From IMG/VR virus record IMGVR_UViG_3300009448_000011, positions 41,688-105,687 of that record: a stretch of 64,000 bases of DNA; one strand, 5' to 3'. The stretch is from a virus. Numbering within the stretch: the stretch's first letter is position 1; each line of letters begins with the position of its first letter. The notes under the pieces were generated by a model, which made no database searches, was not told the origin of the DNA, and worked only from the letters and a program-made list of their open reading frames with translations. Positions 1 through 64,000 of the stretch are shown here, piece after piece. The translations under genes and the position numbers were made by a program.

Positions 1-135
1 TAAGTACCCTTTATTTTTAGAAAAACAAAACGGACAATCTACTGTACCTTTATTTTTATTAAATCCAATATTTAACTCCATCCAGCTATTACTTTCTCTT
101 GCTAATTCAATTCTATTTAAAAATAAGGAATCCAT
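1..135 (-). CDS. 5' end of a zinc-ribbon-like protein (partial)
   Basis: An ATG at 133-135 on the minus strand opens a frame that runs without a stop off the left edge of the window (45 codons). The visible N-terminus begins MDSLFLNRIELARESNSW and has a CPFC motif near residue 34, as in zinc ribbons of DnaG/gp4-type primases and other nucleic-acid enzymes. It starts just downstream of the helicase gene, so a replication role is possible, but too little is visible to name it. Confidence 0.55.
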   Translation of the reverse strand, partial: MDSLFLNRIELARESNSWMELNIGFNKNKGTVDCPFCFSKNKGYL

Positions 136-139
136 ATTT

Positions 140-2380
140 TTATTGTATCCATTTTAAATACGAAGGATCTATAAAACAACATTTAATTAAATCTTCAGGA
201 GTTCCTACGATAACAAGTCCTTCGGGAGTTTTAACTCTACTCAAAGCAGTATAAATCATGCCACTTTGTTTAGATAAGAATCTTTGTCCCTCGCCGTTAA
301 TACATAATTGAACTTTATCTAAGGTAAGTCCTTGAACTCTGTGTATAGTAGCCGCGCTAGCTAATCTAGCTCTCATAACAGTTAACTTTCCTATGGCTTC
401 TTGTTTGTTTGCAAAACGATTTTTACTAAAATCAAAATGAAGTAATTCTTGAGGTTTTAAAAATATTTCTTTATTTTTTCTAAGTAATGAAAGATATAAA
501 GTATTTTTCCATAAATCAGTAACTATGGCAGTATCCCCGTTAGCAAACCCTTCTTTTAAATTATTATATAATAATTGAACTAATGAACCTTTTTTAACTT
601 CTAGCTTTAAAGGAAAATTATTCCAAGTAGGATGGGGCACACCTGTTAAAGTTGCATAATAACACCTACTTTCTCCTCGTAGTCTTTCAAGACAAATTTT
701 ATTATGCATTTCTACTTCATTATTTGTTGAAAAAAAAGTAGTACCTCTAAAATAACTATCTACTTCTGGCACAAAACTAATATTATTTTTAAGCCAATCT
801 AAACATTCATGAATTTTTCCTTTTCTTATACAACTTAAAGCTTCTATAAACTCTTTATTATCTTGTCTTTTAACTTCTGTTAAATACTTTATTTCAAATC
901 TTTGCCAACATTTAGCTCTAAAAATAGGGGCCCCTTCTACTGGGGCTAATTGGGCTAAATCTCCACTAATTAATAATCCTAAATCTTTATTATAGTCTTT
1001 ATTAAATCTATCTAAAGATAAAACAATTAAATCTAATACGCTGGCGCTTATTAAGGAAATTTCATCAATTACTATATTATTATATTTCTTAGCAATCTTA
1101 CTTAATGATTTATCTATTGTTTTTGTACAAAACGCTCTTAATAAACTTTCTGCATTAAAATATCCTAACGCTGAATTAATAGTGGTAGCTTCTGTAGCAT
1201 CTCTAATAGATCCTAAATTTAAAGCAGCTATCCCTGTGGTAGCAGTTCTTAACGCAAATTTAGGATCTTCTTGTATTTTTGAGTTTATATAATAACTATT
1301 ATGTGTGACTACAAAGTTTTCCACTACATATGTGTGTAAAGGATTTTCTACCTGTATACATCTGCCATCTTTTTTTCCTACATAAATTATGTCAACTATT
1401 TTTTTATTTAAAATATCTCCTATTTTTCCTTCTATAAATAAGTCACTTTTTCGTTGTAATGAAAATATATTTAAATTAATTCTAATAGAAACATTGTATT
1501 CTGTTGGAAAATTTTCATTACCTATATATTGTTCTAATTTAGCTATACCCCCTAACGATCTAACTAAAAACATTACATCATTTGCTAATTTATTAGATGT
1601 AGTATTAAATGTCATTTTTTTAACTTTAGAAGGGCTTAAATTAATATCTCCCCTACTATCCATTAATCCTTTTAATATTTTTAATCTATCTGAAATTGAC
1701 GAATATAAATAGTTATTAGGAATAAATTTACAGGAATTATAAAACCACAATAAACCTAAATCTGAAAGATATTGTTTTATTTCACTAGATAGCGTAAATG
1801 TACCTGAAGACTTATTTAAAGGTGTTTGTAATAATGTAGTTTTAATATTTAAAGGTAATAAGTTATCAAAAATAAGTTTAATTTCTATTGCATCTTTTAA
1901 AGGACAACTAACTGTTATTTGTTCCTGAAAATTTCCATTTCCTAACATATATCCTAATATATAAGGATGTAATGTTAACAGTTGTGCGTTTATATTAATA
2001 GGACTACATAAAGGAATAGAATATTTATAGCTTTTTATTTTATTATCACTTTTAAAATCTTTTAACATTTCTTTTGTAGAAAGCACTTTATACTTATTTC
2101 TCTTTAATGATTTTAAGTTTGTTGTTTGTACTTTCCATAAATGATCTTCACAAGCTTCTATAAACGTGTCGTCATTAAATACTACTTTATATATATTTAA
2201 GTCTTTTCCTTCCCATATATTTAAAATTTTAGTGGGATTTCCATCCTCACATATTACTTCACTATTAATTGTTAATTCTTTATTCTTAATATATCCTTCA
2301 GGCGTTAACACTAATGTTTCATTTGTTAGTAATTTTCCAGTTCCTGCTGAACCAAATAAAGCGTTTAATCTAGTTTCCAT
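140..2380 (-). CDS. SF1B (Pif1/RecD2/Dda-like) DNA helicase interrupted by an intein
   Basis: ATP-dependent DNA helicase, probably 5'-3', acting in phage replication or recombination. The first 16 residues end in the P-loop GSAGTGK; an intein follows (residues 17-361), and the helicase resumes with SYYINSK, rebuilding GSAGTGKS. Later motifs are clear: VIDEIS (Walker B), SGDLAQLAPVEGAP (motif III type), RQD (motif IV region), TIHRVQGLTLDKV (UvrD_C_2-like motif V) and YTALSRVKTPEGLVIV (motif VI). The spliced protein would be about 401 aa, close to T4 Dda (439 aa). Its start overlaps the stop of the next upstream gene. The helicase family is well supported; the exact cellular role is inferred. 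Confidence 0.9.
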   Translation of the reverse strand: METRLNALFGSAGTGKLLTNETLVLTPEGYIKNKELTINSEVICEDGNPTKILNIWEGKDLNIYKVVFNDDTFIEACEDHLWKVQTTNLKSLKRNKYKVLSTKEMLKDFKSDNKIKSYKYSIPLCSPININAQLLTLHPYILGYMLGNGNFQEQITVSCPLKDAIEIKLIFDNLLPLNIKTTLLQTPLNKSSGTFTLSSEIKQYLSDLGLLWFYNSCKFIPNNYLYSSISDRLKILKGLMDSRGDINLSPSKVKKMTFNTTSNKLANDVMFLVRSLGGIAKLEQYIGNENFPTEYNVSIRINLNIFSLQRKSDLFIEGKIGDILNKKIVDIIYVGKKDGRCIQVENPLHTYVVENFVVTHNSYYINSKIQEDPKFALRTATTGIAALNLGSIRDATEATTINSALGYFNAESLLRAFCTKTIDKSLSKIAKKYNNIVIDEISLISASVLDLIVLSLDRFNKDYNKDLGLLISGDLAQLAPVEGAPIFRAKCWQRFEIKYLTEVKRQDNKEFIEALSCIRKGKIHECLDWLKNNISFVPEVDSYFRGTTFFSTNNEVEMHNKICLERLRGESRCYYATLTGVPHPTWNNFPLKLEVKKGSLVQLLYNNLKEGFANGDTAIVTDLWKNTLYLSLLRKNKEIFLKPQELLHFDFSKNRFANKQEAIGKLTVMRARLASAATIHRVQGLTLDKVQLCINGEGQRFLSKQSGMIYTALSRVKTPEGLVIVGTPEDLIKCCFIDPSYLKWIQ
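1298..2332 (-). other. Intein in helicase P-loop, class 3-like, with LAGLIDADG endonuclease
   Basis: A 345-residue intein is inserted between Lys and Ser of the Walker A motif. It begins with Leu (LLTNETLVLTPEGY), not Cys or Ser, and ends in VVTHN followed by a Ser +1 residue. It has the residues that mark class 3 inteins: Trp in block B (DHLW, W82), Cys in block F (RCIQVENP, C341) and Thr in block G (VVTHN, T359). Two dodecapeptide-like motifs (YILGYMLGNGNF and LKGLMDSRGDI) indicate a LAGLIDADG homing endonuclease. Class 3 splicing starts from the block F cysteine, so the absent N-terminal nucleophile does not imply inactivity. Confidence 0.85.
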
Positions 2381-2598
2381 TATAAAGAAGTCCTTTTCAA
2401 ATTATCTACTGAAAGTTTTTTAACAATAGTATCGCCGTGCACCCAAGCAAGCTCATGTTCATTCAAATAAATTTGTTTATATAAGTCAATCATTTTAGCA
2501 AATAATTCTGTATATTCCATACCACTTTGAGTTTTAACAAAGTTGATAAAATAGGAGGATTCTCCTTTTAATACAAGTGTAATAGTAAGTTCATTCAT
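2380..2598 (-). CDS. Small hypothetical protein
   Basis: 72 aa, no family recognised. The last base of its stop region overlaps the helicase start, which suggests translational coupling. Balanced charged and hydrophobic composition, with no membrane segment or obvious motif. Confidence 0.6.
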   Translation of the reverse strand: MNELTITLVLKGESSYFINFVKTQSGMEYTELFAKMIDLYKQIYLNEHELAWVHGDTIVKKLSVDNLKRTSL

Positions 2599-2610
2599 TT
2601 TTTAAAGAAT

Positions 2611-2883
2611 TTAAAATCCTAATTGAATTTTATTTAAATTGTCAAATAAATTGTTATGTGTTTTGGTATCCAGTATTAAATTAGTAAAATTCAAAGACTG
2701 ATTAAACCTTAAAGCTTGCGCGGGTGTTAAACTAACACAATATAAATTAAGATCTTTATGTGTATTTATCCTAGCCCTTAATTCTAATTTTGATAAATTT
2801 TCTTTACTTAAAATTAATTCTGTATCAAATCTTTTTAGTACAGAAGAATACAAAAATACATAAATTTTTTCTTGAGATTTCAT
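2611..2883 (-). CDS. Small hypothetical protein
   Basis: 90 aa of unknown function, 12 nt upstream of the next gene in what looks like the helicase operon. It has alternating hydrophobic and charged residues without transmembrane segments. A strong terminator for the upstream gene lies directly before its start, so it probably begins a new transcription unit or is read through. Confidence 0.6.
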   Translation of the reverse strand: MKSQEKIYVFLYSSVLKRFDTELILSKENLSKLELRARINTHKDLNLYCVSLTPAQALRFNQSLNFTNLILDTKTHNNLFDNLNKIQLGF

Positions 2884-2888
2884 GTTAT

Positions 2889-2911
2889 AAAAAAAAAGGG
2901 GCTCCCCCCTC
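2889..2911 (-). terminator. Rho-independent terminator
   Basis: On the minus strand a GGGG/CCCC stem with a short loop is followed directly by nine T residues, just past the stop of the C39-like peptidase gene. Confidence 0.75.
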
Positions 2912-2935
2912 TAAATATTAAATTAATTCGAAAAT

Positions 2936-3730
2936 TTAAACTAGTGAATTAAATTGTGTAAATATTCCTTGCCAACGCCAATCAAATTCAATTTCAGGCA
3001 TCCAATATATTCCTTTATGTTTATCACTATAATTAGTAGAAGGCTTAGTTCCCCAAGGATCATAGATTAAGAATCCTTTAGTTTTATCATAATCAACAAT
3101 TACAATAATATGCCCCCCAGCTCTAAAACTTTTTGTTAAACCTTTGTGGTAAATATTAACACAAGTAATTTTAGTTTTATCTAATTCTTCTAAAAGTGCT
3201 TTTTTACCTGCATTGGAATACTTACATTTAACTCCAAAAGACTTACAAACATTATGTACTATATCCCATGAAGCAGAATTGTTATTAGCATATTTTCCAT
3301 ATTTATTAGAATATACCCTAGTAACAAATTCATTGTCATTTACTAACTGCCCTTTATTATTTTTTCTTAATATAAAATCTACATACATTGAGTGGCTAGA
3401 AGAACTACAAGAAATTGCCCAAGATTGAACATTATCTCTTTGACTAAAATACTTAATAGATAAATCTTCTGCTTTTTGTGTATTTTGTTGAAATAAATTA
3501 GTCCGCCATAACGCAATAAACTTATCAAGCGTTGGTTTACTTAATTGTAATTCTAACCAACTTAGATCTGCCTCTGTAGCCTCAATCCAATCAGAACTTT
3601 TTATTAACTTTAATTTTGTAGCCGCAGGAGTCTTTAATAATAAATTACCCAGATACTCTACTGCCTCAATTTGATGCGGTTCTTTTTTATAATACTTCTT
3701 AACATTAATAAGCGATATATTTGTGCTCAT
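2936..3730 (-). CDS. C39-like cysteine peptidase family protein
   Basis: 264 aa. The C-terminal part has the papain-like pattern of Peptidase_C39_2 proteins: a Cys in WAISCSSSSHSMYVD (about residue 108), a His in GGHIIVIVDYD (about residue 207) and an Asp in YDPWG (about residue 225). The first 90 residues form a separate alpha-rich region. Such domains often cleave peptide cross-links or pro-peptides, so a cell-wall or virion maturation role is possible. No signal peptide is visible. The family is fairly confident, the substrate unknown. Confidence 0.65.
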   Translation of the reverse strand: MSTNISLINVKKYYKKEPHQIEAVEYLGNLLLKTPAATKLKLIKSSDWIEATEADLSWLELQLSKPTLDKFIALWRTNLFQQNTQKAEDLSIKYFSQRDNVQSWAISCSSSSHSMYVDFILRKNNKGQLVNDNEFVTRVYSNKYGKYANNNSASWDIVHNVCKSFGVKCKYSNAGKKALLEELDKTKITCVNIYHKGLTKSFRAGGHIIVIVDYDKTKGFLIYDPWGTKPSTNYSDKHKGIYWMPEIEFDWRWQGIFTQFNSLV

Positions 3731-3801
3731 CTATTTCTATTTACTTCTATTTTTACATTTTACATTTTACATTTTAAGTTAAAATTAACGGTAAAAAGTA
3801 A

Positions 3802-3984
3802 TTAAAACATTAAAATTAAAATTAAAATAAATTTTCTAATTAATTCAAAACATACTCTTACTACTTTTTCAATAAAAGAATAAAAAGGATTTAATACATA
3901 TATCTGCACAATAATTAGTGTTTGTTCAGGATAATGTAAAAAGTAAAAATACCCTTCTTTTACTTTATTTATTAAGTTTTTCAT
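3802..3984 (-). CDS. Small membrane-associated hypothetical protein
   Basis: 60 aa, strongly hydrophobic: a stretch around residues 20-35 and the C-terminal RKFILILILMF could each span or anchor in a membrane. Its ATG overlaps the TGA of the next upstream small ORF (ATGA), which supports real translation. Function unknown. Confidence 0.45.
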   Translation of the reverse strand: MKNLINKVKEGYFYFLHYPEQTLIIVQIYVLNPFYSFIEKVVRVCFELIRKFILILILMF

Positions 3985-4157
3985 AAGCTTTTTATTATTT
4001 TTTTAATGGTAATTAATTTACCTAAAATTTTAATACTTGGTTTTTTGTTTTGTAAGACACAATATAGACAATATTTTAACCAAGTCTCTCTACAAAAGTA
4101 AGCACAATACATATGTACGTATATACTTACAGATAATTTGTTTAATAAAGATTTCAT
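3981..4157 (-). CDS. Small Cys-rich hypothetical protein
   Basis: 58 codons from an ATG at 4155-4157 to a TGA that overlaps the next ATG. It has five Cys in the segment YCAYFCRETWLKYCLYCVL, followed by a Lys-rich tail. No family recognised. The ATGA junction is the main reason for calling it. Confidence 0.4.
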   Translation of the reverse strand: MKSLLNKLSVSIYVHMYCAYFCRETWLKYCLYCVLQNKKPSIKILGKLITIKKIIKSL

Positions 4158-4177
4158 TTTTTTAATTAAATGAGAAT

Positions 4178-4210
4178 TCCCCCGTCAAGCAAGTGCGCTA
4201 TAACGGTGGA
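4178..4210. repeat. Isolated GC-rich hairpin resembling an IS200/IS605 end
   Basis: A CCCCCGT...ACGGTGG imperfect inverted repeat with a GTGCGCT loop stands out in AT-rich DNA between two genes. It resembles transposon-end hairpins of cyanobacterial TnpB elements, but no transposase gene is near, so it could be a solo end or an unrelated structure. Confidence 0.3.
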
Positions 4211-4214
4211 TAGT

Positions 4215-4631
4215 TCACATTAGGCGTATTTTCAATTCAGTATATTTTAAATTATGGGATAGTTTAAAAACTTCTACGTCATATAAACAACAGATCTTTT
4301 CAAACACATCATAACCTTTCCAAGTACTTAAGCCTTTGCCAAACAAAACAATTAATAATTTTTTAGGAGGATTAAAAAAATAAGAATAACACAAAATTTG
4401 GCCTAGGGCTTCTTTTGCATTAGTATATATTTTGAATTCTACTATATATTTTTGAGTAACTAGATCAATATAACCTAAAGGAGTTTTAACTTCTGATTTT
4501 CCTAAATGTCTAAAATTATCTACACATTGTTTTTCTTGACCTTTATTAGGTGTTTTAATTTTACGGGGCTTTTTTGCTTTAATTAAGGCATTAGCTAGTA
4601 ATTGTTGTCTAGGTGACGTAGGCTTAGTCAT
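4215..4631 (-). CDS. PD-(D/E)XK nuclease-like protein
   Basis: 138 aa. The core GYIDLVTQKYIVEFKIYTNA gives the Asp...Glu-X-Lys arrangement of PD-(D/E)XK nucleases, and the following EALGQILCYSYF matches the Gln-containing helix often seen after that motif. The N-terminus is Lys/Arg rich. It overlaps the dNMP kinase start by 8 nt. A DNA repair or recombination nuclease is likely; specificity is unknown. Confidence 0.6.
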   Translation of the reverse strand: MTKPTSPRQQLLANALIKAKKPRKIKTPNKGQEKQCVDNFRHLGKSEVKTPLGYIDLVTQKYIVEFKIYTNAKEALGQILCYSYFFNPPKKLLIVLFGKGLSTWKGYDVFEKICCLYDVEVFKLSHNLKYTELKIRLM

Positions 4632-5181
4632 TTAAAATAGTAAACACAAGGTCATATATAGCATCTGTAAATAATTGCGAACCATCATTTTGTATTACAG
4701 TAGTACATATATCAGGCCCTAAATCTAAATAGCTTCTACTATCCCCGTTAAATGTATGCCCTTCTCTTTCAATTTTTACTAGAATTATATTATGAGCTCC
4801 GTATTCTTTTATTAACACTTCAGCTTCTTCTGTGAATCCACTATCAGAAATAACAATTAATTTATTGTTATACTCTTTTAATTCTTCTGCTAAGATTTTA
4901 CCAAATATATTTTTTCCATGAGTTGGTTTAAAATATAATTCAGATACATTTATATATGCTTGACGTGGTGTAATTCCATAAAAGTCACAATTAGGAAGAT
5001 CTTTTACTTCTTCATAATAATTATAAGGACGATTAATAAATCCATATAAGGCATGAGTCTTTTCTTTAAGGATGCCTGCAAATTTTACTTGTCTAGTATT
5101 TTTAAAAGTTTTAACTATATAAGTTGCTGCAAAATCTTTGCCACTACTAGGTGGCCCATTAAGTAATATAATTTTCATCAA
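4624..5181 (-). CDS. Deoxynucleoside monophosphate kinase-like P-loop kinase
   Basis: 185 aa beginning with a beta strand and the P-loop GPPSSGKD (residues about 9-16), as in T4 gene 1-type dNMP kinases and adenylate kinase relatives. Such enzymes phosphorylate dNMPs to dNDPs for phage DNA synthesis. A later VISDSGFTEEAEVL segment fits the Walker B/lid region of this family. Context with the nucleotide-metabolism genes elsewhere in the window agrees. Confidence 0.75.
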   Translation of the reverse strand: MMKIILLNGPPSSGKDFAATYIVKTFKNTRQVKFAGILKEKTHALYGFINRPYNYYEEVKDLPNCDFYGITPRQAYINVSELYFKPTHGKNIFGKILAEELKEYNNKLIVISDSGFTEEAEVLIKEYGAHNIILVKIEREGHTFNGDSRSYLDLGPDICTTVIQNDGSQLFTDAIYDLVFTILND

Positions 5182-5240
5182 ATAACAATATAAATTTTTT
5201 TGTAATCAATTCCCTTCAGACATACCTATCCTATGTCAAC

Positions 5241-6836
5241 TTAATTCTTGCTCTCCAATTGAGTAGTTTTATTATTAACTTTTAAGCCAGCGTATTCGTC
5301 TTTTATAGCCTTAATGGTTATATTAATTAAGTCAGCATATGCCTTTGCAACTTCACATTTAATAACTGAAACATTATTAATTTTGTGAAATATTAATTGT
5401 TGCGATAATTCTTCGTTAGGTTGTTCGTTAATAGGAAAAGCAGAACCTGAAATTGTGGCGAATCCAAATTGATCAATATTAACTACTGTTTTGTTATCAA
5501 CACCTAGTGCTTGATTAAGTAACAAAACATTATTATATGAAACTCTTGCTTCAACTTTAGACATAGGTTTTAATTCAATTTGTAATATATTAGACAATTG
5601 TTTTAATTTAATTAAAGCTGAACTTAATAGAATACCGCCATCGTGTTGATACGATACAGATTCATTATGCAAATCTTTCAAATATTCTCTTTCATATCTT
5701 TGAAGATTCTCAGATGTTTTGGCCATTTTGGAAAATGATTTACAAGTTTGCATCCATTTGCTTAATTTCTTTGTAAACTTTTTAAGTGCAGTACCTAGCA
5801 CTATTAATACTTTCAATTGACCAAGGAAGTTCAACTTACCTGCAATTTCATCATTCAAAATTAACTTTTGCAAAGTAAATCTATTTTTAGACGCCACTTT
5901 GTTAAGAGTTCTAGGAATACGCGCACCGTTCAAAACACTTAAAAATGCAATTTTTAAACTTCCTTTTGTTAATTCAGGAATATTAATTTCATTATTAAGA
6001 ATTCCTTCTAGCCCACTAGAGTCAAACATTTTTGTTAAATGTTGATGTGCAATAGTAATATGACATTTAACTGCGTCAACATTAATAGTCTCAGCTCCTG
6101 ACATCGAGTAAGACCTTAATTCTTTTGATAGATTCAAATAGCCGCCGCCAACCTCATACAATCTACAACCCTGTACAGGTTCAATATACTCAGGAATATA
6201 CTTAAATATACCACTTGAAAAATCTCTTGAAGTAGTACGCGCCAACATTGCTTGAAAACACCGTATATTGTGCGCCAACTTTAATTTTAAACTTTTTCTT
6301 TTTTTTAAATTTGTTTGTTGTTTAAACTCGGTATGAATATTTCGTAATCCCGCTATAATACCAAAAGCATTAAAAGGACATTCTTTCTGATCTTTGAATT
6401 TAAATCTATTTTTTTTAATTAAAGATTTTGCACTCAACGAAACATTTTCCAAAACAGAATAAGTACGTTTTTTTAAACCACTTTTAACCAACAATTCTTT
6501 AATTGCCAAATCATCTAAAGTTTCAATCACAATAGGTGCAACTTTAAAAGCTGTACAAAAATGACGATATTGATTATATCCTGATTTTGTAATTAAACCT
6601 TTGGCGATTAAAGAATTAACATTGGCGCCTTGAAAAAACTTTTGTTTAAAAGACCAAGGAATAGGCACGCCTAGCCAATTATCATCTTTGTTTACAGCCA
6701 AATTATTTAAATGACAATTTAACAAATGAATGAACCACATTTTTGTTTTTTCATTTTCACCCAATAACAAATCTTGCAAATATTCATTTTGCAATTTATA
6801 GACTCTTAAAGAACATTGAGTGAATAATTTAGTCAT
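5241..6836 (-). CDS. Large unknown protein with polymerase-like palm motifs
   Basis: 531 aa, not confidently assigned. The C-terminal half has an ordered set reminiscent of family A or phage-type polymerases: ETINVDAVKCHITIAHQHL (an Asp like motif A), KGSLKIAFLSVLNGARIPR (Lys...Asn-Gly, like motif B K-x6-YG) and SVSYQHDGGILL (His-Asp, like the VHDE motif C). The N-terminal half is basic and lacks exonuclease motifs. It could be a divergent DNA or RNA polymerase or a primase. The annotated family A polymerase is elsewhere, so this would be a second polymerase. Confidence 0.45.
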   Translation of the reverse strand: MTKLFTQCSLRVYKLQNEYLQDLLLGENEKTKMWFIHLLNCHLNNLAVNKDDNWLGVPIPWSFKQKFFQGANVNSLIAKGLITKSGYNQYRHFCTAFKVAPIVIETLDDLAIKELLVKSGLKKRTYSVLENVSLSAKSLIKKNRFKFKDQKECPFNAFGIIAGLRNIHTEFKQQTNLKKRKSLKLKLAHNIRCFQAMLARTTSRDFSSGIFKYIPEYIEPVQGCRLYEVGGGYLNLSKELRSYSMSGAETINVDAVKCHITIAHQHLTKMFDSSGLEGILNNEINIPELTKGSLKIAFLSVLNGARIPRTLNKVASKNRFTLQKLILNDEIAGKLNFLGQLKVLIVLGTALKKFTKKLSKWMQTCKSFSKMAKTSENLQRYEREYLKDLHNESVSYQHDGGILLSSALIKLKQLSNILQIELKPMSKVEARVSYNNVLLLNQALGVDNKTVVNIDQFGFATISGSAFPINEQPNEELSQQLIFHKINNVSVIKCEVAKAYADLINITIKAIKDEYAGLKVNNKTTQLESKN

Positions 6837-6843
6837 TCAGATA

Positions 6844-7284
6844 TTATAACACATGTTTAAGATGAAGGTGAGAAAAAATAGAATCAAGGTTAGAACATTT
6901 TTCAAAATTAAGAAAAAAAGGATGGTGATAGAATTTTGGAGGGAGTCCCACCAAAATTACTCGTTTTCCAAGTTCTAGGGCCATGCCCAATTCCAGTAGA
7001 GTGCCTATCATAGGAAGATGCCCCAAAGTATCTACCTTTGCAATGATGATATCTGAGTGTTTAATGTCCCAGCGATCACGTCGTAGAATATACAAAGGAT
7101 TGGTGGTTAAGTTCGCATCATTTAAAATTTCGGTAGAAAGATATTCAAGTGAATTTAAATAGCGAGTAGGTGACAAAACATTATATCCGTATTTTGTTAA
7201 TGAAGTCCCAAGAGTTTCTCGCCACTGAGTAGCTTCCTTAAAAATTAATCCGTTAATACTGCCTGCCAAATAGACTGTTTTCAT
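6844..7284 (-). CDS. Nucleoside 2-deoxyribosyltransferase-like protein
   Basis: 146 aa. YLAGSI at the N-terminus, RDRWDIKHSDIIIAKVD in the middle and GTLLELGMALELGKRVILV near the end match the nucleoside 2-deoxyribosyltransferase/DUF4406 fold, where the Asp and the GTxxELG Glu are the catalytic region. It probably acts on nucleosides or nucleotides in salvage or hydrolysis. Only 4-7 nt separate it from its neighbours. Confidence 0.75.
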   Translation of the reverse strand: MKTVYLAGSINGLIFKEATQWRETLGTSLTKYGYNVLSPTRYLNSLEYLSTEILNDANLTTNPLYILRRDRWDIKHSDIIIAKVDTLGHLPMIGTLLELGMALELGKRVILVGLPPKFYHHPFFLNFEKCSNLDSIFSHLHLKHVL

Positions 7285-7288
7285 TATT

Positions 7289-7723
7289 TTAAAGTTTTTT
7301 TTCCTGATAAGAACCCGACAATATTAAATCACCTTGACTTAAATCTTTGTTTTGTTTGTACCCAAAAGTCCGCCTTGTTTTAAAAGAATCGTTTAAAAAT
7401 ACAATTTTTTCATCAAAAATGACATTATTATAGATTGTAAGTGTATGCAATACTTTGTGTGAAATAGAAAGAATGCGGGAAGTAGTAGGATGAGAGGTAA
7501 AGTAGCCAGAGCCCCGTTGTATTTGAGTATCGTCGTTAAAAGTACAATTAAAAGAACCTTTGCCGTTAATGGAAGACCAAACAACGTCATAATAGTTAAC
7601 AAAAGGATTAGTCCAAGTAAAGGTAGTAATGAAACTTTTGATAGTGCCGGAAGTAGGATAAAGATAAGTACGATGACTTTCCCAAGTACCCAAACTGCGA
7701 TTAAAAAAAGAAGTTAATTTCAT
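7289..7723 (-). CDS. CpcS/CpeS-like phycobiliprotein lyase family protein (probable)
   Basis: 144 aa. The start LTSFFNRSLGTWESHRTYLY resembles the FF..S.G.W.SQRT opening of the lipocalin-like CpcS/CpeS chromophore lyases. The end, KIVFLNDSFKTRRTFGYK...LILSGSYQEKKL, resembles their RIWF..PNLRLRTS...EIR end. These host enzymes attach bilins to phycobiliproteins, so in a phage it would be an auxiliary gene for light harvesting or pigment turnover. The middle is short and divergent, so activity is uncertain. It overlaps the helicase stop by 4 nt. Confidence 0.5.
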   Translation of the reverse strand: MKLTSFFNRSLGTWESHRTYLYPTSGTIKSFITTFTWTNPFVNYYDVVWSSINGKGSFNCTFNDDTQIQRGSGYFTSHPTTSRILSISHKVLHTLTIYNNVIFDEKIVFLNDSFKTRRTFGYKQNKDLSQGDLILSGSYQEKKL

Positions 7724-9219
7724 AAAAGGTTAATATTTTCTTTACCATATATAGTAGTAGCAATTTGAATTCTATTTTGGGATTGATTTTTAAACCAAAA
7801 CTGAGTATCTATAAAATCAATAACAGTAGGAAATTGTTTGCCGTCTTTCTTACGTAATAAACGGCCGACGCGTTGTATAAAATCATTACTAGATTTACCT
7901 GCGGCGGCCAAAATAATACTAGAAAGACTAGGAATATTGATACCTGCAGTAAGAACTTTAGGACCAGCAATAACGCCATTTATTTTACTATCCTTTAAAT
8001 CTTGAATAATAAGTTCTCTTTTTTTCTTAGAAAGATAGCCACTAATAATAGGAAAATTCAAACCATGTTGTGATAAGAGAGAAGAAATAATATCAGCATG
8101 ATTGCCATCGCCTTTAACTTTATTAACAATAATAATAATAGGACCTTGTTTCTTATTAACTTCTTCAATTGCTTTAGTAACAATAATATGATTACGACCT
8201 GAATTATTTATAATTAAATTATTATAAACAAGAGGTAAAATTTTATATCTATGAGAGTCAGAAAGAGTACTAATATTAGCGGCATTTTTTTGCAAAGAAG
8301 TAGGTAAAAACCCTTTAGGAGAAGTATAGAAATAAAATTTAGGTTGCATTATAATATTTTGTTGTATTAAATCCAGTTCAGAGATAGTACAAATACGAGA
8401 ACCAAAAAAGGCTTCTAAAAAGAGAGAGTGAGGGCCAACAATGTCGGGAGTAGCAGAAAAAGCCAAAGAAATGCGGCGATTAGTTAAGTGTTCAATTAAA
8501 GATTGAAAAGTAGGATTACAAGTTAAATGACATTCATCAGTCAACAAAACATCGACAGAATTTAAATAAGATTTTGATTTAGATAAATTAGATAAAGAAT
8601 TAGGAATACCGACAGTGACATCATTAAAGATATAATGTCCATCGCCGACAATACCGATATTAATTAAAGGAGAATGAGAGAGAGAAAAATAGTCATTAAT
8701 ATCGTGAGTCATTTGATATAACAAATTAATAGTAGGAACTGTAATTAATACTTTCAAATGATCTTGAGTAAATATTTTAACTAATTCGCCGATACAGAAA
8801 CTTTTCCCAGAACTAGTAGGAGATTTTACAATGCCGCGTTTAAATTGTAAACAAGAGGTTACAATTTGTTTTTGGTGAGGACGTAAGATAGAGCTAAGAG
8901 AGAGAGAGTGAGGAATATATTTAGGAATAGTAGAAACAATTTCCAAATCAGAGCGTGAAATAACGGTATTATCGTCCCAAATATCTGTTAAGAGTCTAGA
9001 AATAAAACCTGAGTACAAAAAAACATCCCAAGTATTATTATTATTTTTAGTAGCTTTAAAGAGATATTTTTTAGTAGCGGCAAGAGTCAAACAATTAGGA
9101 CTAAAAAGAGATAGAGTAGCTTCATCAATAAAGTGTACTAATTCTTTAGATAAATACTCTACATACTCTCGGGGACATTCTTTCAATATAGAATATGTAG
9201 GTGAATATTTTATTTTCAT
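7720..9219 (-). CDS. UvsW-like SF2 DNA helicase
   Basis: 499 aa. LRPHQKQIVTSCL (Q-like), SPTSSGKS (Walker A), LLTDECHLT (a DEAH variant, DECH), AFSATPD (motif III), GPKVLTAGINIPSLS (motif V) and FIQRVGRLLRKKDG (motif VI) identify a RecG/UvsW-type superfamily 2 helicase. In T4-like phages UvsW unwinds R-loops and branched DNA and shifts replication from origins to recombination. Length matches T4 UvsW (about 503 aa). Confidence 0.88.
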   Translation of the reverse strand: MKIKYSPTYSILKECPREYVEYLSKELVHFIDEATLSLFSPNCLTLAATKKYLFKATKNNNNTWDVFLYSGFISRLLTDIWDDNTVISRSDLEIVSTIPKYIPHSLSLSSILRPHQKQIVTSCLQFKRGIVKSPTSSGKSFCIGELVKIFTQDHLKVLITVPTINLLYQMTHDINDYFSLSHSPLINIGIVGDGHYIFNDVTVGIPNSLSNLSKSKSYLNSVDVLLTDECHLTCNPTFQSLIEHLTNRRISLAFSATPDIVGPHSLFLEAFFGSRICTISELDLIQQNIIMQPKFYFYTSPKGFLPTSLQKNAANISTLSDSHRYKILPLVYNNLIINNSGRNHIIVTKAIEEVNKKQGPIIIIVNKVKGDGNHADIISSLLSQHGLNFPIISGYLSKKKRELIIQDLKDSKINGVIAGPKVLTAGINIPSLSSIILAAAGKSSNDFIQRVGRLLRKKDGKQFPTVIDFIDTQFWFKNQSQNRIQIATTIYGKENINLL

Positions 9220-9362
9220 ATGACATATTTAATCTTTTTAAATACCAGTTAATATATTTTAACACAATTTTTATTTTACCTAAAACATATTAACTAGTTA
9301 ATTTAAAAAAAATAAATTAAAGAGGGAGAGAGAGAGAAGTTAAGGAAGAATAATATATTTAA

Positions 9363-10616
9363 TTAAAAAGGCATACTATCGAGATCATAATCAGAAGGCT
9401 GAGAGATAGTACGAATAGAAGGAGAAGGAGAAGGAGAAGGAGAGGAAGGGACATTAATAGTACCATCGACTTGAATAGAAGTAGAAGGTTCAAGAGTTAA
9501 AGATTCAATAGTAGGAGAAGGAACTTCAACGGACCAAGATTTAAAAGCACGAGAATACTCAGGAATAAAAACTGCGCCGAGACTTCCAAAATGAGCTTGA
9601 AAGAGAGGAGAAGGGCCAGGGCTTTTGCGATAAGTCAAAGAAAGATAGTGAAATACAGGATTACGGAGGGGATCACGAGAATTTTTAAATTGGAAATGTA
9701 AGTCGCGACAATAAGATTCAAAACCAACGACAGAAAGATCAGGATCTCTTTTACCATTAGAGGATTTAATAGAGCGACCTTGAATATTAGTTTTACTTAA
9801 AGGAACTTCCATAAAAACAAATTCGCCAATATTGTTGCCATTAAGATCTAAAAGAGAAGAAACAGGATAGCTAACATTAGACATAACATAAGAAGATTTG
9901 CCATTAGCATCAGTTGTTTTAACATTTTTACGAACAAGGACTTCAAAAACAGCGAGATAAAGTTTGCCACGAGGGTCGCAAGAAATACGTTTATCAGAAC
10001 CACCGTCACCAATACCGGGAATAACTTCAGTAGAGAAGCCACATTTAATACAATCAGAACAACTAGTAGTTTTTTCGCCTCTATAACCGACTAAGCCCAA
10101 TTTTTCCACAGAAGGATTAGGTTTAGTATTATTAACAGACCATTTATTAGTAGACATATCCTTTTCAAAAGCATACTTCATACCATAAGGAACAGTAGGA
10201 AGAGCTTTAATTAATTGACCTTTCTCTGTATAGCCAAGAACAGAACAAAGAACATTTGTTTTTTCACCATCAAAATATCTTAATTCATCACGTTGTTGAT
10301 AGAGCATTACAGCGCCACGAAGTTCAATTACATTACCTAATTCAATAGGCTCACCACCTTCTTCTTTAGGAGGTAGAAATAGATATTCACTTTCTCTAAT
10401 AGAGGGATTACCATCATTATGTAAAGAAGTCCATTTAATAACACCATCAGATTTATGTGTATCAAAAACACTTCTAATTTTTTTAGGACGAGAATAAGAA
10501 GTAGATTTTTTACTACCACCTCCTGAATAAAAATCAGAAGAACTATCCAAGTTAATATTTAATTCTTCCGCCAATAACAATAAATCATTATTATTTGTTT
10601 TAATTAAATCCGACAT
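9363..10616 (-). CDS. Probable single-stranded DNA-binding protein
   Basis: 417 aa. The protein ends in a Pro/Ser linker (SPSPSPSPS) and an acidic tip DYDLDSMPF, the architecture of SSB proteins whose C-terminal acidic-Pro-Phe tail recruits replication partners. A Cys cluster, CSDCIKCGF plus a later Cys, could bind zinc as in T4 gp32. The body is basic with many aromatics. It lies between UvsW-like and clamp-loader genes. The tail is visible; the fold assignment is inference. Confidence 0.6.
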   Translation of the reverse strand: MSDLIKTNNNDLLLLAEELNINLDSSSDFYSGGGSKKSTSYSRPKKIRSVFDTHKSDGVIKWTSLHNDGNPSIRESEYLFLPPKEEGGEPIELGNVIELRGAVMLYQQRDELRYFDGEKTNVLCSVLGYTEKGQLIKALPTVPYGMKYAFEKDMSTNKWSVNNTKPNPSVEKLGLVGYRGEKTTSCSDCIKCGFSTEVIPGIGDGGSDKRISCDPRGKLYLAVFEVLVRKNVKTTDANGKSSYVMSNVSYPVSSLLDLNGNNIGEFVFMEVPLSKTNIQGRSIKSSNGKRDPDLSVVGFESYCRDLHFQFKNSRDPLRNPVFHYLSLTYRKSPGPSPLFQAHFGSLGAVFIPEYSRAFKSWSVEVPSPTIESLTLEPSTSIQVDGTINVPSSPSPSPSPSIRTISQPSDYDLDSMPF

Positions 10617-10635
10617 TTTAAATTTCCTTATTTGA

Positions 10636-11463
10636 TTAATTTAGATTAAATAAATTACGAACAGTAGAAACAGTTAAGTTTGAATAATTATGTACTACAT
10701 AATCAAAAATAAATACAGCTTCTTGTATTCTTATTTTTCCTTTATAGAACGCATCTTTAAAAATCATGTAATATAAAAGTAATTGAGGAGCATAAGTTTC
10801 GAGACTTTTAAAAACCTGAGAATTATTATGAGGGCCTCGTATAAAAAGTAGAAACAAATCAGTTGTGTTTATATGTAATAAATACTTTTTAGAATCAGTG
10901 GCATACATATTTAATAAATAAGTTTTAGAAGCATCGCTTGTTTTATTATATAGAAAATCCAAATCTGGAATAGAAAATTTTTTATTACCTCGTTCTTGAT
11001 AAAGAAAAAATAAATAACGAACTTCATTTTTCCATTTAGTAGGATTAGAGTTAAATTTTTTTATACAATATTCTGACCAAAAATAAGGCCAAGCATCTAT
11101 ATCTAAAATAGAAGACACACATAAAATTTCATGTTGATATTGCAGAGGACATAAAGAAAATTCTGTTACCCCTTCTAACTCTAAAAATCGTTTATATACC
11201 TTAGTATTTTTAATTATTAAATACGTTTTATTATTCTTATTTTGCCTATACTCTTTTTTTAATATTTCTTCTCCTTCATAATTAACAATATAAATAGTCA
11301 TATTAAGTTCTCCTAAAGAATCATAAGAAACACTATTAAGGAGAGTATTAGAAATATGTAGTAGAGAATTAGTAGTAGAAAAAGAGAGTAATTTTTGTTC
11401 TACATTAGTATTAAGAATATGATATTTTACAAGATTAAAAGGAGAATTACTAATTATTAACAT
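10636..11463 (-). CDS. Hypothetical protein, possible clamp-loader delta-like subunit
   Basis: 275 aa, no motif I can name. It overlaps the clamp-loader ATPase gene by 14 nt and is of a size and alpha-rich C-terminal character similar to DNA polymerase III delta (HolA) proteins, which lack catalytic motifs. That role is suggested only by position and size. Confidence 0.45.
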   Translation of the reverse strand: MLIISNSPFNLVKYHILNTNVEQKLLSFSTTNSLLHISNTLLNSVSYDSLGELNMTIYIVNYEGEEILKKEYRQNKNNKTYLIIKNTKVYKRFLELEGVTEFSLCPLQYQHEILCVSSILDIDAWPYFWSEYCIKKFNSNPTKWKNEVRYLFFLYQERGNKKFSIPDLDFLYNKTSDASKTYLLNMYATDSKKYLLHINTTDLFLLFIRGPHNNSQVFKSLETYAPQLLLYYMIFKDAFYKGKIRIQEAVFIFDYVVHNYSNLTVSTVRNLFNLN

Positions 11464-12694
11464 AATACTTTAGATATTCCGACCAAGTAGTAAAAGAAAA
11501 ATTAGCCATTTTAATTGGCTTTGAAGTTAAAGGTTTTCCAACCAATTTTTCTAATTGAGAAGTAACTAGTTTACTAACTTTTACTACATTTAAACTTTGA
11601 GGTGGAGATTGAGATTGAGATTGATTTAAAGATTGAGATTGAGATTGAGATTGAGATTGAGATGAAAGAGATAATAAACATTTACCTTGATAAAGTTTAA
11701 AAATAGAAACAACAGGAATTTTATAAGAAGATTGAAGCCAAAAAGACAAAGAACTAAGAAAGTGAATACCTTCGAGATTCAAATTTTGAGAAACCAAAAA
11801 GGATAAAAAATAAGAAATAGCAACTTCTTCATTAGTTAAAATAGTTTTAAAAAAAGAAGAGGTATTATCCCAAGAGTTAGATTGAAGACTAAGAAGTAAA
11901 GAGTGACAAGATTCAAGATTCAAGCCGCCTAATTTTTCAGAAGAAATATGAGAAGGAGTTAAGAGAGAAAGAGAGCCTTCAGATTTAGTAATAAAATACT
12001 GTAAAGTTTGCCAAGCTTTTCTAACATTACCGTTAGACAAATAGGCGATTAAATCAGCACAAGAAGGATGAAGATCCGAATAAAAAAATTGAAGTTTAGA
12101 ACTAATAGAAGAAGAAGAAATAGGAGATAAAGAAAGTTCAATACAGCGACTTTCGATAGCCTCTCTAACGATAGAATCCATTTTATCTAAATCCATAGAA
12201 ATCAAAATAACGGTAACATTATCAAGAGCAAATTCTAAGGAATCAAGAAAGGGGCTAATAGATTGACGAGAAGCAGATTGAACTTCATCAATAATAATAA
12301 ATCTACGATTATTATCATGTCTAACATTATCATGAGTTAAAACTGTAGTAGATTTAGTAAGACTAATTAAATCAGAAACAGCTTCCTTAAACACTGAAGC
12401 TTCTGTAATAGAATAATAAGTAATATTAGGATGTTGATTTTTATGTATGGTTTTAGAACAAGAAGAACAGTGATTACAAGGTTGAAAATCGTGTTCTAAA
12501 CGTTGTTCACAAAGAGTAGCTTTAACATAGAGTTGAGCAATAGTAGTTTTACCTGAGCCACTACCGCCACTAATAATCAAGCCACTAGGATGTTTATTAG
12601 TTTTAATAACAGATTTCAAATAATTAGCGGCGCCATCTTGTTCTAGATATTCATCCCAAGTAGAGGGACGATAGTCATTAATAGAGTTAGTCAT
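11450..12694 (-). CDS. AAA+ clamp loader, DnaX (gamma/tau)-like
   Basis: 414 aa. It begins YRPSTWDEYLEQDGAANYLK, a typical DnaX/RFC start, then Walker A GGSGSGKTT (about residues 43-51), a zinc module CNHCSSC, Walker B FIIIDEVQSAS, and IESRCIELS corresponding to the SRC motif. It should load the beta-type clamp encoded at 14.9-16.1 kb. A hexanucleotide tandem repeat at about 11590-11662 encodes a Ser-Gln low-complexity linker before a short C-terminal domain. It overlaps genes on both sides. Confidence 0.88.
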   Translation of the reverse strand: MTNSINDYRPSTWDEYLEQDGAANYLKSVIKTNKHPSGLIISGGSGSGKTTIAQLYVKATLCEQRLEHDFQPCNHCSSCSKTIHKNQHPNITYYSITEASVFKEAVSDLISLTKSTTVLTHDNVRHDNNRRFIIIDEVQSASRQSISPFLDSLEFALDNVTVILISMDLDKMDSIVREAIESRCIELSLSPISSSSISSKLQFFYSDLHPSCADLIAYLSNGNVRKAWQTLQYFITKSEGSLSLLTPSHISSEKLGGLNLESCHSLLLSLQSNSWDNTSSFFKTILTNEEVAISYFLSFLVSQNLNLEGIHFLSSLSFWLQSSYKIPVVSIFKLYQGKCLLSLSSQSQSQSQSQSLNQSQSQSPPQSLNVVKVSKLVTSQLEKLVGKPLTSKPIKMANFSFTTWSEYLKYYVNN

Positions 12695-13491
12695 AAAGTT
12701 TCTTTTAAACCCATTACATTATTATAATTTGTAACAACCAATTTTTTAATTAAGATCATATCTTGATTCCAATGCCAAGTAGGAGAGCCCACAATAACAG
12801 GTTTAATAGGTTTAGTAGATTGAACAGAGAGTTTACCTTTTAGATTTAGGCTACTAGAAGAAATGTCCATAGCAGTATAGCGAGAGATGTCGAGAGGATT
12901 AAAAGTAATTAAAGTAGGGTGAGTAGAATTATAAGTAAAGACGGTACGACGACTAGAATAGAGTTTTTGATTGGGATGTAATAATTTAGCAGCTTCAGTG
13001 CCACAAAGTAAAATAGGGCAAGTAGGATTATATTTAGAAATAACATTTATTTCTTTTTCGAGCCATTTTATTTTACAAGAGCGAATATAGTGATCTTTAA
13101 TATCAACTTTATCGCCTCTAGAATCAAAAGGACTGCATTTAAGTATATTAGTAAAAGCAATTTTATCATAGAAAGGTTTTAAAGTTTGTGGAAAATGAAC
13201 ATCCCAATCAAAATGAAAGATAGTAGAATATTGAAAAAAGCGGCCGGCATTAGGCTTATCTATAGATTCTGTTTTAAGATTAGGAGCAAAACTAAAACCC
13301 TTTTTAAGTTCTTCTCGAGAAGGAAAAGGAGCAATAATAATTAAATTAACATTAGAAAGGCCGCCAAAAGTATGACCACCGATTGCGGAGCCACAAGAAA
13401 GAGCACAATTATTACAATTAGAATCAAAATCTGGTAATAGTCTATAAACTCTTTTAGAAGGAGGAGAAGAAGGCAAGTGACCTTTAAGCAT
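12691..13491 (-). CDS. Uracil-DNA glycosylase superfamily protein (family 4/5-like)
   Basis: 266 aa. Cys spacing fits a 4Fe-4S family 4-type UDG: C26 and C29 in SNCNNCALSC, then ILKCSP (C119) and HYIRSCKIKW (C139). LIIIAPFPSREE matches the motif A region and a THPT segment the His of motif B. It excises uracil (or deaminated bases) from DNA. It overlaps the clamp-loader start by 4 nt, suggesting co-expression with the replisome. Confidence 0.75.
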   Translation of the reverse strand: MLKGHLPSSPPSKRVYRLLPDFDSNCNNCALSCGSAIGGHTFGGLSNVNLIIIAPFPSREELKKGFSFAPNLKTESIDKPNAGRFFQYSTIFHFDWDVHFPQTLKPFYDKIAFTNILKCSPFDSRGDKVDIKDHYIRSCKIKWLEKEINVISKYNPTCPILLCGTEAAKLLHPNQKLYSSRRTVFTYNSTHPTLITFNPLDISRYTAMDISSSSLNLKGKLSVQSTKPIKPVIVGSPTWHWNQDMILIKKLVVTNYNNVMGLKETL

Positions 13492-13502
13492 AAATAATAG
13501 AA

Positions 13503-13892
13503 TCAGACATATTGTTTAAAAACAGAGGAATTTACTTCAAACAAATCAATAAAAGAAGTTTGTAAGACAACTAAATTAGCAATAGGAAAAAGAGGGTCAA
13601 GAGTAAGAGGTTGTGTAGATAGCAAAGAGAGAGACAAAGAAGTAGATTGTTTAGGGGCAACAACTTGACAAGAATCGACAATAGAACAAAGAGGTAAAAG
13701 AGGTAAAAGAGTATATAACAAAGTAATAGGGGATTCACTATAAAGAAGAACGCCTAAATCTAAAGTAGTAATTAAATTTGGAGATAAAGTAAGAGAAAAA
13801 GGAGAATAGACTTTATAGCCAGTAGGCAGACAAAATTCTAACTGACTATTATGGCTAGAAATTGTTTTAGTAAAAATTATTTTATTTATCAT
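13503..13892 (-). CDS. dUTPase-like protein (trimeric type, degenerate)
   Basis: Start taken at the ATG at 13890-13892, giving 129 aa; longer readings run through the HNH gene. LPTGYKVYSPFSLTLSPNLITTLDLGVLL resembles motif 1 and the following strands of trimeric dUTPases (A-G-Y-D-x-Y-S...), and LYTLLPLLPLCSIVDSCQVV the motif 2-3 region. Canonical catalytic residues are poorly kept and no motif 5 is visible, so it may be a divergent dUTPase/dCTP deaminase relative or inactive. Confidence 0.5.
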   Translation of the reverse strand: MINKIIFTKTISSHNSQLEFCLPTGYKVYSPFSLTLSPNLITTLDLGVLLYSESPITLLYTLLPLLPLCSIVDSCQVVAPKQSTSLSLSLLSTQPLTLDPLFPIANLVVLQTSFIDLFEVNSSVFKQYV

Positions 13893-13905
13893 AGTTGTAA
13901 AAGAA

Positions 13906-14508
13906 TCACAAAAATTTAAGAGACATATTAAAAATAAGTTTGGATTGTTGAAAAGGAAGATTAAGCAACAATTCTTTAAACAAATCGGCCCCAAAGTTTT
14001 GACTAGTGGCCTTAATAGATCTGATGAGAAGTTCACAAAAGTTCCCAACGCCAAACAAATTAACGCGATCAATATCAAATTTAACTTCTGCGTTATGGTA
14101 GTAGGCACTAGTAGAACAGCAAACAGAAGTAATATCAGCGATAACTTTGTTATTTGTGGGGGTAGTATACCAAAGATTGGAAATATGATTATCAGAAGGA
14201 TTGTGATTTAAGTGATGAACTTCCACAGAACCTTTCAAAATCTTATGACCAAAATAGAGTTTTTTCCAACCTTTCCAGACATATAGAACTACTTGATGCA
14301 TGCCCACAATTTGTTTTTTCTTGTTTGAGGCATGTAGTTTAAAGAAACAAGCATTTTTCAACAATTTAAACAAGGCTGGATTTTGGGTTTGAGTTAAAAA
14401 CTTATAGCCATTTTTGTTAACAAAAAACCTAGCAGAAGGCAACAAAGTTTTAATTTTCTCTAATTTAACTTTGAGACTTTTTATACTTTGATTGTTAAAT
14501 TGTTCCAT
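13906..14508 (-). CDS. HNH endonuclease
   Basis: 200 aa. The core VEVHHLNHNPSDNHISNLWY is an HNH_3-type ββα-metal nuclease motif. The N-terminal half is basic and carries a conserved-looking GMHQVVLYVWKGWKKL segment preceding the motif, as in phage free-standing homing endonucleases. A related protein lies at 59.6-60.3 kb. It lies between the dUTPase-like gene and a 370-nt structured non-coding stretch. Confidence 0.8.
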   Translation of the reverse strand: MEQFNNQSIKSLKVKLEKIKTLLPSARFFVNKNGYKFLTQTQNPALFKLLKNACFFKLHASNKKKQIVGMHQVVLYVWKGWKKLYFGHKILKGSVEVHHLNHNPSDNHISNLWYTTPTNNKVIADITSVCCSTSAYYHNAEVKFDIDRVNLFGVGNFCELLIRSIKATSQNFGADLFKELLLNLPFQQSKLIFNMSLKFL

Positions 14509-14880
14509 GATTTTTTATTATTTTTATTATTTTAATTATTTTAATTAAAAAATAAAAGCAATCAGAAATAGATCTAATTGCTTTTAAAGTAGTATTAAGT
14601 GCGCCTTTAACTGTATTTTAATAATTCGGATAGTCACAGTAAAACTATCTATGCTTTCCTACTGCACAACCATTTAAACAAAACTTTTAAAAAAAGTAAA
14701 ATCTAAGGGGCTCTGGACTAGGTGATGGGTGCCTATCCCTTCTGATGATTAAAGTCGAGTCTTCTAGACAGATATTTAATTTTAAGGTAACAAGTAAAGG
14801 CTAAGATTAATATCTATACTCCTAATCAGGACAATATAGATATTAATCTTAGAAATATTATAACATAAAATTACTTAAAA
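14509..14880. other. Non-coding, structured 370-nt region with a perfect 18-bp hairpin
   Basis: No credible ORF. An 18-bp perfect inverted repeat (arms 14801-14818 and 14835-14852, 16-nt loop) lies just beyond the clamp stop. It could terminate clamp transcription, although no T-run follows. Farther on, GC-richer segments at 14640-14760 form several potential short stems. I looked for a tRNA and for group I intron P/Q/R/S elements and could not place either convincingly. Confidence 0.45.
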
Positions 14881-16053
14881 TTAACAATTAGCCTCATAAA
14901 TAATAACATCACTAGAGACGTCATCTTGTTTATGAGAACACAAATGAATAACTTTAATAGGAGTTGAGTTTTTAACATCAATTTTTTTAATATTAATTTG
15001 AACAGTATCAAGAGGAAGAATTTTATGTTTAGGGCCACCCATAGCGCGAAGAGCTTTAATAATATGGCCAACAGAAAGATTAATTTTCTCAAAAATACCT
15101 TGAGTAGAAACTTTCAAAGAAGAAGGAATAATAATATTACTTTTACTACTATCAATTTTAATATGAAATTGGGAGAGTTCGAGATCAACTTCAAAGTTAA
15201 TAATATTAGTTTCAGTAGAATCATAACTTTGCCATTTAATACTTTCAGTAATATCTTCATATTCGACTTGAATAAAGGAATTACAAGGTTGAGAAATAAT
15301 AGTATCAACTTTAAGAACAATATTATTAGGAGAATTATCAACTATAAAACACATTTCGCCTTCATTAGAATAAAACTTAAGAGAGTTAAGAGAAGAGCTA
15401 AAAGAAAGCATTACCTGATCGCCGAGGAGAGGAATAATACGAAGAAGAGCGGGTCTAATAGCGCCTTTAAAATGGCCAGTACTATTAGTAGAAGTAATAG
15501 ATTTATAGCGAATATAGCTAGTTTCAGTAAATTGAACATACATAAAGATAGTAGAAGAATTAGTAGTAACAAATATTTCTCTATCATTATAAGAATTAGC
15601 ACAAGCAATAGGAATCAAGTCCAAGAAATAAGAAAGAGAGGGACAAATATCGACATAAGAAAGAGGATCAAATAATTTATCAGAAAGAAGACTATCTTGA
15701 CTAAAATATTGATTATCAACAATAGAGCCAAAAGGTTTCATTTCATAATGTAAAAGATTATTATTACTAGAGATTTCCAAGCCATATTTAGGATTAAGCT
15801 TAGCAGTCATTGCTTTTAATTTATTAGAGAGAACAATTTGGCGACCTTCTTCAACAATATCAACTAAAAGTTTCAATTTAACAGAATGACTAGTCAAATC
15901 AACAGTAGTAATTTCGAGAGTCCCTTCCGCTTTATTTGTTTTTAACTCAATACATTGTTCCACACTATTAAGTTGTTTTCTTATACTAGGAATCGAGCAA
16001 ATAGCATTAATGATTTTTTTATAATCAGCTATATTTTCTATTCTAACTTTCAT
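14881..16053 (-). CDS. dnaN: Beta-type DNA sliding clamp (DnaN-like)
   Basis: 390 aa, close to the bacterial beta clamp (about 370). It begins MKVRIENIADYKKIINAI and shows the repeating clamp-domain pattern, including LVDIVEEGRQIVLSNKLKAMTAKL and a third-domain ENYNLSVGHIIKAL-type segment. The clamp would tether the family A polymerase to DNA and is loaded by the DnaX-like protein nearby. Most large phages use gp45/PCNA-type clamps, so a beta-type clamp points to the host lineage. The call rests on overall pattern and context. Confidence 0.65.
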   Translation of the reverse strand: MKVRIENIADYKKIINAICSIPSIRKQLNSVEQCIELKTNKAEGTLEITTVDLTSHSVKLKLLVDIVEEGRQIVLSNKLKAMTAKLNPKYGLEISSNNNLLHYEMKPFGSIVDNQYFSQDSLLSDKLFDPLSYVDICPSLSYFLDLIPIACANSYNDREIFVTTNSSTIFMYVQFTETSYIRYKSITSTNSTGHFKGAIRPALLRIIPLLGDQVMLSFSSSLNSLKFYSNEGEMCFIVDNSPNNIVLKVDTIISQPCNSFIQVEYEDITESIKWQSYDSTETNIINFEVDLELSQFHIKIDSSKSNIIIPSSLKVSTQGIFEKINLSVGHIIKALRAMGGPKHKILPLDTVQINIKKIDVKNSTPIKVIHLCSHKQDDVSSDVIIYEANC

Positions 16054-16093
16054 AATATTATTTATATTCTTTATTATTAATAATCAATTACAT

Positions 16094-16123
16094 TTGACAT
16101 ACTAAGTTATGGTATGTTATACT
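16094..16123 (+). promoter_or_regulatory. Sigma-70 promoter of cassette copy 1
   Basis: TTGACA at 16094-16099, an 18-nt spacer and TATACT at 16118-16123. A start near 16130 leaves the ATG at 16148 of ORF A with an AAGGA ribosome site. The other three cassette copies have matching promoters. Confidence 0.8.
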
Positions 16124-16147
16124 TTAAAAAAGGAAAAAGAGAATAGA

Positions 16148-16732
16148 ATGAATTTAGAAACTTGTCAAAACTTAAGCTTGATAATAGAAAAAGACCAAAC
16201 AATTGAAGTAATTGAAATTTGGGCAAAAGTATTATATATAAGAAGAAGCAAAGGAAGAAATTCATTTTATTCGAAGAAAGGAATAACAAAAGAAACAGAA
16301 GGAATATTTTGTAATAACTTAAAAGTTTCAGAAAATTATAAAAGCCTTTTTAAAAAATACCACCCCGATTTAAACAAAGGAAAAGAAAGTTATGTTGACA
16401 TTTCAAAAAACATTAATAGATGGAAAAACTTATTACTTGAGAGTGGACAAAGAGAGTTTGATCAACAATTATATACAGAGCTTATTGAGTTTTGTGGACC
16501 ACTCACATCCATTTTCACTATTGGAACCAGAGCAAGTTTTATCGCAAAACAAACGTGCGGATCTATCAACATCCCTCAATTTAGTTCTGAACAGGAATTT
16601 GTTGAGTGGAAAGCAGCGCCAAAGCAAGTTGCTTCCAGGCAAGCGTTCCTTGATAGCCAACTTACTAGAGCTCAAATCATCAAAAAGTACGGTAAATCCT
16701 ACTATGATTATGAAAGAGATCTTCCTTTTTAA
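16148..16732 (+). CDS. Cassette ORF A, copy 1 (HPD-motif protein)
   Basis: 194 aa from the ATG at 16148; an earlier in-frame ATG lies in the promoter. It belongs to a four-copy family in this window: an N-terminal block (ETCQNL.LIIEKD...EVIEIWAKVLYIRR.KGR..F.SKKGIT) followed by YKSLFKKYHPDLNKG...ISKNINRWKNLL. The latter resembles helix II, HPD loop and helix III of a J-domain. The region from about residue 82 overlaps ORF B and ends ERDLPF. Function unknown; it may partner or fuse with the nuclease encoded by B. Confidence 0.75.
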   Translation: MNLETCQNLSLIIEKDQTIEVIEIWAKVLYIRRSKGRNSFYSKKGITKETEGIFCNNLKVSENYKSLFKKYHPDLNKGKESYVDISKNINRWKNLLLESGQREFDQQLYTELIEFCGPLTSIFTIGTRASFIAKQTCGSINIPQFSSEQEFVEWKAAPKQVASRQAFLDSQLTRAQIIKKYGKSYYDYERDLPF

Positions 16733-17138
16733 TCCTGACCAGGACACTATAATACGTCCTTACGGATTAGAAAAAAATCAAATGTATAGTAATTATATGC
16801 CAACGGGCAAAGAAAGCAAAAATTATTTAAGGAGTTACATTAATAAAGCAGAATCTTTAGGGATCAAAGTCAAAGCTTTCAATTTTAACATTTGCGGTCC
16901 TGTTGTCACACAAGAAGCTATTGAATTCGCCAATTACATGAATATTGCAATTAAAGAATTAAATGGAGTGAAAATACAAATCAATGTATTCACTTTGGAA
17001 CAATTAATCAAAGAATTAATGACAAATATAAATGGAAACAAATGGTTCATCACTTCGCAAGTTCCAAGTATATGCTGGGGAAAAGATCAGGTACAATATT
17101 TAATTTCAGAAAAAAAAGCTATATTAACAGAAAGTTAA
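16392..17138 (+). CDS. Cassette ORF B, copy 1 (PD-(D/E)XK-like nuclease, free-standing)
   Basis: 248 aa. It starts inside ORF A in the +1 frame, preceded by AAAGGA. Conserved family features are FQKTLIDGKTYYL, HPFSLLE, KRADLSTSLNLVL and LLELKSSK, giving an Asp...Glu-X-Lys nuclease signature, though RAD replaces the RPD of the other copies. The C-terminal half (KESKNYLRSYI, GPVV, LEQLI, NKWFI) is conserved across copies. This copy is not inside an intron: it lies between the clamp start and the end of a convergent gene. Confidence 0.75.
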   Translation: MLTFQKTLIDGKTYYLRVDKESLINNYIQSLLSFVDHSHPFSLLEPEQVLSQNKRADLSTSLNLVLNRNLLSGKQRQSKLLPGKRSLIANLLELKSSKSTVNPTMIMKEIFLFNPDQDTIIRPYGLEKNQMYSNYMPTGKESKNYLRSYINKAESLGIKVKAFNFNICGPVVTQEAIEFANYMNIAIKELNGVKIQINVFTLEQLIKELMTNINGNKWFITSQVPSICWGKDQVQYLISEKKAILTES

Positions 17139-17240
17139 CGTTCTGATTCATCTATTCCTTCAGACTTATCAATTTTATTCATTTCGCCCCAAAGACCATC
17201 TAAATTTTCTTCATCAGAACCCTCATTGTTCTGATGATTC
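17135..17240 (-). other. Possible -1 frameshift extension of the 17223-17696 gene
   Basis: The upstream gene stops shortly after a run of nine A residues (17241-17249, minus strand). In the -1 frame the reading continues for 34 codons with an acidic tail (EGSDEENLDGLWGEMNKIDK) to a stop at 17135. A slippery A-run directly before the frame change suggests programmed frameshifting, transcript slippage, or an indel error. Confidence 0.4.
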
Positions 17241-17696
17241 TTTTTTTTTCTCAACCTTACTAAAGTCTTCAGTTACAGTATTAAAAATTTTAATAATAGC
17301 TTGTTTTTCTTGTAGAAACTTCATTAAGGCACTTGTTAGTGAAGTATTACATTCACTAACAACATGCATAGAATATTCAAGATAAAGATCATCAGGGTTC
17401 AAAGAACTAAGAGAAAGAATACCTTCAAGACCAGGCTGAACACTCATAATAATATTAATCAAAAAATCGGGGCTTATAAAAAGAGGAACTTCTATAGGCA
17501 AAACAATACGAATTAAATGATTAGATAAAGGATAAATTTGAGAAAAACCGTACGAAGTTTCTCCTTCAATTAACCACCCTTTATCTTCTAAAAATTTAAC
17601 ATTACAAAATTCTAAATATTGAAATAATATTTTATTATTACGAATAGAAAGCATATATTCGTAAGGATTAAAATTAGGATTAGGAGTAGAAAGCAT
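17223..17696 (-). CDS. Hypothetical protein with repeated N-terminus
   Basis: 157 aa, family not recognised. The N-terminal NFNPYEYMLS block occurs twice because of a 33-bp in-frame direct repeat, so translation could begin at the ATG at 17696 or at the second one near 17654. The C-terminus is charged and ends SKVEKKKESSEQ in this frame; a -1 shift on the preceding A-run would add 34 acidic residues. It converges on cassette copy 1. Confidence 0.6.
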   Translation of the reverse strand: MLSTPNPNFNPYEYMLSIRNNKILFQYLEFCNVKFLEDKGWLIEGETSYGFSQIYPLSNHLIRIVLPIEVPLFISPDFLINIIMSVQPGLEGILSLSSLNPDDLYLEYSMHVVSECNTSLTSALMKFLQEKQAIIKIFNTVTEDFSKVEKKKESSEQ

Positions 17697-17719
17697 ATAT
17701 TCGTAAGGATTAAAATTAG
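17645..17719. repeat. 33-bp direct repeat, two copies
   Basis: Identical 33-bp units at 17645-17677 and 17687-17719 (period 42 nt, preserving frame). The repeat spans the start of the hypothetical gene and lies about 50 bp from the TnpB element. Confidence 0.9.
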
Positions 17720-17957
17720 TTTTAAAAAAATTGACTTTTTGTTATTTTGATTTACCTAAAATAGCAGAATGCCCCCATCAGAACGGTACTCCGTTTGGTG
17801 GCGGGATGAATGCGAGTGAGGCGACGATTGCCTGTCCTCCTTCCGAGATCTACCGATTGTCGGGATTGTCGGACAGGCATAAGGAGACGAACAAATTCAT
17901 TGCTTATTCAATGTTTTATCTGAGTTTTTCTGGATAAAATTATGCTATCATAGTTTC

Positions 17958-19220
17958 ATGATAGTTAGAGAAGCCAAGCTAAAATACGGTACAGCAGAGC
18001 AATATTCTGCCATTGATAAAGCCATCCGAACAGCACAGTTCATTCGGAACAAAGCCGTTCGCTATTGGATGGACAATCAAGGTACGAGTAAAGCCGATCT
18101 GTACAGTATCTGCAAAGACTTGGCTAAAGAGTTTGACTTTGCTAAAAAGCTTAACTCCGCTGCTCGTCAGGCTAGTGCTGAACGTGCTTGGGTTGCTATC
18201 TCTAGCTTCTACACCCGATGCAAAAAGCGGCTCACTCCAGTTGGGTCTCCCAACCATGGAAGTAAGACAAAACAAGGCGTAGGCAAGAAAGGTTTTCCAA
18301 AGTTTAAGAAACATTGTCGTTCTGTTGAGTATAAGGTTTCAGGATGGAAACTATCGAAAGATTGCAAATCGATCGCATTCACTGATGGTTTTGAGATTGG
18401 AACATTATCGATATTTTGCAACAATGAAACTCAAGAAGACTTGCATAGGCTGAAAATTAATCGTGTGCGGATCGTGCGGAGAGCAGACGGGTATTATGCC
18501 CAATTCTGTTTTGATGCAGATCGTAAAGAGCAAGGGGAATATTCAGGCAATGTTGTCGGATTGGATTTAGGGTTGAAGTTTTTCACCAAAGACCAAAACG
18601 ATAATGCTGTAATATATCCACAGTTCTTGAGAAAGGCCCAGATGCAACTCAAGAAAACTCAACGTCGATTAAGCAAGAAATTTGTGAAGGGTGCCAAACC
18701 CCAATCAAACAACTACCACAAGGCGCAAAAACAACTAGGAAGAATTCATCTCAAAATTCAACGCCAGCGAAAAGATTGGGCGATAAAAGCCGCCCGAAAC
18801 GTAGTGATATCTAACGATGTCGTGGTGTATGAAAATTTGAAGATTGCGAACATGGTCAAAAATCATCATTTGGCTAAGTCAATTTCCGATGCTGGTTGGT
18901 ATCAATACACTCAATGGCTGGACTACTATGGCAAGATTTGGGATAAAGCAGTTGTGGCAGTATCGCCAAACTATACGTCTCAAGATTGCTCTAATTGCGG
19001 TCATCGAGTGAAAAAGTCTCTTAGTACCAGAACGCACTCATGCCCCAACTGCAAAATTGAAATTTGTCGCGATACGAATGCGGCTTTGAATATCTTGCAC
19101 AAGGGATTGAACATTCTTGGTGTTGAGTGGGACAAAAACAGTACTTCTGGGCAAGAAGGATCTGCCTCTGAGAATGAGGGAAAGCGCGGGGAGAGATGTA
19201 CCTCTACAGTCGATGAGTAA
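17958..19220 (+). CDS. tnpB: TnpB RNA-guided nuclease (IS200/IS605 family)
   Basis: 420 aa. RuvC-like catalytic motifs are complete: GLDLGLKFF (Asp), VVYENLKIANM (Glu) and CRDTNAALNIL (Asp). The zinc finger CSNCG...CPNC sits between the last two. TnpB proteins use an RNA from the element's right end to cut DNA at the donor or target site. Codon usage and GC content differ sharply from the phage genes, indicating recent acquisition, probably from a cyanobacterium. The ORF shows no damage. Confidence 0.93.
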   Translation: MIVREAKLKYGTAEQYSAIDKAIRTAQFIRNKAVRYWMDNQGTSKADLYSICKDLAKEFDFAKKLNSAARQASAERAWVAISSFYTRCKKRLTPVGSPNHGSKTKQGVGKKGFPKFKKHCRSVEYKVSGWKLSKDCKSIAFTDGFEIGTLSIFCNNETQEDLHRLKINRVRIVRRADGYYAQFCFDADRKEQGEYSGNVVGLDLGLKFFTKDQNDNAVIYPQFLRKAQMQLKKTQRRLSKKFVKGAKPQSNNYHKAQKQLGRIHLKIQRQRKDWAIKAARNVVISNDVVVYENLKIANMVKNHHLAKSISDAGWYQYTQWLDYYGKIWDKAVVAVSPNYTSQDCSNCGHRVKKSLSTRTHSCPNCKIEICRDTNAALNILHKGLNILGVEWDKNSTSGQEGSASENEGKRGERCTSTVDE

Positions 19221-19303
19221 TTAAAGACTGCAAGTAATTCTCTGTGAACCGCGAATAAGAATCCCCCGCTATATCGGTACTTCGATTAGCGGCGGGAGTA
19301 TGT
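19150..19303 (+). ncRNA. Candidate TnpB guide RNA (omega RNA) scaffold
   Basis: In TnpB elements the guide RNA scaffold covers the end of tnpB and the right-end hairpin, with the guide taken from flanking DNA. The right-end hairpin at 19263-19297 and its position fit. Boundaries are inferred. Confidence 0.4.
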
Positions 19304-19349
19304 CAAAAAAAGTCAATGAAAAAAGTAAAAAAATTAATAGTTAAAAAAA

Positions 19350-19772
19350 TTAATAGTTAAAAATATCTATAGTTGTATTATTGTTAGTTCGTTTAAAGAT
19401 ATAACTATTATTTTGATAGAGGGTGTATTCTTTTAATTGAATACCAGGAGTGATCAAGTCATAATCAAAAGCAACAATAGCATAGCCAGTGCCATCATTA
19501 ATAGTCCAGGTTATATAGAACTTACTTTTCAAATATTGATCATAGCTAGTATCCATGTCGTAGTAGATACCGTAGGGGGTAGTATTTTCCAGGTAAATTT
19601 GGCTAGAAGAAGTAGCACAATAATTCGATTCTGTCAAACCCAACCACATATTATCGGGAGAACAAGTATTTTGAGAATTTGGCTCGGTTAATTGAAGTTC
19701 TGCAGAGGCAGAAGAACCGCTGATCAAAATACTTAAAATAACTACAATGCCGATTTTCAAATTATTAAACAT
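19350..19772 (-). CDS. Secreted hypothetical protein
   Basis: 140 aa with a clear signal peptide: MFNNLKIGIVVILSILISG followed by SSASAE, a likely signal peptidase I site. The mature part has two Cys (CSPDNMW, YCATSS) that could form a disulfide, and is rich in Tyr, Thr and Asn, suggesting a beta-rich periplasmic or extracellular protein. No family recognised. Confidence 0.6.
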   Translation of the reverse strand: MFNNLKIGIVVILSILISGSSASAELQLTEPNSQNTCSPDNMWLGLTESNYCATSSSQIYLENTTPYGIYYDMDTSYDQYLKSKFYITWTINDGTGYAIVAFDYDLITPGIQLKEYTLYQNNSYIFKRTNNNTTIDIFNY

Positions 19773-19900
19773 TATTTTTTTTATAGTAAATAGTGAATAT
19801 TAAATAAATTACATATTTTCAATTAAAGCAGCAAAATGTCCTCCTTCGGACTAGTATTCCAGTTAAAGGAGGGTAAGGAAGTAATGTTAACAATTTTTTT

Positions 19901-20503
19901 TCATTTAGCGGCCCAACTAGTACCCAATTTACATTCTGCTTTAGAAGGAAAATCAGGCACTAATTTATGTAATAATTCATCCATTGCTTTTTTCATTCCT
20001 AATTCTTGTGCAGCAGCATATTCATAAGAAATATCTTGAAATTTATATTCAGGAATATAAACTTCCCCATCTTTTCTTACATTTACTACTTCACCTTGTC
20101 CAGGGATATAAGTAATACATTCATCATGAACTAAGCCTACGATATAGCCTGGAGAAGAATGTTGTTTATACTTAGTATTAAGCTGAGTAAAAAACTGATC
20201 GATATAATGTGCGGCGCGTTTTGTCATAATACTAGAAAGGCCTTGTATAATGGTATTACAACCTTTACGCATAGTAGCGCCATCATTTTCTATTCCGTGA
20301 GCATTACCTTCGCCAACGAAATAGCGTCTATTTGTTATAGGACATTGTACCCATTTTTGATATCTAGCCAAAGAACTAGTATTATCAATATAGACTTGCA
20401 ATTCTGGAAATAAATTAAAATAGTTTTTAAGAAGTTGTTCAGCAACCTTAATATCTATTTGAAGAGCGGTAGAAATTCTATTAGCACTTCCACCATAAAT
20501 TAC
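19901..20503 (-). CDS. Family A DNA polymerase, C-terminal part, exon 3
   Basis: 200 codons encoding the end of the polymerase fingers/palm. The exon starts at VIYGGSANRIS, the second half of motif B, and contains motif C GLVHDECITYIPG. Open reading extends upstream (to 20563) into intron sequence, but the splice point is set by joining ...KVCGFT to VIYGGSA. It ends WAAK-stop. Together with the exons at 21788-22051 and 23374-23460 it would make a 317-residue polypeptide. Confidence 0.88.
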   Translation of the reverse strand, partial: VIYGGSANRISTALQIDIKVAEQLLKNYFNLFPELQVYIDNTSSLARYQKWVQCPITNRRYFVGEGNAHGIENDGATMRKGCNTIIQGLSSIMTKRAAHYIDQFFTQLNTKYKQHSSPGYIVGLVHDECITYIPGQGEVVNVRKDGEVYIPEYKFQDISYEYAAAQELGMKKAMDELLHKLVPDFPSKAECKLGTSWAAK

Positions 20504-20556
20504 CTTAAACCCTAAATTTTCATCTAGGTTTGGACTATACCTTTTAATGTAATTAT

Positions 20557-20586
20557 TTGACATACATTAAAACACCGTGTTATAAT
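20557..20586 (+). promoter_or_regulatory. Sigma-70 promoter of cassette copy 2
   Basis: TTGACA at 20557-20562, an 18-nt spacer and TATAAT at 20581-20586, antisense to the intron and just beside its S element. Confidence 0.82.
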
Positions 20587-20613
20587 TAGTATAACAAAGA
20601 AACATTTTAGATA

Positions 20614-21192
20614 ATGGACATACAAACAGCGGCGAATTTACAAGAATTAATAGAACAAGATCCTTTAATAGAATTAATCGAAATATGGGATAAAGTTTTA
20701 TACATAAGAAAAGTAAAAGGCCGAGGAAGGTTTCATACTAAAAAAAATATTACTTTGTTAAAAAGTGGAATATACATCAATACAAAATATATACTCCAAG
20801 AATACAAAAGACTTCAAAAAAAATATCACCCTGATTTAAACAAAGGAAAAAAAAATTATGTTGAAATTTCAAAAAGCATTAATCAATGGAAAGACTTATT
20901 ATTTGAATGTGACGAAAGAGAACTCAATAGAACAGTATATCAGTTACTTATTACAACATGTGGACCGCTCACATCCATTTTCAGCATTGGAAAATCAGCA
21001 GACTTTATTTGGGGGCAAGAGGCCGGATTTCTCCACATCCCTAGATTTAATTCTGAACAGGAATTCAAGGAATGGAAAATTCCCTTTAGGAATTGGGCGG
21101 AAAAACTCGATGATTGCCGATTGCCTAGAAGTAAAAGGAAGTTCTCAGATGTTGAGCACTACGGAGTTAATGAAAGAGATCTTCCTTTTTGA
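20614..21192 (+). CDS. Cassette ORF A, copy 2 (HPD-motif protein)
   Basis: 192 aa, aligning throughout with copy 1: QTAANLQELIEQD, ELIEIWDKVLYIRKVKGRGRF, YKRLQKKYHPDLNKG, VEISKSINQWKDLLFE, and after the ORF B start SIFSIG, RFNSEQEFKEWK and the C-terminus NERDLPF. The J-domain-like HPD element is intact. It lies antisense within the polA motif B intron. The stop falls in the sequence that codes MKEIFLF in ORF B. Confidence 0.75.
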   Translation: MDIQTAANLQELIEQDPLIELIEIWDKVLYIRKVKGRGRFHTKKNITLLKSGIYINTKYILQEYKRLQKKYHPDLNKGKKNYVEISKSINQWKDLLFECDERELNRTVYQLLITTCGPLTSIFSIGKSADFIWGQEAGFLHIPRFNSEQEFKEWKIPFRNWAEKLDDCRLPRSKRKFSDVEHYGVNERDLPF

Positions 21193-21589
21193 TGCAGCAG
21201 AAACTATTGTTCCTACTTATGATGTTTCTATGTCTGATTTTCAATCTCAATATTTTCCATTGGGGAAAGAAAGCAAGAATTATTTCAGAAGTTATGTGCA
21301 GGAAGCACTTAATAGAGGCATCAAAGTGAAATCATTTACTTTTTGGTTTGCGGGCCCTCTAGTGTCTATTGAAGCCATCAAATTTTCTATTTATTGGAAT
21401 CGCGTGATCAAACAAATAGGTGGAATTCAAGTAGAAATCAAAGTTTTGTCTTTGGAACAATTAATTAATTACATCATTTCCAATATTCCAACAAAAAAAT
21501 GGTATGTATTAAATCAACATCCTTCTGTTTGTATGAGTAGAGCGCAGGTTGAAGCTCTAATAGAAGCTCAACTAGCCATTTTAGTATAA
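20858..21589 (+). CDS. Cassette ORF B, copy 2 (PD-(D/E)XK-like homing nuclease)
   Basis: 243 aa, starting 244 nt inside ORF A in the +1 frame with AAAGGA upstream. FQKALINGKTYYL, HPFSALE, GKRPDFSTSLDLIL and ADCLEVKGSS give a textbook RPD...E-V-K PD-(D/E)XK arrangement. The C-terminal half is conserved (GKESKNYFRSYV, GPLV, LEQLI, TKKWYV). Its place inside a group I intron makes a homing endonuclease role likely; cyanobacterial I-Ssp6803I is a precedent for this fold in homing. Confidence 0.78.
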   Translation: MLKFQKALINGKTYYLNVTKENSIEQYISYLLQHVDRSHPFSALENQQTLFGGKRPDFSTSLDLILNRNSRNGKFPLGIGRKNSMIADCLEVKGSSQMLSTTELMKEIFLFDAAETIVPTYDVSMSDFQSQYFPLGKESKNYFRSYVQEALNRGIKVKSFTFWFAGPLVSIEAIKFSIYWNRVIKQIGGIQVEIKVLSLEQLINYIISNIPTKKWYVLNQHPSVCMSRAQVEALIEAQLAILV

Positions 21590-21616
21590 TCTTTTAATAT
21601 CTAATTATCTTTAAGT

Positions 21617-21650
21617 CGCCTTGTACATTAATGTATTTAGGCGTTTTTTA
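21617..21650 (+). terminator. Terminator of cassette copy 2
   Basis: CGCCT...AGGCG stem with an inner TACAT/ATGTA pairing, followed by TTTTTT, 27 nt after the ORF B stop. Confidence 0.8.
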
Positions 21651-21787
21651 TTATGTATTCTTAAAAGTCTCTGAACCATTTTATAAACTTTCATTTATAG
21701 CTGGCTGCTGATTGACATATAGTATTTTTTAAACTACTTAGTGTTCCAGCAATTGAGTGTTTTTTACTTCACCATAATTTACAATTT

Positions 21788-22051
21788 AGTGAAGCCGCAG
21801 ACTTTACCACGGTCTCTTCTTGTCCATCCATTCATATCTTTTTTAGCTTCTTTAATAACATTCCATTTAGGAACAGTAGCTAATTCAGGGTACATTCCAA
21901 TAGCCGAAACTACATGAAGATCCCCGTCAGGATTAGGATATGTTTCTTTTGTATGTGGATTAATAAGAAAGGGATTATGCACTTCGGCATCGAAAAACGC
22001 ATTAATCATTCTCTCTATTTTTGCTATACAAGCAATAGCTCTTACTTCTTG
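21788..22051 (-). CDS. Family A DNA polymerase, C-terminal part, exon 2
   Basis: 88 codons, from Q-E-V-R-A-I-A-C-I (directly after motif A DYSA) to RRDRGKVCGFT (first half of motif B; the Arg and Lys bind the incoming dNTP). Splicing joins DYSA to QEVRAIA and CGFT to VIYGGSA, restoring both motifs in frame. It includes the expected O-helix region and the ELATVPKW segment. There is no start codon of its own at the exon edge, supporting splicing rather than separate translation. Confidence 0.85.
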
Positions 22052-22271
22052 CAATATAGTTTTATTCTATACTGGCACTACTCTTCACCATCTCTATTAA
22101 GTACAGGTGTTTTACGTCAGTGCTCTACTCTTGCCCAATTAATATAATAGAATAATAGTTCTAATTAATTTGCTAGATCGGGATTAGTTTACTATCACTT
22201 TCCCCGAATTGGTAAAATATTTTTTATACTATTTCTAATATAAACGACCCTTTTTTATTGTATTTATTTGT

Positions 22272-22300
22272 TTGACATTCAGCCATATAAGAGATACAAT
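22272..22300 (+). promoter_or_regulatory. Sigma-70 promoter of cassette copy 3
   Basis: TTGACA at 22272-22277, a 17-nt spacer and TACAAT at 22295-22300, 28 nt before the ORF A start. Confidence 0.78.
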
Positions 22301-22327
22301 AAAAAAAAGACAAAAAACAAATAAGGT

Positions 22328-22900
22328 ATGGATGCTCAAACTTGTAGAAACCTACAAACATTAATTGATAAAGATAATAATATTGAACTCATAGAAATAT
22401 GGGCCAAGGTACTTTATCTAAGAATGAAAAAAGGAAAAAACAAGTTTTGCAGTAAAAAAGGAATAACTAATTTAAGCTCAGGAATTTATTTAAACTTAAC
22501 TAACTTTAAAAATGAATACACAAAATTGCAACGAAAATATCACCCAGACAAAAATGCAAAACATTTTGAAATTTCAAAAGGTATTAATCAATGGAAAGCA
22601 TTTATATTTGAATGTGACAAACGAGAACTTAATAGAACAGAACTTAATACATTACTTGAATCATGTCCCCCCAACACATCCTTATTCTCTCTTAGAGAAC
22701 CAGCAAGTTATTTACAACAACAAGAGACCGGACTTTTCAACCACCTTGACGACATTGCCAGGCACTATTGGGCCACTGTTACGCCTAAGCAAAGAGCTGA
22801 GGCAGAAGCTAGGGAAGAAGAATGGCTTGCTCGTCGATGTGGTAGAAACAAAGATGGAAGTAAATACGTCGACCCTTATGAAGGAACTTGTCCCTTTTAA
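22328..22900 (+). CDS. Cassette ORF A, copy 3 (HPD-motif protein)
   Basis: 190 aa with an AAGG ribosome site at the ATG. It matches the other copies over the N-terminal part (CRNLQTLIDKDNNIELIEIW, LYLRMKKGKNKFCSKKGIT, YTKLQRKYHPDKN, FEISKGINQWKAF). The C-terminal part is closest to copy 4 (GRNKDGSKYVDPYEGTCPF against GRDKEGNKIRDTYDGTLPF). Copies 3 and 4 form one subgroup, 1 and 2 another. Confidence 0.75.
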   Translation: MDAQTCRNLQTLIDKDNNIELIEIWAKVLYLRMKKGKNKFCSKKGITNLSSGIYLNLTNFKNEYTKLQRKYHPDKNAKHFEISKGINQWKAFIFECDKRELNRTELNTLLESCPPNTSLFSLREPASYLQQQETGLFNHLDDIARHYWATVTPKQRAEAEAREEEWLARRCGRNKDGSKYVDPYEGTCPF

Positions 22901-23300
22901 AGAAGATGCACAACAATTTGTTGATTCATCTTTTAGAAAGGAACAATTTACTTTTAATGCAGAACGCGTTGTCAATTATAAATGTTACATAAGCAATTAT
23001 GTGAAAGCTGTTCAACAAAAAAAAGGTAAAGTAAAACAAATTACTTTTGCTTTTGTAGCTCCAAAAATAACAGTAGATGCATATGAATTGGCGTGGATTT
23101 TAACACATAGTCCAATTTACAATAATATTGGTGGCGTTAAAATCATAGTAGAATTATATACATTAGAAGCTTTTATCGAAAAACTGATTAATATAATCCC
23201 AGCCAATAAATGGTTCATTAAAAGTTCAATTCCTTTTAATTGTGTAAATGGGAGAGATGTAGATCTTCTAGTTAAAGAAAATAGAGCTATTATTATTTAA
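22512..23300 (+). CDS. Cassette ORF B, copy 3 (PD-(D/E)XK-like homing nuclease)
   Basis: 262 aa from the ATG at 22512, which aligns with the start in copy 4; the in-frame ATG at 22554 would give 248 aa. Nuclease motif: KRPDFSTTL...LLVDVVETKMEV (Asp and Glu-X-Lys). The C-terminal segment GPKI-like APKITVDA, LEAFIEKLI and ANKWFIK matches the family. It lies in the +1 frame relative to ORF A, as in all copies. Confidence 0.75.
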   Translation: MNTQNCNENITQTKMQNILKFQKVLINGKHLYLNVTNENLIEQNLIHYLNHVPPTHPYSLLENQQVIYNNKRPDFSTTLTTLPGTIGPLLRLSKELRQKLGKKNGLLVDVVETKMEVNTSTLMKELVPFKEDAQQFVDSSFRKEQFTFNAERVVNYKCYISNYVKAVQQKKGKVKQITFAFVAPKITVDAYELAWILTHSPIYNNIGGVKIIVELYTLEAFIEKLINIIPANKWFIKSSIPFNCVNGRDVDLLVKENRAIII

Positions 23301-23329
23301 TTTATTTATTTTTTATCTTTAGTAATAAA

Positions 23330-23360
23330 CTCAGTATATAGGTGTATACTGAGTTTCAAT
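23330..23360 (+). terminator. Probable terminator of cassette copy 3
   Basis: Nine-bp stem CTCAGTATA/TATACTGAG followed by a weak T-rich stretch. On the other strand the same stem lies at the 5' end of the intron and may be part of its fold. Confidence 0.5.
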
Positions 23361-23373
23361 TTATATTTAGTTA

Positions 23374-23460
23374 AGCCGAGTAATCACTAATACCCACACA
23401 CATACCTTTAGGCGCCGCACCTAAAGCTTTTCTTACCGTTGTTGTAATTTCATATGACAT
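23374..23460 (-). CDS. Family A DNA polymerase, C-terminal part, exon 1
   Basis: 29 codons from an ATG at 23458-23460. After MSYEITT it reads VRKALGAAPKGMCVGISDYSA, the strand leading into polymerase motif A (DYSxxE, catalytic Asp). The reading stops one codon into the intron. A start codon directly before the conserved VRKAL suggests that the C-terminal half of the polymerase is a separate polypeptide, made after splicing of two introns. Confidence 0.75.
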
Positions 23461-23522
23461 ATTTAATTTTAAATTTGGTTTAATTAATGAAAAAGAATAA
23501 ATAGCAATAGAATTAAAATATT

Positions 23523-23864
23523 TTAAACAATATTATGTTTCAACAAAACAAGAATGATTTGTTTAATAATATCGCCATGACAATCATTAGGTTTGCACCA
23601 ACAAGCAAGTTTAAAATCTACCCCTTTTTTTTCTAATTGAGCTAAGCGAATCAATTCATCATAAACAGAGCCTTTTTTCAAAGAATACATTTGAAGAATC
23701 CAGGCCTTATAGAGCTGTAGACTTTCTGCAAGAGTTCTATTATGTCTAACTGCATAAGGATTATTTAAAGGGCTAGCTTTTAAATTGTAATAAGCATTTT
23801 TACGGCCAATGTAGATAATATCTTCGCCAACAAATCCGTCTTTTTTCCCATTGATAATGTGCAT
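23523..23864 (-). CDS. DUF4326-like protein inserted in the polymerase gene
   Basis: Start taken at the ATG at 23862-23864 (MHIINGKKDG), 113 aa. IYIGRKN, SPLNNPYAV, LYKAWILQ and LACWCKPNDCHGDII match the small DUF4326 family found in phages and bacteria, whose C-terminal Cys/His (CWC..ND.CHGD) may bind metal. It is a same-strand gene between the two halves of the polymerase, 12-20 nt after the N-terminal half. Biochemical function unknown. Confidence 0.7.
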   Translation of the reverse strand: MHIINGKKDGFVGEDIIYIGRKNAYYNLKASPLNNPYAVRHNRTLAESLQLYKAWILQMYSLKKGSVYDELIRLAQLEKKGVDFKLACWCKPNDCHGDIIKQIILVLLKHNIV

Positions 23865-23883
23865 AGAGTTGTTCAATTAAATA

Positions 23884-25173
23884 TCAAAATTGATGTTGAT
23901 CAATAGAAATAACAGCAAGAGTAGAAGAAACTTGTTGTAAATTAGCAGAGCCACTAGAACTCATGCGACCTGTACTAGAACCTATAGAAGAAAAACCGAC
24001 ATGTACGTTATTAGTAGTACTATTAATAATAGAGTTATACTTCAAACATTCAGACCAAAGTTTACTATATTTTTTATAACGTAACAAATTTTTAATTAAA
24101 TTAATATGACTATATTTAGAAATCAAATAATTCTCATCAAATAAAGGTTCTTTTTCTTCATCAAGGGCTTCTTGTTTTAGTAGATCAAGATATAATTTTA
24201 TTTCATCTGCTTGCAAGCTAGATAAAGAAGCGCCGCCTAATTTAGTCAAATAATCATTAATAAAAGAAACTAAGCCCTTATTATTATTAAGTAAAGTTTT
24301 GACTTTATCAGGAATAACATACTTAAGTTCCCAATGACCTTGAGCATTAAGATCAGTATCAGTATAGATAGTAAAACCTAATTCATGTACTAAATAAGAT
24401 CTATGAAGATTAGTTTGTTCTTCGGCATAAGAAGTAATCTTAGCTAATAGAGAAGTATCGAGACACATGCCGTAATATTCCATTTTTGCACAAATAACAG
24501 TAGCTTGCTGATCTGATTCGTATGCAAATTGTTGATGAAGAAGATCAAGTTGAGTTTTAAATAAATAATAACCTTCAATTAATATAGAATTAATAGAAGA
24601 AAGTTTAGGAGCGCCAACATCTAAAGCGGCATAACCTAATTGGCTAGTAGTTAAAGGTCGTTCACCCCAAGAACTAGTAGCTTCACTTTTATCGAGATGG
24701 ATATCAAAATAATCCCTTGCTAAATCTTTAAGACCATGGCCTCTAAATATAGAAGCTTTCATTCCTGTAGTAATGGCCAAACTTTTCATTAAAGTCAAAG
24801 AACAAACAGTATTAACGGGCCAGGATTTAAACTCGTTATAAAATTGTTTTAAATCAAATTGACTATAGTGAAGTATTTTTAATATATTTTCATTAAGCAA
24901 TACTTTTGTATTAAATAAAGATTTAGCAGAAGAACTCAATAATATAAAATCTAAAATATAAGGAATAGAATGATTTATACTATTTAATTGAACTAAAGAT
25001 ATTTTAGAACTATGAGGATCCAAAGCACTAGGATTTACTTTAGATAAATCAATCATAGTTTCAGTATCCAGTGCAATTTCCTTACTTTCTACACAAAAAT
25101 CAATTATTGCCTCTATATCTTTATCTTCTGTTACATAATAAATATCAATTTCCGCTGTTTCTATTAATTTCAT
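23884..25173 (-). CDS. Family A DNA polymerase, N-terminal polypeptide (exonuclease and thumb)
   Basis: 429 aa. 3'-5' exonuclease motifs: ALDTET (I), ILHYSQFDLKQFY (II) and GYAALDVGAPKL (III). The thumb follows, then the start of the palm with IGSSTGRMSSSGSANLQQV, the conserved template-binding stretch before motif A. It then departs from the family (SSTLAVISIDQHQF) and stops. With the 317-residue C-terminal product, the total is 746 residues, close to one-piece T7-type polymerases (about 700). The enzyme therefore seems to be split between the NLQ and motif A blocks. Confidence 0.88.
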   Translation of the reverse strand: MKLIETAEIDIYYVTEDKDIEAIIDFCVESKEIALDTETMIDLSKVNPSALDPHSSKISLVQLNSINHSIPYILDFILLSSSAKSLFNTKVLLNENILKILHYSQFDLKQFYNEFKSWPVNTVCSLTLMKSLAITTGMKASIFRGHGLKDLARDYFDIHLDKSEATSSWGERPLTTSQLGYAALDVGAPKLSSINSILIEGYYLFKTQLDLLHQQFAYESDQQATVICAKMEYYGMCLDTSLLAKITSYAEEQTNLHRSYLVHELGFTIYTDTDLNAQGHWELKYVIPDKVKTLLNNNKGLVSFINDYLTKLGGASLSSLQADEIKLYLDLLKQEALDEEKEPLFDENYLISKYSHINLIKNLLRYKKYSKLWSECLKYNSIINSTTNNVHVGFSSIGSSTGRMSSSGSANLQQVSSTLAVISIDQHQF

Positions 25174-25235
25174 ATTAAAAAAAATATATAATTCTAATTA
25201 AATATTTAATTAGAGTATATAATATAGAATTAGGA

Positions 25236-25679
25236 TTAAGAAGACAAAGTAGAAATATCTTGTTTCAAAGATTCTATTTCAGAAGAAACAGCTAAAGAAT
25301 TAAAATCAAATTCAACAGAAGAAGAAAGGTCAGGATTAGGGGAAGAATCTTGTTGAAGTTGTTGAGAGACATAAGAATCTGCATCAAAAACAGAAAAGCC
25401 AGAAGATTGATCTAGAGAATTGGGGGCAACTCTAGGAATAGAGGGGGCCTCAGTAGAAATAGTGACTTGATTTTTGTCAGTATAACGAGGTTGAAAAGGA
25501 GAATCATTAGAGGAAGAAAGAGAAGAGTTGCGAGAATATAAAGAAGATGTAGAGCTTTTAACTGCTTCTGCGGCGGTATTTAAGATACAATCAATTTGAT
25601 ATGTTTTCTCTATTAATTCTTTCCGAGCAGCAACTAATTCTGAAACAGACATAGTTTTATAAGATTTCTTTTTTATCAT
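25236..25679 (-). CDS. Ser-rich hypothetical protein
   Basis: 147 aa. The N-terminal 40 residues look helical (SVSELVAARKELIEKTYQIDCIL); the rest is low-complexity Ser, Asp and Gln, ending in a short helix. Likely partly disordered. It sits 5 nt past the recA-like gene stop, so it may be a DNA-metabolism accessory factor; no family recognised. Confidence 0.55.
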   Translation of the reverse strand: MIKKKSYKTMSVSELVAARKELIEKTYQIDCILNTAAEAVKSSTSSLYSRNSSLSSSNDSPFQPRYTDKNQVTISTEAPSIPRVAPNSLDQSSGFSVFDADSYVSQQLQQDSSPNPDLSSSVEFDFNSLAVSSEIESLKQDISTLSS

Positions 25680-25684
25680 AGGAT

Positions 25685-26779
25685 TTAAGAAAGATTTAGA
25701 ATAGAATTTAATTGAAGTTGGAGATCGAGATAAGAGTCGGGATGTTCCAAATAATAGTCGTAAACTTTTTGAAGACCTGCGACTTTTTTATCTAAATGAG
25801 GAACATAGAACCAAGCACCGTGTTGTTGAATAATATTTGCATCAAGAGATAAATTAACGGTATCAGCAAAAACATCAACACCTGCTATTATAGTATCATT
25901 TCGTTTAATAGGAAAAATAAAAGGAATTTCCACTTTTTTAAAGGGGGTAGAGGTTTTATTTTTAACAGCTTGAATAGAAACAATTTGACCTATTTTTTCT
26001 TTAGCGTCTTCAAGCCAACTAACACGATTTAAATCTAATCTAACAGAACAATAATAGTGAACAGCTCTACCTCCACAAGTAGTAGATTTAGAACCATAAC
26101 CAAGAAGATTCTGACCACGTTCTTGATTAAGTAAGATAATAGAAATATTACGTTCAGCAGCAAGAGTAACTAATTGTTTAAGAGCATTACTCATTAAGCG
26201 TGCTAAAGAACCAATCATAGTAGTACCCATTTCTTTTTTTTCATCTAGATCGCCACTAGGAACAAGAGCTGCTACAGAATCAAGAACAATTAAATTTAGT
26301 ACAGGATTACCAGCACTATCTTGTAATTTTATACCTGTTCGTATAGCCTCTAGAGCTTCTTCTGCAGAATTAGGTGCAAAGGTACAAAGTTTATCTAAAT
26401 TAACGCCACAATATATCATAAAGTCAGGATCTATAGCATGTTCAGCATCGACCCACATACAAAGTTTGTTTTGTTTTTGATAACTAGAAACAATATGGGA
26501 AGCCAAAGTACTTTTACCAACACTAGTATCTCCAAAAATCTCTATAATTCTGCCTACGGGGAGACCGCCGCCCAAAACGTTATTTAAACTTAAACAATCT
26601 AATTTAACTCTACCGACGCTTTCAAATTTATTTTTATTACGAAATCCAGCATATTGAGTACCAAACTTTTTACTAAGAGTTTTATCAAATAATTCTAAAG
26701 ATTCAAAGTCAGTTTCAGGTAGATCAGTTTCAAGTAGATCAGTTTCAAGTAGATCAGTTTCAGGTAGATTTTTTTTCAT
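25685..26779 (-). CDS. RecA/UvsX-like recombinase
   Basis: 364 aa. Walker A FGDTSVGKST, MWVDAEHAIDPDF, Walker B NLIVLDSVAALVP and the L1/L2 region around GTTMIGSLARLMSNALKQL and LLNQERGQNLLGYG identify the RecA core. It would drive strand exchange for recombination-dependent replication. The N-terminus carries a four-fold 15-bp repeat giving ETDLLETDL-type repeats, probably a flexible leader. It overlaps the resolvase-like gene by 20 nt. Confidence 0.92.
   Translation of the reverse strand: MKKNLPETDLLETDLLETDLPETDFESLELFDKTLSKKFGTQYAGFRNKNKFESVGRVKLDCLSLNNVLGGGLPVGRIIEIFGDTSVGKSTLASHIVSSYQKQNKLCMWVDAEHAIDPDFMIYCGVNLDKLCTFAPNSAEEALEAIRTGIKLQDSAGNPVLNLIVLDSVAALVPSGDLDEKKEMGTTMIGSLARLMSNALKQLVTLAAERNISIILLNQERGQNLLGYGSKSTTCGGRAVHYYCSVRLDLNRVSWLEDAKEKIGQIVSIQAVKNKTSTPFKKVEIPFIFPIKRNDTIIAGVDVFADTVNLSLDANIIQQHGAWFYVPHLDKKVAGLQKVYDYYLEHPDSYLDLQLQLNSILNLS
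26709..26768. repeat. 15-bp tandem repeat at the start of recA-like gene
   Basis: About four 15-bp units (AGATCAGTTTCAAGT type), in frame, encoding Glu-Thr-Asp-Leu/Pro repeats. Confidence 0.85.
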
Positions 26780-27542
26780 CTTTAAAATTAGTAATAGAGT
26801 TATATAAATAAATTAATTCAAAAAAAGTAGATTCAGACATACCAACATAGGAACCGACTTTATTTGTATATATATAGCAAAAATTACTACCAAAACTATT
26901 ATCAAAAGACTGAGTAGTAATTTTGGGCAATTCTTGTAGAGCAAAAAGGTAAGAAGAAGAAGGAGAAGAAGAAGTTAAAGTAAATAGAAATTTATAGATG
27001 CCCTGAGAAAAAGATTGAAAATGGTGTATAAGTAATAAAGGAAAAGTAGTTAAAAAAGTAGTCCAAATAGTAATAAAAGTTTTATAATCTAAATAAAAAT
27101 AAGAGTTATGAGTAAGGACTAAATGAATAATAATAAGTTTAATATTCTGAGAATAAGATTCTTTGTATTCTTTTAAAGAAGGTAAAAAAGAAGAAGTAGA
27201 TTTAAATCTACATTTAATTTCCACTTTAAGTTTACCTATATTGGATAAATAGAGAGAAGCATCGCCATCGCCATTAATAGAACCACTACCTCTAGTAGGA
27301 TTAAAAAAAGGTAAATTTTTTATAACAACTAATTCTTTAGTCTTACCCAATTTACTATAAGAGACTGCTTTAGATTTTTGAACAATATTTGCGGGATGTT
27401 TATTAATATCTTTATTAATAGGAGAATATAGTAAATACTTACTTTTTAAATTAGCTTTACATTCATGACATCTAGTTTCATAGTTTTTACAATTCAAAAA
27501 ATATTCAGCGGGACAGTTCTTTAATATAATTTCTTCTAACAT
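26760..27542 (-). CDS. PD-(D/E)XK nuclease/resolvase-like protein
   Basis: 260 aa. An N-terminal Cys cluster (NCPAEYFLNC, ETRCHECK) could bind zinc. GSGSINGDGDASLYLSNIGKLKVEIKCRF gives a Gly-Asp-Ala-Asp...Glu-X-Lys pattern typical of PD-(D/E)XK nucleases such as Holliday-junction resolvases and VRR-type enzymes. The C-terminal half is unassigned. Adjacency to the recombinase supports a recombination role. Confidence 0.55.
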   Translation of the reverse strand: MLEEIILKNCPAEYFLNCKNYETRCHECKANLKSKYLLYSPINKDINKHPANIVQKSKAVSYSKLGKTKELVVIKNLPFFNPTRGSGSINGDGDASLYLSNIGKLKVEIKCRFKSTSSFLPSLKEYKESYSQNIKLIIIHLVLTHNSYFYLDYKTFITIWTTFLTTFPLLLIHHFQSFSQGIYKFLFTLTSSSPSSSYLFALQELPKITTQSFDNSFGSNFCYIYTNKVGSYVGMSESTFFELIYLYNSITNFKDEKKST

Positions 27543-28067
27543 ATGACTACTAATTTAAATTTAAAATATTCTATTACATTTAGTGCAGCCACAAAAGTAA
27601 TAGACAATAATGCTGAATTTTCATCTGAGGATATAGCGCAACAACAATTACAATTCAATAGCAATAGTTTAATTAATTCTGCGGCAAAAAGAATAGAGAT
27701 ACAATTATACCCTACACCTTATTTAACTCCGTCTATACATAGAGTATATGATTTAGATTTAAATTCTTTAAAAATTGGGTTTCTGAGAATGATTTATATT
27801 AAATCAGAAACCCAATTTTTATATTCAACAGCAGACAGTTTAATTAATTTAGGAACTGCACCTAGAGAATTAACACAATGTTATGTAATAGATAAAGGAT
27901 TCATGCCTTCACCTACTATATTCACCCCAGATATTCCTTATGCTAAATTTATTAGATTAATCAATCCTCTTGAAATTAATGGAGGAGGTTCAGGAAATAG
28001 TGAGGCAGATATTCCTATACTAGTTAGTTTATTAATTGTGTCTACGCCTGCTACTCCCCTTATTTAA
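27543..28067 (+). CDS. Hypothetical protein, possibly structural
   Basis: 174 aa on the plus strand. Beta-rich and Thr/Ser/Asn-rich with few charges, like small virion or tail proteins; no family recognised. Its ATG abuts the ATG of the divergent resolvase-like gene (CATATG), so its promoter and ribosome site must lie inside that gene. The 3' end overlaps the convergent neighbour by 4 nt. Confidence 0.6.
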   Translation: MTTNLNLKYSITFSAATKVIDNNAEFSSEDIAQQQLQFNSNSLINSAAKRIEIQLYPTPYLTPSIHRVYDLDLNSLKIGFLRMIYIKSETQFLYSTADSLINLGTAPRELTQCYVIDKGFMPSPTIFTPDIPYAKFIRLINPLEINGGGSGNSEADIPILVSLLIVSTPATPLI

Positions 28068-28354
28068 ATGGTAGGTTTATAAACAACAGGTTCTGCCGCC
28101 TCTTTATCACGTAAACCTACATAAATAAAAGGATTGCCTTTAAAAGAGGTAGATTTAATATATTCTCTATAGCCTGCGGGAACTATAAAACTAACTTCTA
28201 GATTAGTATTAGGTCTCATTTTTTTACCATTTAACTCTTTAAATTCACCACTAATAATAGTCAAAGTTTTATTATTATAGGGATTTTGTAGTTCAGTTCT
28301 AATAATCATATCTTCGTCACCAGGCAAAGAAAAATCAAAATCATCAATATCCAT
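28064..28354 (-). CDS. Hypothetical protein
   Basis: 96 aa with an acidic start (MDIDDFDFSLPGDED) and a beta-rich body (TLTIISGEF, LEVSFIVPAGY). No family recognised. One nt separates it from the upstream gene. Confidence 0.6.
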   Translation of the reverse strand: MDIDDFDFSLPGDEDMIIRTELQNPYNNKTLTIISGEFKELNGKKMRPNTNLEVSFIVPAGYREYIKSTSFKGNPFIYVGLRDKEAAEPVVYKPTI

Positions 28355-28355
28355 A

Positions 28356-28781
28356 TCAACTTCTCCTAATATTATTTAATTCACTAAGTAGTAATTTCAT
28401 AAAAACGGGGTTATTTTTTCTAAAATCATCTGTGTATTCTTCTAAATTAACACAAGCTAAATCTTTAAAATACGCAATATTTTTATTAGTTTGAATTACT
28501 GCAATGTTGCTCCAATCTTTTAAAACAACAGTATTAAAAGCAACATTATATCTTTCTTCATAAGCTAAACGATAATAAGTTTCTGTAGATAAACAAAAAG
28601 CTATTTCTTTTGTTAGTTTATGACAACTAATTTTACGCATAGCTTGTGTTAATGAATATATAGGAATAAGAGAAGGATTTCTTTTACGAGTAAAGAACCC
28701 TTTTTTTATTAACTTTAATAATAACTTTTCTTTGGTATTTTTTATATGTGGCACATTTAGTAGCATAAGAATTAACTTCAC
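28356..28781 (-). CDS. Hypothetical protein, start uncertain
   Basis: Up to 141 aa. The first codons overlap the DHFR end by about 98 nt, which is unusually long, so the real start may be the ATG at 28640 (94 aa). The body (LAYEERYNVAFNTVVLKDWSNIAVIQT) resembles no family I know. Confidence 0.5.
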   Translation of the reverse strand: MKLILMLLNVPHIKNTKEKLLLKLIKKGFFTRKRNPSLIPIYSLTQAMRKISCHKLTKEIAFCLSTETYYRLAYEERYNVAFNTVVLKDWSNIAVIQTNKNIAYFKDLACVNLEEYTDDFRKNNPVFMKLLLSELNNIRRS

Positions 28782-29238
28782 TAAAAAGGTTATTTATACT
28801 AGCAGGATACTCATCTAACTTAACAATATCTCCTTCTATTTTAATAACTTCTTCTTTATTAATAATAGTTAAATATAATTCATCCCATATATTTAATGTT
28901 TGTTTATATATCGAACCTCCTCCTATAATAAAAATATCTTTAGTAGGATATTTTAATTGGGCGCTTTCTATTGCATAAAAAATATCTGTAAAAACACAAG
29001 CATGAGTATTTTCTATTAAATTAAAAGTTCCAGTTTTACTTATTACATAATTTATTCTATTAGGTAAGCACTTTTTACCCAAACTTTCCCAAGTATTTCG
29101 ACCCATGATTACGACATTATTAGTAGTAAGCTGTTTAAAATGTTTTAAATCTTCAGAAACATTCCAAGGAATAGAGTTATTACAACCAATAATTCCATCT
29201 TCATTTATAGCAACAATTGCAATAATTTTAGTACTCAT
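28684..29238 (-). CDS. folA: Dihydrofolate reductase
   Basis: 184 aa. IAIVAINEDGIIGCNNSIPWNVSEDLKHFK is the substrate/NADPH-binding start of DHFR; VVIMGRNTWESLG and IFIIGGGSIYKQTL are the two further NADPH motifs. It regenerates tetrahydrofolate consumed by the thymidylate synthase encoded at 29.6-30.5 kb, so the pair supplies dTMP. Slightly longer than bacterial DHFR because of a basic C-terminal tail. Confidence 0.93.
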   Translation of the reverse strand: MSTKIIAIVAINEDGIIGCNNSIPWNVSEDLKHFKQLTTNNVVIMGRNTWESLGKKCLPNRINYVISKTGTFNLIENTHACVFTDIFYAIESAQLKYPTKDIFIIGGGSIYKQTLNIWDELYLTIINKEEVIKIEGDIVKLDEYPASINNLFSEVNSYATKCATYKKYQRKVIIKVNKKRVLYS

Positions 29239-29246
29239 CCTAATTC

Positions 29247-29402
29247 TTAATAATAGTTAAACTCATGTGTTTCCTCATTAAATACCAGTAAATTACCCTT
29301 ATATTTTTTTAAAGATTGTCGTACAGGGGTATATTCTTTTGTATTTTTTGTTTTTAATTTGGCAATTGCCAGACGTAAACTAGTCATTAAATCATCAGAC
29401 AT
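29247..29402 (-). CDS. Small hypothetical protein
   Basis: 51 codons starting MSDDLMTSLRLAIAKLKTK, basic and helical, between DHFR and thyA on the same strand. Its stop is 8 nt from the DHFR start. No family recognised, but spacing and codon use fit a real gene. Confidence 0.5.
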   Translation of the reverse strand: MSDDLMTSLRLAIAKLKTKNTKEYTPVRQSLKKYKGNLLVFNEETHEFNYY

Positions 29403-29444
29403 AATATTAATTCCTTATTTTTAAAAATTGATATTATATTCCGT

Positions 29445-29630
29445 TCAGTCTTTCCTCAAAATAACAGGAAGATTGTTATGAACAAAAGGAATATAATAAT
29501 TTTGTTTATTGTGTATTTTGTACAAAGCAACATCATAAAAGTGGATATGTTTATGTACTACCCAAACACCCCACAAATTTTCCAATTCAATCTCATCCGT
29601 AAGTCTAAATGTATCATTAATATCTATCAT
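29445..29630 (-). CDS. Small hypothetical protein
   Basis: 61 aa (IELENLWGVWVVHKHIHFYDVALYKI), 5 nt downstream of the thyA stop. Beta-rich pattern; resembles small SH3-like or modulator proteins only in general shape. Function unknown. Confidence 0.5.
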   Translation of the reverse strand: MIDINDTFRLTDEIELENLWGVWVVHKHIHFYDVALYKIHNKQNYYIPFVHNNLPVILRKD

Positions 29631-29635
29631 AGAAA

Positions 29636-30454
29636 TTAAAGAGCCAAAGGTAATTTAATAATAGGGCCACTTTGATAATTAATTAATTTAAAGTGATCTA
29701 AAGTAAAATCTTGAATATTGTTAACAATATCAATTATTTCGACTTGAGGATTTGAATAAGATTTGCGTTCCATAGATTTAAGGGGCTCGATATGATTATT
29801 ATAAATATGTAAATCATTCATATAATAAGTAAGAGTACCAGGTATTTTATTAGTAAGAATAGACAACATAATAAGTAGAAGGGAATAACTAACCCAATTA
29901 TGTTGTAGTCCACAACCTACGTCATTGGAACGCTGTAAAGTAGACATATGTAGTACATTATTATTATCAACTATTAATTGAGTAGTTAAACCATGACAAA
30001 CATATAAGCTACCTAAGTCAGCGTGGGAAGGATTATAAGTAGTCAATAAAATACGTCTACTAAAAGGGGAGGTTTTAATAGTATGAATAACATTATGTAA
30101 TTGATTAATGCCTTGATGATTAAAATCAGTAAGTTGAGTGCCGTACATAGGACCTATTGTGCCATCGTTTTGAGCAAAATCTTGCCACCACTTATAAGCA
30201 GAACCGCCATAGGATTTTAAATCTGCTATAGAATTACTACCACTAATAAACCAAAGTAATTCTCTTAAAGTATTTTTAAAAGAAGCATGTTTACAAGTAA
30301 TAAGAGGAAAACTTTGCATTAAATTAAACTTAACCATATGGCCAAATATTCGTTTAGTACCGACACCGGTTCTATCGTTATGATCTTCGCCATAAGTTAA
30401 AATCGCGTCAATTATATCAAAATAAGCTTGATCTGCGGGGGTAATTTCATTCAT
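29636..30454 (-). CDS. thyA: Thymidylate synthase (ThyA type)
   Basis: 272 aa, usual length about 264. DRTGVGTKRIFG near the N-terminus, the active-site Cys in SLYVCHGLTTQL, QRSNDVGCGLQHNW for phosphate binding and the C-terminal IKLPLAL close match ThyA. It methylates dUMP to dTMP using methylene-tetrahydrofolate. It forms a module with DHFR, dNMP kinase and dUTPases. Confidence 0.93.
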   Translation of the reverse strand: MNEITPADQAYFDIIDAILTYGEDHNDRTGVGTKRIFGHMVKFNLMQSFPLITCKHASFKNTLRELLWFISGSNSIADLKSYGGSAYKWWQDFAQNDGTIGPMYGTQLTDFNHQGINQLHNVIHTIKTSPFSRRILLTTYNPSHADLGSLYVCHGLTTQLIVDNNNVLHMSTLQRSNDVGCGLQHNWVSYSLLLIMLSILTNKIPGTLTYYMNDLHIYNNHIEPLKSMERKSYSNPQVEIIDIVNNIQDFTLDHFKLINYQSGPIIKLPLAL

Positions 30455-30526
30455 ATATGATTACTAATTACTATATTTTTTTTCTTATTATAATAGGAAC
30501 AACTTAATTACTTATATATATATATT

Positions 30527-31309
30527 ATGTCTAGACGTAAAAAAGCTCAAGCCTTTATTGAACAAGCTCACGCTAATTTTACTAATGAAAATGCAAAGTT
30601 ATATTCAGCGCATTCAAAAATAGAAACTACAACATATATAAGAAGTGTTAATGTTCACCAAAAACAATTTGTTAAATCAATTAAAAACAATATTTTAACG
30701 TTAGGCAGTGCTCCTGCGGGTTGTGGAAAAACCCTATTAGCGTTATTTACAGGAATACAACTAATTAATGATAAAGAATCTCCCATTGAAAAAATCTTAT
30801 ATGTTAGGGCTAACATTGATGATAGAGAAGAAAAAGAGTTAGGGGCGCTACCCGGGGAACTTTTAGATAAAACTAAACATTTAGCTTACCCCATCCTAGA
30901 TAATTTAGAAATGTTTATGAAAAAAGAAGCAGTAGAGAGTGCCTTAACTTCTTCTAAAATAGAAGTACTTCCTTTCCAAATGATGAGAGGTAGAAGTTTT
31001 CATAATACATTTGTAATACTTGACGAAACACAAAACGCAACAAAAAAACAATTAAAAACATTAATGACGAGGTTATGTGAAACATCGAAATTAATAATTA
31101 TTGGAGATCCAAGCCAATGTGATATAGATGCGTTTAAGAATGGATTAATTGATTTAGAATGGCGGTTAAATAAAAAAGCAAATACAAGTATTACAGAAGA
31201 AAACAAATATCAAGCACAAGTTAATTATGGAGTAATACACTTTGATTATGAAGATATACTTAGATCAGAGTTAACCAAATTTGCAATAGATTTATATAAT
31301 ATTAAGTAG
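30527..31309 (+). CDS. phoH: PhoH-like ATPase
   Basis: 260 aa. HQKQFVKSIKNN, Walker A GSAPAGCGKTLLAL, MMRGRSFHNTFVILDETQN (Walker B) and IIGDPSQCD match the PhoH family, common in cyanophages. Role in phage is unsettled (RNA metabolism or phosphate stress). It starts a short plus-strand group and is divergent from thyA; the 72-nt gap must hold promoters for both. Confidence 0.92.
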   Translation: MSRRKKAQAFIEQAHANFTNENAKLYSAHSKIETTTYIRSVNVHQKQFVKSIKNNILTLGSAPAGCGKTLLALFTGIQLINDKESPIEKILYVRANIDDREEKELGALPGELLDKTKHLAYPILDNLEMFMKKEAVESALTSSKIEVLPFQMMRGRSFHNTFVILDETQNATKKQLKTLMTRLCETSKLIIIGDPSQCDIDAFKNGLIDLEWRLNKKANTSITEENKYQAQVNYGVIHFDYEDILRSELTKFAIDLYNIK

Positions 31310-31373
31310 TCAATCCTAGCTAGTGATATACTTAGGGAGTCAATAAATACACTTTTTATAAAAATACAAAATA

Positions 31374-32885
31374 ATGGTAGATCCGTTAAAAATTGCGGTC
31401 AAAGGAAGTCCTTTAACTTGTGATGAATTTGATGAAGCATTAGACATATTACAAAATAGAGCTAACCACGTAGGAACTCAAAGTTGTAATACTATTAATG
31501 ATTTAGATGTATGTTTAATAACTTCTAGTACAGTAATTGCTATTAATACATCTATAAGCCAAACAACAGCAAGAGTAACTAATTTAGAAAATACATTATC
31601 TGCTAGTGGGAGTATTGCTAATGATTTAAATACATTGGAAGCAACATTAACGGCAGATATAAATCAAAATAGAGCGTCTATTACTGCGCTTGAAACAGAA
31701 GTTGATTTATTACAAACTAATGTACAAGGAGTTGAATTTAATTTAGCCAGCCTAACTACGTTAGTTACTAGTAATAAATCTGATTTAGAAATTCAGATAG
31801 ATAATGTTGAAGCAGTTAATGTTACACAAAATGCTCGATTAACCACAGTAGAAAATAGAGCTACTGTATTAAATAGTAATATATTAAGTGAAGCAGCAGC
31901 GAGACAATTAAAAGATAATAGTCTTCAAGCAGAAGTAGATGCAGAAGAAATTAATAGAATTAACGATATATCTACGGTGAATTTAAGTATTGTAGATGAA
32001 ATTACTGCAAGGACTGCAGGAGACGTAAGTTTAAATAATAGTATTACTGCTACAAATCTTGCAATTGACACTAAAATACTTACTGAAAAAAATGCACGTA
32101 TTGCGGCGGATGCAAATTTACAAGTAGAAATTAATAATTTAGCTAGTTCTTTAACTAATGCAATACCTACAGGGACCATATTACCTTATGCAGGTAATTT
32201 TAATACTATACCTAGTGGATATTTATTATGCGCAGGGGCTGCAATTTCTCGTACAACGTATTCTAATCTGTTTAATATTATAAATACTAGATACGGAATA
32301 GGAAATGGAACAACTACGTTTAATATTCCTGATTTAAGAGATAAAACTTTATATGGGGCTTTTGCGGGCAACTTAGATAGTTCGCCCCCAATAATAGGCG
32401 AGAATGTTAAAGCTATTACAGTAGGAAACTTACCACCTCATAGCCATACAGTATCTGCAGGAAATCATAGTCATGAAGTAGATACAGATCATTTCCATGG
32501 ATTATATATACATAATCATACCCATACTAGTGGTAATGTGGGAAGCCATAGTCATAGTTTAAATCCTTATCGTAAAGTAGCTTTGGGCGGAGGAAATAAT
32601 GATGAAGCAGGTGCAGAATTAACTACCATACCTGTTAATGATGGTAGTAGTAATGTTTATCCTAATACTGCTGCTGCGGTTGCTTCAGGACCAGTTATTA
32701 ATGCCTCACCTGTACAAATATATCCACCACCTTTCACAGGAATAAATAAAACAGACAATGGAGGAGGAGTTAAGGTAACAAACCTTAATGGAGGATATAC
32801 AACATCTACATCTACAATAGGGAGTAATGTTGATTTTGATGTTAGACAGGCAGGGTTACGTGTAAACTTTATGATTAAAAGCTAA
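31374..32885 (+). CDS. Tail fibre/collar protein
   Basis: 503 aa. Residues about 40-260 form heptad-like coiled coil (many TLEATL, ITALETEV, LQTNVQ repeats), as in trimeric fibres. IPTGTILPYAGNFNTIPSGYLLCAGAAIS...YSNLFNIINTRYGIGNGTTTFNIPDLR is the phage tail collar domain. A His-rich stretch (HSHTVSAGNHSHEVDTDHFHG) follows, typical of fibre tips that bind iron. It is likely a receptor-binding or baseplate fibre. Its stop overlaps the next ATG. Confidence 0.88.
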   Translation: MVDPLKIAVKGSPLTCDEFDEALDILQNRANHVGTQSCNTINDLDVCLITSSTVIAINTSISQTTARVTNLENTLSASGSIANDLNTLEATLTADINQNRASITALETEVDLLQTNVQGVEFNLASLTTLVTSNKSDLEIQIDNVEAVNVTQNARLTTVENRATVLNSNILSEAAARQLKDNSLQAEVDAEEINRINDISTVNLSIVDEITARTAGDVSLNNSITATNLAIDTKILTEKNARIAADANLQVEINNLASSLTNAIPTGTILPYAGNFNTIPSGYLLCAGAAISRTTYSNLFNIINTRYGIGNGTTTFNIPDLRDKTLYGAFAGNLDSSPPIIGENVKAITVGNLPPHSHTVSAGNHSHEVDTDHFHGLYIHNHTHTSGNVGSHSHSLNPYRKVALGGGNNDEAGAELTTIPVNDGSSNVYPNTAAAVASGPVINASPVQIYPPPFTGINKTDNGGGVKVTNLNGGYTTSTSTIGSNVDFDVRQAGLRVNFMIKS

Positions 32886-33478
32886 TGCATAAAACAATTA
32901 AATATTATAATGATAAATTTGATATTGATGGAATACAATTTCCAAATTCAATAGTTAAAACAACTAAACCGTCTTTTGCCTGCGAAGATGAAATAAAAGA
33001 ATTATTTTATAAAGAAGCGTCAGGTCAAAATCAAATAGTGTTTAAAGATGATTCTATAAAAAATATTTCTGATTTTGACCCTTTTTATAATGAATTAATA
33101 TTATTAGCTTCTTATTTTGAATTTGAATATAAAGAAATTTTATTTAAAGAAACTCAAATAATTATAGATAAACCGCTTCCTATTGTAGATTTTAAAGAAC
33201 TTTTTGCGCACGACATTACTGCAAAAAAACAAAGTATTAAGATAAAAATAGTAGAAGAATTAATAGGAAAAGAAATACTAACAGATAAATTTTATTTTAA
33301 TATCCTAGATAGATTGAAAAAAACTTTATTAATTCAAAGTGATTGGACTCAACTACCCGATGTTCAATCTTCTTTTTCTGATGAAGAAAAACAATCCTGG
33401 ATTATGTATAGGTTATCGTTACGTAATTTAGATAATGTTACAGATCCTTTAAAAGCAAGATTGCCTAAATACCCTTAA
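32885..33478 (+). CDS. Tail fibre assembly chaperone-like protein
   Basis: 197 aa. The C-terminus TLLIQSDWTQLPDVQ...EEKQSWIMYRLSLRNLDNVTDPL matches the SDWTQLPDV...WxxYRQxLR signature of phage tail assembly chaperones encoded directly after fibre genes. Its ATG overlaps the fibre stop. The N-terminal 120 residues would contact the specific fibre. Confidence 0.82.
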   Translation: MHKTIKYYNDKFDIDGIQFPNSIVKTTKPSFACEDEIKELFYKEASGQNQIVFKDDSIKNISDFDPFYNELILLASYFEFEYKEILFKETQIIIDKPLPIVDFKELFAHDITAKKQSIKIKIVEELIGKEILTDKFYFNILDRLKKTLLIQSDWTQLPDVQSSFSDEEKQSWIMYRLSLRNLDNVTDPLKARLPKYP

Positions 33479-33489
33479 TTTCAACTTCA

Positions 33490-35856
33490 TTAAAACATTT
33501 TGTGAAGATTTAATTTGTGTTCCATTAAATTAATATAAAATAAAAAATCTTTTTCTTCTATACTAATTTCCGATTGAAAATAATTTTTAACACGGTAGTA
33601 TTTAAGAAAAGGAAGTTTAGTTAAATAATCCTGACATTCATTATATATATATATACATTCTTTTTGTATTTTTAAGGGTACTTTAAGGTCAACAAAAAGT
33701 TCATTATATCCTTTTTGTTGTAAACTTTTCTTCATTAATTGTAAATCATTATTAATTAATAAAGCATAGCTTTCTAATTCTTTATTGTTATTTAAATATT
33801 TTAGTGCTCCCTGATATTGATTATTTAAGTAACCAAATAAACTATTTTTTTCAGACAAGTTTTTATAATTAAAAAGAAGAAAAACTTCTTGATGATTTTG
33901 GAAGTAATAGTAAATAAAAAGATTTAGGCCTAAGAGATTTAAATTAGATTGATGAATTAAATAATCTTGTTTAATAACGTCTAACAAATTAACCCAATTA
34001 GAGCTAGTGAAATTCTTAGTTAAAGTAGGGATATAGTAAATATTAGATATAGAAATTTTTTTATAAATTAAATAGTTATTTAATCTTTCTATAAAATTTT
34101 GGATAACTTCTGGATATCTAGTAGTAATACCTAAATTTAGAAAAGGCACTAAATTCTGGGATAATTCTTCTTCATTTAAAAAATAACAAGTGCGAAGGGG
34201 AGCTTTTAACACTTTTATTTCTTTACACCACGCGCCTAAACCTCGAGCTCTTTCTCTTTGTTTAGTTTTGTGTAATTGTAATATAGTAAATACATTTGTA
34301 TTAGAAGGTTTTTTTTTAACAAAAGGATTATCTTCATTAAATTCTTTAATAATATTAGATAAATATACTGTATCTAAAGTTCTAAGAATCCATGGTTGTA
34401 CTTTATCTAAATCTACAGAAGAAACACAAATAAAATTAGTGTCACTTAATTGTTCCCTATTTTTTTGGATATAAGCTTTTAAATATTTTTTATAATTATT
34501 ATATTTACTATCTTGTACACATAATATATACTTATTTTTTCCTGTATAAATAGTACTAGTTTGTATTTTATTTAATACATCAATTTCTTTAGATTTTAAT
34601 TTAGACCAGGATTTATCTAATTTATAGACTTTAAAAGTATCAGGGAGTTCTTTTTCGATAAAAATAGCATAAAACTTATCAAAAGAAAGGTTTTCAGGTT
34701 GCCAAGTTAATAAACTTAAAAATTTTGTACGTAATATATTAGGATAATTTACATAAGAAATAGTTGCGGAAATAAAGTCAGGGTTATGAATTAAATCAAT
34801 ACGCAAATATTTATAAAATTCTATAAAAAAAAGATATAAATATTGATAAAGTTCTAAGCAAGTTTTTTTAGTATATTGTAAATTTTCTCTAGAGGCAGAA
34901 ATATCTAAAGTACCTATAGGGACGTTAATCTCAAAAGAATACAAACATAAAACGTCAATAAATGTAAAAAACAACTCAGTATTTTTTAGATTGTCTATGT
35001 AATAAGGACAATTAGTAGTTATATAATATAAAACTTCGGGTGTAATATTACTAAAAGAACTTTTTAATAATTCTAAATCTAATTTATAAGGAATATCATA
35101 TATAACGACTACGTGTTTACAACCGTGTTTAGCTTCCCAATAATTAGTATCTACTAATAATAACGACCATAGTTTACCAAAATAGTTATAAGTATTTGTT
35201 TTTAAAGTTAAACGAGCTTCTAAAGTTTTATTTAAAAAATTAAACTTACTTTTAGTATATGTTAAATACAAAGATAAGCTTTTGAAAATATGAGTTAAAT
35301 CTTTTGTATTAAAAGGAACACTAACTTTTGTTCCAGGTAAAAACTCAATAATATTACTATCATTTTCTTCTAATAAAGTTAAAGAGCCTACCCGAGACTC
35401 ATCAATATATTGAACCCATTTTCTATAAATATTTATATTATTTTCTACAGTATAAGTTTCAATCCAAAAATGATCAGAATAAGCTAAAGCAGATTTACTA
35501 CCTAAGCCCCAACCACCTTGAAGATTATTATCTTCTCTTTTATCAGATTTTCCCATTTTAGAATACACATTAAAAATAATATCTTTATCCATAGAGTGGC
35601 CATAATCTCTTATAGAAAAGATATTAGACCCAAAGAGATATTCAATATTAATATCTATGGGAAGATCTATGTTAGCTTTTGTATGCGCGTCTACTGCATT
35701 GCTATAGAGTTCTCGTACAAAAGAAGAAATAGGATCTGTATAAATATTATTCCTCAATAAATTCATAATAGTTGAGGTATTTTCTAAATCTAGACTCATT
35801 TGTGTAGAAAGTTTCCCTTCAAAATGTCTAGACGTATTAACATTATTTAATTTCAT
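33490..35856 (-). CDS. rIIA-like GHKL ATPase
   Basis: 788 aa. The N-terminal domain has the GHKL fold motifs: FVRELYSNAVDAH (Asn box), FSIRDYGHSMDKD (G1-like) and GGWGLGSKSALAYSD (G2 lid). Size and order match T4 rIIA-type proteins, membrane-associated factors tied to lysis inhibition and exclusion by prophages. The long C-terminal part is unassigned. A partner rIIB is not evident here. Confidence 0.75.
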   Translation of the reverse strand: MKLNNVNTSRHFEGKLSTQMSLDLENTSTIMNLLRNNIYTDPISSFVRELYSNAVDAHTKANIDLPIDINIEYLFGSNIFSIRDYGHSMDKDIIFNVYSKMGKSDKREDNNLQGGWGLGSKSALAYSDHFWIETYTVENNINIYRKWVQYIDESRVGSLTLLEENDSNIIEFLPGTKVSVPFNTKDLTHIFKSLSLYLTYTKSKFNFLNKTLEARLTLKTNTYNYFGKLWSLLLVDTNYWEAKHGCKHVVVIYDIPYKLDLELLKSSFSNITPEVLYYITTNCPYYIDNLKNTELFFTFIDVLCLYSFEINVPIGTLDISASRENLQYTKKTCLELYQYLYLFFIEFYKYLRIDLIHNPDFISATISYVNYPNILRTKFLSLLTWQPENLSFDKFYAIFIEKELPDTFKVYKLDKSWSKLKSKEIDVLNKIQTSTIYTGKNKYILCVQDSKYNNYKKYLKAYIQKNREQLSDTNFICVSSVDLDKVQPWILRTLDTVYLSNIIKEFNEDNPFVKKKPSNTNVFTILQLHKTKQRERARGLGAWCKEIKVLKAPLRTCYFLNEEELSQNLVPFLNLGITTRYPEVIQNFIERLNNYLIYKKISISNIYYIPTLTKNFTSSNWVNLLDVIKQDYLIHQSNLNLLGLNLFIYYYFQNHQEVFLLFNYKNLSEKNSLFGYLNNQYQGALKYLNNNKELESYALLINNDLQLMKKSLQQKGYNELFVDLKVPLKIQKECIYIYNECQDYLTKLPFLKYYRVKNYFQSEISIEEKDFLFYINLMEHKLNLHKMF

Positions 35857-35867
35857 TTGTAAAATTT

Positions 35868-35904
35868 GTTAAAAATATTAAAGAAGGTTTCAATACGACC
35901 TTCC
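35868..35904 (-). terminator. Terminator after the VWA protein gene
   Basis: GAAGGT/ACCTTC stem with a 9-nt loop followed by T-rich sequence on the minus strand, just beyond the stop at 35913. Confidence 0.55.
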
Positions 35905-35912
35905 TTAATAAT

Positions 35913-38285
35913 TTAAGTTTTAATAATATATAGTGCTTTACCGGCAGTTTTAGGAACTTCCACTGTTGTATTAATGACCCACAATAAATTAGTATTTTTA
36001 ATTTGGGAAGCAGTAGGAAAAACACAATAACCATCTGAAGCAATAATGCTTAAAATAGGGGTATATTTTTTAATACCGTAAAGTAGAGGAGTTACCATAT
36101 CAGTGCCCCCACCACCTTCAGCGCGAATCCACCCGTTTTTAATTTTATCTAAAAAGTTAGCGCCATCAGCTTTAACAATATATTCACTACGAACTTTTGT
36201 ATCTGCAAAAATCAAAGCAATTTCTACATTAGTTTGTGTTTGAACATTTTGTATTTCTGTACAAAACATAGTTAATTCTTCTTCATTAAAACAAGAACCA
36301 CTAGTATCTATTATTACTAACATTTTATCTAGACCCTTTTTATTTAAAAGACCAGGCATATAAACATTAGGGTTAGGTAAAGAGCCCATTCTTCTTGCAG
36401 GTTTACTCCACGTTTGTTCTAAAACAGGCATACACCTTTTAATTAAATATTTACGTAATTCTACATGCCAAGAAATTTGAGGTTTATAAACATCAGGATT
36501 AACTTTACCTAATATAGAATTGTTAGAATTAAGTGATTGAGCTTTAGCCCTATTATATCTTTGTGTCCATTGAAAATCATCTATTTGTGAAGAAGTAGAA
36601 TCTTCTTTATTGGCTTCTTTTATATCATCGCCTGCAAATAATGTATGTTTGCTTGCTAATTTTTTAGATAATTCTTCTACTTCTTTTTCTAATTTTTCTA
36701 ATACACTTTCTTCATTATTAGAAGAATCAGGAGGTTTTTTACTATTATTAGCCTTGCCCCCTTTTTTTTTATTTTGGGACTTTGACTGATTTTCTACTTG
36801 TTTTTGTAAATTATCTCGTAATGTTTTAATTAAATATTCATATAAACTTTCTGAGGTCCAGTGACTAAAATGTTTTCTTTCACTTTGCGCAATATTACAC
36901 TCAGAATATATACTCTCTAAATTAACTACTTCTTTTTTATTTAAATATAAATAGGAGGGTGATCCTACTTTTTGTTCATCTTTAAATCCAATACTTTCAT
37001 TTATAATTGCATCACAATTATGAGTCACTACATTACTTGCAAGATATATGTGCGTTTCAGTTTCAATGTTATACACTAATCCTTCATAATATTGCTTAGA
37101 AATATGTTTAATAGGAGTTAATATATAATCCTTAGTAGTTTTCCATATTTGACTATTATTTACATTTCTAGAAGATTTAGTAGTTTTAATATATGACAGT
37201 AAATAGCCACTTTCTACATAATCAATAGTTAAAAATTTATTATGTTTTGCAAATAATAATTGTAATTGTCTAGCTAATAAATTTGAAGATGTCCACGCAG
37301 TTAATTTATTTTTATTTCGGTGCCCTTCCCCATCAAAATAACCTTTAATAAAACTAGCAGTTAAATTATTAGGTAAATCTAAAAGCCAATTCGGCAATTC
37401 TGTTTTTTCTTTTATTAAAATTGAATTACAAATAGATACAATATAATAATAGTAGGAAAGAAAAGTAGAAGAAATTAAGGCTAAAGAATTAAAATAAGAT
37501 GAGATTCGATTATTTGGAATTAAATCAAAAGAACCTTTAGCCAGAAAATAGCCTATGGAATATAATAAATCATTTGTAAGGAGAAAGTTAGAAGGAAAAG
37601 GAGGGAGAATAGGAGGAATTAAAGAAGAATGAAGTTTAGGGATACATAAATAATCTTGAGTAATATTTAACTCTTGTGCTGTTTTCCAACTATAATTAAT
37701 TTGGTTATTAGAGTTAAAGTTAGCAACGTAAAAAGGATGATCTTGGGTAGCTTCAATATTCAAACAACCAGTGGGTTTAATAGTATACATATCATCTTGA
37801 TATATATTTTCCATAGTGTTTGTAATAGTGCCGCCAACTAAAGTGGTATCGCCTATGATTAAATCTTCTATATTCTTGAAACCTTCTAAGGTAAGAATAG
37901 GTTCTCCTGGTTTAAAACAAGCAATATTATATAAATTGCTAATTCTTTTTTTACCACGTATACAATGTCTAAATACAATATGAAGCATTTCATGAATAAT
38001 AACTGCACATTGTACAGGAATTTCTAATGAAAAAAATCTATCAGCAAAAAACATTTCATCGCCATTAGTATAAGCCACCTGTTCAAAATAAGGGTGAGAA
38101 TCAGGGACTACAGAACTAGGAACAAAAGTCAATAAGCCTTGTAGAGAATTATCTTCACATATAATACGAGCTCTTAAATTATGTAAAATCCTAATTTTTT
38201 TATCATAAGAAATATTAGAAGGAGGAAAACTATCTGCTAATTTTTCATCAGACATAGAAAATAAAGAAGTTTCAATCATAGTCAA
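35913..38285 (-). CDS. Metallopeptidase-like/VWA domain protein interrupted by an intein
   Basis: 790 aa including a 301-aa intein; 489 aa after splicing. The N-terminal part has VIIHEMLHIVFRH (HExxH zinc motif) and the spliced ...YNIACDAIINESI, as in DUF2201-type putative metallopeptidases. The C-terminal part is VWA-like with MLVIIDTSGSCFNEEE (MIDAS DxSxS) and EGGGGTDMVTPLL. A Ser/Lys-rich linker joins them. Together with the MoxR-like ATPase encoded next to it, it forms a MoxR-VWA pair that usually acts as a chaperone or remodelling system. Confidence 0.85.
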   Translation of the reverse strand: MTMIETSLFSMSDEKLADSFPPSNISYDKKIRILHNLRARIICEDNSLQGLLTFVPSSVVPDSHPYFEQVAYTNGDEMFFADRFFSLEIPVQCAVIIHEMLHIVFRHCIRGKKRISNLYNIACFKPGEPILTLEGFKNIEDLIIGDTTLVGGTITNTMENIYQDDMYTIKPTGCLNIEATQDHPFYVANFNSNNQINYSWKTAQELNITQDYLCIPKLHSSLIPPILPPFPSNFLLTNDLLYSIGYFLAKGSFDLIPNNRISSYFNSLALISSTFLSYYYYIVSICNSILIKEKTELPNWLLDLPNNLTASFIKGYFDGEGHRNKNKLTAWTSSNLLARQLQLLFAKHNKFLTIDYVESGYLLSYIKTTKSSRNVNNSQIWKTTKDYILTPIKHISKQYYEGLVYNIETETHIYLASNVVTHNCDAIINESIGFKDEQKVGSPSYLYLNKKEVVNLESIYSECNIAQSERKHFSHWTSESLYEYLIKTLRDNLQKQVENQSKSQNKKKGGKANNSKKPPDSSNNEESVLEKLEKEVEELSKKLASKHTLFAGDDIKEANKEDSTSSQIDDFQWTQRYNRAKAQSLNSNNSILGKVNPDVYKPQISWHVELRKYLIKRCMPVLEQTWSKPARRMGSLPNPNVYMPGLLNKKGLDKMLVIIDTSGSCFNEEELTMFCTEIQNVQTQTNVEIALIFADTKVRSEYIVKADGANFLDKIKNGWIRAEGGGGTDMVTPLLYGIKKYTPILSIIASDGYCVFPTASQIKNTNLLWVINTTVEVPKTAGKALYIIKT
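37017..37919 (-). other. Intein in the VWA/metallopeptidase protein
   Basis: 301 aa, from Cys (CFKPGEPILTLEGF, block A) to ASNVVTHN with a Cys +1 residue. Block B is ATQDHPFYV. Dodecapeptide motifs SIGYFLAKGSF and FIKGYFDGEGH show a LAGLIDADG homing endonuclease. All class 1 splicing residues are present. Confidence 0.9.
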
Positions 38286-38685
38286 TTCCTAATAATTCTG
38301 TTAAAGCAAACTGAGCATCAAATAATTGAATAGTGTTAGGTCTACTAAACTCAAATAAATATTGTTGAAATACGCCTAAAGATTTTTCATAATATTTTTC
38401 AACAATAGCATTTACAATAAGTTTTTCATCAAATAAAAAAGTAATTTCTTGGTATTGAGCTGCGGTGCCTAAATAGACAGTAAATCTAATAGTAGGATCT
38501 ACTACATCAACTCCCTGACTATTTTGATAAGTAGGAAAAAATATCAAAACAGCAAATTTTACTATATCTTCGTGTGTAAAATTACGAGAAGATAGAATTT
38601 CATACCCTCGATTAGTAAAACTATAGTAAGCCAATAATTCTGCTATTACTTTTAATTTGTTTTTATATTCTAAGTTTTTTGTCAC
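38272..38685 (-). CDS. Hypothetical protein of the MoxR/VWA cluster
   Basis: 137 aa between the MoxR-like and VWA genes, overlapping the latter by 14 nt. Alpha/beta composition without recognisable motifs. Its position suggests an accessory subunit of the MoxR-VWA system. Confidence 0.6.
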   Translation of the reverse strand: MTKNLEYKNKLKVIAELLAYYSFTNRGYEILSSRNFTHEDIVKFAVLIFFPTYQNSQGVDVVDPTIRFTVYLGTAAQYQEITFLFDEKLIVNAIVEKYYEKSLGVFQQYLFEFSRPNTIQLFDAQFALTELLGIDYD

Positions 38686-38715
38686 GGGGAGTTTCTCCTT
38701 ATATAATTTTAAAAA

Positions 38716-39507
38716 TTAAACAGATATTAAATCACTAAAAGCTTGCATATGTTCTTTGCGCATTGCTTTATATGCCTCAGACTTACCAATTTTGTAGGGT
38801 AGTTTTTTATTATCTATTTTTTGTGCTTTACTAAATAGAGTAATCACACTTGTCACTAAAATTTCTTTACGAGGTAAATTATCTTCAATACTTCCTAATA
38901 CATTAAATACATAACATGCCGCTATAAATTCTTCTTCTGTTTTACAATACGACGGTAATGAATAACTTAATCCATATAAACCAGTTATTTTAGTAGGAAG
39001 AATATTTTTAATTAAGCGATCATCTTGGAGGACACCTAGACGAATATATTCAGACATAGGGGCAAGGCTAGCTAATTCTTCAATAACAAAAAAGAATTCA
39101 TGAGCAGTAGCGGCGCCTAAAAGACCTGGTAAAATAATTTTTAATTGTTGTTCATCAGTAATTTTCTCCATAATATTGGAACATTTTTCCCATGAACGGC
39201 TAGAAGGATTAATTTTATCATCATTATCTGCGACTGATTTAAAACCTTCGTCAAGAAATTCAGGACGAGCTCTTAAAAAAGCTTTAATAGAAGGAATAAT
39301 AGGGCGGCCGTTTTCTGCGCGATGGGCTTCCCATTTTAACCAAGCATTTACAGAAGTCATTACGTCAAAATGAATAAAACGATCTGAGATAGCACTAGAT
39401 AACTCATAGGCTATAGCACCATCTTCTACTCTATTTCCTGCTGCAATAATCATTACATTATCAGGAACTTTATATTTATCAATTTTTCTATCTAATATTA
39501 ATTCGTA
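38716..39507 (-). CDS. MoxR-like AAA+ ATPase, exon 2
   Basis: 263 codons beginning YELILDRKIDKYKVPDNVMIIAAGN (sensor 1) and continuing through DRFIHFDV, the arginine-finger region typical of MoxR proteins. An in-frame ATG 8 codons upstream lies in intron sequence. Joined to exon 1 it gives a 385-aa ATPase that would act with the VWA protein. Confidence 0.88.
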   Translation of the reverse strand, partial: YELILDRKIDKYKVPDNVMIIAAGNRVEDGAIAYELSSAISDRFIHFDVMTSVNAWLKWEAHRAENGRPIIPSIKAFLRARPEFLDEGFKSVADNDDKINPSSRSWEKCSNIMEKITDEQQLKIILPGLLGAATAHEFFFVIEELASLAPMSEYIRLGVLQDDRLIKNILPTKITGLYGLSYSLPSYCKTEEEFIAACYVFNVLGSIEDNLPRKEILVTSVITLFSKAQKIDNKKLPYKIGKSEAYKAMRKEHMQAFSDLISV

Positions 39508-39752
39508 CATTAATATACCTTTAATTTTCATTAAAGAACGGAATACATTTTAATCTTTACTATATTTATATAGTATTAAGACTTGGACACTCTAGGTAAA
39601 ATTATAGTCTGTTTAACTTAAGACATCATTTACTACTCTCTACATTATTATTAAACATTACTTTAATAATTAACACGGGATTACCTTATAGTTTCCTACT
39701 TAGGTTTCCCCGTTAGCCTAATCTCTATTTGTTCTTTTTTGATTAAACCCTA

Positions 39753-39781
39753 TTGACTTATTAAAACCAATACATTATAAT
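39753..39781 (+). promoter_or_regulatory. Sigma-70 promoter of cassette copy 4
   Basis: TTGACT at 39753-39758, a 17-nt spacer and TATAAT at 39776-39781, antisense within the intron. Confidence 0.78.
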
Positions 39782-39820
39782 ATATTTAAATACACACACA
39801 TTTACAAATAAGAAATTCAA

Positions 39821-40411
39821 GTGGACATACAAAGTTGTAAAAATCTTCAAGCATTAATTGATAAAGACAATAATATTGAACTCATAGAAATATGGGCTAA
39901 TATATTGTATTTAAGAATGCGAAAAGGAAAAAACAAATTTTGTAGTAAAAAAAGAATAACTAATTTAAAAGAAGGTGTTTATTTAAATATCTATACTTTT
40001 TCTAAAAATGAATACAAACAATTACAGCAAAAATATCACCCTGACACCAGCTCAAAATATTTACACATTTCAAAAAGTCTTAATCAATGGAAAGATTTAT
40101 TATCTAGATGTGACTACAGAGTCCAAAATAGAAGCATATATCTTGACATTGCTGCAACATATTCCAACAACCCATCCATATTCTCTATTGAAAAATCAAT
40201 TAGAATATTCAGTATGGCAAAAGAGGCCCGACTTTTCGACGGACTACTCGAGGATACCGCAGAGTGGGCAGAAGGATGTGATGAAGCCTGGCTCGCTCAA
40301 CAAAGAGCTGAGAGCCAATCTAGGTGGAAAGAATGGTCTAACTGGCAACGTGGTCGAGATAAAGAAGGAAATAAAATTAGAGACACTTATGACGGAACTC
40401 TTCCTTTTTAA
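39821..40411 (+). CDS. Cassette ORF A, copy 4 (HPD-motif protein)
   Basis: 196 aa with a GTG start (GTGGACATACAAAGT, aligned with the ATG starts of the other copies). CKNLQALIDKDNNIELIEIW is almost identical to copy 3. YKQLQQKYHPDTSS and ISKSLNQWKDLL form the J-like element. The C-terminal part is longer and Glu/Trp-rich before YDGTLPF. Function unknown. Confidence 0.73.
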   Translation: MDIQSCKNLQALIDKDNNIELIEIWANILYLRMRKGKNKFCSKKRITNLKEGVYLNIYTFSKNEYKQLQQKYHPDTSSKYLHISKSLNQWKDLLSRCDYRVQNRSIYLDIAATYSNNPSIFSIEKSIRIFSMAKEARLFDGLLEDTAEWAEGCDEAWLAQQRAESQSRWKEWSNWQRGRDKEGNKIRDTYDGTLPF

Positions 40412-40814
40412 TACAGAAGAAGAAGTATTTCTTGCTCCTCTCGGTAAAACTCACGATCAATTTCTAAAAGAAAATCCTATAGAAACTTCTTCATCTAAAA
40501 TGTATATACTTGCCACTAAACTTCATGCACAAAAATTAGGATTTAAACTAAAAAGATTAAATATGACTTTTGTGGCGCCTCTTGTTTCTAACAAAGCATT
40601 ACAATATGAACAATATCATAACAAAGCTATTAAAAATATAGGAGGAATTGCAGTAGATTTAAAAGTATTTACCTTAGAACAATTCATTAATGAATTATTT
40701 ACTTTAATTCCCGACAGTAAATGGTACATAAAAGATAATCATATTCCTTTTATCGCCTTGTCAAAATCTAAAGTAGAAATATTACAAGAAAATAATTTAG
40801 CCGTTATAATGTAA
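40008..40814 (+). CDS. Cassette ORF B, copy 4 (PD-(D/E)XK-like homing nuclease)
   Basis: 268 aa in the +1 frame inside ORF A. FQKVLINGKIYYL, HPYSLL, KRPDFSTDYS and GNVVEIKKEI carry the nuclease signature. The C-terminal half shows APLVSNKAL, LEQFINELF and SKWYIK like the other copies. It lies in the moxR intron, so the expected target is the intronless moxR Walker B-YEL junction. Confidence 0.77.
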   Translation: MNTNNYSKNITLTPAQNIYTFQKVLINGKIYYLDVTTESKIEAYILTLLQHIPTTHPYSLLKNQLEYSVWQKRPDFSTDYSRIPQSGQKDVMKPGSLNKELRANLGGKNGLTGNVVEIKKEIKLETLMTELFLFNTEEEVFLAPLGKTHDQFLKENPIETSSSKMYILATKLHAQKLGFKLKRLNMTFVAPLVSNKALQYEQYHNKAIKNIGGIAVDLKVFTLEQFINELFTLIPDSKWYIKDNHIPFIALSKSKVEILQENNLAVIM

Positions 40815-40832
40815 TCATATTCATTTTTATTT

Positions 40833-40875
40833 AAATCTCTCTTATTGTGTTATTGCTTTAAGAGAGATTTTTATT
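40833..40875 (+). terminator. Terminator of cassette copy 4
   Basis: AATCTCTCTTA/TAAGAGAGATT stem followed by TTTTTATTT, 20 nt after the ORF B stop. Confidence 0.8.
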
Positions 40876-40939
40876 TGGTACGCAATAGTTTGCCCAGTTT
40901 TACTTATATATTTCTATATAAGGTGCCTACGAATATTTA

Positions 40940-41305
40940 AGCACTTGCTTGTAAACGCGGTTCAGCCGCACTTAATTCATCTAGAAAAATAATACAACCT
41001 TCTTTACCCCAACTAGCAATCATTTCTTCTGTTGGTAAAAATTCAGGTAAATAATAAATAGTTTTTTTACTTTCTTGATGTAGATAAGGAAGTCCTGTTA
41101 AATCAGTACTATCCATTCTAGTAAGTCTTAAATCAATTAGCCCCCAATTTAATTCTGTAGCTATTTGTCTTACAATATCAGATTTACCACAACCAGGTTG
41201 TCCATGTATATATACAGCATTTTTACGTAAGTCTGTATCTTTTGCCATTGTTAAAATACAATTTTTAATTAAATCAGGCGTAGTGGGAATAGTATTAATT
41301 GTCAT
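40940..41305 (-). CDS. MoxR-like AAA+ ATPase, exon 1
   Basis: 122 codons: Walker A HGQPGCGKSDIV and Walker B CIIFLDELSAAEPRLQASA, where coding is interrupted by the intron. The TAA read one codon later lies in the intron. AAA+ proteins of this type use ATP to remodel partners through an adjacent VWA protein. Confidence 0.9.
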
Positions 41306-41356
41306 GTTTTTTCCTATATAAAAAATTAAATCAATTATTTTTCCAAAAGAAGACTT

Positions 41357-41548
41357 TCAGTTTGACTGATGAGATGAATTTTGGTTAAGAATAGTAGAAG
41401 CAATAAGATAAATATCCTTGCCAATAGCGACAGGCTTCCCATGCCACTTAGTGACCAAAGCTTGCATTAAACTTTCATTAAGAATTAACGTTAATTCTAA
41501 TTTAAGTAATTCAGAAGGTTGAATGTTTTTTTGATTTTGAAATGTCAT
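41357..41548 (-). CDS. Small hypothetical protein
   Basis: 63 aa, overlapping the ligase stop by 4 nt. Helical N-terminal half (PSELLKLELTLILNESLMQAL). Unknown function. Confidence 0.5.
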   Translation of the reverse strand: MTFQNQKNIQPSELLKLELTLILNESLMQALVTKWHGKPVAIGKDIYLIASTILNQNSSHQSN

Positions 41549-42714
41549 AATTTTTTTTCAGTTTTATACAAAATTTTCACAATAGGAAATCTCAAACTTC
41601 CTTCAGGGGTTTTCCCAAAAAATTTAACGGTAACAATTCCCCCAATATATTGTTCTTTTTCTTCTAGAACTTTTCTACAAAAATCCCAAGAACCCGCCAT
41701 ATTGGGGTAGACTAGTATGTCATTAACAGAAATCATAATTTTCGCAGCCATACCCGCATTATTGCCGTCGCCTTCAATGATATCCAAAATAGTAAATTCG
41801 GCATCTTGAAATTGTTTAACTTTAAGCAAATCTTTTGTTCTTGTATTTTGTTGATATTTAGCATTTATTTTTCTCAAGATTGCGCCTTCATAGCCTTGTT
41901 GTACAAATTTATTATGCATTCTAGTAACTTCTGTTAAATCTTTAACATAAGAACCCTCAAGTAAAACAACAGAAGAAGGAAATTCTAAAGATAAATTATT
42001 TAATAAAAGAGCTCGTTCTTTATATATAGAATGATTAATAAGATCATAAACAAAAAAAGAAATACTTTTTCTAATTAATTGTTGTTCAGTATTATCTTGT
42101 TTTAATTCTCTTCTAATTGTGCCTGAGATAACATCAAAACCCAGAGTGTGATTATATAATTCTCCATCTAAAATTACATGAGGATATGTATTAAAAAATT
42201 GCTGCATAGGTTGTGTAATATGAGGTGCCCCTAAAATCAAAGCACCGTTTCTACTATATGCGCCATCTTTAGAAAGAATCATTCTAATGCCATCAAGTTT
42301 TCTTTGAATTATTATTCCGTCTCTAAACTCAGTAGTAGAAGGAATATTATTTTTAATTTTAGAGTTTTTAGACTCTGGATTAAAAGTTTCAGAATAATAA
42401 GTCGCGGCCAACATAGGTTTTATAAATGTAGGTTTATATAAATCATTTTTAGAGATAACATAAGAACCTTTAGAGGTTTTATGGTTATATTTAGCTTTTA
42501 TTTCTTTTGAAGCTTGTTGAAATGAATTAAGAGCATTTTTTTTACCTGTGTTTGTAGCAATAGCAGTAGTCCATGCACTAATAGTGTATTGTCCTAATTC
42601 GAGACCACTAACTGTTCTATAACGTTCTCCTTCTTGTTCAACAAACCATTCTAATATTTTTCCTGAAAGATTCAGTTTGTATAAAACAGGATGCACTAAG
42701 TTAACAATATTCAT
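41545..42714 (-). CDS. ATP-dependent DNA ligase with WGR-like N-terminal domain
   Basis: 389 aa. Adenylation motif I is QRKLDGIRM with Lys139; YSRNGALI (motif Ia region), ILDGELYN (III), FFVYDLIN (IIIa), EGAILRK (IV) and LLKVKQF (V) follow in order, then an OB domain. Residues about 15-90 (ILEWFVEQEGERYRTVSG...KKNALNSFQQASKEI) look like a WGR DNA-binding domain, as in several phage ligases. It would seal nicks in replication and repair. Confidence 0.9.
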   Translation of the reverse strand: MNIVNLVHPVLYKLNLSGKILEWFVEQEGERYRTVSGLELGQYTISAWTTAIATNTGKKNALNSFQQASKEIKAKYNHKTSKGSYVISKNDLYKPTFIKPMLAATYYSETFNPESKNSKIKNNIPSTTEFRDGIIIQRKLDGIRMILSKDGAYSRNGALILGAPHITQPMQQFFNTYPHVILDGELYNHTLGFDVISGTIRRELKQDNTEQQLIRKSISFFVYDLINHSIYKERALLLNNLSLEFPSSVVLLEGSYVKDLTEVTRMHNKFVQQGYEGAILRKINAKYQQNTRTKDLLKVKQFQDAEFTILDIIEGDGNNAGMAAKIMISVNDILVYPNMAGSWDFCRKVLEEKEQYIGGIVTVKFFGKTPEGSLRFPIVKILYKTEKKL

Positions 42715-42734
42715 TTTAAGTTTTTTTCAGTTAA

Positions 42735-42769
42735 GTTAAAAAAACATTCCACTTAATTTTAAGTGGAAT
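42735..42769 (-). terminator. Rho-independent terminator
   Basis: Ten-bp stem ATTCCACTTA/TAAGTGGAAT followed by GTTTTTTT on the minus strand, after the 42796 gene and before the ligase start. Confidence 0.8.
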
Positions 42770-42795
42770 ATCTACATTTATAATTAATTAATTAA

Positions 42796-43089
42796 TTAAT
42801 TATAAGAAATAATTTTGGAATCAAGGTTTGTAATTAAATTAATAGCTACTACTGTTTTAAATTCAGTTTGTAGTTCTATTTGCATAAAATAATCAATAGA
42901 TTCATTTAAACACTTAAATTGATAGCACCACATAGTAGCATTATTAATTATGTGTGATTTAGTAGAAAGACAAAACCAATTATCTTCGTGAGTCAAAAGT
43001 TGAAAAAGATGGGGAGAAATGTGAAGGCCGCCCATTTTATAAGTAGCCTTAATAGTAGAAGTAATAATATATTTTAATTCTTCTTTCAT
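42796..43089 (-). CDS. Hypothetical protein
   Basis: 97 aa (IITSTIKATYKMGGLHISPHLFQLL), beta-rich C-terminus. It follows the nrdA gene and ends at a strong terminator, so it closes the RNR operon. Function unknown. Confidence 0.55.
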   Translation of the reverse strand: MKEELKYIITSTIKATYKMGGLHISPHLFQLLTHEDNWFCLSTKSHIINNATMWCYQFKCLNESIDYFMQIELQTEFKTVVAINLITNLDSKIISYN

Positions 43090-43117
43090 TAATTAATTAA
43101 TTAAATCAGGGGGTGTA

Positions 43118-46075
43118 TTAAGCTTCACAAGAAGAACATTCTTGAAAAGAAGAAGTAACAGGAGAAAGAGAAGGAACAGAGTTTAGAGAAGAAGTGTTAT
43201 AAGATTTATTATTATTAATATTAGTAAATTCTAATAAATCATGATAGCCGCCAATAAAATGACCTTCTAGCCAAATTTGAGGAACAGTGTTCCAAGTAAA
43301 ATGTGTAACAGTATCAAGAGAATACTCAGAATAAGAAATACCTAAAGTAGTAAATAATTCTTTTGCTTTAGTACAATAAATACAATCAGGTTTAGTAATA
43401 ATATGTGCTTTATTTTTTACTTTATCAATTATTTTTTCACTAGAAGATTTAGTATAGTAAGTACTTTTAACACCACTTTTCCAGGTTTTAAAAATCAAAT
43501 CATTTAGTTTTTTAATAGGAATATTAGGATGAACAAATCTATTAAGAGATTGACCTTGATCAATATAAGGAGTTCTATCTGCGGCTTGAATAAGAAGAGC
43601 TTCAGGATCTATTTCGCGAGCAGTAGCAAATAATAGTTTTTCATTAATGTCTAAAAAGTCTAAATGAAAAACAGAGCCATTATGATAAAGAATACTATCC
43701 CAAACTTCATAAGTATTTTTATTTTTAGTTTCTAATAAAGCTTCAAGCATATGATTTTTTCTAATAAAAGAACCTTTGGCTTGTTTTGCAGTATAACTAT
43801 TACTATCACTAGGTTCTATACCAGGACTATGAGCGCCACTAATTACACAATTAGTTCTAGTAGGAGCGGTTGCTCTTAATAAGGAATGACGCATTTTTGT
43901 GCCTTCAGACCATTCACATCCCCCATACTCTAGGTACATATCCCTACTAGCTTTTTCAGTTAATTGTTTAATATATTTATGTATTTCTATATTAAGATTT
44001 CTACTATCAAAAGAATGAAAAGGAAGATTTTTCTGTTGATATAAATAAGCTAAACCCATAGTACCAATACCTAATGCGCGACCTTTTTGAGCACTACGAA
44101 CAGCATTAGCTAAGCCTGGTTCTTTACTACCCCTAAAAATAAAATCATCCATAACAGCATCTAATAAATATACTGCTAATTCAGGTACAGTTTTATTTGT
44201 ATTTTGAGATTTATAATCTTTCCAATCTTCCCATAAAGATAAATTTAAAGAACATAAACAACATACAAAAGTATGGAGAGGGTCTGCGTATTCTAAAATC
44301 TCGGCACAATTTCCCACTAAAATACCGTTAAACATACCTAAATTTCTTAAAGGTTCTGTAAAACAATAAGTATCCTCTGTATATGAAAGATGTTCAACTT
44401 TTTTTATTTTAATAAATTGAGTTGCCTCTCGATTAGCTTTGCTACTCTTAATGCATAATCTATGGCAATTTAAACCTAGCTTTAATAAAGTCTCTACTCC
44501 AGAAGAAGCTATAACAAGTCTATAACATTCTTTACAATTAAATTCACGTAAAAGACCTGTACCATTATTTGCAGGCAAGAAGTAGATTCCTTCTGTTTTA
44601 TTTTTAGTTATTTTGGAATAAACCCCTAACATTTGAAGAAACAATTGTACTTCTTTTATAAAAGGTAAATTTATAGAAGTTATTTGTAAACCCTGAGTAT
44701 TGTATTGTTTATTAGTTAATAAACAACCATCTGAGTCTAAAAGTCCTGCAAACCAATCTAATCTACTTTGTAAACTATACGTTACATTAGGGATAAAAAA
44801 TTTAGAAAATAAAGTAGTATAATTTCCTACTAATCTATCAGAACATTTTGACTCAGTAAACTTACAAGTAAATAAGTGGGCTAATTTTTTCTTTTTTCCG
44901 TATAAATAAATTTGTTGTTTATTTTTTACTTTAGTACCGTCTCCAGTATAAAAGCCATTAGCATACGCATTTTCTAAAATTTTGTCACCTTGTTGTAATA
45001 AAGGCAACTCAAATTTTATTAATTTATCATTTACTAATAAATCTTGTGCGTCTTTAATTACAATATTTTTTTTAGAGCCTGAGTGCAAATGAAATTTATG
45101 GTAAGGAGTACAAATTAGTTCTTGTCCAGAATCAGTAGTAATTTTCAATAAAGATTGATTAACTCCTGTTTTGTACACAGTAGTTTGAGAAAATACTTCT
45201 CCATTCCAAACTTCAATTGTCTTATTTTCTAATTCTTTAATAGGAATATGCCCTTCACTAGTTAATATTTTTGTATCACCTACTACGCATAAGTTAGAAG
45301 TTTTAATAAATAAATTATGTAATTTATAGGCTTCACTTCTTTGATTATTAACATTATCAATAAACAATAAATAGGGAGTTCCTACTTTTAGATTCATTTC
45401 TAATGTTTTGCCCCAAATCTTATGGGCTTTCTCATCTCCTGCTAACACTTTTTGCATAAAAGCATCTGTAATAGTAAAAGCAATATTGCTATCTAACATA
45501 TTACGAGGATCTCCTTCCAAATGATCTTTTGCTAATAAAAAATCATAAGCATCTGGATGTTCTATTGGAATATAATGCGCAAATGATCCTCTACGTGTAT
45601 TTCCTTGTGATACTGAACTAGAACAAAGATCAAATTGTTTAGCCCAAGTTAAAACAGAACCACTAGTACCATTATTTTTACCTATAGGACTACCGGCGGG
45701 TCTAAGATCACCATAATATAAACCATGACCGCCCCCTGCTTTAGAAAGAAGAGCAGCTTCTCGTAAAGATTTATAAATACCGTCAACACTATCGGAAATG
45801 ACTGCGCTAAAACAAGAAATAGCTTGGCCTTTATTAGTGCCAAAATTAGAAGCAACAGGAGTAGAAAGACCTATATAAGCTTTATAAAGAACATCAAAAA
45901 AATCTTGCTGAAGTTCAGGTTTATTAAGATATTTAGCAGCAGTATGAGCTACTCTAAGATAAAGATCGCGAGGACATTCACCGGGTAATAAATAACCTGC
46001 TTCAAGTGTACGAAGTCCTTCGTCACTTAACCAGTGAGGACAAGGAGCATAAGAACTTACATTTAATTTTTCCAT
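43118..46075 (-). CDS. nrdA: Ribonucleotide reductase large subunit with intein and internal glutaredoxin domain
   Basis: 985 aa, 658 after removal of the intein. QAISCFSAVISDSVDGI holds the first redox Cys (C88), the junction NL|CAEI restores the thiyl-radical Cys, and FVCCLCSLNLS the partner Cys. No ATP-cone is present at the N-terminus. Near residue 895 a glutaredoxin domain begins (HIITKPDCIYCTKAKELF, TVPQIWLEGHFIGGYHDL) and is followed by a Ser/Asn linker and the RNR C-terminal redox tail ECSSCEA. The enzyme reduces ribonucleotides and seems to carry its own reductant. It abuts nrdB. Confidence 0.93.
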   Translation of the reverse strand: MEKLNVSSYAPCPHWLSDEGLRTLEAGYLLPGECPRDLYLRVAHTAAKYLNKPELQQDFFDVLYKAYIGLSTPVASNFGTNKGQAISCFSAVISDSVDGIYKSLREAALLSKAGGGHGLYYGDLRPAGSPIGKNNGTSGSVLTWAKQFDLCSSSVSQGNTRRGSFAHYIPIEHPDAYDFLLAKDHLEGDPRNMLDSNIAFTITDAFMQKVLAGDEKAHKIWGKTLEMNLKVGTPYLLFIDNVNNQRSEAYKLHNLFIKTSNLCVVGDTKILTSEGHIPIKELENKTIEVWNGEVFSQTTVYKTGVNQSLLKITTDSGQELICTPYHKFHLHSGSKKNIVIKDAQDLLVNDKLIKFELPLLQQGDKILENAYANGFYTGDGTKVKNKQQIYLYGKKKKLAHLFTCKFTESKCSDRLVGNYTTLFSKFFIPNVTYSLQSRLDWFAGLLDSDGCLLTNKQYNTQGLQITSINLPFIKEVQLFLQMLGVYSKITKNKTEGIYFLPANNGTGLLREFNCKECYRLVIASSGVETLLKLGLNCHRLCIKSSKANREATQFIKIKKVEHLSYTEDTYCFTEPLRNLGMFNGILVGNCAEILEYADPLHTFVCCLCSLNLSLWEDWKDYKSQNTNKTVPELAVYLLDAVMDDFIFRGSKEPGLANAVRSAQKGRALGIGTMGLAYLYQQKNLPFHSFDSRNLNIEIHKYIKQLTEKASRDMYLEYGGCEWSEGTKMRHSLLRATAPTRTNCVISGAHSPGIEPSDSNSYTAKQAKGSFIRKNHMLEALLETKNKNTYEVWDSILYHNGSVFHLDFLDINEKLLFATAREIDPEALLIQAADRTPYIDQGQSLNRFVHPNIPIKKLNDLIFKTWKSGVKSTYYTKSSSEKIIDKVKNKAHIITKPDCIYCTKAKELFTTLGISYSEYSLDTVTHFTWNTVPQIWLEGHFIGGYHDLLEFTNINNNKSYNTSSLNSVPSLSPVTSSFQECSSCEA
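44309..45289 (-). other. Intein at the radical cysteine of NrdA
   Basis: 327 aa, from CVVGDTKILTSEGHIP (block A, N-terminal Cys) to MFNGILVGN, with the +1 residue being the catalytic Cys of CAEILEY. Block B is CTPYHKFHL. NGFYTGDGTKV and WFAGLLDSDGCLL are LAGLIDADG motifs. The penultimate residue is Gly rather than His. Confidence 0.9.
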
Positions 46076-47101
46076 TTATTTTACAAAAGTAGAATGTTTT
46101 TGATTAGCCCAATTAAAGTCAACGTTACTATAATTAAAATTATTAAAATCTTGTTTTAAAAGACTAGTATAATTATCACCATTGATTGCTTGCGCAAAAA
46201 AGTCGTGTGAAGATTGTCCAATTACTTCATTTAAAAACCAATTAGAAATATTGTACGCTCTTTTATCAAAACTAAAAATAGGCGTTAATCCTAATGCTTC
46301 TAATCTATTATTAGCCCTTAGATACATGTATTGTTTTAAATCTTCACTATTAATAAAAGGTAAAAGTCTATTGTTAAATATTTGATTAATAAAATTAAAT
46401 TCATTATCTAATACAGTTCTAAACCCTTCATATATTAATTCTTCTTCTTCTTCTGTTATTCCTTTTTCTAATACTAAATCTTTGAATAATGCACAACCCA
46501 TATCACTATGTGTCATTTCATCAGATATACTCCAACTAATAATTTGAGCTAATCCTTTATATCTTCCATTACGAGATAAAGATAACAGAACTGCAAAACT
46601 AGAAAATAAAGCGACGCCTTCTCCCGCACCACTAAATACTGCAAGAGATACTAATTTATTAGGATGCTCTACAAAATATTCTATTTTTGTTTTAGTCGTA
46701 GGATCATCAAGAAACGCATTATAATCATTTAATCCTAAACAATCACTTAAATGAGAATATGCCTGACTATGGATAACTTCAAAAAAAGCAAAAGCTCTAC
46801 ACGCCGCTACAATCTCGTGTTTAGGAAATATTTTAGGCACTATGTCTGACCAATAATCCCCTATTCGTGTTTCTAAAATAGTAAACCCTTTTAAAATACC
46901 TTGAATAATTTCTTGTTCTTCTATACTCCCTGTTTGATAATTAAGAATATCACTATTCATGTCTACTGTTTCTACACGCCATACCGTAGATAACGCTTGT
47001 TTAAAATACTCAAAATATTTGGGATGTGAAAACGGTTTATACGCAACCCTAAGGTCTTGTATTCCTAAATTATAAGTATTGTTTATTTCTATATGTGACA
47101 T
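46076..47101 (-). CDS. nrdB: Ribonucleotide reductase small subunit
   Basis: 341 aa. Metal ligands and radical region are visible: EQEIIQGIL and TILETRIGDYW (first Glu/Asp group), FFEVIHSQAYSHL (Glu, His and candidate radical Tyr) and SISDEMTHSDMGC (Glu/His). It generates the radical for NrdA, which starts immediately after its stop. Confidence 0.92.
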   Translation of the reverse strand: MSHIEINNTYNLGIQDLRVAYKPFSHPKYFEYFKQALSTVWRVETVDMNSDILNYQTGSIEEQEIIQGILKGFTILETRIGDYWSDIVPKIFPKHEIVAACRAFAFFEVIHSQAYSHLSDCLGLNDYNAFLDDPTTKTKIEYFVEHPNKLVSLAVFSGAGEGVALFSSFAVLLSLSRNGRYKGLAQIISWSISDEMTHSDMGCALFKDLVLEKGITEEEEELIYEGFRTVLDNEFNFINQIFNNRLLPFINSEDLKQYMYLRANNRLEALGLTPIFSFDKRAYNISNWFLNEVIGQSSHDFFAQAINGDNYTSLLKQDFNNFNYSNVDFNWANQKHSTFVK

Positions 47102-47151
47102 TTAATCTTTCTATTTTAATTTTTTATTAATCAATTTAACTTTTGACATCA

Positions 47152-47685
47152 TTAATTATACTTTTCTGTATACGTTAATATTTCACTCAAATACTCATTA
47201 TCCCCCACTATATCGTAATATTTTAGTGAAGGGTTTGTAATATGAGGTACTACGTCTCCACTAAAAGAACCAAAAATATCATAAATTTCTAAATTAGGGC
47301 CGGGATCGGAGGCAACAAATTGAAATAAATAACTAGAACAATATGCATGTTGTTCGTTATTTATTATTAACACTTTATTGTAATAGTCTTGTGTATTTTC
47401 AGTAATACGTACTATAGCAAAAGGTAGATTTTCAAATAGAATAGTAACAAGATAAGCATAAGTGATTTCTTTAAAAGGTTCTAGGGGGCGTTTAATCAAA
47501 TGTTGATTTAACCATTTAATTTTTACTTTATTTTGATTTTTTAAATTAGTTTTTGTAGTAATATTAGGCGCCCCTGAAATACCTAATCCTGCAAACAAAT
47601 CTGTATATTGTCCTATATAACTATTAATATTAGTATTAGAGTTAGTAGTAAGCAATATTTGGGCCAAGTAATCATTAATATTCAT
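47152..47685 (-). CDS. Hypothetical protein
   Basis: 177 aa, no family recognised. It starts with a helical segment (NINDYLAQILLTTNSNTNINSY) and then has a beta-rich body with PEPFKEITYAYLVTILFE. One nt overlap with the upstream gene. Possibly a virion or tail component. Confidence 0.55.
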   Translation of the reverse strand: MNINDYLAQILLTTNSNTNINSYIGQYTDLFAGLGISGAPNITTKTNLKNQNKVKIKWLNQHLIKRPLEPFKEITYAYLVTILFENLPFAIVRITENTQDYYNKVLIINNEQHAYCSSYLFQFVASDPGPNLEIYDIFGSFSGDVVPHITNPSLKYYDIVGDNEYLSEILTYTEKYN

Positions 47686-48104
47686 TATGAATATAATTCA
47701 TCTATTAATTGTAATTTATTTTTCCAGGATAATAAATTACCTGAGTCAATTAAGTTCAAATTTACTTTTAATAATTTAAATAAAGAATCTTGATTATGAA
47801 ACGTCATGTCATAATAAATTTCTGTATCCATATTTTTTAAAACAGGCTCTATTTCTAGTTCTTTTTCTAAATAAATAAAAATATTAGGTTTAACTGTTAT
47901 TTTATTTTGGATATATAAAAAATTAGTATTATTGAAGATTTCTTGGGCACTATAGACACAGATTCTATATTCAAAAGGAAAGGTCCAAATTCCTGATTTT
48001 AAGAAAAAATTATTACTATCAGGATTATTAGAACTAGTATTAAAACATAAACCATCAGTATAAACTGTAACATCTACTCCATTAATAGGAAAACTAATAC
48101 TCAT
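47685..48104 (-). CDS. Hypothetical protein
   Basis: 139 aa, beta-rich (ISFPINGVDVTVYTDG, KITVKPNIFIYL). Coupled by 1-nt overlap to the next gene. Unknown function. Confidence 0.55.
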   Translation of the reverse strand: MSISFPINGVDVTVYTDGLCFNTSSNNPDSNNFFLKSGIWTFPFEYRICVYSAQEIFNNTNFLYIQNKITVKPNIFIYLEKELEIEPVLKNMDTEIYYDMTFHNQDSLFKLLKVNLNLIDSGNLLSWKNKLQLIDELYS

Positions 48105-48142
48105 GTGAAAAGTTTTTTTTTGTATATAATCGACGTGTTAAT

Positions 48143-48742
48143 TTAAACATATTTTAAATTAATTTCTTTTAATTGTTCAAAAGTAACAGGTCTATAATTT
48201 ACAATTTCTACACAACTATTTAAATATCGCATGTCTTTTTTATGTTCCTTTTTAATATGATAATCATGAGTATGTCCCGCTATATTATAATCAAACCTAA
48301 CTTTTCCTTCTAAATGTATTTGAGGGCCTAAAAAACTAGGATGGATAGGAACATGTGATAAAATACATTTAATTTTAGGTAAATATAATACTCCGTATAT
48401 TTTATCAAAACACTCTATGTATGTATTAATATCACTCTTATTATCATGATTTCCCATAATTAAATGTTTTGATCCTTTTTTCATATATTTTAAAATCTGA
48501 GGCCCCCTTTTTTTATCTAACCAAACATCTCCTAAAAAGTATACAATATCGTTATCTTTAACAATAGAATTGTAATTATCTACCATTACTTTTTCACATG
48601 CGTACATAGAACTAAATGAACGCATATTTCTATCACCATCTGCAGAAGGAAATTTATATGCATTGGAGTGTCCCAAATGAAGATCTCCCCAAAAGTAAAT
48701 ATTTCTAATCATATTTTTAAATCCCTGTATATTAATTGTCAC
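48143..48742 (-). CDS. Calcineurin-like metallophosphoesterase
   Basis: 199 aa. The five metal motifs are in order: FWGDLHLGH, YFLGDVWL, IMGNHDN, LSHVPIH and AGHTHDYH. Such phage phosphoesterases act on nucleotides, nucleic acids or phosphoproteins. The start may be the internal ATG before IRNIYFWGD (residue 11). Confidence 0.88.
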   Translation of the reverse strand: MTINIQGFKNMIRNIYFWGDLHLGHSNAYKFPSADGDRNMRSFSSMYACEKVMVDNYNSIVKDNDIVYFLGDVWLDKKRGPQILKYMKKGSKHLIMGNHDNKSDINTYIECFDKIYGVLYLPKIKCILSHVPIHPSFLGPQIHLEGKVRFDYNIAGHTHDYHIKKEHKKDMRYLNSCVEIVNYRPVTFEQLKEINLKYV

Positions 48743-49101
48743 GGCTTATAATATTCCATTCGCACAATCTGTTCATCCAAATAATCTTCATATTGATGTT
48801 GTAGAACAGCTTCTCTAAATAGAAATTCATTATATAAAAATTGTGCATAATTATTATAAGAAACCCCATTATAAGATTTAAAATCTTGTATTAATGGAAA
48901 TATTTTGCTTGTTTGAATCGCAATACTTATATCTCTTAAACATAATAATATATGATTATCTTCTAATTCCCAAATAGGAATTTCTACTTTATGTAAAGAT
49001 AACCATTTAATATTTTTATATAACAATCTATTTTCACTTAATTCATTTAATGAAGTTGAACTTGATAGTTTAAATTGTAAGTCAATCATAGTTAATCCCA
49101 A
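48739..49101 (-). CDS. Hypothetical protein
   Basis: 120 aa, acidic C-terminus (QYEDYLDEQIVRMEYYKP). 4-nt overlap with the phosphoesterase gene and 10-nt overlap with the upstream gene, so part of one operon. Unknown function. Confidence 0.55.
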   Translation of the reverse strand: MGLTMIDLQFKLSSSTSLNELSENRLLYKNIKWLSLHKVEIPIWELEDNHILLCLRDISIAIQTSKIFPLIQDFKSYNGVSYNNYAQFLYNEFLFREAVLQHQYEDYLDEQIVRMEYYKP

Positions 49102-49487
49102 AGATGAGGGTAAGGGTATATAGGGTACGAAATATTTTTATAATCTATAAAAAACGGTATATAAACTGCCAGTTCTCTTTTCCAATAAAAAGTTCCGATT
49201 TCAAATCTATTTTTAAAAGTATTAAATGTAAGTCTTTCTAAATAATATTCTTGTTCCATTTTTTTTAAATATAAATTTTCAAAAAATTCATTTTTAGAAA
49301 AAACTTCTTTTCTGGCACTAATTAGTTTATCATCCCATGCGCTTGCTATCTGTTTTATTTTTTTATCAGTATAATATCCTTCTTCTCTTAATTCTTCTGC
49401 AGATTTTTCTAACCCTTTTTTATAATTTTTGGTCTTAGGTCTTGCAAAATAATGTGCGTGTTCTATATTTCTTCTAGTTCTAGACAT
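49092..49487 (-). CDS. Hypothetical protein
   Basis: 131 aa with a basic N-terminus (MSRTRRNIEHAHYFARPKTK) and a Tyr/Pro-rich end. Unknown function; overlaps its downstream neighbour. Confidence 0.55.
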   Translation of the reverse strand: MSRTRRNIEHAHYFARPKTKNYKKGLEKSAEELREEGYYTDKKIKQIASAWDDKLISARKEVFSKNEFFENLYLKKMEQEYYLERLTFNTFKNRFEIGTFYWKRELAVYIPFFIDYKNISYPIYPYPHLWD

Positions 49488-49505
49488 ATGAATACCTAAG
49501 TTCCC

Positions 49506-49835
49506 TTAATCTTTCAAGTACAAAGTCTTGTCTTTACAAGTTTTAAATTTACAGGCTTCTACTACACTAAAATCATCAGTGCCGTCTAATCTAGAATACT
49601 TCACAATGAAACAATTAAAACTAACTAAACCTGTTTCCATATTATAATTATCTAGAGCTTCTCCTAAAGCAATCCATATGTGGTCATATTCTGCTACACA
49701 TTTTTGTTTACCCCTACACCTAGTAATTTGAACTTCTTTTAAACATGCTTTATTATTTTTAATTAAACTAATTTTACCGACAATTCTTAATTTGATTCTT
49801 TTTTCATAAAATTTTTCTAATTCTATTCGATACAT
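49506..49835 (-). CDS. Hypothetical protein
   Basis: 109 aa with five Cys and Arg/Lys-rich stretches (VQITRCRGKQKCV). No recognised metal-binding domain. Unknown function. Confidence 0.55.
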   Translation of the reverse strand: MYRIELEKFYEKRIKLRIVGKISLIKNNKACLKEVQITRCRGKQKCVAEYDHIWIALGEALDNYNMETGLVSFNCFIVKYSRLDGTDDFSVVEACKFKTCKDKTLYLKD

Positions 49836-49861
49836 TTTTAACTAAAACCTTTTTGTTAATA

Positions 49862-50476
49862 TTAAAATTCCTCACAAAGTCCTTTTAATTTTGATATTAT
49901 TAGATCTACCGGATCAATAATACGTCTGGGTTTAAATGTTTCTTGAAACTCTTTTTTAATGATTGAGTAATGCGAACACCCCAACAAAATAGTAGAAGTA
50001 CACGCAATATTTAAACGCTCAGTATATTGCATTAAATTGTGGGTAATTAACCCTCCTTTTTCAATATCACTAGACAATATGCTACAAGGAACTTCTATGC
50101 AATAATTAAATCGGCCACTATTTATTGTTTTGGGTGTTGCAAAAATTGTTGTGTTATTTGTTAAAAAAGGTAAACATGTAATTAAATCTAGAACAAGAGT
50201 ATTAGGCTTACTTAAAGATTTTAAAAACTCTAAGCAGTTACTAGACAAAGTCATACAAGCCACAATGATTATATCTGGCTTACCTTTGCTATAGATGTAA
50301 TCCATATGTAATTTGCATAAAACACATAATCTTTCCGTAGAAATATTGGAATAAGTTTCAAATATCAAAGGGGCATACCTGATAGTTGTAATCGAAGGAA
50401 ACAAAATATTTAATTGTTGTTCTAGATATTTGCCGCCCGCCCCAGAATCAATCACCCCAATTGTCGTAAATTTCAT
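49862..50476 (-). CDS. Glutamate/aspartate racemase-like protein
   Basis: 204 aa. IGVIDSGAGG opens the protein as in MurI; the two catalytic cysteines fit IIIVACMTLSSNC and ILLGCSHYSIIKKEF (MurI: ACNT and GCTHYP), and IDP follows near the end. It is shorter than MurI (about 260) and both motifs are altered. It could make D-Glu for peptidoglycan or be a repurposed relative. Confidence 0.65.
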   Translation of the reverse strand: MKFTTIGVIDSGAGGKYLEQQLNILFPSITTIRYAPLIFETYSNISTERLCVLCKLHMDYIYSKGKPDIIIVACMTLSSNCLEFLKSLSKPNTLVLDLITCLPFLTNNTTIFATPKTINSGRFNYCIEVPCSILSSDIEKGGLITHNLMQYTERLNIACTSTILLGCSHYSIIKKEFQETFKPRRIIDPVDLIISKLKGLCEEF

Positions 50477-50559
50477 TTTAAATAACCTGCTTATTTTTTT
50501 CCTAGATTAATGTATTAAATTAAAAAAGCGTTGTCAATATATTAATACAAAACCTTTTT

Positions 50560-51057
50560 ATGAATTTTAATTTTAAAGATACTGTTGAAAAATTATTAAA
50601 TAGAAAAGCTACTAATTTAATAACTAAAGTAGTGGAAGCCCCTATTGAGATTACAGAAACATCAGAAGAAGCATCGACAGAAATAAAAACAGAAGGTGCT
50701 CTTCAAACTGATAACTATCTAACGTTAATAGAATTAATTAAATTAACTTCTCAATCAAGTATAAAAACTCAACCTACCCAAAGTTTATTTACTGCTAAAT
50801 CTGTTTTAATAGTATTTGCTTTTTTATTAACTAGTATTCTTGTTCAGTTAGATAACGCTTTAGCTGATGATGTTTTTTCCTTTAAAGAAGGTATTCAAGT
50901 AGCTATTGCTCTAATTGGGGCCATATCTACAGTAGCTGCTAGAGGTTCTGAAGGAAATACAGGAATATATACCCCTAATTATATGCTTGGTTTAAATAAA
51001 GAAGATTATTCTTCCAATATTTCTGATAATACAAATTCTGAAACTACTTTTTTTTAA
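50560..51057 (+). CDS. Membrane protein of unknown function
   Basis: 165 aa, plus strand. After an acidic Thr/Glu-rich N-terminus, two hydrophobic segments follow: SVLIVFAFLLTSILVQL (about 85-101) and GIQVAIALIGAISTVAA (about 113-129). The alanine after LDNALAD resembles a signal-peptide cut. Possibly a virion membrane or holin-like protein; no family recognised. Confidence 0.55.
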   Translation: MNFNFKDTVEKLLNRKATNLITKVVEAPIEITETSEEASTEIKTEGALQTDNYLTLIELIKLTSQSSIKTQPTQSLFTAKSVLIVFAFLLTSILVQLDNALADDVFSFKEGIQVAIALIGAISTVAARGSEGNTGIYTPNYMLGLNKEDYSSNISDNTNSETTFF

Positions 51058-51800
51058 TTTTTAATTAATTTAATTTGGCTAAATGCTTTATCTAAATTGT
51101 ATATTTTAAATATAAAATAATCTAAATTTACTAGCCAATCATACACATCTTTTGCTAGCCATATATATTGCGTTTTATATGGCATTATTAACATGTGTTT
51201 TTCTAAATCTTCTTTTATATCTTTTAATTTAACTGTTGTATTTATTTCTTTTAATATTTGTCGTACAGTTACCGCTTTTATAAGATTAGGTTTACTTGAT
51301 AAAGCAAGTCTTTTATAAAAACATAAATGAGGCGTTAAACTAGCATATTTCTCTGAAAAAATATTAGGCGGATAATTTATATATTTATTGATGCTATCTA
51401 AGTAAGGATATAATGTGTCTTTTTGCTCCATATGATATTTGTATAACGTATATTCATATAATAGCTGCGACACCGAAAATAAACTCATTTTACAAAAAAT
51501 ACGATTTATTAACGTATTATTTAATGTTCTATACGCTGCTTTTAGCAGAAATCCTCTCTTTACATACTTCCTGCTCAGCCCTTTTCCTTGTCCTAACACA
51601 TCTATATAACTATTTAAATTGGTAATATATTCTGAGATTGCTTCTCTACTAGAAAAAGTATAATTATGAAAAAATATTATATATTCTTCTTTAGAAGCTA
51701 AATATTTAAATTCTCCTGTGCAATGGCATAGTAAAACAAAATAAGAAACTTCTATAGGTTTTTTATTTATATAAATTTTATAAGTTTTTTCTAAATACAT
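51054..51800 (-). CDS. Hypothetical protein
   Basis: 248 aa rich in Tyr, Leu and Lys, alpha-helical. Convergent with and overlapping the plus-strand membrane gene by 4 nt; its start overlaps the next gene by 23 nt. Unknown function. Confidence 0.55.
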   Translation of the reverse strand: MYLEKTYKIYINKKPIEVSYFVLLCHCTGEFKYLASKEEYIIFFHNYTFSSREAISEYITNLNSYIDVLGQGKGLSRKYVKRGFLLKAAYRTLNNTLINRIFCKMSLFSVSQLLYEYTLYKYHMEQKDTLYPYLDSINKYINYPPNIFSEKYASLTPHLCFYKRLALSSKPNLIKAVTVRQILKEINTTVKLKDIKEDLEKHMLIMPYKTQYIWLAKDVYDWLVNLDYFIFKIYNLDKAFSQIKLIKN

Positions 51801-52230
51801 TTGTTTTTTTCTTAAATGCGAATATCGATAATAGCATACAAAGTGAAACTATTAAATTGTATACAAAATGTAATTCCAATCGGGGTAGCAAAAATGATCC
51901 TATACTTATTCGGTCCTTTAAAGGAATTTTGTTTAACCATTGATTTAACAAAATTACATGCTCCAAATAATGATACGTTTGTATCCCTATCCCTACATTC
52001 CACCAAAATTTGTTGGTAACTTTGTAGTAGAAATAATTCATCCCTACCAACATATATATTGCAAAAAAATAATGTAGTAATTCATTTTGTATTAATAACG
52101 GATACTTTAAACCAATTAAACCTAAACAATCAAGTCTAGGCCAGTTTAAAAAGTATAATTGGTATACTTGCGCTAAGTGTTCACAAAAATGAATTAATAC
52201 AATTATTAAAAAAAGAAAATAGGTAAACAT
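51778..52230 (-). CDS. Multi-span membrane protein with conserved-looking His/Glu pairs
   Basis: 150 aa with about four hydrophobic helices. Polar residues sit inside them in repeated patterns: HFCEHLAQVYQ, YHYLEHVILLNQ and LELHFVYN. This suggests metal or cofactor binding in the membrane, or an ancient enzyme fold, but I cannot name the family. Confidence 0.55.
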   Translation of the reverse strand: MFTYFLFLIIVLIHFCEHLAQVYQLYFLNWPRLDCLGLIGLKYPLLIQNELLHYFFAIYMLVGMNYFYYKVTNKFWWNVGIGIQTYHYLEHVILLNQWLNKIPLKDRISIGSFLLPRLELHFVYNLIVSLCMLLSIFAFKKKTNVFRKNL

Positions 52231-52490
52231 TAATTAAAATTTTGTAATAATTGTTCTATCTGTTTAGCCAAATCTTTTAACTCAGCCCTAGATAATTCTT
52301 GTCTGGGTTTTTTGGGTACATGCGTTACTTCTTTACGCTCTACAGGAATAACGTCTGTCATTCCTATAGTATATAACCAAGTATTTAAACATCTTTTATC
52401 ATATTTAACATTAACTTCTAACCCTAAACGAGCGGCTTCTAACTTTGCTTGACGCATAGTTATTTTTTTAACTTTTTTGTTTTTTTTCAT
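52230..52490 (-). CDS. Small basic hypothetical protein
   Basis: 86 aa, very Lys-rich N-terminus (MKKNKKVKKITMRQAKLEAARLG) and a helical C-terminus. Could bind nucleic acid. Coupled to the membrane protein gene by 1 nt. Confidence 0.5.
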   Translation of the reverse strand: MKKNKKVKKITMRQAKLEAARLGLEVNVKYDKRCLNTWLYTIGMTDVIPVERKEVTHVPKKPRQELSRAELKDLAKQIEQLLQNFN

Positions 52491-52517
52491 CTGTAATTCT
52501 AAGTATTTAATTAGTTT

Positions 52518-52560
52518 AAAATTAAAAATCTTTATAGCAAAATTGTTATAAAGATTTTTG
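52518..52560 (-). terminator. Terminator after the 52584 gene
   Basis: Long AT-rich stem AAAAATCTTTATA/TATAAAGATTTTT with a 9-nt loop and T-rich tail, just past the stop at 52584. Confidence 0.6.
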
Positions 52561-52583
52561 AAGTCTATGTATATTTTTTTAAT

Positions 52584-53000
52584 CTAGAACATTTCAAGCG
52601 AATTATCTAGCATATACTCTAGGGAGGCATTACTTGCTTCTGCAACAACTTCTAACTCTAACGAATTTAATCCTAAAGATATTACTGAAGCATTTTGTAC
52701 ATCTATGAAAGAATTAGAACTTTCTGTAACAGTAGTATAACTATCATTAGATACTCCTTCCATATTGTTTACTGCGTTTAAAAAAGCTTCTTCAAAAGAA
52801 GTGCCTTCACTATTTTCTAGTACATTATTATTAATATTTTGTAAATTAGAATTAATAAGATTATTAATACTATTCACTACATTTACTTGTTGAGTAGTAA
52901 TTTGTTCTAATGTATTTTCATACAATTCATTGAAATTATTACTTAACCCATAATCTATATTAGGCGGTATATCCATATCAGGATTAATTATACAACTCAT
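52584..53000 (-). CDS. Acidic Asn-rich hypothetical protein
   Basis: 138 aa, net acidic and rich in Asn, Ser and Glu, with helical repeats (ITTQQVNVVNSINNLINSNLQNI). It stands alone with a terminator after it. Unknown function. Confidence 0.55.
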   Translation of the reverse strand: MSCIINPDMDIPPNIDYGLSNNFNELYENTLEQITTQQVNVVNSINNLINSNLQNINNNVLENSEGTSFEEAFLNAVNNMEGVSNDSYTTVTESSNSFIDVQNASVISLGLNSLELEVVAEASNASLEYMLDNSLEMF

Positions 53001-53094
53001 TATGTTTTTAATTTAATATTTTTAATTATTTAAGCGTAGTTATTATGTTTAAAAAAAAAACACATAACGTATTTGTTTGGTGTAAGTATTTCAC

Positions 53095-53421
53095 TTAAGA
53101 ATCAAAAATAGTATCAAAATTTTGATTAACACTTACTACAGGGGGTACTTTTTGAGGTGTAACAATATCGGCAATTTCGTAGTCATCCAAAAAATCCCCG
53201 ACAATTGTATCAACAATTAAATCTTTTGTATTTTTAAATTTATTTAAATTTACCCTTAGATTTTTTGTTTTTTTTAATAAGGTCATTAAAGTTTGTTTTT
53301 CTTCATCAGAAACATAAGTATTAAAAATAAATACAAGAGTAGTAAATAGAACTAGGTAAGGATGATCCAAAGTGAATAACAAAAATCCGGAGGCTAGCAA
53401 ATATTTAAGTATATTTTTCAT
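53095..53421 (-). CDS. Small membrane-anchored hypothetical protein
   Basis: 108 aa. Residues 1-35 (KYLLASGFLLFTL...YLVLFTTLVFIFNTYV) contain one or two membrane helices, then a charged soluble tail. Unknown function. Confidence 0.5.
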   Translation of the reverse strand: MKNILKYLLASGFLLFTLDHPYLVLFTTLVFIFNTYVSDEEKQTLMTLLKKTKNLRVNLNKFKNTKDLIVDTIVGDFLDDYEIADIVTPQKVPPVVSVNQNFDTIFDS

Positions 53422-53429
53422 TTAAATTT

Positions 53430-53780
53430 TTAATATGTGGGTTGGGTTTCAATCCAATCTTTAGTGTAGGAAGCCAAAATTAAGTCTTGTTGAACAAAAG
53501 TATAGCCTTGTATATTTTCTACAATGAATATATGTTTACGTTTAAAAAAAGTAACAAGATTTTCTCCAAACATAAGTTCACCAATTAAGTAGTTTTTAAC
53601 ACTACCGTTAAATTGGCCAAAATAATAAAGATAAGAAGAAGGTTCTGCTGAATTTTTTGTAGTGGAACTACCTGAAAAAAACTGACAATATTGTTTTTTA
53701 AAAATTCTATATAGTTTTTGTTCAAGTAGAATACTAGGAGTAAGGGAGGTTATTTTGTTTAATTTAAACTTCTGCGTCAT
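53430..53780 (-). CDS. Hypothetical protein
   Basis: 116 aa, basic and beta-rich (YYFGQFNGSVKNYLIGELMFG). It overlaps the J-domain gene stop by 17 nt. Unknown function. Confidence 0.5.
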   Translation of the reverse strand: MTQKFKLNKITSLTPSILLEQKLYRIFKKQYCQFFSGSSTTKNSAEPSSYLYYFGQFNGSVKNYLIGELMFGENLVTFFKRKHIFIVENIQGYTFVQQDLILASYTKDWIETQPTY

Positions 53781-54132
53781 AAAAAGCGTTTTTAAAAATA
53801 GAATAAGCTTGATTTAAAATTGCAAAAGCATTAGGGTGCCCATCCCTATCAGGATGAAATGTTTTAGATAAAGTTTTATACTTTTGTTTTATAGTAAATA
53901 AAGAATCGTTACTAGAAAAGTTTAAAATTTTTATTGCTTTAGTAGCAGCTACTACAGGATCATCCCCAAAATATTCTTCTGGTAATATGTTAATCCATTC
54001 TGATTGGGGGCCTAAAATTTTACTAATATTCTTAAAAGAACTTTTTTTATATATAGGGGCTCCTTTACCAGTAGTAAGATAGATAATAGTTTTTTTAAAT
54101 CTTCGATCTAATAATTTAATGTTTATGTTCAT
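53764..54132 (-). CDS. J-domain protein
   Basis: 122 aa. The C-terminal 60 residues match a J-domain: LFTIKQKYKTLSKTFHPDRDGHPNAFAILNQAY, with the HPD loop between helices II and III. J-domains stimulate Hsp70 ATPase, so this could recruit host DnaK for virion assembly or replication. It is a useful reference for the HPD motif in the cassette A proteins. Confidence 0.78.
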   Translation of the reverse strand: MNINIKLLDRRFKKTIIYLTTGKGAPIYKKSSFKNISKILGPQSEWINILPEEYFGDDPVVAATKAIKILNFSSNDSLFTIKQKYKTLSKTFHPDRDGHPNAFAILNQAYSIFKNAFYDAEV

Positions 54133-54158
54133 TTGTAAGTGTGGGTGTAAAATAGGGG

Positions 54159-55052
54159 TTAAAAAGTAGATATTATTTTATCTATAGTTTTTTCATGAGA
54201 CTGAATTAAACATTTAGCATCTAGAGTTAAATGTTCAAAATTCCGATAAGATACATCATCAATATCATCATTTGCATGTAGTAACTGAGTATCCAAATTA
54301 TAGTAAGTTAAGCTTTCATTAGAGTACAACATAGTAGTAATATTAGTTTGGCCACTAGTAAAAATATTAAAACAAGGTCCAATCCATTTATAAGGATTAG
54401 ATCCTTTTATAAAATCATAATTTCGAGTAGTTATTCCTGTGCCAATATCCACAATAGCCAAGTCTTGCAATTTAATATTTTTATTGAGAGCCAATTTAAT
54501 ACCTATAGAGGTAGGATTATTAGCACAAAAAGCACCATCAATTAAGATCATATTGTGATAGACGTAAGGATCCCAATATATAGGAGCGGCACTAGAAGCA
54601 ATAACACTATCAACTAGATTAAAATCGTTCACCAAGAAATATTTCTCATTATTTTCATATTCTAATGTATTAAAAATAACTGCCTTACTATTTTTAATAT
54701 CATAAGAAGTAGCTGCAAAATCAAAATTAATTACAGAAGTTTTATTTTGGAGCAATAAATTTAAAGCTTCTATTTTTTTAGAAGTATTATACAAAGAAGT
54801 TGCAAAGCCGCCTAAATTAAATTTATTAGGATAAAACAAAGAATGTTTTAGTGTATGTCTAAATATGTCACCAATATACCATGCGGGTAAATTGTCTAAT
54901 AATAATCCAATCAAAGCACCACTACTTGTTCCCACTATTAAATCAAACATGTCAGATATCTTTTTACCTGATGTTTTCTCAATATAGGCTAATACTTCTA
55001 AAGTTAAATATCCTCTAGAACCTCCCCCACTTAATGCTAATATTTTGTACAT
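54159..55052 (-). CDS. Patatin-like phospholipase
   Basis: 297 aa. ILALSGGGSRGYLTLEVL (oxyanion-hole glycine loop), DLIVGTSSGALIG (GxSxG nucleophile Ser) and LIDGAFCANNP (DGA/G catalytic Asp) are all present. It would hydrolyse lipids; in a phage it may aid lysis or membrane takeover. No signal peptide. Confidence 0.9.
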   Translation of the reverse strand: MYKILALSGGGSRGYLTLEVLAYIEKTSGKKISDMFDLIVGTSSGALIGLLLDNLPAWYIGDIFRHTLKHSLFYPNKFNLGGFATSLYNTSKKIEALNLLLQNKTSVINFDFAATSYDIKNSKAVIFNTLEYENNEKYFLVNDFNLVDSVIASSAAPIYWDPYVYHNMILIDGAFCANNPTSIGIKLALNKNIKLQDLAIVDIGTGITTRNYDFIKGSNPYKWIGPCFNIFTSGQTNITTMLYSNESLTYYNLDTQLLHANDDIDDVSYRNFEHLTLDAKCLIQSHEKTIDKIISTF

Positions 55053-55074
55053 AGTTTTGTGTGTTAATTAAAAA

Positions 55075-55476
55075 TCAATTCCAAAGATTGAGATAGAATT
55101 TAGAAAAGAGAGAGAGACCACGTTTACATCGAGACAAATTTAGTTTATCTTGTAGAAAAGCTTTTTTATATAATTCTTCATCAGTATAAATAAGGTCAAT
55201 AGTTTTAAAGACAAAAGAAGAAGGGAGAGAAGAAGGGAGAGAATTAAATTGTACATCTGCAATATAGTGAGAAGAGACAGAGGGATATCCGCGTTCTATA
55301 TAACTAAAAGTCCAGACTAATTCTTCTAAAAGTTCATTCCAAGCATAACTATCTTCTAACTCAGAAGGATAACTATAATTATCCACCCAATTTTTTAAAT
55401 ATAATAAACGGGGTAAAATATACCTAGCAAAATGAATATCTAAAGCCCAACATTGTTCTTCTAGTTCAGGTATCAT
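55075..55476 (-). CDS. Hypothetical protein
   Basis: 133 aa, Trp/Tyr/Leu-rich and acidic (ELEEQCWALDIHFARYILPRLLY). Overlaps the upstream gene by 11 nt. Unknown function. Confidence 0.5.
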   Translation of the reverse strand: MIPELEEQCWALDIHFARYILPRLLYLKNWVDNYSYPSELEDSYAWNELLEELVWTFSYIERGYPSVSSHYIADVQFNSLPSSLPSSFVFKTIDLIYTDEELYKKAFLQDKLNLSRCKRGLSLFSKFYLNLWN

Positions 55477-55699
55477 TAAGTGGATCTCCGTTAATATTTA
55501 CTACAGTATATTTTTGTTTTAAACAAAGGCGAAAAGTTTCCAATCCTCTTGAAGCTCCTGTAATATTCAAATCAGGAACAAAACACTTAGAAGTAGTATA
55601 CAATTTCCAAGAACCCAAGTTTTCTAAGGTAGGTTCAAAGACAAATAACTCAATAGTTCCTTCTTCAGATCGTTTCCATTGAACTTTGTTTTTAATCAT
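55466..55699 (-). CDS. Small hypothetical protein
   Basis: 77 aa, mixed charged and aromatic (VQWKRSEEGTIELFVFEP). Unknown function. Confidence 0.5.
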   Translation of the reverse strand: MIKNKVQWKRSEEGTIELFVFEPTLENLGSWKLYTTSKCFVPDLNITGASRGLETFRLCLKQKYTVVNINGDPLNDT

Positions 55700-55732
55700 G
55701 GATTTTAATTAAGGGTTAATGTATTAAAAATA

Positions 55733-56062
55733 TCACATCAAATATTTAATATTATATTCAAGGATGAGCCACATTTTTTGGATATAATTTGCATTAATAT
55801 ATTCTTCAGTCCAAGTCAACAAATTACCAAATTGTTGTTTTAATTTAGGGGAAGCGTTTAAAGCATTAAAATTAGAAGTAGTAAAGTAACAATTTCCAGG
55901 TTCACCCCAATAGATAGAATGTTTACTACAAAACCTGCAACTTCCTTTAAGAAAATAAATACACAAACAATTAGAAAAAACTCTAATTGCAATTACTTCT
56001 TTACCTGTTTCTTGTGAAATAGTTAAAGCTAGTGCATTAACTAATTTAAATATTTTAGTCAT
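55733..56062 (-). CDS. Hypothetical Cys-containing protein
   Basis: 109 aa with CLCIYFLKGSCRFCSKHS, two Cys pairs that could bind metal, and a Trp/Tyr-rich C-terminus. Unknown function. Confidence 0.5.
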   Translation of the reverse strand: MTKIFKLVNALALTISQETGKEVIAIRVFSNCLCIYFLKGSCRFCSKHSIYWGEPGNCYFTTSNFNALNASPKLKQQFGNLLTWTEEYINANYIQKMWLILEYNIKYLM

Positions 56063-56140
56063 TTTATTAATTTATATAAATATAAAAAATATCTGTGTAT
56101 GTAAAAGTAATATACAGATATTAAAAGAGGAGAAATTAAA

Positions 56141-56362
56141 TTAAAATAAAGTTGATTTTAGAATAGAAGCAAAGGTGTGATCTTTGTAAGCGAGGTGTAC
56201 AAAAAGATCTTTACAGAGATCTATTGCTTGTTCTCGAGAGAGTAAATTTGCGGATTCAATTTGTTGTCTAATCATAAAAGATTTATGTAGAGATAATTTT
56301 GCAATTATTTGATTACGACTTTCATCATTAGAAGGTGAATTTAAATTTGGGGGTTGTAACAT
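56141..56362 (-). CDS. Small hypothetical protein
   Basis: 73 aa, helical (MIRQQIESANLLSREQAIDLCKDLF), in the same orientation just downstream of the lysozyme gene. Possibly a small lysis-module or regulatory protein; not recognised. Confidence 0.5.
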   Translation of the reverse strand: MLQPPNLNSPSNDESRNQIIAKLSLHKSFMIRQQIESANLLSREQAIDLCKDLFVHLAYKDHTFASILKSTLF

Positions 56363-56377
56363 AGAGAGTGAGTGAGT

Positions 56378-57223
56378 TTAAATAAGAAATAATTTAATTT
56401 CTGCTTTGCGTCTATTAACTAAACCTTGTAGAATTTTATTATTGCCACCTTTAGTCCACATTAAAAAACAATCAGCAGCGACAGAATAATTTTTATTATT
56501 TAATTCTTTTAATAAAGTAGATCTTACAAAATTTGCGACACCAATATTGTAAATTAAAGAAGTTAAAGCATCAAACATTCCTTGTGTAATAGGAACGGAA
56601 ACATAGAGCTTAAGTGCGGATTCAAACTGAGCTAAATCAGCTTTAAAATAGAGATCAGCTTGTTGTGTAGTAATAATGGAGCCTAACTTAACAGGGGCAC
56701 CATTAATACGAGTAGTACCATAACCAATAGTAATAGGAAGTCCATCAAAAGAGCCGGGATCCTTATAAGCTTTTAAACTTAAGCCTTCAAAAAAGTGCAT
56801 TAATTTGAGGCCTGGAAGTTGGATAGAATAAGTAGAAACAGGGTTATAAATACTAACTGGAAGTAAAGGGGGCAAAGTAAAAAGAGAGAGGTAAGGAGAA
56901 TTATGTAAAGGAAGAGGAGGTAAATTTCCAATTACTCTACTAATGGAGTCTAGAGAATAATCAATGGAATGAAGTTCCTCAAAATGTTTAGTTAATCTTG
57001 CTAGTAATAAAGAGAGACAAAGAAGTCTTTGTTCTAGAACAGGTTTAATGCCCACTACATTATTATAAGTAGCATCTAAGGGAGGTTTAGGGGGAAGTGC
57101 AGATACTGTACGAAGAGCGGCGTCTAATGTAATATCTAAAGGTTGTGTTAAATTAGAGGCATTTTTTTTCAAATAAGAAATAGCTAGTGTTCTATAAATA
57201 TTCAAATCTTTCATTTTTTTCAA
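56378..57223 (-). CDS. GH24 lysozyme (endolysin) with an N-terminal extension
   Basis: 281 aa. The C-terminal 150 residues are T4-lysozyme-like: LKLMHFFEGLSLKAYKDPGSFDGLPITIGYGTT holds the catalytic Glu/Asp/Thr arrangement, then QFESALKLYV and FDALTSLIYNIGVANF. The N-terminal 115 residues are unassigned and may bind the wall or act in the virion. It would cleave the glycan backbone of peptidoglycan at lysis. Confidence 0.9.
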   Translation of the reverse strand: MKKMKDLNIYRTLAISYLKKNASNLTQPLDITLDAALRTVSALPPKPPLDATYNNVVGIKPVLEQRLLCLSLLLARLTKHFEELHSIDYSLDSISRVIGNLPPLPLHNSPYLSLFTLPPLLPVSIYNPVSTYSIQLPGLKLMHFFEGLSLKAYKDPGSFDGLPITIGYGTTRINGAPVKLGSIITTQQADLYFKADLAQFESALKLYVSVPITQGMFDALTSLIYNIGVANFVRSTLLKELNNKNYSVAADCFLMWTKGGNNKILQGLVNRRKAEIKLFLI

Positions 57224-57277
57224 TTACCTTGACATAAGTAGTGGATATATATTATATCAAGATAACAAAAAAAAGGA

Positions 57278-57796
57278 TTAAACAATAATCAAAGAAGAAT
57301 CCTGACAAAGTTTTTGAACAATCAATTTAGGAGTAATAGAGTTATGTGGGTTGGGTTTCAATTCAGGAGAATTCAAAAAATGAATTCTATCGGCCCAACT
57401 TTTAATAAAATAACTTTTAATAGTAGTATTAATACCGACATTAATTAATTTCAAATAATGAGTTTTAGAGATATAGGCACAATCCATAGATAATTCCAAA
57501 GAATGACCTACAGTAATTTGATCAATAATGTCATGTTGAGAAACAATAGAGCCATCAGGGTTAAATTTATAGCTAATTTCAAGAATCAAACGTTCTTCTT
57601 TAACATCAGGATATAAGCTAAGTTTAGTAACAGTAGAAGTAGTGTTGTTTAAATTAATTAAATTAACAGCCAACCTAACAGAGCCATATTTTAAGGGAAC
57701 GTCATTAATTAAAACACCAGTGCGTTCTGCTTGTTTTTGTCTTTCAATATGACATGCAACTTTGGATAAAACTATTCCTTGAGCAATAAACTTCAT
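57278..57796 (-). CDS. Hypothetical protein
   Basis: 172 aa, alternating beta pattern (SVRLAVNLINLNNTTSTVTKLSL, LILEISYKFNPDGS). No family recognised; position near the endolysin suggests virion or lysis function only weakly. Confidence 0.5.
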   Translation of the reverse strand: MKFIAQGIVLSKVACHIERQKQAERTGVLINDVPLKYGSVRLAVNLINLNNTTSTVTKLSLYPDVKEERLILEISYKFNPDGSIVSQHDIIDQITVGHSLELSMDCAYISKTHYLKLINVGINTTIKSYFIKSWADRIHFLNSPELKPNPHNSITPKLIVQKLCQDSSLIIV

Positions 57797-57837
57797 AATT
57801 ATTTTTCCTATATAAATTAAGTTAATTATGTTTCGAC

Positions 57838-57878
57838 TTAAAAAAAGAAAAGATATTATTTCGAAATAATATCTTTTA
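57838..57878 (-). terminator. Rho-independent terminator after the SLH-OMP gene
   Basis: AAAAGATATTATTT/AAATAATATCTTTT stem around a CG loop, followed by CTTTTTTT on the minus strand. Confidence 0.8.
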
Positions 57879-57902
57879 TTAAGTAGTAATGTGTGAGTTG
57901 AA

Positions 57903-58679
57903 TTAGAAACGAAGACCTACAAAACCAGTAATAACAGGGTTAGAGGAATTAGAACCCGAGAGAGGAAGTTTAAGATCAAGACCAGTAACAGTATTTTTAG
58001 AGAGATTAAGATCTAAGCCAGCATTAAGAATAGGAACAACATCACTAGAGCCAGTTAATTGACCGCCATTATTCCAATTAGCAGCAGAGCCAGCACCAGC
58101 ATAGACACTAAAAGTATCAGATAGAGAGGCATCAATAGTAGCAGAAACACCTGCAGTAGAATCAGACATAACAAAAGGACGAACTGAAATACTAAAAGTA
58201 TCTGACAAGGAAACTACTTGAAATTTACCTAAAAGGTGTACATTAGAGACGTCGTCAGAATTTTCATTAGAGACGCCGTAGCCTAGACCTAAAGCAAGAT
58301 AGTTATTATTTTGAACAAGAGATTTTGCTTTAATTTGATCAATTTCAGTTAAAGCTTGCATAAGAACAATTTGCTGATTTACTAGTTCTTCATACAACAA
58401 ATTATTTTCTAATGTAATAGATTCTAATACTTTAGCTTCTAAGAGATCTAAACCTTGAAGTAAAGAGTGAGCATATTCTTGACGAGTAAGGGTAGAAGAA
58501 GGGCGAAAAGAGCCGTCGGGATAACCGGACATAATACCGAGATCAAGAAGAGTTTGAACGCTTTCTTTGGACCAAGGAGCAATGTGAGAGTCATCAGTAT
58601 AAGGAGTAGCGCCAGAAGGAGCAGCAAAACTAAGAATTAAAGCAACAGTAGATAAAGAGGCAAAAATTTGATTACGCAT
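57903..58679 (-). CDS. SLH-domain outer-membrane beta-barrel protein
   Basis: 258 aa. Signal peptide (IFASLSTVALILSFAAPSGA), then an SLH domain: IAPWSKESVQTLLDLGIMSGYPDGSFRPSSTLTRQEYA. A short coiled coil (TLENNLLYEELVNQQIVLMQAL) follows, then an alternating beta barrel ending in a C-terminal Phe (GFVGLRF), the signal for outer-membrane insertion. This is the layout of cyanobacterial SLH porins, but small. A phage copy could change host surface properties or block superinfection. Confidence 0.85.
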   Translation of the reverse strand: MRNQIFASLSTVALILSFAAPSGATPYTDDSHIAPWSKESVQTLLDLGIMSGYPDGSFRPSSTLTRQEYAHSLLQGLDLLEAKVLESITLENNLLYEELVNQQIVLMQALTEIDQIKAKSLVQNNNYLALGLGYGVSNENSDDVSNVHLLGKFQVVSLSDTFSISVRPFVMSDSTAGVSATIDASLSDTFSVYAGAGSAANWNNGGQLTGSSDVVPILNAGLDLNLSKNTVTGLDLKLPLSGSNSSNPVITGFVGLRF

Positions 58680-58702
58680 AATAATAATAAGTATAAGTAT
58701 AT

Positions 58703-58763
58703 GTATTAAATCAATTAAAGGAATTAAATCAATTAAAGGAATTAAAGGAATTAAAGAAATTAA
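58703..58763. repeat. AATTAAAGG-type short tandem repeats
   Basis: Imperfect 9-10 bp AATTAAAGG/AAATC units lie between the dUTPase stop and the start of the SLH-OMP gene. Being in the upstream region of a surface-protein gene, length changes could affect expression. Confidence 0.7.
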
Positions 58764-59455
58764 GAAGGATAATCGTGTTGTAATTTATCGTAGAGATATT
58801 GAAAAATCAAATGAGGAGAATCCACAAAAAGTTGTTGAGTAGAAGGGTCTGCCAAATACATTTCGAGAAAGACATTATCTTCTAAAAAAGAATGAGGAAG
58901 AAGGGGAGAAGGCCAAAGTTTAATATAGGAACCAGATTTATAGCCATGATGTTGTCTAAAAAGATTCAAAACATTTTTACTAACATACATTTTAAAAATA
59001 GAATCATGAGAAAGATTCAAATGAGTACAAAGGGAGGCCAAGAGAGACAAATAGGAAGGATCACGTTGTAAAAGAGAAAGAACGAAAGATTCTGTAGAAA
59101 GAAGAATAGAATGTGTAGAGAGAGGAGAAGGAGAGAGAGGAGAAGGATGAAGATAGAAATGTTGATAAAAATCCTGAGCAGCATTAAGTCTAAGGCCCAA
59201 ATATTGATCTTCAATATATTTAGACAAAATAAAATGAATAATATCAAGACATTCAATTTGAGCTTGAGGTAAGTTAAAAGAGTGTTGTTTCCACCATTTA
59301 TAGCCAACATGATCGACCAATTCTGCACATTCAACCCAAGCTGCTCTAAGCCAATCATGACTGTTATCTTTCCAATTAGGATCAACAATAGAATTCAAAT
59401 TTTCTTGCAAAAGAAACATTGTCTGTACTTGTTGAAATTCTTTTATATTTTGCAT
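58760..59455 (-). CDS. All-alpha (dimeric) dUTPase
   Basis: 231 aa. WLRAAWVECAELVDHVGYKWWK and IECLDIIHFILSKYI give the metal-binding EcxE and ExxD helices of the dUTPase_2/MazG group; VLNLFRQHHGYKSGSYIKLW...LEDNVFLE matches the later conserved motifs. It hydrolyses dUTP to dUMP, feeding ThyA and preventing uracil incorporation. It is unrelated to the trimeric-type dUTPase-like protein at 13.5 kb. Confidence 0.85.
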   Translation of the reverse strand: MQNIKEFQQVQTMFLLQENLNSIVDPNWKDNSHDWLRAAWVECAELVDHVGYKWWKQHSFNLPQAQIECLDIIHFILSKYIEDQYLGLRLNAAQDFYQHFYLHPSPLSPSPLSTHSILLSTESFVLSLLQRDPSYLSLLASLCTHLNLSHDSIFKMYVSKNVLNLFRQHHGYKSGSYIKLWPSPLLPHSFLEDNVFLEMYLADPSTQQLFVDSPHLIFQYLYDKLQHDYPS

Positions 59456-59503
59456 TAATTTTTGATTTAAAGAAGGAGTAAGAGAGAAAGAAGGGCCAAG
59501 AGA

Positions 59504-59713
59504 TTAAAATAGTTCATTAGGGCCATGCTGATTAAACCTATTGAGCTCATTACGATAAGAGATCAAAGATTGACGTTGAGAAATCAAATTAGAGATAACA
59601 ATTTGTTGAGAGTCAATGAGACGTTGAAGATCGCCGACTATATGAGCCATGTTATAGGATGGTGGTAAAGAGGAAAGAATGTGTCTAAACTGTTTGATGT
59701 TTTCTTTAGCCAT
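59504..59713 (-). CDS. Small coiled-coil hypothetical protein
   Basis: 69 aa, helical (LQRLIDSQQIVISNLISQRQSLISYRNELNRF). It overlaps the end of the HNH gene by 76 nt in another frame, so either could be mis-bounded. Unknown function. Confidence 0.45.
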   Translation of the reverse strand: MAKENIKQFRHILSSLPPSYNMAHIVGDLQRLIDSQQIVISNLISQRQSLISYRNELNRFNQHGPNELF

Positions 59714-60258
59714 TGTTTAAATTTAGAAATATTTATTATTTTTTTAAAAGTAGAAGAACTTGCTTTAAGAGTACGAATCAAGACATACATTACAAAATGT
59801 TTAATATTTTGTACAGAACGACCTTGTTTGTTCCAAAAAGGAATAGAGTGCAATTTACGAAGAACGCCCATGCCTTTAAAAGAGGAACGAAAAGTTTTAA
59901 TATACTTACACAATCTACGTTGTAATGTAGAGATTTCGGTATGAAGAAGGCGAGGAATATAGACCAAGTTAGAGGAAGAATTATCCAAAGTATTGCCATT
60001 CAAGTGATGAATTTCGACTTCAGAGCTATCACAAACAAAGCCACGTTTAAGGGCATGAACACCGCCACAATGAAAGAAGGCAACAATTTGGTGGTAATAG
60101 ACCAAGTAGCCATTATTTTTAATATTAAAAGAAAAAAAGCCAGAAGAAAGCAACCAAGATTTAAGAGGTAAATTTTGTTTTAAATTAAGGTTAAAGGCCT
60201 TATAGCGTTGGGGCCATTTACCAATTAAAGAAGAGTGAAAAGAGTGTAATTCTTGCAT
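59638..60258 (-). CDS. HNH endonuclease
   Basis: Start placed at the ATG at 60256-60258 (MQELHSFHSS, 206 aa); an upstream ATG would begin inside a direct repeat. VEIHHLNGNTLDNSSSNLVYI is the HNH motif, preceded by GYLVYYHQIVAFFHCG. It is clearly related in layout to the HNH protein at 13.9-14.5 kb. Likely a free-standing homing endonuclease. Confidence 0.8.
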   Translation of the reverse strand: MQELHSFHSSLIGKWPQRYKAFNLNLKQNLPLKSWLLSSGFFSFNIKNNGYLVYYHQIVAFFHCGGVHALKRGFVCDSSEVEIHHLNGNTLDNSSSNLVYIPRLLHTEISTLQRRLCKYIKTFRSSFKGMGVLRKLHSIPFWNKQGRSVQNIKHFVMYVLIRTLKASSSTFKKIINISKFKQWLKKTSNSLDTFFPLYHHPITWLI

Positions 60259-60752
60259 TATTATACAATTAGGAGATAGGAAAAAGAGGAGGAAAAAAAA
60301 GCATCTATTGCCTTTGACACAAAATGCTACCATTTAACAGATGATTTAATTTAGGGAGAGGATTAGACAAAAGAAAACACCTGTTGCCTTTGACACAAAA
60401 TGCTACCATTTAACAGATGTTTTAATTTAATTTACCCATACTTATTTTTGACACAAGTGTGAGCAAAGCCTCAATATTTTTTTACTAACCGGGAAAAGAT
60501 TAACGTCTGGTGTAAGTAAGAGTACTTATCTTTATTTTATACTTTTAAGTAATTGAGCCAAGGGAACAAAAACAAAATGAAAGACCAACGGGTTAGGCCG
60601 GATTTGTATCCCCCTCGTGTTAAAAATCTTAGAACGAATCTAGATTTAGAGTAGGGCCACCACTTAACTAATAATCAAGTTAAGATTCGTCAACCGACAT
60701 AAATATATAATAACACAAAGAAATTAAAAAAGCAAAGAAGAATAATTTATGT
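60259..60752. other. Non-coding region with repeats and stems
   Basis: About 490 nt without a credible gene. It holds a 36-bp direct repeat pair, a third partial TTTGACACAA match near 60448, and GC-richer stretches with short inverted repeats at 60590-60700 (for example TTAACTTGATTATTAGTTAA on the minus strand). It precedes the HNH gene, as a similar-sized structured stretch precedes the other HNH gene. No tRNA or clear intron core found. Confidence 0.45.
60308..60419. repeat. 36-bp direct repeat pair with 40-bp spacing
   Basis: Perfect 36-bp copies at 60308-60343 and 60384-60419, starting TTGCCTTTGACACAAAATGC. Similarity continues imperfectly for some 10 bp beyond. Only two copies and no internal dyad. 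Confidence 0.92.
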
Positions 60753-61217
60753 TTAAGGAAGAATATAGATGGGATCAAAATAAGTAACAAAAGAAGAAAA
60801 CTCTAAAATATCGGATGGAGACATACGAACACAACCGCCCAAACTTTCTTGTTGAGAAAGGGAAATAGAAGGAGTAGGAGTTTGATGAAAGCCAATATGA
60901 ATACCTTGTGTAGTAGTAAGAATACCGATCCAAATAGGACCTAGAGGATGAGAATTTTTTTCAAATATTTGTTTAGTAAAAGGATTTTGCCATGTAAAGC
61001 CGTGAGTATACTTAGTTAAAACAAAAAAAGGACCACCAAGAGGAGTAGGATGAGTTTTATTTCCTGTAGCTACAGGCCAACATTTATCAGCTTTAGTACT
61101 ACAGACTACTTTTGAAGTTAAATGTAAATAGATAGAGTTAATGTTTTGATTTTGAGCAGAGGCAGGAGAAACATAAAGGGGTAAAAGAAGAAGAAGTAAA
61201 ATAAATAATTTTTTCAT
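60753..61217 (-). CDS. Secreted L,D-transpeptidase-like (YkuD) protein
   Basis: 154 aa with a signal peptide (MKKLFILLLLLLPLYVSPASA). GIHIGFHQT...SLGGCVRMSPSDI matches the YkuD motif HxxxxxxxSxGCxRM with catalytic Cys. These enzymes make or break 3-3 peptidoglycan cross-links in the periplasm. In a phage it could modify host wall during infection. Confidence 0.85.
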   Translation of the reverse strand: MKKLFILLLLLLPLYVSPASAQNQNINSIYLHLTSKVVCSTKADKCWPVATGNKTHPTPLGGPFFVLTKYTHGFTWQNPFTKQIFEKNSHPLGPIWIGILTTTQGIHIGFHQTPTPSISLSQQESLGGCVRMSPSDILEFSSFVTYFDPIYILP

Positions 61218-61271
61218 TTAAGGTTAAGTTTAAGATTTAAACTTGAGGTGTGGAGTATGTGACAAGAGGAG

Positions 61272-61940
61272 TTAAAAACCAGCAGGAACTACAGAAGGTA
61301 CATCTAATTTTGCAGCTAATTGTGAAAGCATTAAACGTAATTCAGCATTATCTTTACGTAATTGATCAAGTTCTAAATTAGTAGGAGGAACAACAAGAGG
61401 AGGAGAAATAGGAGGAGAAATACGGGGAACAATATCGGATTTACAATTTTTAAGTAAAAGAAGAGAACCACTATGATTAATTATATTGTAGTTTTCTTTA
61501 TCGACATTTGCACATACAGAAGCATAAGTTTGTTCAAAAGCCAATAAATCACTTTTAACTTGTGTATCCAAAGCACTTTTAACTAATTTTCTAGAAGCAC
61601 CACCTAAGGGAACATTTAGACCTAAAACTACTTGATATTCGCTATTAGAATCACCATATTTAGAGCCAACAAAATTCAAATTTAGAGTTGTTTCAGGAAT
61701 TTTAAAAGAATTATATTCAAGTCTATTACTATTATTATTAACTTGAATATTTTGAAGACTGCTACTTTGGCTACTACTAGAATCTGCGCTAGAATCTGCA
61801 TCAGATTTAGTAGATTGATTTTGGTTTAATTTACCAATATTAGTAGTATTATCTTGATTTTGATTTTGATTTTGATTTTGTTGTTGTACTGGAGTAGTAA
61901 TAACAACAGGGGGAGTAGAAGGTGGAACAGGAATAGTCAT
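61272..61940 (-). CDS. Low-complexity hypothetical protein
   Basis: 222 aa. Pro/Thr/Gln/Asn-rich start (QNQNQNQNQDN), Ser-rich segment, a folded middle (TTLNLNFVGSKYGDSNSEYQVVLGLNVPLGGAS) with two Cys, and a C-terminal coiled coil (LELDQLRKDNAELRLMLSQLAAKL). The middle resembles short outer-membrane strands. Unknown; perhaps surface-associated. Confidence 0.5.
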   Translation of the reverse strand: MTIPVPPSTPPVVITTPVQQQNQNQNQNQDNTTNIGKLNQNQSTKSDADSSADSSSSQSSSLQNIQVNNNSNRLEYNSFKIPETTLNLNFVGSKYGDSNSEYQVVLGLNVPLGGASRKLVKSALDTQVKSDLLAFEQTYASVCANVDKENYNIINHSGSLLLLKNCKSDIVPRISPPISPPLVVPPTNLELDQLRKDNAELRLMLSQLAAKLDVPSVVPAGF

Positions 61941-61956
61941 ATTTTTAAATTAATGG

Positions 61957-62328
61957 TTAAAATTCTAGATCAGCAGCAACAAAGCCTTTATAAGTAAAGT
62001 ATTTATTTAAATTACAAATAGGAGCTGTTAAAAATTGGCGTATTCGAATATTAATAAGCTTATCAGTAATAATAGAGTGACCTAAATCAAAATAATTATC
62101 ATCGTCATCTTTTGTTAAAGATAACAATTTAACTTTACTAGCAGCAACAAGGCTAAAATATTCATGAGGAATCATGACGTCTGTGGAAAATTTATAAAGC
62201 CAAGGACTATGAGGATTATTAGGTAAACAATATTTATTTTGAGAAAAAGGTCTAGAATTATAGACTAAACCATCTTTTACATATATTGTAGTCAAAAAAC
62301 AATTAACTCGTTGCATAATAAATATCAT
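61957..62328 (-). CDS. Hypothetical protein
   Basis: 123 aa, beta-rich (FDLGHSIITDKLINIRIRQF), overlapping the upstream gene by 26 nt. Unknown function. Confidence 0.5.
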   Translation of the reverse strand: MIFIMQRVNCFLTTIYVKDGLVYNSRPFSQNKYCLPNNPHSPWLYKFSTDVMIPHEYFSLVAASKVKLLSLTKDDDDNYFDLGHSIITDKLINIRIRQFLTAPICNLNKYFTYKGFVAADLEF

Positions 62329-62692
62329 TTAAGAGATGTATAACATAAGATTTTATTAAAGGGTCTTGAAGACCCCTATCATTACAAAATTTCTTATCTT
62401 CATTGAGTAGATATAGAATTAATTGTTCAAAGAAAGAAAAATAGTGATCAAAAAAAGAACAATTAATTTGATTACCCAAAACAAGTAGTTCCAAATAATC
62501 CAAGAAAAAAATCTGCAATAAATTAGTTTTAGAAACTAATTCTTTATAGGAATTTAAAACATTATCATTATTATGAGAGTTTTTATTGAGAAATAGAGGA
62601 GCCCGGCTTAATAAGGATAAAATTTCAGGACTGCGCCCGCCATAATATCGTAATTGTAATTCTCGTATATTACCAAGTAATTCAGTGTACAT
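62303..62692 (-). CDS. Hypothetical helical protein
   Basis: 129 aa, Leu-rich helices (LLQIFFLDYLELLVLGNQ). Overlaps neighbours on both sides (26 and 11 nt). Unknown function. Confidence 0.5.
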   Translation of the reverse strand: MYTELLGNIRELQLRYYGGRSPEILSLLSRAPLFLNKNSHNNDNVLNSYKELVSKTNLLQIFFLDYLELLVLGNQINCSFFDHYFSFFEQLILYLLNEDKKFCNDRGLQDPLIKSYVIHLLNDIYYATS

Positions 62693-62981
62693 TATTTGTT
62701 AAATTAAAGAAAAGCTGAGCTTGTTTTTCTTCGTGTCGAGCCGCTCTTAATTTAAGCTTACGGGTACTAAATTCTTTAGCAATTTTAAGATAAACTTGAT
62801 TTTCTGGTAAATTCTGCCATTCTAATAAAGAAATTTCAGTATCAGGGGTTAAAGCTTGTAATCGTTTAATTTCGGCAAGAACGGTAAGACTTTGCAACAA
62901 AGGAGATTTAACAGTGTGACTAACAAAGTCACACAATTCTTTTAATTCTTTTTTAGATAAAATTGGTTTATGAATTTCCAT
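62682..62981 (-). CDS. Hypothetical helical protein
   Basis: 99 aa, Lys/Leu/Glu-rich with likely coiled-coil character (KELKELCDFVSHTVK, LKLRAARHEEKQAQLFF). Unknown function. Confidence 0.5.
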   Translation of the reverse strand: MEIHKPILSKKELKELCDFVSHTVKSPLLQSLTVLAEIKRLQALTPDTEISLLEWQNLPENQVYLKIAKEFSTRKLKLRAARHEEKQAQLFFNLTNNVH

Positions 62982-62982
62982 A

Positions 62983-63069
62983 TTAATTGACTTTTAAAAA
63001 TTGATAAAAAATAGTTGCAAGTAAAACAAGTAAGTTTAAGATAAGGCTAGTATACACAAAATCTTCCAT
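62983..63069 (-). CDS. Very small single-span membrane protein
   Basis: 28 codons (MEDFVYTSLILNLLVLLATI...), an almost complete transmembrane helix, one nt upstream of the next start and 1 nt after the preceding stop region. Tight packing on the same strand supports translation; function unknown. Confidence 0.35.
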   Translation of the reverse strand: MEDFVYTSLILNLLVLLATIFYQFLKVN

Positions 63070-63070
63070 A

Positions 63071-63286
63071 TTAATTTTCTATTAAGGATTGTAGTTTTAA
63101 ATATTTTTGATACTGAAGTTCGTCTTGAGTAGTCCACACAATGCCAGGCACTTGATTATTTCTAATTGCGAGCATAGCTTCTTCCCCATTTTCAAATAGT
63201 GTTAATTTTTTATTTGGGGGTACAAAGCCTTCTGCAGTGAGATAATTAATATCTTTTTTCAACTGTTCGTATTTTTCTTTATTCAT
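63071..63286 (-). CDS. Small hypothetical protein
   Basis: 71 aa, charged (KLTLFENGEEAMLAIRNNQVPGIVW). Four nt from the upstream stop. Unknown function. Confidence 0.5.
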   Translation of the reverse strand: MNKEKYEQLKKDINYLTAEGFVPPNKKLTLFENGEEAMLAIRNNQVPGIVWTTQDELQYQKYLKLQSLIEN

Positions 63287-63290
63287 ATTT

Positions 63291-63650
63291 TTAAATGTAA
63301 TGAAAATGTTTTAAATTTGTTTTAGAAATTAATACAGATTCTTGATTAAAATGTTGTTTAAAAAGAGAACCTAATTGTAACAAAGTAAAATAATCAGCTT
63401 CATTAGAAGAAATAGAAGAAATAATTAAACTATTTTCCAAAAAAGTTGTTTTATTTAGAGAGGTATAAACCCCTTTAGCATTAACAATAGTAACGTTAAT
63501 TTCACTTTTTTCAGCAAAATCCAATATATAATTAAGTACTTCGTGCTCAGAATAAGTGAAATAATTTTCAGATTGAAGGCCAACATACAAGTCAACTTTA
63601 AACATAGTCAGTTCAATGGCGCAACAAAAGATTTTTTCTAAGCGCATCAT
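63291..63650 (-). CDS. Hypothetical protein
   Basis: 119 aa, alpha/beta (INVTIVNAKGVYTSLNKTT). A later start at residue 17 (MFKVDLYVGL) would avoid the 38-nt overlap with the upstream ORF. Unknown function. Confidence 0.5.
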   Translation of the reverse strand: MMRLEKIFCCAIELTMFKVDLYVGLQSENYFTYSEHEVLNYILDFAEKSEINVTIVNAKGVYTSLNKTTFLENSLIISSISSNEADYFTLLQLGSLFKQHFNQESVLISKTNLKHFHYI

Positions 63651-63834
63651 TTTGCAAAGAATTAATCAAGATAAGAACTTGCCAGTCAAATAGTAAAGGA
63701 TTTTTGATAGGGGGGCTAGATGTTAAACAATATCCCCAAGATTCATTATTTACAAAAATATGAGGGTATAACACATATTTTTTGTTTTTTGGACAAATTA
63801 ATTTCATATTTTTATTTAAATATAAGAAAAACAT
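63613..63834 (-). CDS. Small hypothetical protein
   Basis: 73 aa, likely starting at residue 11 (MKLICPKNKKYVLYPHIFVN). Overlaps the next gene. Unknown function. Confidence 0.45.
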   Translation of the reverse strand: MFFLYLNKNMKLICPKNKKYVLYPHIFVNNESWGYCLTSSPPIKNPLLFDWQVLILINSLQNDALRKNLLLRH

Positions 63835-63878
63835 ATAACTGCTATAATTTTTTAATTAAAACAGTTATATGTTTTTAA
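63816..63878 (-). terminator. Terminator of the gene running off the right edge
   Basis: Thirteen-bp stem AAACATATAACTG/CAGTTATATGTTT with a loop of about 20 nt and a TTCTTAT tail on the minus strand, 40 nt past a stop at 63918. Confidence 0.65.
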
Positions 63879-63917
63879 ATAGTGCAAAAAGAGTATTAAA
63901 AAATATATTTATATATA

Positions 63918-64000
63918 TTAAAAACGGTTACCAACTTCATGAGTAAAGTTGAGGCCAGTGAAATTAAAACCAGATTCTGTAGTAATTGTTGCATTTTCAG
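63918..64000 (-). CDS. 3' end of a possible outer-membrane beta-barrel protein (partial)
   Basis: The frame enters from the right edge and ends NFTGLNFTHEVGNRF-stop. Alternating hydrophobic residues and a terminal Phe match the last strand of outer-membrane barrels, as in the SLH-OMP at 57.9-58.7 kb. Only 26 codons are visible. Confidence 0.5.
   Translation of the reverse strand, partial: ENATITTESGFNFTGLNFTHEVGNRF

Follow-up and report, generated by a model that had tools for sequence, protein, structure and literature searches.

Two genes that share more than 300 nucleotides of one DNA strand in different frames, four times over in one phage genome, raise two questions: how is the overlap read, and what does the gene pair do? 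Long same-strand overlaps with both frames under selection are rare outside small viral genomes. The window analysed here (64,000 nucleotides, bases 41688-105687 of a 105,687-base virus record) carries four such A/B pairs, all on the plus strand. The first-pass annotation offered two alternatives: either both proteins are selected, or the carboxyl terminus of A is a by-product and a +1 frameshift joins the amino-terminal domain of A to a nuclease encoded by B. The best explanation, with a probability of roughly 0.7, appears to be a two-protein homing-endonuclease-like cassette with real dual coding.

Four copies of an overlapping gene pair

Copy 2 illustrates the arrangement. Gene A (20614..21192, plus strand; 192 aa) encodes an amino-terminal region, a J-domain-like HPD segment, and a dual-coded carboxyl terminus ending in ERDLPF. 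Gene B (20858..21589, plus; 243 aa) encodes a putative nuclease with residues E21, D57, and E91-x-K93. The overlap (20858..21192, plus) spans 335 nt and is read by B in the +1 frame. The remaining genes, likewise on the plus strand, are as follows: copy 1, an intergenic copy adjoining TnpB, A at 16148..16732 and B at 16392..17138; copy 3, A at 22328..22900 and B at 22512..23300; and copy 4, A at 39821..40411 with a GTG start, and B at 40008..40814. Overlap lengths in copies 1 to 4 are 341, 335, 389, and 404 nt. The geometry first described thus stands as to frame (+1 in four of four copies) and overlap length (335-404 nt), but the offset given for copy 1 does not: B most likely starts 244 nt into A, not 283.

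Certain start codons need comment. The copy 1 A reading frame is open from 16109, but that position falls within the promoter, which makes 16148, preceded by AAGGA, the most likely start of A. In copies 3 and 4, ATG codons of B lie upstream of its conserved [LY]xFQK start, so the B start codon there is uncertain (22512 or 22554 in copy 3). AAGGA precedes the B start in copies 1 and 2, whereas no clear ribosome-binding site is seen before B in copies 3 and 4.

Each pair has its own promoter-like sequence on the plus strand: TTGACA-18-TATACT for copy 1 (16094..16123; 11 of 12 consensus matches); a sigma-70 promoter TTGACA-18-TATAAT for copy 2 (20557..20586; 12 of 12, with TG); TTGACA-17-TACAAT for copy 3 (22272..22300; 11 of 12); and TTGACT-17-TATAAT for copy 4 (39753..39781; 11 of 12). 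Among 37 promoter-like matches in the 7.7 kb from 15900 to 23600, those of copies 1-3 are the three best (11, 12, and 11 of 12, copy 2 ranking first); that of copy 4 is the best of nine nearby. The distance from promoter to A is about 25-40 bp. Terminator-like hairpins lie 3' of B in copies 1 and 3 (copy 3, 23327..23356, plus) and, read by eye, in copies 2 (CGCC...GGCG followed by T6; 21617..21649, plus) and 4. By these signals the cassette is a predicted autonomous operon, antisense to its neighbours. Between copies 1 and 2 lies a TnpB gene (IS605 OrfB, Cas12f-like; 17958-19220, plus); no TnpA was identified among the genes examined.

The copies have diverged: relative to copy 2, the others are 37-49% identical in B and 41-51% in A. 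The best-conserved part of the cassette is the amino-terminal region of A (47-72% identity between copies), and the fastest-diverging is the B-only carboxyl terminus (28-44%). This contrast is compatible with either an evolving target recognition in B or gene conversion affecting the front of A. The amino-terminal A segments of copies 3 and 4 (22328-22570 and 39821-40065, plus) are 72% identical, with fewer synonymous changes, and their B-only parts 32%; gene conversion or domain exchange between these copies is possible.

No fifth B was found in the whole 105,687-base record; further matches to A number two, both weak, and one of them is an unrelated J-domain protein. Beyond this phage, protein, alignment, and degenerate-pattern searches of viral contigs, where a polymerase exon also served as query, and of GTDB genomes, phages, and plasmids returned no relative of A or B; three degenerate-pattern matches (L018-L020) encode no relative. 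Because the only contig found is 100% identical around copies 3 and 4, work of the dN/dS kind rests on the four paralogs.

Both frames of the overlap are selected

The first-pass annotation held that both frames stay open despite divergence and that A ends at a common position. Both points are borne out: the A frame contains no stop within the overlap in any of the four copies, where 4.7-6.1 per copy are expected given the B protein, and A ends at the same B column in all four, at CC[T/C]-TTT-T[A/G]A. Downstream of this end, the same frame contains 9-16 stops per copy (A's own stop counted). The third frame is full of stops across the overlap.

Permutation of synonymous codons gives these counts a scale. 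When synonymous codons are shuffled along the full length of B, the A frame survives without a stop in 0, 0, 0, and 1 of 5000 trials for copies 1-4. Permutation confined to the overlap, which keeps its higher GC and codon composition, yields P = 0.00015, 0.00085, 0.00115, and 0.00035; past the first 40 B codons the values are P = 0.006-0.034. The reverse permutation, with the A protein fixed, leaves the B frame open in 0, 4, 4, and 6 of 5000 trials.

Conservation of the A frame also exceeds what B can account for. The expectation was computed by fixing both B proteins as well as the level of synonymous similarity seen in the B-only region, and was summed over six pairs; these pairs, drawn from four paralogs, are not independent, and the z values are too large in detail. 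A-frame identities number 220 against 145 expected over the overlap (z = 10.5), 106 against 69 past the first 40 B codons, beyond the J-domain (z = 7.0), and 50 against 30 in the last stretch (z = 6.5). The downstream B-only control gives 153 against 143 (z = 1.5), so the method is little biased. B itself also bears the mark of a second constraint: its GC3 rises from 0.14-0.27 elsewhere to 0.42-0.51 within the overlap, where its codon usage is also more atypical than in any other part.

Simpler measures favour B. Plain position counts in the overlap show, in every pair, the fewest changes at B codon position 2 and the most at position 3, making B the more constrained frame; and past the J-domain part there is no excess synonymous constraint (synonymous identity 0.42, against 0.54 in the B-only region). 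Taken alone, these two measures argue against A, which is why the conditional tests are needed. The substitution analysis that the first-pass annotation called for shows both frames to be selected, with amino-acid-level selection the stronger in B.

Could B alone be real, with the A frame held open by local base composition? The overlap is indeed richer in GC (0.37-0.40) than its surroundings (0.24-0.33), and B is better conserved there than the A frame. However, the permutation that keeps the codon composition of the overlap rejects this reading in all four copies, and the A-frame identity test given B, summed over the pairs, rejects it as well; the third frame is riddled with stops in the same stretch; and the part of the cassette most conserved of all is the A amino terminus. 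This makes a spurious A extremely improbable. Stop avoidance, A-frame conservation beyond the share due to B, and the raised GC3 and atypical codon usage of B favour the first of the two original alternatives, in which both proteins are selected, and the overlap almost certainly encodes both.

The second alternative, that a +1 ribosomal frameshift fuses the A J-domain to B as one nuclease and that the A carboxyl terminus is a by-product, has some attractions. B is always +1 relative to A; the CC[T/C] TTT T[A/G]A that ends A in all four copies is a place where a +1 slip could occur, with the P-site UUU able to re-pair afterwards; and copies 3 and 4 are those in which a ribosome-binding site before B is hard to see. 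The position of any such slip is the difficulty. At the A stop, it would add to A no more of B than what follows the E...D...ExK core; earlier, it would leave the A tail unselected, contrary to the tests above. A by-product tail should gather stops, yet about 110 A codons are free of them in every copy, and the frame is conserved beyond expectation up to its very end. Whereas programmed +1 frameshifting would leave an unselected zero-frame tail, that of A is kept open and conserved. B, moreover, starts on its own, and in copies 1 and 2 an AAGGA lies upstream of that start. Frameshifting is thus very unlikely; separate translation of A and B appears the simpler reading.

A J-domain-like protein and a putative nuclease

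All four A proteins contain YHPD in the J-domain segment. Copy 2 A matches Pfam DnaJ at E 3e-5, below the curated cut-off; the A score is 24.4 bits where the cut-off is 27.8. The A match begins at profile position 15-18 of 63, and helix I is not recognised; A falls short of a full J-domain, with helix I, scoring above the cut-off. Helix III falls in the stretch that A shares with B. A profile of A matches DnaJ structures at E 2.5e-4, and DnaJ/HscB models match A weakly. Given the HPD motif and the helix II/III similarity to DnaJ proteins, A in all likelihood carries a divergent J-domain, which differs from theirs in its unrecognised helix I, its score, and its dual-coded helix III. Recruitment of host DnaK through HPD is a tentative proposal. 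A second, unrelated J-domain protein is encoded at 53764-54132 (minus); it scores 31.8 bits against Pfam DnaJ, above the cut-off.

Residues of B that are invariant in the four copies include E21, H39-P40, K54-R55, D57, E91, and K93. E...D...ExK is the pattern of PD-(D/E)XK nucleases. No meaningful match to B was found among Pfam, PHROG, NCBIfam, PADLOC, and PDB profiles. The AlphaFold model of B has a pLDDT of 49 and a further model one of 46, both too poor to use, and Foldseek gives no meaningful fold match for B. Assigned from its conserved motifs, B is a putative PD-(D/E)XK nuclease, an identification that is favoured on balance.

Three copies lie antisense in probable introns

The first-pass annotation did not include the surroundings of the pairs. 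Copies 2, 3, and 4 lie antisense within predicted introns of essential genes (polA and a MoxR-type gene); copy 1 is intergenic. The polymerase part of PolA, similar to gp178 of Microcystis phage LMM01, is encoded in three minus-strand pieces: exon A (23374..23460, ending in SDYSA), exon B (21788..22051, QEVR...KVCGFT), and exon C (19901..20503, beginning VIYGG). With a slash marking each join, these give SDYSA/QEVR and KVCGFT/VIYGG, where LMM01 gp178 reads VDFSS/QELR and KIMNF/KVIYGG without interruption. The joined exons score 93.2 bits against the DNA_pol_A profile, and the best single piece 64.8. The MoxR-type AAA ATPase is similarly divided, into exon 1 (40940..41305, minus; ending in LQASA) and exon 2 (38716..39507, minus; beginning YELILDRK). 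Joined as LQASA/YELILDRK, these score 44.3 bits against the AAA profile, versus 34.9 for the better single piece, and the protein aligns as one piece with phage ATPases. The first part of the pol gene (23884-25173) was considered as a further exon and dropped, the exonuclease and polymerase of LMM01 being separate genes. Between the exonuclease and polymerase genes in the window is a DUF4326 gene (23523-23876, minus); LMM01 has a different small ORF there.

The intervening sequences, all on the minus strand and numbered after the copies they contain, have features of group I introns. Intron 2 (20504..21787; 1284 nt) holds copy 2 antisense between P7(5') and P3(3'); in intron 3 (22052..23373; 1322 nt), the antisense copy 3 lies past the 5' splice site and ahead of the guide sequence; and intron 4 (39508..40939; 1432 nt) holds copy 4 antisense between P1/P2 and P3. 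All three have a P1 with terminal U.G (CUUCACU/GGUGAAG, CGGCU/GGUCG, and GUGCU/GGCAC) and a final G (omega-G). Elements P3-P9 were paired by hand in each; intron 4 is without a clear P8, and in intron 2 P7 has four pairs, with its 5' strand about 1.1 kb from its partner. The window has just two occurrences of a P4-P5 signature, GGGGAAA...AATCCC (0.06 expected), and these fall in introns 3 and 4. A simple core descriptor, which yields about 0.6 chance loci per 60 kb strand, finds introns 3 and 4 among four loci, where about 1.2 are expected by chance; the other two lie outside the introns. The Rfam group I model (RF00028) matches none of the introns up to E 10; on control genomes the same search finds matches in only 8 of 14, two of these over the cut-off. 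By hand assignment, the three interruptions are very probably group I introns. The cassette sits at a different structural place in each, which suggests that the three introns were invaded separately.

Phage genes split by free-standing endonucleases are known, and the silence of Rfam would also suit a lasting division of the host genes (as fractured genes, as split inteins, or through ribosomal bypassing) with no spliced introns. Against this, polymerase exon A would encode only 29 aa as a gene of its own; no intein halves are found at the exon ends; all three interruptions share a P1 with U.G, an omega-G, and paired P3-P9 elements; and, as described next, an allele exists that is joined at the inferred splice sites. 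A permanent split is accordingly most improbable.

The allele of intron 2 comes from contig IMGVR_UViG_3300022549_000125, which is identical to the window over about 37 kb, including each of the stretches compared near copies 3 and 4, and is 99.8% identical in its first 3 kb. It ends with GGCTTCACT followed by GTAATTTAT, which is exon B joined to exon C at 21788/20503. The intron 2 junction had been inferred before this contig end was seen, and the match is exact. The window's own record does not contain the joined sequence. The evidence consists of nine bases at one contig terminus, and the likeliest reading is an intron-minus allele where the assembly branches. Since a near-identical contig joins exons B and C, intron 2 appears to be polymorphic.

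The phage is unusually rich in selfish elements. LAGLIDADG inteins occur in the ribonucleotide reductase large subunit (43118-46075, minus) and in a metallopeptidase/VWA protein (DUF2201; 35913-38285, minus). An ORF at 140-2380 (minus) combines an amino-terminal half matching terminase large subunit/helicase-loader profiles with a Dda/PIF1-like helicase in its carboxyl-terminal half, and has a weak LAGLIDADG match between them. The ribonucleotide reductase small subunit (46076-47101, minus) is 50% identical to its counterpart in cyanophage S-TIM5, and the nearest relatives of the polymerase are from Microcystis phages; together these hint at a cyanobacterial host.

A proposed model for homing

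The sequence itself shows the overlap, its dual selection, the promoters, the intron positions, and the intron-minus allele at one site; nuclease activity, homing, and action of A with B are our inference. Each A/B pair would be a self-contained two-protein homing-type cassette, ordered as a strong sigma-70 promoter, A, B laid over the second half of A in the +1 frame, and in most cases a terminator-like hairpin, with A and B made separately from one mRNA. Three copies would have inserted antisense into three group I introns, each into a different loop, two in polA and one in the MoxR-type gene. B, helped by A, would cut the element-free allele at the conserved insertion site or close to it, after which repair would copy in both intron and cassette. 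The intron, spliced from the sense transcript, would hide the damage, and the antisense promoter would express A and B with no need to read them from spliced pre-mRNA. A would assist B, for instance by bringing in host DnaK by way of the HPD motif. A homing function is likely.

In a competing view, the operon is a passenger that serves some different function (toxin-antitoxin, anti-host, or anti-defence), and introns are landing sites that are merely tolerated. Strong early-type promoters, the small two-gene format with a J-domain partner, the putative status of the B nuclease activity, and the copy outside introns would all agree with it. Such a passenger would hardly be expected, though, to have three of its four copies in introns that interrupt replication or ATPase genes at conserved sites, one of them polymorphic; nor does it sit well with an invariant E...D...ExK, and matches to defence models are no better than chance-like scores. 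This view is unlikely, though less remote than frameshifting or a permanent split, and the homing cassette is preferred.

Related systems and implications

Parts of the proposed cassette have precedents. The HNH homing endonucleases I-HmuI (phage SPO1) and I-PfoP3I (cyanophage Pf-WMP3) are associated with group I introns of phage DNA polymerase genes (PMC3428280). The window likewise has a putative endonuclease gene within a group I intron of a phage DNA polymerase gene; here, however, it is antisense, has its own sigma-70 promoter, encodes a putative nuclease that is not HNH, and overlaps a J-domain gene in another frame. I-Ssp6803I, a PD-(D/E)XK enzyme (PMC3943268, PMC3428280), shares with B a group I intron location and conserved residues of the E...D...ExK type, but there is no detectable sequence similarity, and B (about 245-270 aa) is paired with an overlapping A. 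F-CphI was dropped as a comparison, being assigned to the Endo VII motif (PMC6083498).

Antisense homing endonuclease genes occur in group I introns of Didymium nuclear rDNA, where, as proposed here, the gene lies opposite the intron and host gene strand and is expressed separately (PMC9548176). Those introns are in eukaryotic rDNA, the enzymes are of the His-Cys type, spliceosomal introns are involved, and the parts of that account consulted describe no overlapping partner gene (PMC9548176). Among the free-standing seg and mob endonucleases of T4, some genes overlap upstream genes and segD is antisense (PMC2988022). T4 thus resembles the present phage in having several elements and an antisense case, but its overlaps are about 1-24 bp and concern translation control, whereas those here are dual-coding over 335-404 nt (PMC2988022).

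The open-access literature on homing endonucleases that was surveyed describes no overprinted two-protein homing cassette, and mentions no long same-strand overlap with selection on both frames for such an enzyme. The pairs may represent an undescribed homing system, in which two obligate overprinted proteins with about 110 codons in common, a J-domain recruiter of DnaK and a PD-(D/E)XK nuclease, invade group I introns antisense; this full combination is less likely than not.

Expression of an intron-borne endonuclease conflicts with splicing of its intron, and antisense placement with a private promoter would be a different answer to that conflict. Linked coding frames would stop recombination from separating the partner from the nuclease. 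The J-domain partner, if true, would tie homing to the host chaperone system. With four diverged copies and an intron-minus allele available from one population, both questions are open to direct test.

What the first reader, a model, noticed from the sequence alone, without database searches (positions are those of the whole stretch)
23374..23900. Polymerase split into two polypeptides by a DUF4326 gene
After NLQQV the N-terminal half drifts and stops; a complete DUF4326-like gene follows, then an ATG just before VRKALGAA...DYSA. There is no room or sign for a group I core in about 420 nt. This suggests a natural two-subunit polymerase, broken between the template-binding NLQ motif and motif A, rather than splicing.
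Basis: partly seen in the sequence, partly recalled or inferred. Interest (0 to 1): 0.6.

Follow-up and report, generated by a model that had tools for sequence, protein, structure and literature searches.

The report
Phage DNA polymerase made in halves
A virus, probably of cyanobacteria, makes its DNA-copying enzyme as two separate proteins that most likely dock together, and the same break turns up in several related viruses with unrelated small genes lodged in it, so the break is a lasting feature and not an accident of one inserted gene.

Summary
A family A DNA polymerase (PolA) on the minus strand stops 14 residues after NLQQV (429-aa N-half, 25173-23884). A genuine DUF4326 gene follows (23876-23523), and the polymerase resumes at an ATG (23460) before motif A. 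The C-half (about 318 aa) is itself interrupted at motifs A and B by intron-like inserts.

The same break occurs in cultured Microcystis phage Ma-LMM01 and relatives, annotated as separate "3'-5' exonuclease" and "DNA polymerase", and in further IMG/VR lineages (L017/L018, L038, L039), with different genes in the gap. Ma-LMM01 has no DUF4326 gene, so the break does not depend on DUF4326. In a fused sister the site is the tip of a short beta-hairpin, and each half keeps its strand. No family B or C polymerase was found in the five records checked, and both halves are under purifying selection in Ma-LMM01 relatives.

Best reading: a two-subunit PolA assembled without splicing (0.85). A split PolA with a small ORF between the halves is published for OM43 phages, cut slightly downstream, so this is a new variant of a known kind. 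Association and activity are untested.

The parts
23884..25173 (-). N-half of family A DNA polymerase, 429 aa: 3'-5' exonuclease, thumb, start of palm through TGR...NLQQV, plus a 14-residue tail
   Evidence: AlphaFold model pLDDT 86 with tail 416-429 under 50; Foldseek to apicoplast Pol and Klenow
23523..23876 (-). DUF4326 gene (TTG at 23876 or ATG at 23864) lodged between the halves
   Evidence: Pfam PF14216 E 1.5e-13; phrog_464 E 4.9e-18; only copy in the genome record
23374..23460 (-). C-half, first exon: ATG start, second hairpin strand (SYEITTTVRKAL) and motif A (ISDYSA)
   Evidence: matches the start of Ma-LMM01 gp178
22052..23373 (-). Intron in motif A (ends approximate), carrying two overlapping ORFs on the opposite strand
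   Evidence: its 3' core aligns with introns at the same codon in Ma-LMM01-type contigs L014 and L028; Rfam alone gave no group I hit
21795..22051 (-). C-half, second exon (QEVRAIA...RGKVCG, up to motif B; ends approximate)
20510..21794 (-). Group I intron at motif B (ends approximate), carrying two overlapping ORFs on the opposite strand
   Evidence: Rfam RF00028 on 21666-21751, E 5.9e-5, 25.6 bits, below the gathering score of 50
19901..20509 (-). C-half, third exon: rest of motif B, fingers, motif C (VHDE), end of polymerase
   Evidence: PF00476 E 8.7e-18 on the ORF 20563-19901

Best explanation
The polymerase is a natural two-subunit family A enzyme. One gene makes the exonuclease, the thumb and the template-binding start of the palm. 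A second gene, after two introns are spliced out, makes the catalytic palm (motifs A and C) and the fingers (motif B). The break falls at the tip of a short beta-hairpin that joins the NLQ motif to motif A in fused relatives. Each half keeps its own hairpin strand plus a few extra residues, so the two chains can pair there and rebuild the palm without a covalent join. The gap between the genes has become a slot in which unrelated small genes sit; DUF4326 is the present occupant here. Shown: the anatomy, the same break in several lineages, purifying selection on both halves in Ma-LMM01 relatives, and no family B or C polymerase found in the records checked. Inferred: physical association, activity of the pair, and excision of the two introns.
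For: Same break in Ma-LMM01: gp180 427 aa, gp179 51 aa, gp178 320 aa. In all 9 Microcystis-phage and MaMV records the two halves lie at separate places. Of 12 IMG/VR loci reached with the N-half, other than L003, 9 are split, 2 fused and 1 cut off by the contig end. L038 (halves about 3.6 kb apart, with an IS605-like element and other genes between) and L039 are further split lineages. Gap contents differ: DUF4326; 51-aa ORF; winged-helix-like ORF (L017, L018, L039); several genes (L038). Whole-record searches: PF14216 in 1 of 4 split relatives, not near its polymerase; PF07733 and PF00136 in 0 of 5 records including the window's, also not in cultured Ma-LMM01; the family A matches are the halves themselves. 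Ma-LMM01 group dN/dS: C-half 0.05-0.21 in 10 of 10 pairs; N-half 0.07-0.13 in 9 of 10. Exo I-III, motif A, motif B and motif C residues are present in the window pieces (motif names recalled). AlphaFold of fused relative L042: pLDDT 90.6; strands 403-404 and 410-411 flank the turn where the others break. Window N-half folds alone (pLDDT 86) with a low-confidence tail. In Ma-LMM01 infection gp178 and gp180 are both middle-phase genes (PMC5780444, passage).
Against: No biochemical or proteomic evidence; association is inferred. AlphaFold could not be run on the two chains together. The window lineage is one population, so its own halves could not be tested for selection. One Ma-LMM01 pair (LMM01/DL02, 10 differences) gave N-half dN/dS 0.70. 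The N-half tree puts the split rows in two places (one-clade AU p 0.025), while the tree of the piece after motif B puts them together, weakly, so one ancient split is not established. Rfam found no intron in the gap, but it also missed the motif A intron, so that negative is weak. Four of the five records searched for other polymerases may be incomplete.
Confidence: 0.85

Rival explanations
1. The gap is an unrecognised intron, cis- or trans-spliced, and a single polymerase chain is made.
For: The same gene carries intron-like inserts at motifs A and B, and the authors who reported MEP401 considered an intron possible (PMC10580990, passages).
Against: The gap is 423 nt here, of which 354 are a coding gene, and about 120 nt in Ma-LMM01 relatives. 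In L038 it is about 3.6 kb with other genes. Gap contents are unrelated between lineages. Both halves carry extra coding residues beyond the fused relatives' hairpin, whereas intron-broken exons resume flush. Rfam negative in the gap, weak because it also missed a likely intron.
Confidence: 0.06
2. Protein trans-splicing: a split intein joins the halves.
For: Split PolB with an intein is reported in Pseudomonas phage MIJ3 (PMC6892783, passages).
Against: Only 14 residues follow NLQQV and 8 precede VRKAL, about 22 in all, too few for any intein I know of (recalled).
Confidence: 0.02
3. Insertion of the DUF4326 gene caused the split, and DUF4326 is part of the system (third subunit or assembly factor).
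For: It lies exactly in the gap and in the same direction; it is the only copy in the genome record.
Against: The split exists in Ma-LMM01, L038 and L039 records without any DUF4326 gene and in L018 with one elsewhere. DUF4326 matches 251 of 50,697 phage records, in unrelated phages; in the one whose surroundings I read, Vibrio phage YC, it lies by a homing endonuclease and structural genes. It is proposed to process ADP-ribose phosphates (PMC9503650, passage).
Confidence: 0.06
4. A dying or broken gene, or an assembly error.
For: Four separate pieces and several stops in the window's polymerase.
Against: Same break in independently sequenced isolates and contigs; purifying selection on both halves; active-site residues kept; no family B or C polymerase found and no other family A one.
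Confidence: 0.01

Closest known systems
Split PolA of OM43 phages MEP401/MEP402 (Zobellviridae; PMC10580990, passages read)
   Same: Two ORFs, exo plus N-terminal PolA and then C-terminal PolA, with a small unknown ORF between; seen in most group I relatives
   Different: Cut further downstream, after the conserved R..F strand and just before motif A: gp13 ends NLQNFDGEIKTLFLSRYGE, gp15 starts MILNADAKALEW. Far from this clade in sequence. The authors left open whether it is an intron
Microcystis phage Ma-LMM01 gp180/gp178 (Fukuivirus)
   Same: Same break, 33% identical N-half; the nearest named relative
   Different: 51-aa ORF in place of DUF4326; no intron at motif A in the isolate. Named as two separate enzymes in the two papers whose passages I saw (PMC5780444 on Ma-LMM01, PMC9927357 on MaMV-DH01)
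Microcystis phage Mic1 DNA polymerase gamma (ORF85/86; PMC7156551, passages read)
   Same: Cyanophage polymerase annotated in two ORFs
   Different: Interrupted inside motif A by a sequence its authors call an intron; matches the window's motif A intron in place, not the split
Split PolB of Pseudomonas phage MIJ3 (PMC6892783, passages read)
   Same: Phage polymerase in two genes with a gene between
   Different: Family B, with a putative split intein and an HNH homing endonuclease

Membership tests
Family A DNA polymerase (PF00476 with PF01612) | Profile matches in both halves | tested here: met
   N-half exo E 1.6e-21 and PolA E 1e-6 (28.4 bits, below the cut-off alone); last exon PolA E 8.7e-18, above the cut-off
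Family A DNA polymerase (PF00476 with PF01612) | Exo I-III and motifs A, B, C present (motif names recalled) | tested here: met
   DTET, FDLKQF, YAALDVG, TGRMSSS..NLQQV, SDYSA, RDRGKV..F, LVHDE
Family A DNA polymerase (PF00476 with PF01612) | Klenow-like fold | tested here: met
   N-half model to apicoplast Pol and Klenow, best E 4.8e-16; fused relative L042 E 3e-28
Bipartite PolA of the MEP401 kind | Two ORFs with exo/N-PolA and C-PolA and a small ORF between | tested here: met
   in the window the C-half is further interrupted by two introns
Bipartite PolA of the MEP401 kind | Same cut point | tested here: not met
   MEP401 is cut after the R..F strand, the window before it
Bipartite PolA of the MEP401 kind | Subunits associate and polymerise | not testable with these tools
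Group I intron in the gap | Catalytic core in the gap | tested here: inconclusive
   no Rfam match to any intron family up to E 5, but Rfam also missed the motif A intron
Group I intron in the gap | Intron-free allele with flush exons | tested here: not met
   no split relative lacks the gap; fused relatives have a hairpin, not flush exons
Split intein | Intein halves at the broken ends | tested here: not met
   14 and 8 residues only
DUF4326 | Pfam PF14216 above cut-off | tested here: met
   51.7 bits against a cut-off of 25

The most novel reading that the evidence does not exclude
PolA has been cut at the same hairpin tip at least twice within one cyanophage clade, or cut once and re-fused in the Microcoleus-phage branch, and a differently placed cut arose in OM43 phages. 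The segment between the NLQ motif and motif A is then a natural weak seam of PolA. Keeping the exonuclease/thumb and the catalytic palm/fingers as separate chains is a maintained design, for example to let the exo-thumb chain act alone or to let halves be exchanged, and the seam works as a slot that repeatedly gains small counter-defence or DNA-binding genes.
Probability: 0.2. Interest if true: 0.7.

Novelty: new variant of a known kind. Interest (0 to 1): 0.47.

Why it matters
It turns a gene that looks broken into a testable two-chain polymerase, shows that 'stand-alone exonuclease' genes of cultured Microcystis phages are most likely the missing half of their polymerase, and marks a place where family A polymerases can be cut in nature, which is useful for reading phage genomes and for anyone wanting a split polymerase.

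Tried and rejected
DUF4326 as the cause of the split: rejected on the Ma-LMM01, L038 and L039 records (no copy) and L018 (copy elsewhere). An intron in the gap: rejected mainly on comparative grounds; Rfam on the gap was negative, but that is weak, since Rfam also missed the motif A intron on its own and the related introns in L014/L028 at gathering thresholds. Homology between gap genes: blastp linked only the winged-helix-like ORFs of L017/L018 and L039; gp179 and DUF4326 match none of them beyond chance. The winged-helix call rests on Pfam matches below their cut-offs.

Search of bacterial genomes with the N-half: 35 stretches matched a pattern, none a relative. Of the 34 loci reached with the C-half, 9 have 41 aa or fewer open upstream of motif A, 18 are fused by frame, 7 gave no motif A near the match (4 of these lie on the contigs of L014, L015, L017 and L028; 3 were not looked at in that call).

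Literature searches for a report of the split in the Ma-LMM01 group; none seen in the listings or in the passages read. The 2008 Ma-LMM01 genome paper is not held, so it may already say so. A search for T4-type gp43A/gp43B found nothing; that split is recalled only and not used.

Dropped or partial: the alignment of the junction is unreliable past the NLQ motif for split rows; junctions were compared by eye. Codon comparison of the 51-aa ORF worked for 3 of 10 pairs only, so no claim is made from it.

Full report
WHAT IS THERE. On the minus strand of the window a family A DNA polymerase is spread over four open pieces. The first, 25173-23884, is 429 aa and holds the exonuclease, the thumb and the beginning of the palm, ending NLQQVSSTLAVISIDQHQF and a stop. 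A DUF4326 gene follows (23876 or 23864 to 23523; Pfam E 1.5e-13). The polymerase resumes at ATG 23460 with MSYEITTTVRKALGAAPKGMCVGISDYSA, which contains motif A. The remaining pieces, QEVRAIA...RGKVCG (about 22051-21795) and FKVIYGG...AAK (20509-19901), are separated from it and from each other by two inserts of about 1.3 kb, each with two overlapping ORFs on the opposite strand. The insert at motif B contains a group I core half (Rfam RF00028, E 5.9e-5, below the gathering score). The insert at motif A was not recognised by Rfam, but its 3' core aligns well with introns at exactly the same codon in Ma-LMM01-type contigs L014 and L028.

THE BREAK IS CONSERVED. The N-half finds 12 of 50,697 phage records. 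Nine are Microcystis phages or the cyanophage MaMV-DH01, and in these the match covers residues 4-429, tail included. In Ma-LMM01 the N-half is gp180 (427 aa, '3'-5' exonuclease'), followed by gp179 (51 aa) and gp178 (320 aa, 'DNA polymerase'). In IMG/VR, of 12 loci reached with the N-half other than L003, nine have separate halves, two are fused and one is cut off by the contig end. L017 and L018 carry a winged-helix-like ORF in the gap (Pfam matches below cut-off). Two further split lineages came from the C-half: L039, again with a winged-helix-like ORF (31% identical to that of L018, E 1e-5), and L038, whose halves lie about 3.6 kb apart with several genes between, including what look like IS605 transposase genes (named by eye). 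Fused relatives exist too: Microcoleus phage My-WqHQDG (L006), Pseudanabaena phage PA-SR01 (L008), L019, L020, L042.

DUF4326 IS A PASSENGER. Searching whole records with PF14216, the window's record has one copy, in the gap. Of four split relatives (the Ma-LMM01, L018, L038 and L039 records) only the L018 record has one, at 170 kb, far from its polymerase at about 34 kb. DUF4326 is found in 251 of 50,697 phage records. A paper proposes that it belongs to the rhodanese-phosphatase superfamily and processes ADP-ribose phosphates (PMC9503650, passage). Its presence in the gap therefore needs no link with the polymerase.

WHY TWO SUBUNITS RATHER THAN SPLICING. First, the gaps differ in length (423 nt here; about 120 nt in the Ma-LMM01 group; about 240 nt in L017/L018; 3.6 kb in L038) and in content. 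Second, nothing is missing. In the fused sister L042 the stretch between QQMS and RAKPG is a short hairpin: AlphaFold puts strands at 403-404 and 410-411 around the turn PSG, at high confidence. The split proteins keep a strand-like tail after QQ(I/V)S (STLAVISID; NVELMVDIEED; NKTKVLLDG) and a strand-like head before the motif A region (SYEITTTVRKAL; TKIKMNSRFAL), compared by eye. Third, both halves are under purifying selection in the Ma-LMM01 group: C-half dN/dS 0.05-0.21 in 10 of 10 pairs; N-half 0.07-0.13 in 9 of 10, the tenth (10 differences) being 0.70. Fourth, no polymerase of family B (PF00136) or C (PF07733) was found in any of five records, and the family A matches are the halves themselves; Ma-LMM01 is a cultured phage with a complete genome. 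The other four records may be incomplete. Fifth, in infection both Ma-LMM01 halves are middle-phase genes (PMC5780444, passage). Active-site residues are intact: all exonuclease residues sit in the N-half, and motifs A, B and C sit in the C-half, while the thumb and template-binding motif sit in the N-half (motif names recalled). Neither half should therefore be a full polymerase alone; this last step is inference.

HISTORY. In a tree of N-halves, split rows fall in two places: {window, Ma-LMM01, L009}, sister to fused {My-WqHQDG, L042}, and {L038, L039, L017, L018}, with fused L019/L020 outside. Holding all split rows together is rejected at p 0.025. The tree of the piece after motif B joins all split rows, with weak support (72/89). 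So either two cuts at one site, or one cut and a re-fusion; the data do not decide. Among 80 more distant relatives none shows the split.

WHAT IS KNOWN. Split PolA with a small ORF between the halves was reported in OM43 phages MEP401/402 and most of their group; the authors thought an intron possible and left it open (PMC10580990, passages). There the cut is further downstream, just before motif A. Mic1's two-ORF polymerase is a different case, interrupted within motif A by what its authors call an intron (PMC7156551, passages). In my searches I saw no paper that says gp178 and gp180 of Ma-LMM01 are halves of one polymerase; the 2008 genome paper could not be read. The MaMV-DH01 paper treats the two genes as separate enzymes (PMC9927357, passages).

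VERDICT. A real, conserved, bipartite family A polymerase; the DUF4326 gene is incidental. Confidence 0.85 in the two-subunit reading. New variant of a known kind; interest 0.47.

Noticed in passing
window 16109-17138, 20614-21589, 22328-23300, 39821-40814 (+): Four copies of a two-gene module: a J-domain-like ORF (Pfam DnaJ, below cut-off, in the two copies scanned) overlapped in another frame by an ORF that looks like a PD-(D/E)XK nuclease (by eye; no such Pfam hit). Two copies lie antisense inside the polymerase introns; perhaps a new homing cassette with overlapping reading frames.
   Followed up: partly
window 38716-41305 (-): An AAA ATPase gene (named by eye) appears interrupted by one of these modules (pieces 41305-40937 and 39531-38716), probably another intron.
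   Followed up: no
L014 8467-8973; L028 159-491; L009-L013: Ma-LMM01-type phages are polymorphic for an intron in motif A of the polymerase, at the same codon as the window's intron.
   Followed up: partly
L017 8878-9595 (L018 is uninterrupted there); L017 after about 9965 and L018 after about 9213: L017 has an insert at motif B that L018 lacks, with an HNH-like ORF (by eye); both appear interrupted again just after motif C.
   Followed up: no
L005 2475-3758 (Ma-LMM01 gp180) and relatives: Annotated as a stand-alone 3'-5' exonuclease; most likely the N-terminal half of the phage's DNA polymerase.
   Followed up: yes
L038 2376-5994: An IS605-like element (by eye) and other genes sit between the polymerase halves, showing that the gap tolerates large insertions.
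   Followed up: no
window 17958-19220 (+): Complete TnpB-like (IS605 OrfB) gene just beyond the end of the polymerase; no RNA family found by Rfam at gathering thresholds in the window.
   Followed up: no
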